Shown in pieces: positions 1-32,056 of a stretch of DNA of 32,056 nt; positions within the stretch are counted from its first letter, which is position 1; each line of letters begins with the position of its first letter. The DNA comes from an uncultured Ruminococcus sp. (GTDB lineage: Bacteria > Bacillota > Clostridia > Oscillospirales > Acutalibacteraceae): NCBI GenBank assembly GCA_902790475.1, contig CADASG010000012.1, positions 1 through 32,056 on the forward strand, read 5' to 3'. Position numbers and translations under genes: made by a program. Under the pieces are notes generated by a model. It worked only from the letters and a program-made list of their open reading frames with translations. It had not been told where the DNA came from and did no database searches.

Positions 1-1089
1 CCAGACCTTGCGGAAGCCCATGTTCATAGCCGCGTTGAGGGTGGCTGTGAGCTCCGTGGGGTGATGCGCGAAGTCGTCGGCGACGGTGATTCCGTCGGGT
101 GTGCCGAGGATTTCAAAGCGGCGGTGAACTCCGCCGAACTTGTGAAGGTTCTCGGAGATCTCGTTCGCTGTAGCGCCGAGGTAGTGAGCCGTCGCCGCTG
201 CCGCGAGAGAGTTGTAGACGTTGTGCTTGCCGGGGACAATCAGTTTCACGTTCGTGAGCTTCTCGCCCTTGTAAAGCAGGTCGTACTGCTCGTGAACACC
301 CTTGTCGGCGCTGAGGTTGACCGCGCGGTAGTCGCAGTTCTCGCCGAAGCCGAAGGTGATCTTATCGAGCTTTACGTCCCTGACGGCGTCGAGGGTGTTC
401 TCGTCGTCGCCGTTGATAACGAGCAGACCAGTGGTCAGCTCAGCAAACTTCTTGAAGGACTTCTTGATGTTGTCGAGGTTCTTGAAGTAGTCGAGGTGGT
501 TCTTGAAGTAGTCGAGGTGGTCGGCGTCGATGTTGAGGATAATTGAGATGAAGGGATTGAGCTCGAGGAAGGTGTCCACGTACTCGCACGCCTCACAGAC
601 GATGATATCGCTCTGACCTACGTAGCTGTTGCCGCCGATGAAGGGCAGCTTGCCGCCGATGATCGCGGACGGGTCAAAGCCGCTGCCGATAAGTATCTGC
701 GAGAGCATCGCGGTGGTTGTGGTCTTGCCGTGCGTACCCGAAACGGCGATGCTTCTCTTGTAGCGTCTTGTAACTACGCCGAGCATAACGCTGCGCTCAA
801 TGCAGGGAATACCCTGTTCTGCGGCGGCCTTTCTCTCGGGGTTGGTTTCCTTGATAGCGGCGGAGTAAACAACGAGCTCTGCGCCCTTGATATTCTCCGC
901 GGCGTGACCCATGTAAACGGGAATACCGTAGCTCTTGATGCGGTCGAGGGTCTCGCCCTCGTTCATATCGGAGCCCGAAAGCTCAAAGCCCTCGCTCCTG
1001 AGGATCTCGGCGAGAGGGCACATTCCGCTGCCGCCGATTCCGATAAAATGGATTCTTTTTATATGATTCAAAAGCTCATCATAATTCAT
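1..1089 (-). CDS. murC: UDP-N-acetylmuramate--L-alanine ligase (MurC), C-terminus beyond the window
   Basis: MurC adds L-alanine to UDP-MurNAc in the cytoplasm, the first amino-acid step of peptidoglycan synthesis. The leftward reading frame from ATG at 1089-1087 begins MNYDELLNHIKRIHFIGIGG, with the N-terminal glycine-rich UDP-binding segment. It continues through the ATP loop SGTHGKTTTTAM (about residues 117-128), the MurC motif CEACEYVDTFL, NIDADHLDYF, and HRRFEILG followed by DDFAHHPTE near the left edge. Together these identify MurC rather than MurD, E or F. About 363 codons lie in the window and roughly 90-100 more should lie to the left. A GGGAGTG ribosome site precedes the start. A TATAAT-like box at 1129-1124 could be its -10, but the -35 is poor. 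Oddity: a 21-bp in-frame tandem duplication repeats the heptapeptide HLDYFKN right after the NIDAD motif. Confidence 0.96.
   Translation of the reverse strand, partial: MNYDELLNHIKRIHFIGIGGSGMCPLAEILRSEGFELSGSDMNEGETLDRIKSYGIPVYMGHAAENIKGAELVVYSAAIKETNPERKAAAEQGIPCIERSVMLGVVTRRYKRSIAVSGTHGKTTTTAMLSQILIGSGFDPSAIIGGKLPFIGGNSYVGQSDIIVCEACEYVDTFLELNPFISIILNIDADHLDYFKNHLDYFKNLDNIKKSFKKFAELTTGLLVINGDDENTLDAVRDVKLDKITFGFGENCDYRAVNLSADKGVHEQYDLLYKGEKLTNVKLIVPGKHNVYNSLAAAATAHYLGATANEISENLHKFGGVHRRFEILGTPDGITVADDFAHHPTELTATLNAAMNMGFRKVW
479..520. repeat. 21-bp perfect tandem duplication inside murC
   Basis: Positions 479-499 and 500-520 are identical. The unit is 21 bp, so the murC frame is preserved and the protein reads HLDYFKN twice in a row. 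Mur ligases normally carry this stretch once, between the DADH-type motif and the following LDNIKKSF helix. A recent slippage duplication is the simplest origin. An assembly artefact is possible but less likely, because the copies are exact and in frame. Confidence 0.9.
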
Positions 1090-1180
1090 TCCAAACACTC
1101 CCATATCAAATTAATCTACTCTTATTATAAGGCGAAAAACGCGAAAAATAAAGTCCCAAATGCAAATTTCATCAAATCGG

Positions 1181-1209
1181 TTGCCAAAAGCGCCGCGCAA
1201 TGTTAGAAT
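1181..1209 (+). promoter_or_regulatory. Promoter of the RlmD-type methylase gene
   Basis: TTGCCA (1181-1186), a 17-bp spacer and TAGAAT (1204-1209), with TG one base before the -10 (extended -10). The start codon is at 1241 and an AAAGGA ribosome site lies between. The promoter points away from the divergent murC gene. Confidence 0.7.
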
Positions 1210-1240
1210 ATAGTATACTATTGATAAAGGAAAACCGTCT

Positions 1241-2602
1241 ATGTTGAAAAAGAACGATTTGATACAGCTCAAAATAACCTCCGCCACCGCCGAGGGCAGC
1301 GGAGTCGGACGAACCGAGGACGGCTTGGCGGTATTTGTGCCTATGTCCGCGATCGGCGACGAGCTGACCGTGAGGATCCTTAAGGTAAAAAAGACCTATG
1401 CCTTCGGAAAGCTCGAGGAGATCATAACTCCTTCGCCCGCGAGAATCGAGCCGGACTGCCCGAATTTTTCAAAATGCGGAGGCTGCGTCTGGCGGCATAT
1501 CACCTACGCCGAGGAGTGCCGTATCAAGGAGATTAAGGTTCGTGACGCGGTAGAGCGCATAGGCGGAATACAGACCGAAATCAAGCCGATAATCGCCTGT
1601 GACCGCACTGACCGCTACCGCAACAAGGCGCAGCTTCCTGTGGGCAAAGACCGCGACGGCAATGTTCAAATCGGCTTTTACTCATTTCACAGCCACCGTA
1701 TTGTCGACTGCGGCGACTGCGCGCTGCAGCCTGAGCAGTTTGCCGAGGTAATAAAAATCACGCGTGAGTTCGCTCAGAAATACGACGTTCCGATTTATGA
1801 CGAAACGACGGGCAAGGGCAGGCTGCGGCACCTGTATATACGCTACGCCGAGATCAGCGACGAGCTGATGGTATGCTATGTTGTCAACGGCAACGGACTG
1901 AAGCACGAGGATATACTGCTCAAGAACCTCCGCGAAGCTCTGCCAAATCTGAAAACCGTTATTTTTAATTCTAACAGAGAAAAAACAAATGTAATTCTGG
2001 GCAGCAAAAACCGTGTTGCTTACGGTGAGGGTACTATTGAGGACGAGCTGTGCGGCAAGCGCTTCCGCATATCGCCGTTCTCGTTCTGGCAGGTCAACCG
2101 CGCTCAGGCGGAGAAGCTCTACTCAAAGGCTCGGGAGTACGCGAACCTCAGCGGAAGCGAAAACCTGCTCGACCTTTACTGCGGCACGGGAACTATCGGA
2201 CTGACGATGGCTGACGGCTGCGCGTCGTTGATCGGTGTTGAAATCATTCCCGACGCTGTGCGCGACGCGGAGCTCAACGCCGAACGCAACGGTGTGAAGA
2301 ACGCGCGCTTTATCTGTGCCGACGCGCCGGCAGCGGCAGAGCAGCTCAGACAGGAGGGCGTATCGCCGGATGTTGTGATTCTCGACCCGCCGCGGAAGGG
2401 CTGCGGCGATGAGCTTGTTGAGACCGTCGCGAAGATGCAGCCCGAGCGTGTGGTTTATGTTTCCTGTGACCCCGCGACGCTCGCGAGGGATCTGAAATAT
2501 TTCGCGGAGCGCGGATATGTCACGCGCGAGGTCACTCCCTGCGATATGTTCAGCCGAACCGCGCATGTTGAGAGCGTAGCTTTGCTGACGCGCAATCCCT
2601 GA
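1241..2602 (+). CDS. 23S rRNA (uracil-C5)-methyltransferase, RlmD/RumA (RlmCD) family
   Basis: This enzyme makes 5-methyluridine in 23S rRNA with S-adenosylmethionine. The 453 residues show the full family layout. An N-terminal TRAM RNA-binding domain (about 1-60) is followed by the iron-sulphur cysteines (C73, C79, C82 in CPNFSKCGGC, plus the later CGDC). Then come the SAM site DLYCGTGTIGL, the DPPRKGC motif, and the catalytic cysteine in VVYVSCDPATLARDL. The C-terminal MFSRTAHVESVALL is typical. In Firmicutes one such enzyme often serves both U747 and U1939 (RlmCD); which site this copy modifies cannot be read from sequence. It is monocistronic with its own promoter at 1181-1209. Confidence 0.93.
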   Translation: MLKKNDLIQLKITSATAEGSGVGRTEDGLAVFVPMSAIGDELTVRILKVKKTYAFGKLEEIITPSPARIEPDCPNFSKCGGCVWRHITYAEECRIKEIKVRDAVERIGGIQTEIKPIIACDRTDRYRNKAQLPVGKDRDGNVQIGFYSFHSHRIVDCGDCALQPEQFAEVIKITREFAQKYDVPIYDETTGKGRLRHLYIRYAEISDELMVCYVVNGNGLKHEDILLKNLREALPNLKTVIFNSNREKTNVILGSKNRVAYGEGTIEDELCGKRFRISPFSFWQVNRAQAEKLYSKAREYANLSGSENLLDLYCGTGTIGLTMADGCASLIGVEIIPDAVRDAELNAERNGVKNARFICADAPAAAEQLRQEGVSPDVVILDPPRKGCGDELVETVAKMQPERVVYVSCDPATLARDLKYFAERGYVTREVTPCDMFSRTAHVESVALLTRNP

Positions 2603-2611
2603 GTATTATAT

Positions 2612-2634
2612 GCGCGCAAAAGCCTTGTGTGCGC
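2612..2634 (+). terminator. Weak hairpin after the rRNA methylase gene
   Basis: GCGCGCA (2612-2618) pairs with TGTGCGC (2628-2634) through seven pairs with one G-T wobble, ten bases after the stop. The tract that follows is TTAAAAAC rather than a T run, so termination efficiency is doubtful. Confidence 0.35.
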
Positions 2635-2689
2635 TTAAAAACGGATCAAAAACAGTCGGCTGTTGTCGGAATAAACGGCATGATTTCTC

Positions 2690-2718
2690 TTGACCGCCGA
2701 CACGCGAAAAGCTATAAT
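2690..2718 (+). promoter_or_regulatory. Consensus-like promoter of the four-gene operon 2753-5739
   Basis: TTGACC (2690-2695), a 17-bp spacer and a perfect TATAAT (2713-2718). Transcription should begin near 2725, 28 bases before the ATG at 2753. A longer frame beginning with TTG at 2690 is therefore promoter DNA, not coding sequence. Confidence 0.8.
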
Positions 2719-2752
2719 AATATTAAGGCATATTTTTGAAAGAAGTGAAAAT

Positions 2753-3382
2753 ATGAAATATCATAAGCTCACCGAAAACGCGGTGAAGCCCGACGGCTTC
2801 TGGGGTAAGCTGATGATCCGTTCGATGAACAAGGGTCATCACGAGCTCACTGACTGGGCGCTCACTCATTTCCCGATAAAAAGCGGGAGCGTCGTTCTCG
2901 ACGTAGGCTGCGGCGGCGGAAGAACCGTCAGCAAGCTGTGTGATATGGTAGGCGGCGGAAAGGTCTACGGAATCGACTACTCCGATTTGTGCGTAAAAAA
3001 GGCGGAGAAGCTCAACCGTAAAAACGTCCTCTGCAAAAAGGCGGTGATCCGTCAGGCTTCCGTATCATCTCTGCCGTTCGAAGATGAAAAATTCGACGCC
3101 GTCACGGCGATCGAAACATATTATTTCTGGCCCGACAAGCTCGGAGATCTGAAGGAGATCGCGCGCACAATGAAGTGCGGCGGCAGGCTGCTGCTCGTGT
3201 TTGAGATGCTTGCCGACCCCGAAAATCCCGACAAGTGGAAGGCTGTTGAGAAGCGCCTCAATATCGAGGCGGTAACGCGCGAGGGCATTGAGGAAATGCT
3301 CGACCGCGCGGGTTACCAGAATATCCGTACATATGTGAGGAGCGGTACCACATGGCTGTGCGCGACCGCTGAGAAGGAGTAG
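2753..3382 (+). CDS. Class I SAM-dependent methyltransferase
   Basis: A 209-residue small-molecule-type methyltransferase. Motif I is VVLDVGCGGGRTVSKL, with an acidic residue after the next strand (YGIDYSD). The acidic loop LPFEDEKFDAVTAIETYYFWPD and the later strand GGRLLLVFEML follow the UbiE/Methyltransf_11 pattern. The substrate cannot be assigned. The ATG at 2753 is chosen because it follows an AGAAGTGA ribosome site and lies downstream of the promoter at 2690-2718; the more upstream TTG lies in the -35 box. The next gene starts three bases after the stop, so it opens an operon with the dehydrogenase, YihY and HPr-kinase-like genes. Confidence 0.85.
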   Translation: MKYHKLTENAVKPDGFWGKLMIRSMNKGHHELTDWALTHFPIKSGSVVLDVGCGGGRTVSKLCDMVGGGKVYGIDYSDLCVKKAEKLNRKNVLCKKAVIRQASVSSLPFEDEKFDAVTAIETYYFWPDKLGDLKEIARTMKCGGRLLLVFEMLADPENPDKWKAVEKRLNIEAVTREGIEEMLDRAGYQNIRTYVRSGTTWLCATAEKE

Positions 3383-3384
3383 GA

Positions 3385-4158
3385 ATGAAGGCATTGATCA
3401 CAGGCGCAAGCTCAGGCATCGGCAGGGAATTTGCCCGGTATCTGGCGGAGCTCGGCTATGATTTGATTATCTGTGCGCGGCGCACAGATGAGCTGTACAA
3501 GCTCAGGGACGAGCTTTCAAACGTCCGCGTCCGCGTAATTACAATTGACCTTTCGCGTGAACAGGACGCGCTCGACCTGTACGAGCACCTCAGCATCGAC
3601 GGGGAAGAGATCGACGTACTGATCAATAACGCCGGCTTCGGCGTTTACGGCAAATTCAGCGACACCCCTCTCGACAGGGAATTGCAGCTGCTTCACACCA
3701 ACATCTGCTCGCTTCATATTCTGACAAAGCTGTTTCTCGGCGATATGCTCAAGCGCGGCAGCGGACTGATTCTCAACGTCGGTTCGATGGCGGGCTTTTC
3801 CGCGGGGCCGACATTCTCAAGCTACTATGCCTCAAAGAACTACGTTGTCCGCCTCACAGAGGCGATTCACGAGGAGCTTCGCCGTTCGGGCAGCAAGGTT
3901 AAGGTTTCGGTGCTTTGTCCGGGACCTGTGAACACGAGCTTCAACGACGTCGCGAACGTAAAGTTCTCTGTCGGCGGTCTTAATCCGCGCGACGTGGCGC
4001 GCTATGCCTTTGACAAGGCTCAGAAGGGCAAGATGGTGATTATCCCGGGCGCGGGCATGAAGGTCGTCAAGTTCTTTGAGCACTTCCTGAGCGAGAAGGC
4101 TCTCACCCGAATGTCATACAATGTACAGTCAAGAAAAGACGGTAACGGCAATGCGTAA
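3385..4158 (+). CDS. Short-chain dehydrogenase/reductase (SDR)
   Basis: A classical NAD(P)-dependent SDR of 257 residues. The N-terminal nucleotide loop is TGASSGIGREFA, the structural motif is NNAGFG, the catalytic serine lies in NVGSMAG, and the active-site pair is YYASK. The Arg in the second strand (ICARRTDEL) favours NADP. After the active site, VSVLCPGPVNTSF is the usual PG motif. The C-terminal tail (KVVKFFEHFLSEKALTRMSYNVQ) resembles the DltE/YqjQ-like branch of SDRs. The substrate is unknown. An AAGGAG site precedes the ATG. The 3' end overlaps the next gene by eight bases, which suggests translational coupling. Confidence 0.9.
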   Translation: MKALITGASSGIGREFARYLAELGYDLIICARRTDELYKLRDELSNVRVRVITIDLSREQDALDLYEHLSIDGEEIDVLINNAGFGVYGKFSDTPLDRELQLLHTNICSLHILTKLFLGDMLKRGSGLILNVGSMAGFSAGPTFSSYYASKNYVVRLTEAIHEELRRSGSKVKVSVLCPGPVNTSFNDVANVKFSVGGLNPRDVARYAFDKAQKGKMVIIPGAGMKVVKFFEHFLSEKALTRMSYNVQSRKDGNGNA

Positions 4159-5041
4159 GCTGATAGATTTTGTTTTAAGGCTTTACGCTCCGTTCAAGCC
4201 GTTTGTCGACAAGATCAACCACGACAATGTGTTTGCCATCGCGGGACAGACGGCGTTCTTTTTGCTTTTGTCGAGCGTACCTCTCGCGATGTTCGGCGTG
4301 TCGATTCTTCAGAGTTTCCATATTCCCGAGGAGACCCTCGACAAGTTTTTCGGAATTATCCTCAACGAAACCGCGTCGAGCTATATGTCGGATTTCATGA
4401 GCAATGTCTACGAGAACACGGCGGGAATCAGTCTTGTGACGATCGTGGTCACTCTCTGGTCTGCGGCAAAGGGTATACAGGCGATAACGAACGGACTCAA
4501 CCGCGTTCACGACACATACGAGAACCGCAACTGGTTTTTTGTGCGTCTGCGCTCGATGGTCTATACGGTCGTATTCTTCCTGATAGTTCTCGCGACGATA
4601 ATCGTCGTGGTTCTCGGCTCAACGCTCAACAGCATCATGAAGGATTACCTCACGGTGCTTCCGAGCTTTGTCGGCATAATCTACAAGCTGCGCTATGTTA
4701 TCATATTCGCTTATCTTGTGGTGCTGTTCGCGCTGATTTACAGAAATATCCCGAACGTTACGCGCGAGGTCAGGAAGAAGTACTGCTTCCGCTACCAGCT
4801 CCCGGGAGCGTTTCTCTGCGCGGTCTCTTGGGTAGTGCTCTCGCTCGGAATCTCGATCTACGTCGACGATTTCAACGGCTTTTCGATTTACGGCGGATTG
4901 ACCCGATTGGCGATAATCATGATCTGGCTGTATTTCTGCATCGTCTGCCTGATGATCGGCGCCGAAATCAACGTGTACTATCACGACAATATCCGAAAAA
5001 TCTACCACATGATCAAGCCCGGGAGGAAGAGAAGCAAATGA
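4151..5041 (+). CDS. YihY/BrkB-family inner membrane protein
   Basis: A polytopic membrane protein of about 296 residues. It has six predicted hydrophobic stretches, beginning with AIAGQTAFFLLLSSVPLAMF, and the family signature LWSAAKGIQAITNGLNRVHD. The late segment GGLTRLAIIMIWLYFCIVCLMIGAEIN matches the conserved YihY C-terminal helix pair. The family was once labelled ribonuclease BN by mistake; the real role is uncertain (an efflux or envelope function has been proposed). The ATG at 4151 places the first helix as in homologues; an in-frame ATG at 4121 would add ten residues, and neither has a strong ribosome site. The gene overlaps both neighbours, fitting a coupled operon. Confidence 0.88.
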   Translation: MRKLIDFVLRLYAPFKPFVDKINHDNVFAIAGQTAFFLLLSSVPLAMFGVSILQSFHIPEETLDKFFGIILNETASSYMSDFMSNVYENTAGISLVTIVVTLWSAAKGIQAITNGLNRVHDTYENRNWFFVRLRSMVYTVVFFLIVLATIIVVVLGSTLNSIMKDYLTVLPSFVGIIYKLRYVIIFAYLVVLFALIYRNIPNVTREVRKKYCFRYQLPGAFLCAVSWVVLSLGISIYVDDFNGFSIYGGLTRLAIIMIWLYFCIVCLMIGAEINVYYHDNIRKIYHMIKPGRKRSK

Positions 5042-5739
5042 GATATCTGATAGCTGACCTTGTGACCGAATACACTCCTCTTTCCGAGGAATTCAAGGCG
5101 TTTCTGGAGCCTTTTTCCTACGACGGCGACAGAGCAACCGATATTACACTCAGATACACGCGCGAGGACGCGGAGTCCCTCCTGAAAAAGATGGTGAAGG
5201 AAACAACCTTTTCTCAGGCGGAGAGCTTCGGCGTTTCGGGTATATTCAACCGTTCGATAATCAGGCATCGCGCAATGCTGGTGCACTCCTCGGCGCTGAT
5301 CTGCGGCGGAAAGGCGTATCTTTTTTCCGCTGATTCGGGAGTCGGCAAGTCGACCCACACGCGACTGTGGCTGGACGCGTTCGGAGATGAAGTCCACATC
5401 ATGAACGACGACAAGCCCGTTTTGCGCATTTATGACGACAGGATACTCGCCTGCGGCACTCCGTTTGACGGTGGCAGCGGCATAGCTCTCAACGAAACCT
5501 ATCCTCTGGGCGCGATAATATTTATTGAGCGCGGAGAGGAAAATTCCGTCCGTGTGCCGTCCGATAAGGAAGTGATCCAAAAGCTCTATTTCCAGACGGC
5601 GCGAATGGTGGGGCCAAAGACAGCTCAGGAAATGCTGATCAATTTCGATTTGCTTATCGGCAAAGCAAAGTTTTATATTCTCACCTGCAACATGGACATT
5701 TCGGCGGCTCATACAGCGCGCAGGGAGATCATCGGCTGA
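5038..5739 (+). CDS. HPr-kinase-fold (PEP-carboxykinase-like P-loop) protein
   Basis: This 233-residue protein has a Walker A loop SADSGVGKSTHTRLW at about residues 97-111. It is followed by IMNDDKPVLR and CGTPFDGG, as in the C-terminal kinase half of HPr kinase/phosphorylase and related small kinases. The HprK N-terminal domain is absent, so it is not a standard HprK. Similar stand-alone proteins are common in Clostridia and some phosphorylate small molecules or serve peptide-modification clusters; the substrate here is unknown. The start at 5038 overlaps the YihY stop (ATGA) and follows GGGAGGAAGAGAAGCAA. An in-frame ATG at 4828 lies deep inside yihY and is not used. It is the last gene of the operon. 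Confidence 0.75.
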   Translation: MRYLIADLVTEYTPLSEEFKAFLEPFSYDGDRATDITLRYTREDAESLLKKMVKETTFSQAESFGVSGIFNRSIIRHRAMLVHSSALICGGKAYLFSADSGVGKSTHTRLWLDAFGDEVHIMNDDKPVLRIYDDRILACGTPFDGGSGIALNETYPLGAIIFIERGEENSVRVPSDKEVIQKLYFQTARMVGPKTAQEMLINFDLLIGKAKFYILTCNMDISAAHTARREIIG

Positions 5740-5771
5740 CAGAATTTTGAAATATTTAATAAAAATATTTG

Positions 5772-5806
5772 CCTCCGTTTGCGGAACACTAATTCCGTAA
5801 CGGAGG
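5772..5806 (+). promoter_or_regulatory. Hairpin that ends the upstream operon and covers the next gene's ribosome site
   Basis: Arm 5772-5786 pairs with arm 5793-5806 through 13 base pairs (a small TG/T bulge, loop CACTAA). It stands 32 bases after the upstream stop and is followed by TGTTTTTG, so it can serve as a terminator. The 3' arm ends in CGGAGG, the ribosome site of the GTG-started gene at 5814, and CCTCCG in the 5' arm pairs with it exactly. The stem could therefore also block translation. Confidence 0.6.
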
Positions 5807-5813
5807 TGTTTTT

Positions 5814-6533
5814 GTGTACAAAAGAATCATATCATATTTTATGGTGCTCCTGATTGCGTTCGCGGCGTTTTTGGGCAATTCCCCGACCGTCAGCGCGTTC
5901 GGCATGGACGACCTGAAAAGCGACAGCCGCATGCAGCTCGGCTATTCGATCATAAACGGCTATTCAAAGCTCAGCGCCCGCAGCGGTCTGACGGACTACA
6001 GCAAAACCGCCGTTTACTGCGGTCAGGATTTGTCAAATCCGTACCTGCTCGCGCTTGCCGGTACGTTTTATTTTACAAACGGAGTGGATCTCGAGCGGAC
6101 TCTGACCGACAACGGCTACGCCCTCGGTCTTGTGCGTAAGCTCAACGCTTTTCTCGAGCGCATGGGAGTGAAAAACGAACGGCTCACTTCTCTCAAAGCG
6201 GCGCTTAAGAACGAAAAAGTGCCTGTCACGGAGAGCCTCGACAGCGTCGGTCTGTTGTTTATAAAGACGGACAGCGCCTTTGCGGGCCGTCTTATGAACG
6301 ACGACAGGGTGGACTTCGTTTTCGCGGGCGGAGAGGTTCCGCCGAGCATGAAGGATTTGAATATGGACGGCAGATCGGACTTCGAGGACGCGTCGTATAT
6401 CCAGCGCTTTTTGGCGGGAGAGCTTGTATATCCCGACGCTGACGAGAACGAGTATATCAAATTCGCGACGGATATTGACGGCGACAAAAATCAGGATATC
6501 AGGGACGCTACGGCGCTGCTTCGGGACGCGTAA
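5814..6533 (+). CDS. Secreted protein with C-terminal dockerin-like calcium-binding repeats
   Basis: A 239-residue protein exported by a Sec signal peptide: basic MYKR, hydrophobic core ISYFMVLLIAFAAFLG, and likely cleavage after VSA near residue 28. The middle (about 30-175) matches nothing I recognise. The C-terminal 60 residues hold two EF-hand-like segments, DLNMDGRSDFEDASYIQRFL and DIDGDKNQDIRDATALL, with the D-x-N/D-x-D-G-x5-D spacing of type I dockerins. Such modules dock enzymes onto cellulosome scaffoldins in Ruminococcus and Clostridium; a free calcium-binding role is the alternative. No catalytic domain is visible. The start is GTG at 5814, seven bases after GGAGG, and that site lies in a hairpin. 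Confidence 0.72.
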   Translation: MYKRIISYFMVLLIAFAAFLGNSPTVSAFGMDDLKSDSRMQLGYSIINGYSKLSARSGLTDYSKTAVYCGQDLSNPYLLALAGTFYFTNGVDLERTLTDNGYALGLVRKLNAFLERMGVKNERLTSLKAALKNEKVPVTESLDSVGLLFIKTDSAFAGRLMNDDRVDFVFAGGEVPPSMKDLNMDGRSDFEDASYIQRFLAGELVYPDADENEYIKFATDIDGDKNQDIRDATALLRDA

Positions 6534-6552
6534 TAGCGCCCCGAAATTTTTT
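6520..6552 (+). terminator. Rho-independent terminator overlapping the end of the dockerin-like gene
   Basis: TTCGGGACGC (6520-6529) pairs with GCGCCCCGAA (6536-6545) with one mismatch and a six-base loop, followed by six T (6547-6552). The stop codon lies in the loop. Confidence 0.75.
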
Positions 6553-6561
6553 AAAAGGCTG

Positions 6562-6590
6562 TTGACATCGGCGGGAATATGGTATAAAAT
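6562..6590 (+). promoter_or_regulatory. Promoter of the MarR-ABC exporter operon
   Basis: A perfect TTGACA (6562-6567), a 17-bp spacer and TAAAAT (6585-6590). Transcription is expected near 6597, immediately before the inverted repeat at 6603-6624. Confidence 0.78.
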
Positions 6591-6602
6591 AGTTTTATAT
6601 CA

Positions 6603-6624
6603 AACAGTTTAATTTCGAACTGTT
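6603..6624. promoter_or_regulatory. Probable MarR operator
   Basis: AACAGTT (6603-6609) and AACTGTT (6618-6624) form a perfect inverted repeat with an eight-base spacer. It lies just downstream of the expected transcription start and before the MarR gene. Arm length and spacing fit a winged-helix dimer, so autorepression of the exporter operon is the likely role. Confidence 0.65.
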
Positions 6625-6650
6625 GAAAACTGAACTATTGGGGTGATAGC

Positions 6651-7118
6651 ATGACTGCGGCCAACGAAATCGGCGCGATCGGCCGTGAGATCAAGGCGAT
6701 CGACCACCTGATGCAGCGCGAGATCCAGAAATCCGCCTCTCAGATGGGAGTTGACAAGGTGACGGTGATGCACGGCTGGATTATCGGTTTTTTGATGTCG
6801 GCGAGCGGCGACGTGTACCAGAAGGACATCGAGTCGCACTTCGCGATTTCGCGCTCCACGGTGACGAATATCGTCAAATGCATGGAGAAGAAGGGTTACA
6901 TCAAGCGCGAGTCGGTCGATTCCGATGCTCGTCTGAAAAAGCTCGTGCTGACAAAGCAGGGCAGAGAGGTAGGCGAAACCATGCTCTCCGCCGTAAAGGA
7001 AACCGAAAAACGCTTTGACAACATGCTGTCCGAAGCCGAGAGCAGGCGATTTCTGACGCTTATCCGCAAGCTGAGGCTCGGACTTGAACAATCCGCTGCG
7101 AAAGGAGAAAAAGAATGA
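6651..7118 (+). CDS. MarR-family transcriptional regulator
   Basis: A 155-residue winged-helix repressor. HGWIIGFLMSASGDVYQKDIESHFAISRSTVTNIVKCMEKKGYI is the helix-turn-helix (about residues 42-85), and the wing is RESVDSDARLKKLVLTKQG, the standard MarR wing with D-x-R. Long helices at both ends give the dimer interface. It shares a promoter and an ATGA overlap with the ABC exporter genes, the usual arrangement in which the regulator senses the compound that the pump exports. The inverted repeat at 6603-6624 is the likely target. The ligand is unknown. Confidence 0.92.
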   Translation: MTAANEIGAIGREIKAIDHLMQREIQKSASQMGVDKVTVMHGWIIGFLMSASGDVYQKDIESHFAISRSTVTNIVKCMEKKGYIKRESVDSDARLKKLVLTKQGREVGETMLSAVKETEKRFDNMLSEAESRRFLTLIRKLRLGLEQSAAKGEKE

Positions 7119-8863
7119 TTAAAACACTTGCTTTACATATCAAGGGCTTTGTGCTCGAATCGGTGCTCACGCCCTTGTTTATGATTCTCGAGGTCGTTAT
7201 GGAAACGATCATTCCGATGCTCATGGCGACCATCATTGACGACGGAATCAACAAAGGCGATATGCAGCATATCATCATCACGGGTCTGTGGATGCTGCTC
7301 TGCGCGCTGATAGCTCTGTTCGCAGGCGCGATGGGCGCGGTATACGGAGCGAAGGCGTCGGCTGGCTTTGCGAAAAATCTCCGTCAGGGAATGTTTGAAA
7401 ACATTCAGAGCTTTTCCTTCGCGAACATTGACAAGTACTCAACGGCGGGTCTTGTAACCCGAATGACGACCGACGTGACGAATGTCCAGAACGCCTATAT
7501 GATGCTCCTGCGGATCTGTTTCCGCGCGCCTGTCAACCTCATCGCCGCGATGACAATGACCTTCCTGATAAACGCAAGGCTCGCGAGCATTTACCTTATC
7601 GCGGTCGTATTCCTTGGAATCGTAATGGGATTTATCATCGCGCGCACACACAAGTATTTTACCCAGGTTTTCAAGCGTTACGACGACCTCAACGCGAGCG
7701 TGCAGGAAAACGTATCCTCTATTCGTGTCGTCAAGGCGTTTGTCCGCGAGGAGCATGAGGTGAAGAAGTTCCACAAGGCGGCGAACAACCTCTACAAGCT
7801 CTTTGTCAAGGCGGAAAAGCTGATGGTTTCCGTCACTCCGCTCATGACCCTGACTGTATACGGCTCCGTTATCGCGATAAGCTGGTTCGGCGCGGTGATG
7901 ATCGTCAAAAGCGAGCTGACTACAGGCGAGCTGACAACCATGCTGACCTACTGCATGCAGATACTCATGAGCCTGATGATGGTGGGCTTCATCTTCGTGA
8001 TGCTCACGATGAGTATGGCGAGCGCGCAGCGTATCGCAGGTGTGCTCAACGAGAAATCTACGCTCACAAATCCCGAGAACCCAGACTTCGATGTGCCCGA
8101 CGGCAGCATCGATTTTGAGAATGTGTCGTTCAGCTATAGTGAAAAGAGCGAGCGTCCCGTTCTGAATGACATTAACCTTCATATCAGATCAGGCGAGACG
8201 ATCGGTATCGCGGGCGGTACCGGCAGCTCCAAAACCAGCCTTGTAAACCTCATCGGCAGACTCTACGACGCGAGCGAGGGAACAGTCAAGGTCGGCGGCA
8301 AGGACGTACGTTCCTACGACCTCGAAACCCTCCGCGACGAGGTTGCCGTGGTGCTCCAGAAGAACGTCCTGTTCAGCGGCACGATCCTCGACAATCTCCG
8401 CTGGGGCAACGAGCACGCCACCGAGGAGGAGTGTATCGAGGCGTGCAGGCTGGCATGCGCCGACGAGTTCATTCAGAACTTCCCCGACGGCTACAACACC
8501 CGAATCGAACAGGGCGGCACGAACGTCTCGGGCGGACAGAAGCAGCGCCTTTGTATCGCGAGAGCGCTTCTCAAAAAGCCCAAGATACTGATTCTCGACG
8601 ACTCGACCTCCGCGGTCGACACGGCGACAGACGCCAAGATCCGCCGCGCCTTTGCCGAGGAGATCCCGAATACCACCAAAATCATCATCTCTCAGCGCAT
8701 TTCGAGCGTTGAGAAGGCAGACCGCATTGTTGTAATGGAGCACGGCAAAATCAACGCCGTAGGCACCCACGACGAGCTTATGCAGAGCTGCCGGATCTAC
8801 CGCGAAACCTACGTTGCCCAGACAGAGGGCAGCGGCGACTTTGACAAGAAGGGAGGAAACTGA
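7115..8863 (+). CDS. ABC exporter subunit with degenerate ATP site (heterodimeric multidrug type)
   Basis: A fused permease-ATPase half-transporter of 582 residues, with six transmembrane helices in about the first 310 residues. The nucleotide domain has Walker A GGTGSSKTSL (about 366), ABC signature VSGGQ (about 470), and Walker B ILILDDSTSAVD (about 490). Asp replaces the catalytic Glu after Walker B, and the switch histidine is Gln (IIISQRISSVEKAD). These changes mark the non-hydrolysing site of heterodimeric exporters such as BmrCD and TM287/288. Its partner is the next gene. Substrate unknown: a drug, peptide or lipid is possible. The ATG overlaps the marR stop. Confidence 0.93.
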   Translation: MIKTLALHIKGFVLESVLTPLFMILEVVMETIIPMLMATIIDDGINKGDMQHIIITGLWMLLCALIALFAGAMGAVYGAKASAGFAKNLRQGMFENIQSFSFANIDKYSTAGLVTRMTTDVTNVQNAYMMLLRICFRAPVNLIAAMTMTFLINARLASIYLIAVVFLGIVMGFIIARTHKYFTQVFKRYDDLNASVQENVSSIRVVKAFVREEHEVKKFHKAANNLYKLFVKAEKLMVSVTPLMTLTVYGSVIAISWFGAVMIVKSELTTGELTTMLTYCMQILMSLMMVGFIFVMLTMSMASAQRIAGVLNEKSTLTNPENPDFDVPDGSIDFENVSFSYSEKSERPVLNDINLHIRSGETIGIAGGTGSSKTSLVNLIGRLYDASEGTVKVGGKDVRSYDLETLRDEVAVVLQKNVLFSGTILDNLRWGNEHATEEECIEACRLACADEFIQNFPDGYNTRIEQGGTNVSGGQKQRLCIARALLKKPKILILDDSTSAVDTATDAKIRRAFAEEIPNTTKIIISQRISSVEKADRIVVMEHGKINAVGTHDELMQSCRIYRETYVAQTEGSGDFDKKGGN

Positions 8864-8864
8864 T

Positions 8865-10775
8865 ATGGCTGCACCGATGGGACACGGAAGAAGAAACGCG
8901 GGCCCGCGCACGAAGGTCAAAAACCCCGGAAAGACCTTCAAGCGTCTGCTCGGACTAATTCTCAAGAACTACAAGGTTCATCTGATAATAGTATTCGTCT
9001 GCATCATAATCAGCGTATTCTCCAGCGTTCAGGGAACTCTCTTTATCCGCAACCTGATCGACGACTACATCGTGCCGATGCTCTCTCAGCCGACACCCGA
9101 TTTCACTCCGCTGATTCTCGCAATCATGCGCGTGGCGGCGTTCTATCTGGTCGGCGCGGCAGCAACCTACGCTTATTCGAGAATAATGATTTACGTCACT
9201 CAGGGCACCATGCGCGATCTGCGCTGTGATATCTTCAAACACATGGAGAGCCTTCCAATCAAGTATTTTGACACCCACCCTCACGGCGACATCATGAGCG
9301 TCTACACCAACGACGTTGACACCCTTCGCCAGATGGTCAGCCAGAGTATGCCGCAGGTATTCTCGAGCGCGATCACGATCGTTTCGGTTCTTGCGAGCAT
9401 GTTTGTGATCAGCGTACCGCTTACTCTCATCACCCTCGCTATGGTTTTCGCGGTGATGATGATAACAAAGAAAATCGGCGGCAAGAGCAGCAAGTATTTC
9501 CTCGCGCAGCAGGTCGACCTCGGCAAGGAGAACGGCTACATCGAGGAGATGATGCAGGGTCAGAAGGTCGTCAAGGTTTTCAACCACGAGAAAAAGAGCG
9601 TTGAGGAGTTCAATGAGCTCAACGACACCCTTTTCCACAGCTCCTACAACGCCAATATGTTCGCAAATATTCTCATGCCGATCAACGCCCAGATGGGCAA
9701 CGTCAGCTACGTACTCTGCGCGATCGCGGGCGGCGTGCTCGCGACCTCGGTCAGCGGCTTCTTCGGAATCTCGCTCGGCAGCCTTGTCAGCTTCCTGTCG
9801 TTCAACAAGAGCTTCAGCCAGCCTATCACACAGGTCAGCCAGCAGTTCAACAGCATTATCATGGCTCTCGCGGGCGCGGAGCGTATCTTCGCGATGCTCG
9901 ACGAGCCGTCCGAGGAGGATAACGGCTACGTGACCCTCGTCAACGCCAAGAGGGTCGACGGCAAGCTCACCGAAACCGACGAGCGCACGGGACTGTGGGC
10001 GTGGAAGCACACCCATCAGGCTACGGGCGATATCGACTACATTCCGCTTCAGGGCGCGCTTGTAATGGACGACGTCGACTTCGGCTACACCGACGAGAAG
10101 ATGGTGCTGCATAACGTCGACATCGACGCAAAGCCCGGTCAGAAGATCGCCTTTGTCGGTTCAACGGGCGCGGGCAAGACGACTATCACGAATCTTATCA
10201 ACCGCTTTTACGACATTCAGGACGGCAAGATCCGCTACGACGGAATCAATATCAACAAGATCCGCAAGTCCGATCTGCGCCGTTCTCTCGGCATAGTTTT
10301 GCAGGAGACCAACCTGTTCAGCGACACTATCATGGAGAATATCCGCTACGGCAGACTTGACGCGACAGATGAAGAAGTCATCGCGGCGGCAAAGCTCGCA
10401 AACGCGGACGACTTTATCCGCCAGCTTCCCGACGGCTACAACACCGTTATCAAGGCTGACGGCGGAAATCTCAGCCAGGGTCAGCGCCAGATGCTCGCCA
10501 TTGCGCGCGCGGCGGTCGCGGATCCGCCGGCACTCATTCTCGACGAGGCGACCAGCTCCATTGATACCCGAACGGAGAGAATGGTTCAGGAGAGCATGGA
10601 TAAGCTGATGAAGGGCAGAACGACCTTTGTAATCGCTCACCGTCTCTCGACCGTAAGGAACTCCGACTGCATTATCGTGCTCGAGCAGGGCAGGATCATT
10701 GAGCGCGGAACCCATGAGCAGCTACTCGAGCAGAAGGGCAAGTACTACAGCCTATACACGGGCAAGGCGTCATAA
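8865..10775 (+). CDS. ABC exporter subunit with catalytic Glu (partner of the preceding subunit)
   Basis: The second half-transporter, 636 residues. An N-terminal basic tail (MAAPMGHGRRNAGPRTKVKN) precedes six transmembrane helices. The nucleotide domain has Walker A STGAGKTT (about 431), signature LSQGQ (about 535), Walker B LILDEATSSID with the catalytic Glu, and the switch His in FVIAHRLSTV. Its signature departs from LSGGQ, and this signature faces the degenerate Walker site of the partner, so the pair makes one active and one inactive site. An extra stretch around residues 350-405 (VTLVNAKRVDGKLTETDERT) lies between the membrane and nucleotide domains. The start at 8865 follows GGGAGGAAACTGAT, one base after the upstream stop. 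Confidence 0.93.
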   Translation: MAAPMGHGRRNAGPRTKVKNPGKTFKRLLGLILKNYKVHLIIVFVCIIISVFSSVQGTLFIRNLIDDYIVPMLSQPTPDFTPLILAIMRVAAFYLVGAAATYAYSRIMIYVTQGTMRDLRCDIFKHMESLPIKYFDTHPHGDIMSVYTNDVDTLRQMVSQSMPQVFSSAITIVSVLASMFVISVPLTLITLAMVFAVMMITKKIGGKSSKYFLAQQVDLGKENGYIEEMMQGQKVVKVFNHEKKSVEEFNELNDTLFHSSYNANMFANILMPINAQMGNVSYVLCAIAGGVLATSVSGFFGISLGSLVSFLSFNKSFSQPITQVSQQFNSIIMALAGAERIFAMLDEPSEEDNGYVTLVNAKRVDGKLTETDERTGLWAWKHTHQATGDIDYIPLQGALVMDDVDFGYTDEKMVLHNVDIDAKPGQKIAFVGSTGAGKTTITNLINRFYDIQDGKIRYDGININKIRKSDLRRSLGIVLQETNLFSDTIMENIRYGRLDATDEEVIAAAKLANADDFIRQLPDGYNTVIKADGGNLSQGQRQMLAIARAAVADPPALILDEATSSIDTRTERMVQESMDKLMKGRTTFVIAHRLSTVRNSDCIIVLEQGRIIERGTHEQLLEQKGKYYSLYTGKAS

Positions 10776-10803
10776 AATAATTGCCGTTTCCGTCTGTATT
10801 ATA

Positions 10804-10832
10804 TTGATTACTGACACAATATGTTGTATAAT
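10804..10832 (+). promoter_or_regulatory. Promoter of the MBL-DUF3006 pair
   Basis: TTGATT (10804-10809), a 17-bp spacer and a perfect TATAAT (10827-10832). The leader is only about a dozen bases, with GGAGGTG before the ATG at 10851. An in-frame ATG at 10821 sits in the promoter and cannot be the start. Confidence 0.75.
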
Positions 10833-10850
10833 ACAGATGGAGGTGGGCAT

Positions 10851-11741
10851 ATGAAACACAAAAACTTGTTATCGGCGATATTCGCGGCATTCATGCTTAT
10901 TGTTATGCTTTGCTCATGCGATATCGCCGATATCTTCGCGGAAAACACGTCGGATTTCACACCCGATATGTATGTCCACTTTCTCGACGTGGGGCAGGGC
11001 GATTCGATATTTATCGAGCTGCCCAACGGCAAAACAATGCTTATCGACAGCGGTGAGAACTACCACGGTGCGGCGATACTCTCGTACATAAAAGACCGCG
11101 GTTACGACAAAATAGACTATGTGGTCGGCACGCACCCGCACTCCGACCATATAGGCTCGATGGCATATATCGTCAGGAATATAAAAATCGGCTCGGTATA
11201 TATGCCGAAGGTCGCCACGAATACCGTTATGTACGAAAAGCTGCTCGAAGCCGTCGAGAAGAAAAACCGCAAGATTCAAAACGGCAGGGCGGGAATAACG
11301 ATCGCGAGGGACAAGGACAGGGACTTTGCGGCGAGGATAATCGCGCCGCTCGAGGTCGACGAGAAAAACCTCAACAACAGCTCCGTTATGATTCTTCTCG
11401 ACTACAAGGATGCGACATTCCTCTTCACGGGCGACGCCGAGAAGGACGAGCTTAATACAATAAAAGCGGACGTAACCGCAGACGTGCTCAAGGTAGGACA
11501 CCACGGCAGCCGCAACGCCAACCCGAAGGATTTTCTCAAGAAGGTCGATCCGCAGATCGCCGTGATTTCCTGCGGAGTTGACAACGACTACGGCCACCCT
11601 CACAAGGAAACACTTAAAATTCTCAGCGAGATGGACTGCGATGTATACCGCACCGACAAAGACCAGACCGTGACCGTTTACACCGACGGCGAAAAGCTCG
11701 GGGTTGAAACGGGCGGCGAAGTAATAGAAAGGGCGAAGTAA
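10851..11741 (+). CDS. ComEC/Rec2-type metallo-beta-lactamase-fold lipoprotein
   Basis: This 296-residue protein starts with a lipoprotein signal (MKHKNLLSAIFAAFMLIVMLCSC, lipobox LCSC), so it should be anchored outside the membrane. The mature part is a stand-alone metallo-beta-lactamase fold like the hydrolase domain of the DNA-uptake protein ComEC. It has HFLDVGQGDSIFIELPNGK, the metal motif THPHSDHIGSM, SVMILLDYKDATFLFTGDAE, and VGHHGSRNA followed by GHPHKETL. The probable activity is extracellular nuclease or phosphodiesterase; the ComEC channel is absent. The next gene, DUF3006, overlaps by one base, a pairing common in Clostridia. Confidence 0.85.
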   Translation: MKHKNLLSAIFAAFMLIVMLCSCDIADIFAENTSDFTPDMYVHFLDVGQGDSIFIELPNGKTMLIDSGENYHGAAILSYIKDRGYDKIDYVVGTHPHSDHIGSMAYIVRNIKIGSVYMPKVATNTVMYEKLLEAVEKKNRKIQNGRAGITIARDKDRDFAARIIAPLEVDEKNLNNSSVMILLDYKDATFLFTGDAEKDELNTIKADVTADVLKVGHHGSRNANPKDFLKKVDPQIAVISCGVDNDYGHPHKETLKILSEMDCDVYRTDKDQTVTVYTDGEKLGVETGGEVIERAK

Positions 11742-11962
11742 TGAAGAAATTTACTGTTGACCGCATTGAGGGAGAGCTTGCCGTACTCGAATGCGAAAAC
11801 GGCAGCTTTGTCAATATGGAGCTTGATTCACTTCCGAAGAATATCCGCGAGGGTGATATAATTCGCTTTGACTCAAACAGCTGCTTTCTCAGCGCTGAGG
11901 AAACCGACCGCCGACGCAGGAAGATGCAGAAGTTGATGGACAAGCTCTTTACAGAGGAATAA
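11741..11962 (+). CDS. DUF3006 small protein
   Basis: A 73-residue protein that starts MKKFTVDRIEGELAVLECENG and continues VNMELDSLPKNIREGDIIRFD. This is the characteristic small beta-barrel-like DUF3006 pattern, followed by a charged helical tail (ETDRRRRKMQKLMDKLF). Genes of this family usually sit directly behind ComEC-like MBL proteins, as here, where the ATG overlaps the upstream TAA. The function is unknown; a small accessory to the MBL protein is the contextual guess. Confidence 0.85.
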   Translation: MKKFTVDRIEGELAVLECENGSFVNMELDSLPKNIREGDIIRFDSNSCFLSAEETDRRRRKMQKLMDKLFTEE

Positions 11963-11965
11963 AAA

Positions 11966-11989
11966 ATCGCTCCCTCACCGGGGAGCGAT
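11966..11989. terminator. Bidirectional terminator between DUF3006 and comF
   Basis: ATCGCTCCC (11966-11974) pairs with GGGAGCGAT (11981-11989), loop TCACCG. An A run precedes it and AAATTTATTTT follows, so it can end transcripts from both converging sides. The last codons and stop of comF lie within it. Confidence 0.8.
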
Positions 11990-12652
11990 AAATTTATTTT
12001 CGACAGTTGTGCACACCACGGCACAGCGGATTTCGGCGCATTTGCCCTTTGAGAGAATACGTGCGCACTCGCCGAGCGTATTGCCCGACGTGATGATATC
12101 GTCGATTATCAGGATATTCCTGCCTCTGACCGATTCTATATCTTTCAATGCGTAAACGCTGTGTACGTTTTTCGCGCGGTCGCGGCCTCTTGTCTTGTGC
12201 TGCGGATTATTGCGCTTTACCTTCTCAAGTGTGTCAAGGTACGGAAGCTCCATGATCTGGGCGCATTCGCGCGCAAGCAGCTCCGCCTGATTGTAGCCTC
12301 TGGCGCGCTTGTCCTTATAATGCATCGGCACGCACGTCACAAGGTCAAAACGCAGCTCTCCGTGAATCTCCGAAACCGCGCGGACGATCTGCATCGCTAA
12401 GGGTTTCGCGAGGTCGCCGCGGTTATGAAATTTCAGCTTTTTGACAGCCTTGGCGTAAACGCCGTTATAGGAGAAGGGTGAGGCACAGAGAAATCCGCCT
12501 ATGGCATAACGTGTGCAGCAGACTTCGGGGAACTGTCCGCGACAGCTCTTGCAGGCGCATTCGGTATCGGGAATTACCTTGTTGCAATACGGGCACCGCG
12601 ACGGAAACAGAGCCACGGCAGAAAAACGGAGTATTTTTTTGAAAACATTCAT
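11975..12652 (-). CDS. comF: ComF-family phosphoribosyltransferase-like protein
   Basis: ComF proteins support DNA uptake and replication-linked processes in Firmicutes. The N-terminus has a zinc ribbon (CPYCNKVIP, CACKSCRGQFPEVCC) and the C-terminus a phosphoribosyltransferase fold with the PRPP loop ILIIDDIITSGNTLGECARIL. The motif RGYNQAELLARECA and the NPQHKTRGRDRAKNV stretch are family hallmarks. The length (225 residues from ATG at 12652) is normal. An in-frame TTG at 12673 would add seven residues; neither start has a clear ribosome site. It faces the MBL-DUF3006 pair tail to tail across a shared terminator. Whether the cell is naturally competent cannot be judged here. Confidence 0.9.
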   Translation of the reverse strand: MNVFKKILRFSAVALFPSRCPYCNKVIPDTECACKSCRGQFPEVCCTRYAIGGFLCASPFSYNGVYAKAVKKLKFHNRGDLAKPLAMQIVRAVSEIHGELRFDLVTCVPMHYKDKRARGYNQAELLARECAQIMELPYLDTLEKVKRNNPQHKTRGRDRAKNVHSVYALKDIESVRGRNILIIDDIITSGNTLGECARILSKGKCAEIRCAVVCTTVENKFIAPR

Positions 12653-12703
12653 GGCAACAAATATTATGGGCAAGGTTGATTATGGCGTTTGGTACTGATA
12701 ATA

Positions 12704-12732
12704 TAATACCACTTCTTTTGGTGCTAACGCAA
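12704..12732 (-). promoter_or_regulatory. Probable comF promoter
   Basis: On the minus strand TTGCGT (12732-12727), a 17-bp spacer and TATTAT (12709-12704), about 45 bases before the predicted transcript reaches the ATG at 12652. Confidence 0.6.
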
Positions 12733-12749
12733 GAGCTGAAATATGTTTC

Positions 12750-12797
12750 CGCTCAAAAGAAAAATTTTTCTGACGCTCAAAAGAAAAAATTTTCTGA
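12750..12797. repeat. Two tandem 24-bp A-tract palindromic repeats upstream of the tRNA promoter
   Basis: 12750-12773 and 12774-12797 are direct neighbours and share CGCTCAAAAGAAAAA and TTTTCTGA, differing only in how the central A and T runs divide (A5T5 against A6T4). The first contains the perfect palindrome AGAAAAATTTTTCT. They end six bases before the -35 box of the tRNA promoter. Confidence 0.75.
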
Positions 12798-12803
12798 AAA
12801 CTG

Positions 12804-12832
12804 TTGACAACCAATGAACTCTGTGATATAAT
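12804..12832 (+). promoter_or_regulatory. Perfect-consensus promoter of tRNA-Leu
   Basis: TTGACA (12804-12809), a 17-bp spacer and TATAAT (12827-12832): a full sigma-70/SigA consensus, 38 bases before the tRNA 5' end. The upstream A-tracts at 12750-12797 could act as an UP element. Confidence 0.88.
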
Positions 12833-12870
12833 ATCTCTTGTTGAGTTCGCAAAGAACAAAAACAAAATAT

Positions 12871-12954
12871 GCGAGTGTGCTGGAATAGGCAGACAGGCAC
12901 GTTTGAGGGGCGTGTGTCTTTGACGTACGGGTTCAAGTCCCGTCACTCGCACCA
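12871..12954 (+). tRNA. tRNA-Leu, anticodon GAG
   Basis: An 84-base tRNA with encoded CCA. The acceptor GCGAGTG (12871) pairs with CACTCGC (12944-12950), followed by A and CCA. The anticodon stem is CACGT/GCGTG with the seven-base loop TTGAGGG, giving anticodon GAG (leucine CUC/CUU codons). A long variable arm and the T arm GGGTTCAAGTCCCG confirm a class II tRNA. Its 3' part is the attachment site of the integrated element; insertion left the gene intact. Confidence 0.95.
12932..12954 (+). other. attL core (3' end of tRNA-Leu)
   Basis: A 23-bp stretch running from TTCAAGTCCC to CTCGCACCA is repeated exactly at 19237-19259. It spans the T-loop to the CCA end of the tRNA, a favourite target of tyrosine integrases. 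Bases on either side of the two copies differ. Confidence 0.92.
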
Positions 12955-12964
12955 ACCCTTGAAG

Positions 12965-13009
12965 TCTCAGAAATGGCTTAGATAAGCTGTTTCTGGGATT
13001 TCTTTTTTT
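12965..13009 (+). terminator. Element-supplied terminator for tRNA-Leu
   Basis: CAGAAATGGCTT (12968-12979) pairs with AAGCTGTTTCTG (12984-12995) with two G-T pairs and loop AGAT, and the stem can extend outward by three pairs. A run of seven T follows (13003-13009). It lies just inside attL, so it belongs to the element and replaces the host terminator now displaced beyond attR. Confidence 0.82.
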
Positions 13010-13022
13010 CTCAAACGTGCCT

Positions 13023-13048
13023 GTGGGTCTTATTTGTGGGTCTTATTT
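13023..13048. repeat. Left integrase arm-type sites (candidate)
   Basis: Two exact tandem copies of GTGGGTCTTATTT (13023-13035, 13036-13048). The core GGGTCTTATTT recurs, with a partial second copy, near the right end at 19112-19130. Repeats of this kind near both ends of a tyrosine-integrase element are expected of arm-type binding sites. The second copy overlaps the integrase stop codon. Confidence 0.7.
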
Positions 13049-14266
13049 TGTAATTTTGTCGCTGATTAAATCAACCATCACATTGATTGCATGAACATTT
13101 GCCATTTTAACTGCGTGTGTGTAGGTGTTTAGAGTTGTGGTTGTGTTGCTGTGTCCCAATAAAGCGGAAACTGTTCTTATATCCACACCGCTAATAATCA
13201 GTAATGTTGCAAATGTGTGTCGAAATATGTGTAAACCTTTGAATACAAGGTCATTTCGCTCACAGAATCGCTCAAACCAAGTATAGGGTGTGTTTGGGTG
13301 CATAGGTTCCCCACACCACGTTATAAAAAGTCTGTCTGTATCGTGCCATAAATCGCCGCATTTGTTTCGTTGATTTGATTGCTCACTTTGTAATTGCGCA
13401 ACCAAATCAAGAACAGAATCAGGAACCATTAACACTCTGTAGCTTGCTTTGGTTTTGGGTGTACCCGTATAAATTCCTGTGGCTTTGTTTCTATAGTTTG
13501 ATGTGCGCTTAATGGAAACTGTCTTTTTTGAAAAATCAAAATCTTTGTACTCCAAGCCGAGAACTTCACCACGTCGCAAACCAAGATAGGCACTTAATGC
13601 AAAATAGGCTCGATAATCTAATGAGGCTTGTTCATTGATTTTAGTTAAAATAGTGTTTAACTCAGCTTTTGTATAAACCTCTATTTCTTTTGGTGTTGAA
13701 TCAGAATTGTAAACTTTAATTCGTGAACAAGGATTGTTTGAAATAATCTCACAATCAATACCATAATTCATTACATCGCTAATGAATGATTTATAATGCT
13801 TTTGTGTTTTCGCTGATAGTCCACCGCCTGTTCTTTGATTTACACCTTTCATTGCTAAACCGCGAATGAAACTTTGGATTTGCTTCTTTGTAATCTTTTT
13901 AACCTCAGTTTTACCTATTGCTTTGTATGTACGCTCTCTAAAACCGTTTAATCTTTCAAGTGTTGCGGGTTTCATGTCTGAACCTTTGCACAACTCCAAC
14001 CATTCATCGGCTAATTGTTCAAATGTGATGTGTGCATTTTCAATTACATCACCGTTATTGTTCGTATTGTCTTTTTTTACCTGTTCTTCAAATAATACAG
14101 ATAATCTTTTCAACTCCTTTTCAATCTGCTTTTGCGTCATGCCGCTGTCAAATTTGATGGTATCACTTCTGATAAATCTTTGCTTGCCGGAAGAATCATA
14201 ACCAAGAGAAACTTTGAAGCGGTATGTATCACCTTTTTTTGTATGTCGTTTTTCTATAGAAGCCAT
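13043..14266 (-). CDS. int: Tyrosine site-specific recombinase (integrase)
   Basis: This 407-residue phage/Tn916-type integrase catalyses insertion at and excision from tRNA-Leu. The N-terminal beta-sheet arm-binding domain (MASIEKRHTKKGDTYRFKVSL) is followed by the SAM-like core-binding domain (about 75-175). The catalytic domain has the Arg in YLGLRRGEVLGLEY (about residue 230), the box HIFRHTFATLL (about 345), LLGHSNTTTT, and the tyrosine in NTYTHAV. All catalytic residues are present, so it should be active. AGGAGGTTACGAG precedes the ATG. It lies next to attL and reads toward it; the excisionase-like gene is just upstream in the same direction. Confidence 0.95.
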   Translation of the reverse strand: MASIEKRHTKKGDTYRFKVSLGYDSSGKQRFIRSDTIKFDSGMTQKQIEKELKRLSVLFEEQVKKDNTNNNGDVIENAHITFEQLADEWLELCKGSDMKPATLERLNGFRERTYKAIGKTEVKKITKKQIQSFIRGLAMKGVNQRTGGGLSAKTQKHYKSFISDVMNYGIDCEIISNNPCSRIKVYNSDSTPKEIEVYTKAELNTILTKINEQASLDYRAYFALSAYLGLRRGEVLGLEYKDFDFSKKTVSIKRTSNYRNKATGIYTGTPKTKASYRVLMVPDSVLDLVAQLQSEQSNQRNKCGDLWHDTDRLFITWCGEPMHPNTPYTWFERFCERNDLVFKGLHIFRHTFATLLIISGVDIRTVSALLGHSNTTTTLNTYTHAVKMANVHAINVMVDLISDKITK

Positions 14267-14287
14267 ATCTCGTAACCTCCTGCGAAA

Positions 14288-14521
14288 TCACGAAACACAG
14301 ATAGCATTATCATTATAGCAATCACCGCTTAATTTGGCAATAAGCAAATCAAGATTAATTAAATTTTTGTTGCCTATTTTAGTTGTTGGTATTTCTTTGC
14401 TTGCAATCATACGGCGCAAGGCTCGTTTGGTGAAGTCTGTTTGTGGGTCTATAGCTTTAATTTCTGCGTATGCGTTATCTATGGTTCTCATTCTCGGAAC
14501 ATTCGTATTTGTACTTGTCAT
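14288..14521 (-). CDS. Excisionase-like small DNA-binding protein
   Basis: This 77-residue basic protein (from ATG at 14521) contains TDFTKRALRRMIASKEIPTTKIGNKNLINLDLL. That is the compact winged-helix pattern of Tn916-Xis/MerR-like excisionases, with the conserved cue-like ending for a single-copy DNA-binding wing. Its place 21 bases upstream of the integrase start, in the same direction, supports the role of choosing excision over integration. The start at 14521 follows GAGGACTGATAAA; an ATG five codons earlier has no ribosome site. Confidence 0.68.
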   Translation of the reverse strand: MTSTNTNVPRMRTIDNAYAEIKAIDPQTDFTKRALRRMIASKEIPTTKIGNKNLINLDLLIAKLSGDCYNDNAICVS

Positions 14522-14608
14522 TTTATCAGTCCTCATTTATTATTATTCGTATTTAGAATTATTCTTAATCTTGCCGAAAATTTTTATTTCAATTATTCAT
14601 TTTGAAAA

Positions 14609-15080
14609 ACCCGAAACTTAGGGGTTTTGCAGAGTTATAAACGTTGGTTTTATACTATTTTCGGTATGGTAAAAAATCAGCTTGTAAACCCCGAAACTTA
14701 GGGTGATTAGTGTAAAAAATCCTATAAAAATACTTGTTTCGGTATATCTCGATAAAACCCGATATTTAGGGGGTTTACAAGGGGTTTAATTTATTTTGGT
14801 GAATGTTCACCAGCCTGCGGCTGTACAATCCCCAATCAGCTATTTGAATATAGCCGATTGGTGCTTGTATCTATTTTTATTTTGTTTGTTGTTAAAACTG
14901 ATAGAATAATTTTTTGTTAGAGTCATTCATTATAGAATAGAAGCGTTTTCTCTCCAAAATGCTTGTTTTTGGCTTATCTATGCGGTTTTTGAGGCTTTTT
15001 GTTAGTCTGCTCAATGTCGAGCCTATTTTATCGAAAATACTGCAAAATCAGTATGTAAACCCCGATACTTAGGGGGGTTA
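14609..15080. other. Putative replication origin: four iterons and a cluster of hairpins
   Basis: No gene is present here. Four direct copies of CCCGA(A/T)A(C/T)TTAGGG lie at 14610-14623, 14690-14703, 14758-14771 and 15061-15074. Copies 2 and 4 also share a longer left flank (AATCAG, then TGTAAACC). Each has CCC facing GGG, so each is also a weak dyad. Between copies 3 and 4 lie three back-to-back dyads: GGTGAATGTTCACC (14798-14811), CAGCC/GGCTG (14811-14823), and a 12-bp-arm hairpin (14832-14843 with 14850-14861, one mismatch). Iterons next to a Rep gene are the hallmark of a plasmid-type origin. The hairpins could be a nick or single-strand origin. Confidence 0.72.
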
Positions 15081-15125
15081 TATATCAAATTATTGAAAAA
15101 TACAAAAGTCTGCTCAATGTCGAGC
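15004..15125. repeat. 19-bp direct repeat flanking the last iteron
   Basis: AGTCTGCTCAATGTCGAGC occurs exactly at 15004-15022 and 15107-15125, 103 bp apart, with iteron 4 between the copies. The second copy covers the last codons and stop of the rep gene. It may be part of the origin or the trace of a small duplication. Confidence 0.75.
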
Positions 15126-16067
15126 GTCTTTGCCGCTGTCAACTCTGCAAAATGCTCCCAAAACTTCAACCTTTTGGAAATTTGAACCATTATACAAAAT
15201 ATGGGGATTTACAAATAACATTTTGCTTTGCGGCGAATTGGTACCATTATCAACATACGATATTAAAAATTCTGTCCTGTGGTTATGCTCAAATGTTAGC
15301 ACTTGCAATTCTTTAAGAAGTCTTGCGGATTGGCTGACGTTGTAACCAATCAAATTGCATAAATCTATCACTGACAGCGGCATAATATCATCAATCTCTT
15401 TGATAAAGGGGTCTTTGCAAAAAATGTTATATTCCAAGTTAATATAGGGTAATAATTTGAATACATAACCAAGTTGCTTATGTTTGCGAATGCTTGTTGC
15501 ATTATATAGCTTTCTTATTGCATTGATATAAGCCTTTTGGTAATGTGTGACCTCCGGCTCCTGCGTCTTTGGTAATTTACCTCTAAATATGTTTGCGCTT
15601 TTTGAAATATACAAATCACCATCTTGCTCAACCACATACTTATCTTTGACTTCACGCCAAAAATCATATACTGCTTGTTTTGAGATAGCGAGAATTTGCT
15701 GTAAATCTGTTTTCTTGATTGTGGTTTTTTCTGATCGTTGAAATCTGCCATTGTAATTTAGATAGGTGCATAGCATTACTAATTTGGTGACGGTCTGCGG
15801 CTGTATATCTGAGAAAATATTATCAGCTAATACCCAGTAAAAATGTCCTAACTCTTTAGCCGCTAACTGTTTGTAATGTTCTTTCTCTGCTATGCGTTTT
15901 TTCATTTCTGCCCAATCTCGCGCGGCTTTTTGTTGGTGAGGCGTTTTATATGTCGTGCCGATTGGTACTAACAGGCTTATCATCTCTGTCGCTTCGCCTG
16001 TGCTTGTGTTGACCTTGTATTGCTTGCCGTCAACCTCTGTTAAAATCGTATTACTTATAAAAATCAA
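15114..16067 (-). CDS. Replication initiator-like winged-helix protein (RepL-like)
   Basis: This 317-residue protein probably starts replication of the excised element. A winged-helix region around residues 90-160 (TVTKLVMLCTYLNYNG, KTDLQQILAISKQAVYDFWREV, YVVEQDGDLYIS) is followed by a second helical domain. A C-terminal stretch ending MLFVNPHILYNGSN recalls RepL-type plasmid proteins. I am fairly sure of the DNA-binding fold and less sure of the exact family. The iteron origin lies directly downstream. The start is TTG at 16067-16065, overlapping the HNH stop as TTGA; no ATG occurs for the first 28 codons, so the TTG start coupled to the upstream gene is preferred. Confidence 0.65.
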   Translation of the reverse strand: MIFISNTILTEVDGKQYKVNTSTGEATEMISLLVPIGTTYKTPHQQKAARDWAEMKKRIAEKEHYKQLAAKELGHFYWVLADNIFSDIQPQTVTKLVMLCTYLNYNGRFQRSEKTTIKKTDLQQILAISKQAVYDFWREVKDKYVVEQDGDLYISKSANIFRGKLPKTQEPEVTHYQKAYINAIRKLYNATSIRKHKQLGYVFKLLPYINLEYNIFCKDPFIKEIDDIMPLSVIDLCNLIGYNVSQSARLLKELQVLTFEHNHRTEFLISYVDNGTNSPQSKMLFVNPHILYNGSNFQKVEVLGAFCRVDSGKDARH

Positions 16068-16483
16068 TCCTTTCTTTCTTTTTTGCTGTCCTGATAATAC
16101 TGTGCATTTTCTTTATAGGTTGCCCACTTCAAATCATCAATGCAATTTTCATTTTTGCGGTTTTTGCTGTGGTGTATAAGTGGTTTGTTATCTGGGTTAT
16201 CAATGAACTCTCCGATTATCCTATGTGTTTTTTCTGTCTTGAACGTCCCATCTGCTTGTTTCAAATCGACTTTGCCATATCTTGTAGGGGTTGCGCCGTC
16301 TTTCATTTCTTTAAGTTTGTTTGCCGCTGTTACTCTAAATATTTTTCCTTGCTGAGTACCAACATAATACGGTTTACCTCTGCCCTCAATAAATAAGAAT
16401 CCGAATCGTGCAAAAAACTTTTTGAAGAATGGTGATAAATCCTTGTAACCTTTTTGGGGCTTTTTATATTTCTTGTTTCGCAT
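16064..16483 (-). CDS. HNH endonuclease-family protein
   Basis: A 139-residue basic protein whose C-terminal half reads HRIIGEFIDNPDNKPLIHHS, then NRKNENCIDDLKWATYKEN. This is the HNH_3 pattern of phage HNH nucleases (H-R, N-x-P-x-N-K, H-H, N-x-x-x-x-L-x-W-x-T-x-x-E-N). The active-site His pair and the final Asn are present. The N-terminal half (basic YKKPQKGYKDLSPFFKKFF, then a short beta-rich region) may bind DNA. It is coupled to both neighbours, TAATG upstream and TTGA downstream, so it is expressed with the Rep protein; nicking at the origin or homing are both possible roles. Confidence 0.75.
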   Translation of the reverse strand: MRNKKYKKPQKGYKDLSPFFKKFFARFGFLFIEGRGKPYYVGTQQGKIFRVTAANKLKEMKDGATPTRYGKVDLKQADGTFKTEKTHRIIGEFIDNPDNKPLIHHSKNRKNENCIDDLKWATYKENAQYYQDSKKERKD

Positions 16484-16632
16484 TAAAACACCTCGCTTAG
16501 TTTATTAACATATTTTTTTATTCTATCCTCTGTTTTGGCTGATAATTTCAAATCATGTCGAATCCAACGGTAATATGCAGCTGTGCTAATGCTCATTCTT
16601 TTGCAAAACACAGTGATGGGTATACCAACCAT
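16483..16632 (-). CDS. Small HTH protein, start uncertain
   Basis: Reading leftward to a TAA that overlaps the HNH start (TAATG), this frame encodes MVGIPITVFCKRMSISTAAYYRWI and then LKLSAKTEDRIKKYVNKL. That is a helix-turn-helix followed by a basic helix, like small phage antirepressor or activator proteins. The only ATG (16632) has no ribosome site. The frame stays open upstream to a strong GGAGGT (16683-16678) with no ATG, GTG or TTG at the proper distance; an AUA at 16668 has the right spacing. It is the first gene behind the leftward promoter at 16795-16767. The small size makes the call tentative, although the coupling to HNH supports it. Confidence 0.55.
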   Translation of the reverse strand: MVGIPITVFCKRMSISTAAYYRWIRHDLKLSAKTEDRIKKYVNKLSEVF

Positions 16633-16706
16633 TTGTAATGCTTTTTGTGTCTGCTCCTGTAGATTTATAACTAATTCACCTCCAATCCATATAAAAATAA
16701 AAACTC

Positions 16707-16735
16707 TTGACTTGCGAAAAAATACTTGCTATAAT
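16707..16735 (+). promoter_or_regulatory. Rightward promoter of the repressor gene
   Basis: TTGACT (16707-16712), a 17-bp spacer and a perfect TATAAT (16730-16735). It reads rightward through the leftward promoter at 16767-16795 into the repressor gene, leaving a leader of about 110 bases. A second TATAAT at 16827-16832, without a clear -35, could also serve the gene. Confidence 0.7.
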
Positions 16736-16766
16736 TTGTATAAATATCAATTTACTTGACAATTAT

Positions 16767-16795
16767 ATTATAGACAAAATTTGTTGCTCTGTCAA
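16767..16795 (-). promoter_or_regulatory. Leftward promoter of the HTH-HNH-rep arm
   Basis: On the minus strand a perfect TTGACA (16795-16790), a 17-bp spacer and a perfect TATAAT (16772-16767). Transcription runs left into the small HTH, HNH and rep genes and faces the repressor promoter. Confidence 0.82.
16774..16784. promoter_or_regulatory. Candidate repressor operator
   Basis: ACAAAATTTGT is a perfect dyad around a central A and lies in the spacer of the leftward promoter. An outer dyad CTTGACA (16755-16761) / TGTCAAG (16790-16796) encloses it. Binding here would block the leftward arm directly. Confidence 0.5.
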
Positions 16796-16852
16796 GCCTA
16801 TCAACACAAAATAATAGAATCGCAAGTATAATTAACACAAAGGAATGATTAC

Positions 16853-17482
16853 ATGATTGTTGACAAGTACAATGAAATTTTACCAAGCAGAATCCGTGCG
16901 CTTATTGCAGACAGCGGCGCAACTCAGAACCAAATAGCAAAAGAAATCGGTGTTACACGTCAATCTATATCTCAATACTGCGATGGCTCAACCGTGCCGA
17001 ATGCGGACAAGTTGCTAAAATTAGCACAGTATTTTAATGTATCAGCCGATTATTTGTTAGGCATAACAAATGCAAAAACCATTGATAAAGATGTACAATT
17101 CATTTGTGAGTACACAGGGCTAAACGAATCTGTCATTGGTTCATTAGCCGATAGAGAACTACCAAACTATATTGCTGAACTGCTGAATCTGTTTTCAAAA
17201 TCATATCAAACAGAATATTTGTGCAAGTCTATCATCAACTATTTGAACACTGAAAACTTAGAAATAAAGGGAACAGATTATTTTGACTTTGGGGATATGG
17301 ATTGCATTTTGAATGCCCCTAAATTGAATTGGCTATTTTATAAATCGGTTGATACCAACGGCGATACAACAATATCACAAGAAAAAATTGATAATTCTTT
17401 TTGGGAAAATTACTTTTTGATAGAGGTACAAAAAACCCTTATAAAAGCAAAATCTGAAATAAACAAATCAACAGATAAATAA
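16853..17482 (+). CDS. XRE-family (cI/Stl-like) repressor
   Basis: This 209-residue regulator has an N-terminal HTH_3 domain: SRIRALIADSGATQNQIAKEIGVTRQSISQYCDGSTVPNADKLLKLAQYFNVSADYLLG (split here only for description; about residues 12-67). The remaining 140 residues are acidic and helical, with no RecA-type cleavage site that I can see. It is the only gene of the left half read rightward and sits behind promoters that face the replication arm, the standard position of a prophage or satellite master repressor. AAGGA precedes the ATG. Release from repression might occur by a partner protein rather than self-cleavage. Confidence 0.85.
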   Translation: MIVDKYNEILPSRIRALIADSGATQNQIAKEIGVTRQSISQYCDGSTVPNADKLLKLAQYFNVSADYLLGITNAKTIDKDVQFICEYTGLNESVIGSLADRELPNYIAELLNLFSKSYQTEYLCKSIINYLNTENLEIKGTDYFDFGDMDCILNAPKLNWLFYKSVDTNGDTTISQEKIDNSFWENYFLIEVQKTLIKAKSEINKSTDK

Positions 17483-17556
17483 AATATTGCTTTTATCATA
17501 AAAAAGCGATACAGGGCAAATATAGCCAAAATAGAGGTATATACAGCGGCAATACA

Positions 17557-17589
17557 AAACCCTACCAACTGTTATAGCTGATAGGGTTT
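17557..17589. terminator. Bidirectional terminator between repressor and resolvase genes
   Basis: AAACCCTA (17557-17564) pairs with TAGGGTTT (17582-17589), followed on the plus strand by ATTATTTATT and preceded by an A-rich stretch. It separates two converging genes. Confidence 0.65.
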
Positions 17590-17594
17590 ATTAT

Positions 17595-18233
17595 TTATTG
17601 TGTTTGATATTGTTTAACCAACTTGTAAAAAGTGTTCGGTTTGAGGTTCATCATCTCCATTGCTTTGCGGGCTGTTATTTGCTTTGCTTGCCATTGTGGA
17701 ATAACCTCTTGCCAATTATCGGGGTAGGTTGCTTTTGGTCTGCCAACCGGGTTGCCTGTCTTGTTGCTTATTAGTCTGCCCTCAGTATCACGCTTCATAG
17801 AGTCGTAACCTTCGCGCTGTCTTTGCTTTATGGTTTTGCGCTCATTCTCTGCGATACTTGTTAAAACCTCGATTAAGATATTAGTTACCATATCGCTTAC
17901 CCACTCTTGACCCTCTGGATAATCAATCAGTGTAGTGGGTATGTCAATAACCTTTAGCTTGATACCGTGCGCCTTAAAATATTGAATCTCTTGCTTTGCT
18001 TGCTCTTTGTTGCGGCTGAGTCGGTCAAGGCTTTTGATGTAAAGTGTATCACCTTTAACCAACTTACCAATGCCAACCTTTAAGGATTGATAACCGTCAC
18101 GCTGGAAGTCTTTGCCGCTTGCTTTATCGGTAACGATCATATCAGGCTCAACATATTGCTGTAATGCTTTAATCTGTCTGTCAAGATTTTGCTCCCGTGT
18201 GCTTACTCTCGCATAACCAACTACTTTACTCAT
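17595..18233 (-). CDS. Serine recombinase, resolvase/invertase family
   Basis: A small serine recombinase of 212 residues. The N-terminal catalytic domain begins VGYARVSTREQNLDRQIKAL with the nucleophilic Ser in ARVS, and IKSLDRLSRNKEQ carries the conserved arginines. A long E helix and a C-terminal HTH (GRPKATYPDN, then ARKAMEMMNLKPNTFYKLV) follow as in Tn3-type resolvases. It probably resolves multimers of the excised element, a plasmid-maintenance trait; inversion is the alternative. The ATG at 18233 follows AAAGGAGCGGTAACA; a start six codons upstream lacks such a site. It follows the small membrane-protein gene by 14 bases. Confidence 0.9.
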   Translation of the reverse strand: MSKVVGYARVSTREQNLDRQIKALQQYVEPDMIVTDKASGKDFQRDGYQSLKVGIGKLVKGDTLYIKSLDRLSRNKEQAKQEIQYFKAHGIKLKVIDIPTTLIDYPEGQEWVSDMVTNILIEVLTSIAENERKTIKQRQREGYDSMKRDTEGRLISNKTGNPVGRPKATYPDNWQEVIPQWQAKQITARKAMEMMNLKPNTFYKLVKQYQTQ

Positions 18234-18247
18234 TGTTACCGCTCCTT

Positions 18248-18436
18248 TCACCTAATACCATATTTGCGTGCAATAGCTTTGCGCTCTGCTTTAGTTTTGC
18301 CGATCATCTCAATCATCATGTTCTTTGTGGCATTTGAAGTCATTTGTTGACTTTTGGAATCTGCCTTATACTGTTCTCTCTGAATCTTTGCGCCTGCAAT
18401 CGCTAAACCAACGATAACCATAATAAATGCCGCCAT
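18248..18436 (-). CDS. Small protein with one N-terminal membrane helix
   Basis: This 62-residue protein starts with the hydrophobic segment AAFIMVIVGLAIAGA and then turns strongly polar and basic (KIQREQYKADSKSQQ, GKTKAERKAIARKYGIR). The topology would leave a basic cytoplasmic tail. An excellent ribosome site (AAGGAGCGAGAGTA) precedes the ATG and it heads the resolvase operon, so I take it as real despite its size. I do not recognise the family. Confidence 0.65.
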   Translation of the reverse strand: MAAFIMVIVGLAIAGAKIQREQYKADSKSQQMTSNATKNMMIEMIGKTKAERKAIARKYGIR

Positions 18437-18487
18437 TACTCTCGCTCCTTAAATGGAAAAATGTGTGTTTGTTTTTGGATTGATTTT

Positions 18488-18516
18488 AGTATAGCATAAG
18501 TGTTTGTAAAAGTCAA
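18488..18516 (-). promoter_or_regulatory. Promoter of the membrane protein-resolvase operon
   Basis: On the minus strand TTGACT (18516-18511), a 17-bp spacer and TATACT (18493-18488), reading left into the gene at 18436. Confidence 0.75.
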
Positions 18517-18573
18517 GTGTATTTTTAAATAATTTACAAATATTTTTTATTTTAACACAAAATATTTACAAAC
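18502..18573. repeat. Candidate res site: TTTGTAAA/TTTACAAA half-sites
   Basis: GTTTGTAAA (18502-18510), TTTACAAAT (18533-18541) and TTTACAAAC (18565-18573) lie in one AT-rich stretch just upstream of the resolvase operon, overlapping its promoter. Inverted half-sites beside a resolvase gene are what a res site looks like and would also give autorepression. The low complexity of the stretch weakens the case. Confidence 0.4.
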
Positions 18574-18629
18574 ATATAATGGTGGTGGTTTTTGATGTGT
18601 AAAAAAGTGTACTTTTATAAACAAAACAA

Positions 18630-18654
18630 CACAGCGGCAATAATAACCGCTGTG
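18630..18654 (-). terminator. Terminator of the 80-residue protein gene
   Basis: CACAGCGG (18630-18637) pairs with CCGCTGTG (18647-18654), loop of nine. On the minus strand the stem is followed by GTTGTTTTGTTTAT, a T-rich tail. Confidence 0.65.
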
Positions 18655-18671
18655 CTGTTCTCTAATACATA

Positions 18672-18914
18672 TTAGAAGAAATCGCCGCCATAAACCAAAT
18701 TAACAAATTGTTTTAACTGTCGTTTATAACCTTGTCTTTCAATCTCTTTTAATTCTGATACTGCCTGTTGAAAGTCTTTGTTTTGCTCCCACTCATCTTT
18801 TGGCAAGTCCAACCGGCTCACCTTCTCTAATAAATGAAATGGTTTTGCAAACTGTTCTTTGTGTGCCTCGATAATAGCAACATCTTGTTGTGTGATGGTT
18901 TGTGTTGTGTTCAT
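18672..18914 (-). CDS. Hypothetical 80-residue protein
   Basis: The sequence (MNTTQTITQQDVAIIEAHKE, ending VNLVYGGDFF) is charged and mostly helical, with no motif I recognise. The ATG has an AAAGG site about eleven bases upstream and the gene is followed by a clear terminator, both of which favour a real gene. It is the last gene before the right end of the element, a position often used for accessory cargo. Confidence 0.55.
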   Translation of the reverse strand: MNTTQTITQQDVAIIEAHKEQFAKPFHLLEKVSRLDLPKDEWEQNKDFQQAVSELKEIERQGYKRQLKQFVNLVYGGDFF

Positions 18915-19236
18915 TTTAATTCAACCTTTCAATTATATTTCTACCCACAGGGGGATAGTTTACATTTGTGTTTCATTGGTTATGCCGCTGTCTGTCGTTA
19001 TGTGATACTCTCTATCCTCACAGCGGCAAAAACAATTATAACTCATTATTTGTACCAATCAAAACAATCACTTATAATTGTTTTTTAGTTTGCTATCTGT
19101 GTTTCGTTTTGGGGTCTTATTTGGGTCTTAAAGCTATGAAATGATATGTAATGATATGTTTGTAACCACAGCGAAAAAGCCTTGTATTGACCGCATATGA
19201 CACGAAATGAAATACTGTGTTTTGTGTCTGGATTTT
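18915..19236. other. Right end of the element, no gene
   Basis: This non-coding stretch holds an inverted repeat GCCGCTGT (18984-18991) / ACAGCGGC (19020-19027), the candidate integrase arm sites at 19112-19130, and a tandem AATGATATGT (19140-19149, 19150-19159). Frames that cross attR here are not believable genes. Confidence 0.6.
19112..19130. repeat. Right integrase arm-type sites (candidate)
   Basis: GGGTCTTATTT (19112-19122) followed directly by GGGTCTTA (19123-19130), in the same orientation as the tandem pair near attL (13023-13048). The pair lies about 107 bp inside attR. Confidence 0.65.
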
Positions 19237-19259
19237 TTCAAGTCCCGTCACTCGCACCA
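19237..19259 (+). other. attR core
   Basis: An exact copy of the 23-bp 3' end of tRNA-Leu (TTCAAGTCCC to CTCGCACCA) with no tRNA 5' part before it. The host terminator follows five bases later. Confidence 0.92.
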
Positions 19260-19263
19260 TTTT

Positions 19264-19290
19264 GAGGCAGTTTTTAACTGCCTCTTTTGT
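19264..19290 (+). terminator. Original tRNA-Leu terminator, displaced beyond attR
   Basis: GAGGCAGTT (19264-19272) pairs perfectly with AACTGCCTC (19276-19284), loop TTT, followed by TTTTGTTTT. Its distance from the attR core shows it stood right behind the tRNA before insertion. Confidence 0.88.
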
Positions 19291-19396
19291 TTTGCCATTT
19301 TTTCTTAAAATGCCCGAAAATGGCTTAAATACTGGGACTTTGAGCACTCGCATAGTTGAGTTGAGAAAAGTTGAAATCGGTTAAGATAAGATAAAG

Positions 19397-19438
19397 TGCA
19401 GTCAAAATTACAGTCAACTGCAGTCACGAATGCAGTCA
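19397..19438. repeat. Four phased T(G/A)CAGTCA octamers
   Basis: Direct copies at 19397-19404, 19409-19416, 19419-19426 and 19431-19438 start 12, 10 and 12 bp apart, about one helical turn each. They lie about 130 bp before the DUF6809 gene and could bind a regulator or a recombinase. The rest of 19291-19564 shows no gene. Confidence 0.6.
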
Positions 19439-19564
19439 AAAACATAGATTTTTCGTGAAAACATATAGACCGGACAGCAGAAAAAAGCTGTCAATTTAAG
19501 AAAAAATGACCTTAATTCACTGAATCGTTTGTTTGACAAATCTATTTTCGGAGGTCATATCATA

Positions 19565-19873
19565 ATGAAAAATGCAATCTCGGAACTGTATTACGGCAAC
19601 ATTGATCCGCAGGCGCGCGGTTTCAAGAACGGTAGTTTTTTGAAAAAGCAAATGGCTGTCCTTTCGGAAAGCGAAGCGATGCTGACCGAAAAGCTGACAG
19701 GCGAAGAAAAGAAAGCGTTTCTCTCTTTTGTAAATGCTTCTGACGTTATCTTAGGAGAATCGGAGCTTGACAGTTTCATCGTCGGATTCAGATTAGGCGC
19801 AAGGATTATTTACGACACCTTTGTAAGTGACGATACGCCGTATGAGGATTTATTGAAGAAGCAGAGCGAATGA
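19565..19873 (+). CDS. DUF6809 family protein
   Basis: This 102-residue protein starts MKNAISELYYGNIDPQARGF and includes LTGEEKKAFLSFVNASDVI and FIVGFRLGARIIYDTF. This is the small helical family found widely on Clostridia mobile elements and beside transposon genes (known to me as DUF6809); its function is unknown. The ATG at 19565 follows GGAGGTCATATCATA. An earlier in-frame start lies within the leader. It is coupled by ATGA to the next, broken, gene, and tnpV follows, so the three form an old transposon passenger operon. Confidence 0.72.
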   Translation: MKNAISELYYGNIDPQARGFKNGSFLKKQMAVLSESEAMLTEKLTGEEKKAFLSFVNASDVILGESELDSFIVGFRLGARIIYDTFVSDDTPYEDLLKKQSE

Positions 19874-20063
19874 GAAATCCTAAATATCATCTTTATCTAA
19901 CGCACGATATCTAACGCACGATGAACGGCGAACTGTTATCAACAGTTTGATTTGCTTGAAAAACAACCTTATTTCACAAGGCAGATATACCGATGCTGTC
20001 GACGAACTAATAGTCAAGCTCACAAAAGCAAAGGTTAAGAAAATCAAGATTAAGGAGGTCTGA
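19870..20063 (+). pseudogene. Small mobile-element gene broken by a 14-bp tandem duplication
   Basis: From the ATG that overlaps the DUF6809 stop, the frame reads MRNPKYHLYLTHD and then hits TAA at 19912-19914. The cause is an exact 14-bp tandem duplication, ATCTAACGCACGAT at 19895-19908 and 19909-19922. Removing one copy restores a 59-residue frame that continues ERRTVINSLICLKNNLIS, QGRYTDAVDELIVKLTK and a basic tail, a small protein family I associate with DUF6809 and TnpV operons (function unknown). It could be a dead gene or a slippage-switched one. Confidence 0.82.
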
Positions 20064-20066
20064 ATT

Positions 20067-20423
20067 ATGGCAACAACTATGACATATACGAAACAGGGCG
20101 ACTATCTTCTCCCCGATTTGAAGTTACCTGAACAACCGAAGGGCAAAATCGGCGTTTTCGGACAAAGACATAAACGTTATCTGCAAGAGCACCACAAGCT
20201 AATCTATTTCAACCTGCTTACCTCGTGTAAGCTTGCGGCATATCTTGCCGACATTGATTCTCAGGCAAACGAAATGTACGATCTGCTCATCCGTCAGCTT
20301 TCCGAAAAGGAAAACATCAACGAAGAGCTCAAAGCGGAGAATCCAATGGAATGGACGCGTAAAATGAACGCAATCCGCCTCACAGCCGCCGAAATCGTCA
20401 ACAGAGAGATAATCTACATATAA
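20067..20423 (+). CDS. tnpV: TnpV-family transposon protein
   Basis: This 118-residue protein shows the TnpV pattern. YTKQGDYLLPDLKLPEQ is followed by IGVFGQRHKRYLQEHHKLIYFNLL, LAAYLADIDSQANEMYDLLIRQL and EWTRKMNAIRLTAAEIVNREIIY. TnpV was first seen on Tn4451-type transposons and accompanies mobile DNA in Clostridia; its biochemical role is not established. AAGGAGGTCTGAATT gives a strong start. No transposase or large serine recombinase is next to it, so it is a leftover or a passenger. A strong terminator follows. Confidence 0.85.
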   Translation: MATTMTYTKQGDYLLPDLKLPEQPKGKIGVFGQRHKRYLQEHHKLIYFNLLTSCKLAAYLADIDSQANEMYDLLIRQLSEKENINEELKAENPMEWTRKMNAIRLTAAEIVNREIIYI

Positions 20424-20460
20424 ATCTTAACACCGCTTAAATATGTCATTTAAGCAAAGT

Positions 20461-20502
20461 CAAGGAGGTCAGGGACTATTTGCCTTGATCTCCTTGTTTT
20501 TT
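20461..20502 (+). terminator. Strong terminator after tnpV
   Basis: A 14-bp stem, 20461-20474 with 20483-20496 (two G-T pairs), followed by six T. It insulates the next operon from the tnpV transcript. Confidence 0.88.
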
Positions 20503-20593
20503 GTAAAATAGCCTATGGGTGTTTTATTATTTCTGTTTGTTGTGATGTTTTACAAAATAAGAGATAGTTTTTGTCAAACGGAGAGGTATATTG

Positions 20594-20622
20594 TTGAAAA
20601 AAGAGTCATTATATGATATGAT
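20594..20622 (+). promoter_or_regulatory. Promoter of the four-gene putative defence operon
   Basis: TTGAAA (20594-20599), a 17-bp spacer and TATGAT (20617-20622). The leader is about 40 bases and carries GGAGGTGAGAAT before the ATG at 20669. No other convincing promoter appears before the end of the operon. Confidence 0.65.
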
Positions 20623-20668
20623 AAAATAGAATTATTCGATATGGTTTATTGATTGTGGAGGTGAGAAT

Positions 20669-22258
20669 ATGCGATATGCAATAGACCGTTTAAATGCTGG
20701 ATTTGAAATGGAAGTATGTGCAGATGATTTTGACGGAGAGTATTCGGTTCGGCTATCAAACAGGTTTTTTTGTCCGGAATGCGGCGAATCTGTTTTCTGG
20801 AAATCAAAAGGCGGAAGAAAAACCAGAAATGAGTTTTCACACTATCGAAACTCTCCTCAAGCACCTGAATGCGACAAGCGAGTAGATGGGAATTCGAGCT
20901 TATATGTTTATCAACGTGTCGGCTTGCCTATGAAAATTGCCCGTAGAGGCGACACTTTTTTCCTTTACATGAACTTTCCTGCGATCAGTAACACGTTAAT
21001 AGAAACTGCTATCAATCAAAAAGCAAAAGTAACGATATCTGCAAACAAATTGTCAAAATCATTTCCTATTAATTTTACTTATTTTCAAGCAGATAAACAA
21101 ACCTTGCTGCCACTTGATTTTGTTCCGATAGGCGGCAATTATTCTGTTAGTGTCAGCGGAACAATCGGAATATTACAGTTAAAGCAAAAATGGTCGGACT
21201 ATTCAGACGGGTTTTCATATGCAGGAGCTATTTTCACCAACGAGGATGACGGAGCCCGAAAGGTTCGTCGCGGAGATAGTATTACAACAGGAAAACGATA
21301 CTATTTGATTTCAAAAGATTACCGACCGATTTACAAGGAAATTGAAATTGCATTTATCGGTAATATTACACTAAACAACAGCGTCTTCAATGTTTATGAA
21401 TTGGAAGTTAATGTATCGGTGTATGATGAGTATCTATACACAAGCATAAGCAACTACCTAAAGCAATGCTTTGGCGTTTGGTTATTGGAAACCACTCCTG
21501 AACTTATTCCACTGTGGCCGCCGGTTACCGATCAGGACGTCTCTGTACCCGTTGCCGATTGCGGTTCTGTTATATGTGCTGTATCAAGTGGCAATAGTAC
21601 ACCAAGGGTATTTCACTACGAAAGAAACAGGGCGATCACCGTTCCGATAAAAAGGGATGAAAGCGAAAACAACATGGTTGAATTGCCGCTTTATCATCAA
21701 CAGGCTACTATTGTTTCTGTTGACAGAAAATATGTCGGACGTGAAGCCGTTTTTTGCAAGAGACCTATTGATTATAACGGCTGTGGTTACGATATTTCCT
21801 TGCTAAGCAACAATGGCAATTTAATCTCAGAAAATGATCTTATCTCAAAAACGAACAGAAAAAATGCAATTGTTCAGACAAATGCGAAATTTGAGCTATA
21901 TCTTAAAACAAGAGATTTTGTTATCAAACATCTGTCAGTTAGAGAAACTCAAATCCGTTTCCCCGATTGCGATCATCTGCAAGAGATTATTTTCACTGTT
22001 AAACAAGGAATACTCAAAAAAATTGCTCTTCAAAACAGCCGACCAACTGAACATTTGGTAACGCCCCAAACTCCGGTAATCAACACGATCAAACCATCTG
22101 ATTACGTACCAATACCGCGGTGGGTGGGATATCTTCTGTCGGAATGGAAGAAAAACGGTGATATCAAAACGGTTCAGGAAGTTTCATCATTCTTTAATCA
22201 AGGCAAAATGCCATATCAGCTTCTAATAGAATTGATGAATTACTTGGTTTTGGAATAA
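20669..22258 (+). CDS. Operon gene 1: protein with CoiA-like zinc motif, function unknown
   Basis: This 529-residue protein has a zinc-type motif near the N-terminus: C35-P-E-C38, then FSHYR with H58, then C68. That spacing and the G-x-K-x-x-x-F-x-H block resemble the zinc region of CoiA-like competence proteins, but I see no nuclease motif after it. The central part (about 85-400) looks rich in beta strands (GNYSVSVSGTIGILQL, FIGNITLNNSVFNVYELEVNV), suggesting repeated sandwich domains. The last 60 residues are helical (WVGYLLSEWKKNG, VQEVSSFFNQGKMPYQLLIELMNYL). It heads the operon, and gene 2 begins 29 bases after the stop. Its place and size resemble those of middle Druantia genes, which is only a positional analogy. 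Confidence 0.7.
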   Translation: MRYAIDRLNAGFEMEVCADDFDGEYSVRLSNRFFCPECGESVFWKSKGGRKTRNEFSHYRNSPQAPECDKRVDGNSSLYVYQRVGLPMKIARRGDTFFLYMNFPAISNTLIETAINQKAKVTISANKLSKSFPINFTYFQADKQTLLPLDFVPIGGNYSVSVSGTIGILQLKQKWSDYSDGFSYAGAIFTNEDDGARKVRRGDSITTGKRYYLISKDYRPIYKEIEIAFIGNITLNNSVFNVYELEVNVSVYDEYLYTSISNYLKQCFGVWLLETTPELIPLWPPVTDQDVSVPVADCGSVICAVSSGNSTPRVFHYERNRAITVPIKRDESENNMVELPLYHQQATIVSVDRKYVGREAVFCKRPIDYNGCGYDISLLSNNGNLISENDLISKTNRKNAIVQTNAKFELYLKTRDFVIKHLSVRETQIRFPDCDHLQEIIFTVKQGILKKIALQNSRPTEHLVTPQTPVINTIKPSDYVPIPRWVGYLLSEWKKNGDIKTVQEVSSFFNQGKMPYQLLIELMNYLVLE

Positions 22259-22287
22259 TACCTGTCAAGGAAAAGAGGCTATTCATA

Positions 22288-25056
22288 ATGGATGAGAAAA
22301 AATACATAGAAATTGATTTAACAAAACTGGATAGATCAGAGATCAGTTATATTTGTGAATTGATTACGCCACAAATTATACGGCAATTTTTCAAAAAAGA
22401 ATCACGATTTTTCAATCGTATTAAACCCGGATATCGCGCCTCAAACCTTTCTGACAAAGAGGCTATCAAATTGCTTTGCAGTAATGCTACAGATGGGGTT
22501 GCTGCAAACTTAATTATTGGCTTTCTAAATTCTAAGCTAGCAGAAATAAATGAATACTGTGCAGATTTGGAGAAGCAGGGATACCCGCATGAAAAAGCGA
22601 AAATGATCACATTATCAAAGAGCCTTTTCTTAGACAGGGTTGGGTTATATTTTAAGATTTGCGTAGAGGAATATTCAGAAGAGTATATCGCTCTGGCAGA
22701 AGAAATGGTAGAGTTCTTCAAAAGCTATGATGAAAATAATGATGAAACTTCTAAAAATGCACCGGACTCGGAAGAATTAACAAAACTACGTCAAGAAATA
22801 TCAGAAACAACTCAAGTAAACGAAGAACTGCAACGAACTATTCATGAAAAAAACAGTGAATACTTGCAGGAGCAGCAAATGGTACAAGAGTTAACAGTTA
22901 AGTTTGATGCGCTGAACGATGAATTTCGCGTTGTTCAGTCCCAAAAAACGAAATTAATTGAAAAGAACTCATCCCTACAAGCTGAAGTTGATCGTTTGAA
23001 TTCACTTTATCGTTTACACGATGAAGAACGAAAGGATATATTCAGCAGTGAATATAAACATCATTCTATATGTAAAGTCTATTATGATTGGAATAAGAAT
23101 CGTTGGCTTTCGAGAATAGCAGATATACACGATGGAAGGATTTCGATATTTGAAAAAGATGATTCTTTACCGCATTATTTCGACAACAGAGATAAGCTGT
23201 ATTGGAAAGACGGTCCCGAAGAAGACGGCGCTATTGGTGTTTGGCAATGGAATGCCGTTGAAAACAAAACAACTCCCGGAAAAGATTACGTAACAACTAC
23301 GTATGTTCAAAACGCTTCATTCATTGAGGTCATAGAATTTTCTGATTGCCATTCTTATGAAGATCTGGCATCCGCATTAATTAGCAAGGAAATTCCGTCG
23401 AATGTCGCGGAAAAGGTTTTTGTTGTGTGCCGTGATGCGGATGGGCAGTTGATAGGATTACTCATTAGAAAGCGCGATTTAACAATTAACAGCGGATCAG
23501 CAAAACTGAAATCAAAGGTATTTACTCTGCCCGGATTTGAAATGTCAAGTGCTGATATCATACCAATTGGCGAAAGAAAAATATACTCTTTCACGGCAGC
23601 GGGAATGCCCAATAGAATTATTCAGATAAGAAATCCGATTGCTGTTGCAAAAGAAATAATTCTCTCACGCGCCACTCTTTCTGCTCTTAGAAATCTTGGA
23701 CTCACAAAAAGAGAAGCCCAAAATTGCCAGGCGTTCCTAAAGGACCTTCCTGTTCAAACGATATACGACGATCTTTCCGACGCTTACTCCTGCTCAAACG
23801 ATGAAGCACTACAATATGTTTCTGAATTTATTGAACGAGCAGATTCATATTTAACCGAAACCGATTTGGATACCACGACACTTGCCGCTGCGGTAGAACG
23901 CAGCAGTGCCTTACAAGAGCGCTGCAAAAAGATTTTGACCGAAGAATGGCAGCAGGAAAACGCAGAGAAGCTGTCATCCGCACTAAGTGAGCTTGAGATT
24001 ATCCAAACACAGTTGACCGAAAAAACAGAAAGTATTCAGCGCTCCGAAGAAGAATTACATGTTTTGGAACAAAAGAAAGCCGAAACGCAGGCAGAGATCG
24101 ACCGTCAACTTGTTTTTGCCGAAGAAGTAAAAGCAAACGTGCAAAAACATATTACAGACGCAAAACAAAATGCTTCACAATTTATCAGTGATATGGCATT
24201 TATCTCACCGATTATGTCAACACCTTCAGTTGCAACAAACGATAATAAAGTCTTATTCAGCCGGATACTTATTGGAGAACAGGGCGAAGAAATCACTGAC
24301 AGAGATGATTTTACGGAAGCATTAGGTGAAAATCTTGAAGTAATCGGTTATGAAGAGAATGTCGCCATTGACATGGCAGAAACGATCTTGTTTTGTATTG
24401 AGAACGGATTGCCTGTGGTCTGTGGAACGAACGCCTCAAACATTTCCGACTGTGTGGCAGCAATGTTCGGAAATGCTGTTCACCATGCTTTCTTGCGATT
24501 AAACCAAGATAATTGTCAACAGCTTTGCGATGAAATTGTTGCGGCGTCTCAAAAGCATATCAGTGTAGTATTGATTAACGGCGCTTTTGATGGGCTAAGC
24601 CTTAATTCCTTTAATGAATTATTACTGCGATTATCGCCATATAAAGACCGTGTTGTTTTACTCTTTTCACTGAACGATATTCCTTGCCGTATGATCCCTA
24701 AAACCGTATGGAACCGAACCATGTTTATTGACGGAGACGACGGCTTCACAGGATTTAGCACTCAATTGATTCAAATACATCAATCGGAACCAATGGTAAA
24801 TCAACCGATCACTCAGGATGCTTTCAAATCCGCAAGAAAACTGCTTCGTCCTTTTGAAAAGATCATTGACAATCAAGCGCTCGCGCACTACGCTGCTTTT
24901 ATGGCGTTGAACGATTGCGGGATTAAGGACAAAACCATTATGTGGCAAATTCTATTGCATGCGCTTAACCTCGGAAGCAAAGACCAAATCACCGAATTCC
25001 TCGATTCGGCAGGAATAGAAGAAAGCGACTGCAAAGGCTTTATGAGATATGTGTGA
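22288..25056 (+). CDS. Operon gene 2: coiled-coil protein with degenerate P-loop-like C-terminal domain
   Basis: A 922-residue protein. Order: helical N-terminal domain (1-150), coiled coil (about 160-245, SEELTKLRQEISETTQVNEEL), a beta-rich middle domain (about 255-460), a helical linker, a second coiled coil (about 550-628), and a C-terminal domain that runs like an AAA+ module. There ENGLPVVCGTNASNISDCVAA (about 705-725, shown in part as GTNASNIS) takes the Walker A place without the G-K. HISVVLINGAFDG (757-769) takes the Walker B place without the Asp-Glu pair. RVVLLFSLNDIP follows like a sensor strand. It may be a structural or sensing partner rather than an ATPase. I do not recognise the family. 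AAGGAAAAGAGG lies before the ATG. Confidence 0.72.
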   Translation: MDEKKYIEIDLTKLDRSEISYICELITPQIIRQFFKKESRFFNRIKPGYRASNLSDKEAIKLLCSNATDGVAANLIIGFLNSKLAEINEYCADLEKQGYPHEKAKMITLSKSLFLDRVGLYFKICVEEYSEEYIALAEEMVEFFKSYDENNDETSKNAPDSEELTKLRQEISETTQVNEELQRTIHEKNSEYLQEQQMVQELTVKFDALNDEFRVVQSQKTKLIEKNSSLQAEVDRLNSLYRLHDEERKDIFSSEYKHHSICKVYYDWNKNRWLSRIADIHDGRISIFEKDDSLPHYFDNRDKLYWKDGPEEDGAIGVWQWNAVENKTTPGKDYVTTTYVQNASFIEVIEFSDCHSYEDLASALISKEIPSNVAEKVFVVCRDADGQLIGLLIRKRDLTINSGSAKLKSKVFTLPGFEMSSADIIPIGERKIYSFTAAGMPNRIIQIRNPIAVAKEIILSRATLSALRNLGLTKREAQNCQAFLKDLPVQTIYDDLSDAYSCSNDEALQYVSEFIERADSYLTETDLDTTTLAAAVERSSALQERCKKILTEEWQQENAEKLSSALSELEIIQTQLTEKTESIQRSEEELHVLEQKKAETQAEIDRQLVFAEEVKANVQKHITDAKQNASQFISDMAFISPIMSTPSVATNDNKVLFSRILIGEQGEEITDRDDFTEALGENLEVIGYEENVAIDMAETILFCIENGLPVVCGTNASNISDCVAAMFGNAVHHAFLRLNQDNCQQLCDEIVAASQKHISVVLINGAFDGLSLNSFNELLLRLSPYKDRVVLLFSLNDIPCRMIPKTVWNRTMFIDGDDGFTGFSTQLIQIHQSEPMVNQPITQDAFKSARKLLRPFEKIIDNQALAHYAAFMALNDCGIKDKTIMWQILLHALNLGSKDQITEFLDSAGIEESDCKGFMRYV

Positions 25057-25063
25057 GGCTGAT

Positions 25064-26098
25064 ATGGATGACAAGCTTCTTCGCAGAATGGCGGAAGATT
25101 TAAAAATATCACCATACAAAAATGAATACTATTTCGATTTTGAATGCCGCGTGATTTATTCCGCAATGGCTTCATGGATCAAAGCTGTCTGTATGGATAA
25201 ATCGGTATTGGCACAGGCTGAACAATCCGATACAATTGAGGGAGTCAGCAAAGTACATGTTCTGAACAAATGCAAGCCCGTGTTGGATGAATTGCTGAAA
25301 CGATTTCCAAGTACAAAAGCATGGTTTGAGATTCATGATAAGCACTACAAGAATGCTGTAGAGTTTATCCGTTCATCCCTTTTAAGCAGCGGCGAATTGG
25401 TGAATGTGGGGTTTGATACCCAAATTGCACTTGCAAAGCAAGAGCAGCAACCATTAACTCCGGTATTGAAACGGTGTAAAGGGATTATTTTGGATCCTAA
25501 TTGTTTTTACTCCGGAATAGCTGCATTAGCACAGACTGCTCCAAAAGAAGATTTTCAGCTGGAACAGCTGATTTCAGCGAAAGAATGGTTTTTAGAGTAT
25601 ATCAAAAACGCGTGGTGGAAACCGGAATCATCCGATCGGGAAGCGGTCAGCTTTTTTAACCCGTATTACCGTTCCAAAAGTAATGCCTACTCGTGGCAGG
25701 ATATGCCTCCAAAGCCTGTGAAGGAAATCGTACTGTTTCGGCGTATTATCAATAAATACGACCGCGAATACGTGCTGTATCATACGATTGAAAAAAAGAT
25801 TCATCGGATCGATCCTGTTTTTAAGGACTTCCGAGAATACAGGAGAATCATTATGGGGATGCGTGCTTTCGCAGATAATCCGGTTCCCATGACTGCGACA
25901 CACTTCGCAGACCATACAGCTGTTTCGATGAATGTCCATCTCCCAAGAAAAGAATTCCTATTGTTGAAGACCTACGCATGGCCTCAAAGAGGAATCATGG
26001 ATAAACTTAACTGGAATATGCCGCATATCGTTTGGGATTACCTAAAACCATATTTTTTATCACTGGAAATGCAAATAACGGAGGAAAAGCATGGATAA
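25064..26098 (+). CDS. Operon gene 3: unrecognised protein of about 344 residues
   Basis: No family is recognised. The protein is soluble and mixed alpha/beta, with many aromatic residues (WFLEYIKNAWWKPE, FFNPYYRSKSNAYSWQDMPPKP). The C-terminal third contains conserved-looking ATHFADHTAVSMNVHLPRKE and LKTYAWPQRGIMDKLNW. The start at 25064 has GTGAGG six bases upstream and lies seven bases after the gene 2 stop; an ATG at 25049 inside gene 2 would add five residues. The 3' end overlaps the helicase gene by eight bases, so the two are almost certainly translated together and may act together. Confidence 0.68.
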   Translation: MDDKLLRRMAEDLKISPYKNEYYFDFECRVIYSAMASWIKAVCMDKSVLAQAEQSDTIEGVSKVHVLNKCKPVLDELLKRFPSTKAWFEIHDKHYKNAVEFIRSSLLSSGELVNVGFDTQIALAKQEQQPLTPVLKRCKGIILDPNCFYSGIAALAQTAPKEDFQLEQLISAKEWFLEYIKNAWWKPESSDREAVSFFNPYYRSKSNAYSWQDMPPKPVKEIVLFRRIINKYDREYVLYHTIEKKIHRIDPVFKDFREYRRIIMGMRAFADNPVPMTATHFADHTAVSMNVHLPRKEFLLLKTYAWPQRGIMDKLNWNMPHIVWDYLKPYFLSLEMQITEEKHG

Positions 26099-29000
26099 AT
26101 ACAGTGTCAAAAATACCCATGACGCTCTAAAAAATAAACTGATTGACTATATCAATACCGAGTATCTCGGAAAAAACGACGCTCTGCGCAAGGCTTGCCG
26201 TGGTGAACTGCAAAAAAGCGGTATGCTGTACCAAGAACCGTTTATCGAGGCCAATCCCGCCTATGTGACCGTTACAGACGGAATAAAAAACGCCGATTTA
26301 CCGGACACTGTGAAAGATACACTGAGCGCTATGGCTGAAATGGATTTGGGTGTATTTAAGAATCCTTATCAGCATCAGATAGAATCACTGGAAGCGTTTT
26401 ACCGAGGGGAGGATTTGTTTGTCGCTACAGGCACCGGCTCCGGTAAAACTGAATGTTTTATGTGGCCGATGGTAACTAAATTAGTGAACGAGCAGATACA
26501 GTCACTCGATACTTGGGCGACACGCGGTATCCGTGCAATTATGCTTTATCCGATGAACGCACTGGTATCGGATCAACTGGGGCGTCTCAGACGCATGATA
26601 GGAAACGGCGAGAATGGATTCCATGCGTTGCTAGAAAAAATCGCACCCAATTGTCGAGTACCTCAGTTTGGAATGTATACGGGCAGAACGCCTTACGCAG
26701 GTGCTCCCAATGAAGCTAAGAACAAAGACCTTGCTGCAACACTTGAAAAAGACATTCTCAATCAAGATAGCGACGTAAAGGACAAGCTCAAAGAAATCGG
26801 AAAATATCCCTCAAAGCAAGATTTAGCATCCTTTATCAACAGATTGAAAACCAATGAAACAATTTTGACAGACGAACTTGACGCTGAATTGATTACCCGC
26901 CATGAGATGCAACAATTTTGTCCGGATATTTTAATCACCAACTATTCGATGTTGGAATATCTGCTTATGCGTCCGATAGAAAAGTCGATTTGGGAAAACA
27001 CGAAAAACTGGCTGAATAAGAATCCCGAAAACAAACTGCTTTTCATTATTGATGAAGCACATATGTACCGAGGTTCTTCCGGCGGTGAAGTCGCATTATT
27101 GGTCAGGAGGGTTTTGAACAAGCTCGACATCAAGCGTGACCGAGTGCAATTTATTCTGACAAGTGCCAGTATTCCGTCAGGCGAAAAAAAGGAGCGTCAG
27201 GTAATTCAGTTCGCCTGTAATCTCAGTGCACAAAGAACAGAAAGCCATTGTTTCCGATTGATCAAAGGAAATCAAGAAAAAATTACATTTAATGGTACTG
27301 AATTTGATCCATCCGTTTTTGACGATTATGATATTGATGCGTTACAGCAGGATTGGGAAATCAAGAAAAACGCTGTAAAGGATTTTGGTACGCGGGCAGG
27401 CTTCTCGTTAAATTGTGATTTTGAGAAGGAAACGTCTGTTGAGCACTGGTTATATACTCAACTTATCAATTGTAATCCGATGCTCCGTATCATGCATCAA
27501 ACCAGAGGACATGCCACAAGCTTTACAGATTTGTCCGCAGCGGCATTTCCCGACGCGGATCAATCGGTCTCTGAAAAAGCAACAAGTGCGCTTCTGGCAA
27601 TTGCGCCTTTTGCGAAGAATGAGAACGGCAATGTGCTATATCCGGCACGTCTGCACATGATGTTCCGTGGTTTGCAGGGAATTTACGCATGTATTAATCC
27701 TTCATGCTCCTGCAAGAACCATTCTTCGGAGGAACTTGGATTTGGAAAGATATATCTCAACAAACCTGGGAACAGGTGCAAATGCGGCGGAATGATCTAT
27801 GAACTGTTGAACGAACGTACCTGCGGAGCGTTGTTGATCAAGGGTTACGTTAATGATTCAGAACCTTCCAATCCTTTTGTCTGGAACGAAGTTGGCGTAC
27901 AGTTTTCGAAACACATGAAGGAAGTACACTTCTATTTGATTCCTAATGATGGTAGTTATAAACGCGCCGGAAAAGATTCGGTTGGTTGGATCAATGTTGT
28001 CACAGGAAGGCTGGATAATCAGTATGACCATTCCGGCGAAGACAGTTACATACAGGTTGCTTACCGAAATATTGAAGTAAATGGTCATCCAAATATTTGG
28101 ACATTCAGTACCTGCCCTAAATGCGATAAACAGTTTTTTACAGCTACTGACTTCCGCACAAAAGGCAATGAACCGTTTTATAATATGGTATCGGAACAGT
28201 TCCACATACAGCCACCCGTTCCGAGATATCGAGATTTGATAAACCAAGGCAGAAAAGTGCTTCTATTCTCCGACAGCCGCCAACGTGCCGCTGTACTGGC
28301 AAGAGATTTGACAAAAGCGGCAGATGTCGATGCTATGAGAAAAGCACTTGTGGTGGCCGCCAAAGAATTACAGGAATGGTCAGCAGATAACCATAAACTA
28401 CCTACACTCAATCTACTTTACGTTGTCTTCCTTAAAGTTGCTTATGAGAATCATTTGCAGTTTTTCTACAGCAACAGTGAAAAGAAACTGGCAGATGACG
28501 TACATGAAATCGGCGAGAAATACGAAAGGAAGCATGGCAATCTCAAATACACCGCATTAAGTAAAAAGTTTAAATCAATACCGCCGCAGTATTACGAGCA
28601 TATGTTGATTCAGATGTGTGACAGTTTCCGTTCGTTAACTGACATTGGCTTGTGTTGGTTGGAACCCTGCGATATTGATGATGACACCTTTGATGAGATT
28701 GAGGAACTCTTTGATGAAAACGATATTGATATAACAACAGAGCAGTTTTTCGTTTTGTTCGCAGCATGGGCGGCAGAGATCATGACGTCGTATTATGCTC
28801 TTGGTTCCGAAATCGATGATGATATCCGCAAAAGCATTACACCGTATTATCAGAGATTAGGCGTTGAGGAAGGTAAAGAAATTCCCTCGCGTATTCAAAA
28901 AATCTTGAAAGCACAAAGTTACACAAAGGAGCAGATCTCCGTTATCGCACAGGCACTCTCAAAGTTTTTGGTGCGCGGCGAAGGTACCTCCAACAAATAT

Positions 29001-31340
29001 CTGAATCTTGATGCGGTAGCACTGCGCTTTGACGATCAGCATCAATGGTTTAAATGTCCTCGATGCAGTGAGGTGTTTCCGTTTTCTCTTTGGGGACATT
29101 GCGCACGATGCGGAAAAGCAGTTCCCGCGGAAATGACCGATAAAGAATTTGCCGGAATAGAATTCTGGCGAAAACCTGTATTGAATGCAGTGCATGGTGA
29201 TCCGCAGGCTTTGATGACAAGAATCAATACGGAGGAACACACTGCGCAACTGTCACATAAAGATCAAAGACAAAAAACATGGTCTACTACCGAGGACTAT
29301 GAAATGCGTTTTCAAAACGTACATGTCGATAAAGACAGACCTGTTGATATTCTCAGCTGTACGACAACTATGGAGGTAGGTATTGATATCGGTTCCCTGA
29401 CGGCGGTAGGCTTGAGAAATATCCCCCCCATGCGAGAAAACTACCAACAGCGTGCGGGTCGCGCAGGCAGAAGAAGCGCAGCTATTTCAACCATTGTCAC
29501 CTATGCTGATAACAGACCGCATGACAATTTTTATTTTTATCATCCCGATAAAATCATCTCCGGTGAACCGAGAACGCCTTGGATTGATGTAGAAAATACA
29601 AAGTTGGCAAACAGACACTTTTCTGTCGTATGTGTCAACCGTTTCTTCGAAAAGATAGAAGCAGGTGCCGATTCAAAAGGAATCTGTGATTTCTTTGCAA
29701 ACAATTATCATGATTTTCTTGCTTATATAGATTCCCTGCGGGAAAATGATTTCAATATGGAACTGCTGATTCCCGATAAGATACAGTTTGACTTTGATAA
29801 TTATCAAAACTTTATTAAACGAGAGCTTGCTTCGCTAAAAGTAAAGGTTGAAGAATTTCCCGAAGAATACAAAGACGATGAAAGCGAAAAGGAAAAGAGC
29901 GTTTTGGATGTCTTTTTGGAATCCGGTATTTTCCCCACCTACTCTTTTCCGAAGGATGTCGTTGGATTCTACGTTGAAGATCAATACGGTAAGAAGATAG
30001 AACAGAAGCCTGAACGTGATTTGGAAATTGCTATCAGCGAATATGCACCGGGGCGCGTAATCGTTATCAATAAAACTACCTATCAGTCCGGTGGTGTTTA
30101 CAGCTTTCATTCAAAATTCCGCGCAGGAGAATACGATCATCCTGCCAGAAGATTCTTTGAGAGCAAAGAATTTTATAAGCGATTATTCTACTGTGATAAT
30201 CCCGGATGCAGTTGGATGGGATTGGAATACCATCGTATCTGTCCGTTTTGCGGAAAAAGCACGATCAACGAGCAAAACATGCTGACACCATGGGGCTTCG
30301 CGCCGGTCAATGGCGCACCGATAAAAGAAGCTGACGCAGATGCAGAGATGACATTTGCAAGCTCTCCATGTTATTCGATCACACCAGCTGACAGCGAGAT
30401 GAAACATCCGTCTGGGTTTGCTCATTTGCGGTACTGCAAGCGTTCCGATGATCCACTGATTATTTTGAACAAAGGAAATCTCAACGCCGGTTTTATGGTA
30501 TGCAAGGATTGCGGAGCAGCGATGCCCGGAGATGATGCGGATGTTCTAAAAAAAGTATTCAAACCATTTCGCCATCCGTACAGCAAACATCCTTGCTTTC
30601 ATCCCGCAGACAGATTGGTCAATACTTATTTGGGCAATCAATTCCTAACAGATCTGGTTGTTTATGAGATTGAAGTAGATACAAACCTCATCAACGCAGA
30701 AACCTCAGGCCTATGGGTAACCAGAGCAGCTCAAACGCTTGCAGAAGCTATGGCATTGGCCGGCGGTCGTTTGTTGGATATTGAGTTCAATGAAATCAAA
30801 AGCGGATATCGTTTACGATATGCTCAGGATCAACAAAAGGCGTTTATCGATATCTTTCTATTTGACAGTCTTTCCAGTGGCGCAGGGTATTGTGCCGAAA
30901 TTGCCGACCGTACCAAAGATCTGTTTACAGAAGCAGAACAGATACTCAGCAGTTGTCCAAATCAATGTGATTGCGCCTGCCATGATTGTCTAATGCACTA
31001 TTGGAATCAACGGGTGCATTCTTTGCTGGATCGCTATGCGGCACTTGATTTGCTCAAGTGGAGCCAATCTGCAAAACTTCATGAGCCATTAGCGTACGAA
31101 GCACAGGCAAAACTACTTGCACCGCTAAATTCGCTGAGCGCAGAATTCTCCGTAATCGGTGATGGAAATAAGCATTATCTTAAAACACATAATCGAAAGA
31201 TCGAACTGATAGTATATCCTTCGATGTGGAGCAAAACAAATTCTCTTTTGCCGCGCAATGCGATTGCTATCCCAGACAGGTTGTTAAAATATGCCCTGCC
31301 GAAGGTAGACGAGATAATAAGAGAAATTATTGGATTGTGA
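26091..31340 (+). CDS. Operon gene 4: giant DEAH helicase with DUF1998 region (DruE-like)
   Basis: A 1749-residue superfamily 2 helicase. Lobe 1 has Q94/Q96, Walker A ATGTGSGKTE (112-121), MLYPMNALVSDQLGRLRR (151-168), TNYSMLEYLLMRP, DEAH (321-324) and TSAS (357-360). Lobe 2 has LLFSDSRQRAAVLA, CTTTMEVGIDIG (about 1089) and QRAGRAGRRS (about 1119-1128). Cys clusters, probably zinc ribbons, occur near 534-565, 674, 989-1008, 1367-1388 and 1475. The C-terminus carries the DUF1998 signature CPNQCDCACHDCLMHYWNQ (from residue 1622) then HSLLDRYAALDLL. Large helicases with DUF1998 define DruE of Druantia; DISARM DrmA and MrfA share the signature but are shorter. All ATPase motifs look intact. GGAGG precedes the ATG. 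Confidence 0.88.
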   Translation: MDKYSVKNTHDALKNKLIDYINTEYLGKNDALRKACRGELQKSGMLYQEPFIEANPAYVTVTDGIKNADLPDTVKDTLSAMAEMDLGVFKNPYQHQIESLEAFYRGEDLFVATGTGSGKTECFMWPMVTKLVNEQIQSLDTWATRGIRAIMLYPMNALVSDQLGRLRRMIGNGENGFHALLEKIAPNCRVPQFGMYTGRTPYAGAPNEAKNKDLAATLEKDILNQDSDVKDKLKEIGKYPSKQDLASFINRLKTNETILTDELDAELITRHEMQQFCPDILITNYSMLEYLLMRPIEKSIWENTKNWLNKNPENKLLFIIDEAHMYRGSSGGEVALLVRRVLNKLDIKRDRVQFILTSASIPSGEKKERQVIQFACNLSAQRTESHCFRLIKGNQEKITFNGTEFDPSVFDDYDIDALQQDWEIKKNAVKDFGTRAGFSLNCDFEKETSVEHWLYTQLINCNPMLRIMHQTRGHATSFTDLSAAAFPDADQSVSEKATSALLAIAPFAKNENGNVLYPARLHMMFRGLQGIYACINPSCSCKNHSSEELGFGKIYLNKPGNRCKCGGMIYELLNERTCGALLIKGYVNDSEPSNPFVWNEVGVQFSKHMKEVHFYLIPNDGSYKRAGKDSVGWINVVTGRLDNQYDHSGEDSYIQVAYRNIEVNGHPNIWTFSTCPKCDKQFFTATDFRTKGNEPFYNMVSEQFHIQPPVPRYRDLINQGRKVLLFSDSRQRAAVLARDLTKAADVDAMRKALVVAAKELQEWSADNHKLPTLNLLYVVFLKVAYENHLQFFYSNSEKKLADDVHEIGEKYERKHGNLKYTALSKKFKSIPPQYYEHMLIQMCDSFRSLTDIGLCWLEPCDIDDDTFDEIEELFDENDIDITTEQFFVLFAAWAAEIMTSYYALGSEIDDDIRKSITPYYQRLGVEEGKEIPSRIQKILKAQSYTKEQISVIAQALSKFLVRGEGTSNKYLNLDAVALRFDDQHQWFKCPRCSEVFPFSLWGHCARCGKAVPAEMTDKEFAGIEFWRKPVLNAVHGDPQALMTRINTEEHTAQLSHKDQRQKTWSTTEDYEMRFQNVHVDKDRPVDILSCTTTMEVGIDIGSLTAVGLRNIPPMRENYQQRAGRAGRRSAAISTIVTYADNRPHDNFYFYHPDKIISGEPRTPWIDVENTKLANRHFSVVCVNRFFEKIEAGADSKGICDFFANNYHDFLAYIDSLRENDFNMELLIPDKIQFDFDNYQNFIKRELASLKVKVEEFPEEYKDDESEKEKSVLDVFLESGIFPTYSFPKDVVGFYVEDQYGKKIEQKPERDLEIAISEYAPGRVIVINKTTYQSGGVYSFHSKFRAGEYDHPARRFFESKEFYKRLFYCDNPGCSWMGLEYHRICPFCGKSTINEQNMLTPWGFAPVNGAPIKEADADAEMTFASSPCYSITPADSEMKHPSGFAHLRYCKRSDDPLIILNKGNLNAGFMVCKDCGAAMPGDDADVLKKVFKPFRHPYSKHPCFHPADRLVNTYLGNQFLTDLVVYEIEVDTNLINAETSGLWVTRAAQTLAEAMALAGGRLLDIEFNEIKSGYRLRYAQDQQKAFIDIFLFDSLSSGAGYCAEIADRTKDLFTEAEQILSSCPNQCDCACHDCLMHYWNQRVHSLLDRYAALDLLKWSQSAKLHEPLAYEAQAKLLAPLNSLSAEFSVIGDGNKHYLKTHNRKIELIVYPSMWSKTNSLLPRNAIAIPDRLLKYALPKVDEIIREIIGL

Positions 31341-31535
31341 TTTATTACTGTGCTCGACTTCAAGCTTGCCCCTTGCGAGCGTGTTTTTACGGGTAGGAGT
31401 AAAAATGCACTGCTTGTTTTGTCGCGACATCTTCAAAAAGAAAACTTCATGTCACATCTATACAAGCAGACTGTTTTTACTCCTTTCGCCGAAAAACAGT
31501 GACATTTGTTAGGGAGATACCCTAAGTCCCCTTGC
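31341..31535. other. Intergenic hairpin array after the helicase gene
   Basis: No gene. AGGAGTAAAAATGCACTGCTTGT-type arm 31395-31417 (23 bases) faces an imperfect complement at 31462-31484 around a loop that holds GACAT/ATGTC. An alternative stem, TTTTTAC (31384-31390) with GTAAAAA (31399-31405), uses the same GTAAAAA and so excludes the large one. GCTCG/CGAGC (31352-31380) forms a further small stem just after the stop codon. Termination of the operon or an attenuator-like RNA are possible readings. Confidence 0.5.
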
Positions 31536-32056
31536 CTATTCTTTGCTGCGCACCTTCATGTTGACGGTTTTAAGGATGGTTTGCAGGAGCGTTTCGGTGA
31601 CAATTGGCAACTGATTTTTGTACTCGGAATGATTGCTGATGAAGTCGTTGAACAGGCAAATGAGAATATCATTTTTCGTCGGAGCTTTCGGATATCCTCT
31701 TGCAATCAGTGCCATATTATGATCAAATAGCGGCGCAAAACCGATAAGCTTTCCGGTTGTCTGTCGGGATTTGCAACGATTGTATCGAGGAAAATCATCT
31801 TCACAAAATCGGCTTTTGCCCGCGGACAAATCTCTTCGAGTTTTGCAGAAACGTCTTCGTAATCTTCATTATCACCCATAAAAGCGAATGCCGGCTCGAA
31901 GTTTACGCTCGCATTATCGGTAAAATCAAGTGACTTTATACACTTGTCGCCGCGCTTATAAACAGCCATATTCATCTCTAATTTTTTGCCGAGATGATAG
32001 ATAAAAAGTTCAGAAAACAGTTCGTCATGCGTTGCGGATTTATACATCCACCACTT
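31536..32056 (-). pseudogene. HipA-like kinase gene, frameshifted and cut by the window edge
   Basis: Two overlapping leftward frames carry consecutive parts of one protein. The first, open from the right edge (KWWMYKSATHDELFSELFIYHLG), runs to FVKMIFLDTIVANPDR, the catalytic N-x-D-R-like motif of HipA/CtkA kinases. The second frame then supplies TTGKLIGFAPLFDHNMALIARG, with the D-H of the metal-binding FDH motif, and ends KTVNMKVRSKE. The switch lies near 31755-31767. In relatives about ten residues (H-x-G-N-F-G type) connect these motifs and are missing here, so a small deletion with frameshift has inactivated the gene. HipA-like kinases are toxin or signalling proteins that often lie in mobile islands. 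Confidence 0.7.

Follow-up and report, generated by a model that had tools for sequence, protein, structure and literature searches.

The window, the whole stretch of 32,056 nucleotides that we analysed, is an entire contig from the draft genome (2.7 Mb, 174 contigs, 94% complete) of an uncultured Ruminococcus sp. Reading of its open reading frames revealed an operon of four intact, uninterrupted genes on the + strand, which ends 716 bp before the contig does and has the following recognised or predicted features:

20461..20496, + strand: terminator-like stem-loop with a T-run between tnpV and the operon (14 pairs, T tail)
20594..20622, + strand: sigma-70-type promoter-like site of the operon, TTGAAA-17-TATGAT (consensus match only)
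20669..22258, + strand: gene 1, predicted divergent druB, 529 aa
within 20669..22258, + strand: druB domains, an N-terminal zinc motif followed by beta-sandwich domains, partly Ig-like (predicted model)
22288..25056, + strand: gene 2, predicted druC, 922 aa
within 22288..25056, + strand: druC domains, a helical N-terminus, coiled coil, beta domain, second coiled coil and C-terminal inactive AAA+ (model and alignment)
24238..25053, + strand: predicted inactive AAA+ domain of druC, residues about 651–922 (model and alignment)
25049..26098, + strand: gene 3, predicted druD, 349 aa, or 344 aa from the ATG at 25064
26091..31340, + strand: gene 4, predicted druE1, 1749 aa
within 26091..31340, + strand: druE1 motifs by residue, Walker A 113–120, DEAH 321–324, QRAGRAGR 1120–1127 and the MZB zinc domain 1560–1634 (sequence reading, Pfam)

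Genes 1 and 2 are separated by 29 bp, genes 2 and 3 by −8 or +7 bp according to which start is used, and genes 3 and 4 by −8 bp, in agreement with the four-gene layout described in an initial annotation of this DNA. The single promoter proposed there corresponds to the site at 20594–20622, which is the top scorer of the 461 bases scanned, with TG before its second hexamer and 10 of 12 matches; however, these bases hold 5 comparable sites on both strands, against 1.6 ± 1.4 in shuffles, so that its role as operon promoter is suggestive only. One terminator-like stem lies between tnpV and the operon, against a shuffle mean of 0.2.

The operon is flanked by remnants and genes of mobile elements, as well as by a broken gene at the contig end:

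12871..12954, + strand: tRNA-Leu (gag), integration site of a neighbouring element
12932..12954, + strand: attL core of that element, 23 bp, at the 3' end of tRNA-Leu
13043..14266, − strand: tyrosine integrase of the 6.3-kb tRNA-Leu element (Phage_integrase, 1.5e-23)
19237..19259, + strand: attR core, an exact 23-bp repeat and the end of the element, 1.4 kb before druB
20067..20423, + strand: tnpV (PF14198, 8.6e-44)
31536..32056, − strand: broken HipA-like gene, split over two overlapping frames and reaching the end of the contig (read from an intact relative)

The mobile-element setting noted earlier thus holds as far as tnpV and a nearby integrase element are concerned, but the tRNA-Leu element stops at 19259, short of the operon. 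The simple form of the idea that this element carries the operon as cargo was rejected, the attR core at 19237–19259 preceding druB; a second, larger element that ends beyond the contig and carries the operon is conceivable. A tnpV-like open reading frame, judged by eye, also follows the operon of a same-genus relative (G494, L108:14631-14987). The HipA-like pieces themselves give no HipA match, and the earlier call of a broken HipA-like gene is borne out by the HipA_C match of an intact relative that is 66% identical.

Druantia type I is composed of DruA-B-C-D-E. Gene 4 matches the PADLOC DruE1 model (PDLC00013) with an E-value of 0 and 1904.9 bits, its residues 1–1745 aligning to positions 2–1772 of 1776, and this model outscores those of DruE2, DruE3 and DruE4 (605.9 bits for DruE4). 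Pfam matches to DEAD, Helicase_C and MZB, the last of which we take to be the former DUF1998, together with the Walker A and DEAH motifs read from the sequence, agree with the DruE-like DEAH helicase with a DUF1998 signature proposed at the outset. Gene 4 is accordingly assigned, from its sequence, as a full-length DruE1, a YprA-family SF2 helicase with intact motifs.

A survey with a six-sequence DruE alignment as query was weighted to close kin by taking the best 80 of 574 relatives. Once the window itself, three loci from plasmids and two others were added, the total came to 86 loci. The plasmid loci, found by tblastn, are those of P. putida pKF715A, in the order DruA, three hypothetical genes and helicase, Nitrosococcus watsonii, with DruA, two hypothetical genes and helicase, and a Haloplanus plasmid with a long DruA on the opposite strand. 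The window's DruE falls into a clade of 66 loci. Of these, 64 are rows of the tree; the other two, L082 and L099, are too short for it and were assigned on the strength of their DruE identity to the window (54% and 47%). The 64 rows form a single branch with a support of 100 in an outgroup-rooted FastTree run that carried a long-branch warning for L002, L003, L074 and the outgroup; with these four left out, an IQ-TREE analysis of 46 rows again split the clade from the rest with a support of 100. Going by their record titles, members are mostly Bacillota, with scattered Bacteroidota, Planctomycetota, Pseudomonadota and others.

Genes 2 and 3 match PADLOC models directly, gene 2 that of DruC1 (PDLC00006, 2.5e-8) and gene 3 that of DruD1 (PDLC00008, 1.3e-20). 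Comparison of profiles by hhalign paired genes 1, 2 and 3 with the DruB, DruC and DruD of DruA-linked loci at 98.1, 97.7 and 97.7 for profiles of the window and six near loci, with wrong pairings at no more than 0.2. In a stricter comparison of clade-only profiles (55 B, 58 C and 60 D rows) with nine DruA-linked loci the values were 99.1, 97.6 and 99.0, with all six wrong pairings at no more than 1.2. The similarity covers the N-terminal part of gene 1 and the C-terminal part of gene 2. Sequence identity is low: genes 1–3 are 11 to 20% identical to their counterparts in the aligned DruA-linked loci, and the window's B, C and D proteins only 17 to 18% identical to those of pKF715A (L001). The DruG2 model matches DruC relatives weakly, in 3 of 51 cases (best 7.4e-4). 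These matches identify genes 2 and 3, at the level of sequence, as DruC and DruD. For gene 2, a structure model and alignment predict an AAA+ fold without a catalytic P-loop at the C-terminus, bearing out the dead P-loop-like domain that had been suspected.

Gene 1 itself gave no match in the PADLOC profile search; of its relatives, 14 to 17 of 50 rows are matched by the PADLOC DruB1 models, which reach 7e-266 on rows of the window's clade. Together with the profile-profile comparison, this assigns gene 1 as a divergent DruB. Its zinc motif, which had been recognised earlier, consists of C35, C38, H58 and C68, invariant across 50 aligned rows, in a zinc-finger-like N-terminus with a Pfam CoiA_N match of 2.7e-5, under the cut-off of that family. 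The combination of this motif with Ig-like domains in the predicted model suggests a sensor. A PDB sequence search with the DruB and DruD profiles returned nothing below an E-value of 0.5. Foldseek TM-scores of the DruB and DruC models were low (0.09 to 0.37 in the listed rows), because whole multi-domain models were compared, and the structural likeness of both proteins was taken from local stretches (VIA-align) rather than from whole-model TM-scores.

The partners named non-Druantia in the initial annotation are therefore matched by Druantia models, an assignment to DruB–D that it had listed as contrary evidence and that we found directly for genes 2 and 3 and through relatives for gene 1. 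Of the two options it had offered, a divergent Druantia type, with DruE1 and DruB–D present and DruA absent, stands, whereas the separate helicase-centred system is largely refuted by the B, C and D profile comparisons. The label of an undescribed system was mostly wrong, the operon being a variant of Druantia type I.

Gene order is conserved across the clade. Positional profiles match B in 77, C in 81 and D in 84 of the 86 loci, training rows included, and by uniform criteria for strand, gap and E-value (again with training rows in the profiles) B-C-D-E is complete and in order in 57 of the 66 clade loci, counting L043, in which B is in two frames. Seven incomplete loci are cut upstream by a contig end (L027, L036, L040, L045, L049, L052, L082); L028 has D in two frames, and L058 has B, C and D on the opposite strand. 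Helicase homologues mostly lacking these neighbours, which had been listed as another point against the earlier reading, are thus not what the survey shows. Slower divergence is expected for a helicase. Across the 54 complete clade loci, DruE shows higher identity than B or C in every one of the 1431 pairs and than D in 99.9% of them; for pairs with DruE identity of 60 to 75%, median values are 64 for E, 31 for B, 30 for C and 39 for D. Because a helicase would be slower in any case, the fast divergence of B fits a sensing role without showing it.

For every one of the 86 loci, the complete source genome or record was searched for DruA with the PF14236 (DUF4338) profile. DruA is linked to the operon in 0 of 66 clade loci, compared to 15 of the 20 loci outside the clade. 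A two-sequence DruA profile, which matches no clade locus, places it inside the locus in L001, L002, L003, L021, L083, L084, L085, L086, L090, L096, L097, L098, L100 and L101, and in L088, counted as linked, the match lies roughly 10 kb upstream of druB, beyond the locus. The gene lies downstream of DruE in L021 (on the other strand), L084, L085 and L096. Outside the clade, the DruA-less loci are four from Bacilli (L078, L081, L089, L102) and L079. In agreement with the initial annotation, which saw no DUF4338, there is no PF14236 match in the window's operon or in the 174 contigs of its genome, a search in which no control genome matched and whose model does match at other loci. Within the clade, only the genomes of L036 and L049 hold PF14236 matches, both partial (model positions 3–222 and 32–222). 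These were counted as unlinked, an assignment open to error since both Druantia contigs are cut upstream. They resemble the four short PF14236 copies (6–226) of genome G458, whose operon has a long DruA in addition to these. On this sequence evidence, the DruA-less state is assigned to a whole, well-supported branch and not to single cases.

The absence of DruA could also mean that a type I operon has lost this gene, decayed and stopped working, and the broken HipA-like gene and mobile-element genes nearby would suit such a history. We consider this quite unlikely, as all four reading frames and the helicase motifs are intact, the operon order is kept in those 57 clade loci and also in another genome of the genus, despite a DruE identity of only 43%, and lack of DruA is typical of the entire branch. 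Alternatively, DruA might lie elsewhere in the genome or just past the contig end, given the draft assembly, the 716 bp left after druE and the four loci with DruA downstream of DruE; the absence of a PF14236 match in the genome's contigs, the lack of linkage in any clade locus and the mere two clade genomes with partial matches make this very unlikely. That the helicase belongs to a separate, non-Druantia defence system with unrelated partners is scarcely credible: gene 1 alone lacks a PADLOC match and identities to DruA-linked loci are low, yet genes 1–3 match the DruB, DruC and DruD profiles with clean controls, and PADLOC models match genes 2 and 3 and the relatives of gene 1. A wholly new system was rejected on the same hhalign comparisons.

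In our judgement, the window very probably carries an intact Druantia type I operon, druB-druC-druD-druE, representing a large clade without DruA at the locus and working by the mechanism proposed here. DruE, in which the motor motifs are seen, would be the motor, loading on ssDNA-containing phage replication intermediates and blocking or unravelling them; loading on 3'-tailed DNA is described for type III DruE in the available text of PMC13192584. DruC, with its dead AAA+ domain and two coiled coils, may serve as a scaffold that couples DruE to a sensor. DruB, whose fold is partly seen, would be the likely recognition subunit and a counterpart of type III DruH, for which the same partial text makes the case for sensing on the basis of its Ig-like domains and rapid divergence. 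DruD would act as an adaptor. With no active nuclease recognised among the four proteins, any DNA breakage would depend on nucleases of the host or on a domain that escaped recognition. Marking of self DNA may fall to a methyltransferase encoded within the operon in some relatives; no such gene belongs to the operon of the window.

A DNA methyltransferase gene lies within 2.5 kb of the operon in 25 of 66 clade loci compared to 0 of 20 others, a count that combines 22 loci found by clade-built profiles with L053, L057 and L069 from a motif screen and Pfam, and that would miss enzymes lacking the screened motif and unlike the clade-built profiles. Fisher tests on 22 of 66 ignore relatedness and were given no weight. 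At 12 loci a D12-class adenine methyltransferase directly follows druE (−4 to 53 bp), and at 10 clade loci C5 methyltransferases lie within 2.5 kb. In seven (L024, L025, L028, L031, L032, L034, L077) the C5 gene and druB are separated by a gene for a restriction enzyme; five of these loci have an Eco47II-type enzyme and two an EcoO109I-type one (Pfam named one each); L033, cut at its end, shows the restriction enzyme alone. Other DNA methylases follow druE in L053, L057 and L069 (Pfam), that of L057 resembling HsdM of a type I restriction system and perhaps being an independent neighbour. Three candidates were discarded: an AAA protein by Pfam in L088, an annotated dGTP triphosphohydrolase in L003 and the DruA of L100. 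Seven loci have, ahead of druB, a small HTH_26 protein (69 to 91 aa) that resembles the N-terminus of one group of C5 enzymes; in four more an HTH-bearing C5 gene takes this position, giving 11 of 73 tested.

No methyltransferase or restriction gene adjoins the window's operon, and no HTH_26-like regulator occurs among its upstream open reading frames of at least 30 aa. As had been reported initially, its four proteins have no DNA-methylase or phospholipase-D match in Pfam; the genome holds one C5 methylase match above the cut-off, on a different contig. One could imagine DruBCDE as a functional Druantia subtype in which the task of DruA has been handed to DNA methylation, a C5 gene with a restriction enzyme before druB or a D12 gene after druE marking self DNA or supplying the trigger. 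Such a Druantia/restriction-modification hybrid, in which window-like members would use a resident methylase elsewhere, seems doubtful to us. The methyltransferase tie itself connects Druantia I with that side of the YprA helicase family which resembles restriction systems.

Among known systems, Druantia type II combines the methylase DruM with DruF and DruG, type III has DruH and phospholipase-D domains in DruE, and DISARM comprises DrmA with a separate DrmB, a methylase and the phospholipase-D protein DrmC. Compared with type I as found on pKF715A, the window shares a full-length DruE1 and DruB, C and D in the same order in a single operon, and differs in lacking DruA, in its separate DruE branch and in its divergent B, C and D proteins. 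With DruE1, DruD, DruC and DruB present and DruA missing, we file it as a DruA-less variant and not as standard type I. Genes 1–3 have no PADLOC match to DruM, DruF or DruG and no Pfam methylase match, in contrast to type II. Both the window and type III, as described in the accessible part of PMC13192584, pair DruE with a fast-diverging Ig-like partner, DruH there and DruB here; unlike in type III, genes 1–3 have no DruH match in PADLOC and gene 4 no phospholipase-D match. Type IV is DruE with DruF and DruL and without DruM or DruG in the available text of PMC8565338, whereas genes 1–3 match neither DruF nor DruL and gene 4 scores 605.9 bits with DruE4 against 1904.9 with DruE1. With DISARM and ARMADA the window has a YprA-family helicase in common, as well as methyltransferases beside some clade relatives; its operon lacks a methylase, PglX-like or phospholipase-D gene, DrmA models reach at most 42.1 bits on the window, and the zinc domain is fused into its helicase. 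BrxH models match only the DruE helicase core, at no more than 49.8 bits.

The accessible text of a 2025 preprint (PMC12458937) likewise describes a coiled-coil-bearing, inactivated McrB-like NTPase homologue, which corresponds to DruC here, next to a helicase of the YprA type, and places an inactivated Vsr nuclease domain at the end of the helicases of types I and II; that text makes no mention of DruA loss or of methyltransferase and restriction-enzyme neighbours. DruA is the only one of DruA–D given a Pfam family in the part of PMC7251935 available. In the literature covered, mostly outside subscription journals and without supplements, we found no description of this clade, of DruA-less type I operons or of their methyltransferases. 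Since the DruB1 models match some clade rows so strongly, the makers of PADLOC had such proteins; new, as far as can be told, are the lack of DruA throughout the clade and the neighbouring methylase genes. Defence activity of the DruA-less operon is predicted. A whole DruE1 branch without DruA makes the sensing and acting parts of Druantia I testable, and detection rules that demand DruA would miss or mislabel such systems.

DruE1 matches at or below 1e-100 occur in 17 of 398 same-phylum genomes, of which three exceed 1900 bits (the window's own, G330 and G355) and the others stay under 490 bits. At the same threshold, the helicase is present in 2 of 37 same-genus genomes, its own included, and the identity of these two DruEs, 43%, speaks for separate gains.

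Upstream of druB, the same position is taken by two distinct restriction enzyme families in relatives, one of the Eco47II kind and the other of the EcoO109I kind, and additional genes lie at or just past the end of druE in two further relatives:

L024:2523-4561 and L031:3442-5395, restriction enzyme regions before druB (Eco47II and EcoO109I kinds)
L021:16549-17724, PD-(D/E)XK nuclease gene that overlaps druE at its end (type I locus with linked DruA)
L023:15291-16493, gene for a 400-aa protein, 37 bp downstream of druE

Both enzyme kinds cut GGNCC-type sites, and this common specificity would suggest that the methylation target is shared. The PD-(D/E)XK protein of L021 is a candidate nuclease for a system otherwise lacking one. 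A Pfam search of the 400-aa protein of L023, whose DruE is the nearest to that of the window among the best 80 of 574 relatives, returned no match.

In the genome of the DruA-linked locus L083, a long DruA adjoins the operon, separate from four short DUF4338 proteins encoded on one chromosome (303-aa frames, equal scores); short DUF4338 proteins may be part of a mobile or repeated element.

Two features flank the operon in the window:

12932-19259, 6.3-kb integrative element in tRNA-Leu (gag), exact 23-bp direct repeat at both ends
31536-32056, minus strand, HipA-like gene split over two overlapping frames, at the contig end

The element carries a resolvase, an HTH regulator and a tyrosine integrase. 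The tRNA end is also duplicated in a same-genus genome (G503), with the second copy on the contig of that tRNA. Either gene decay or a mistake in assembly could explain why the HipA-like gene is split. Its relative L122, which is intact and 347 aa long, matches HipA_C.
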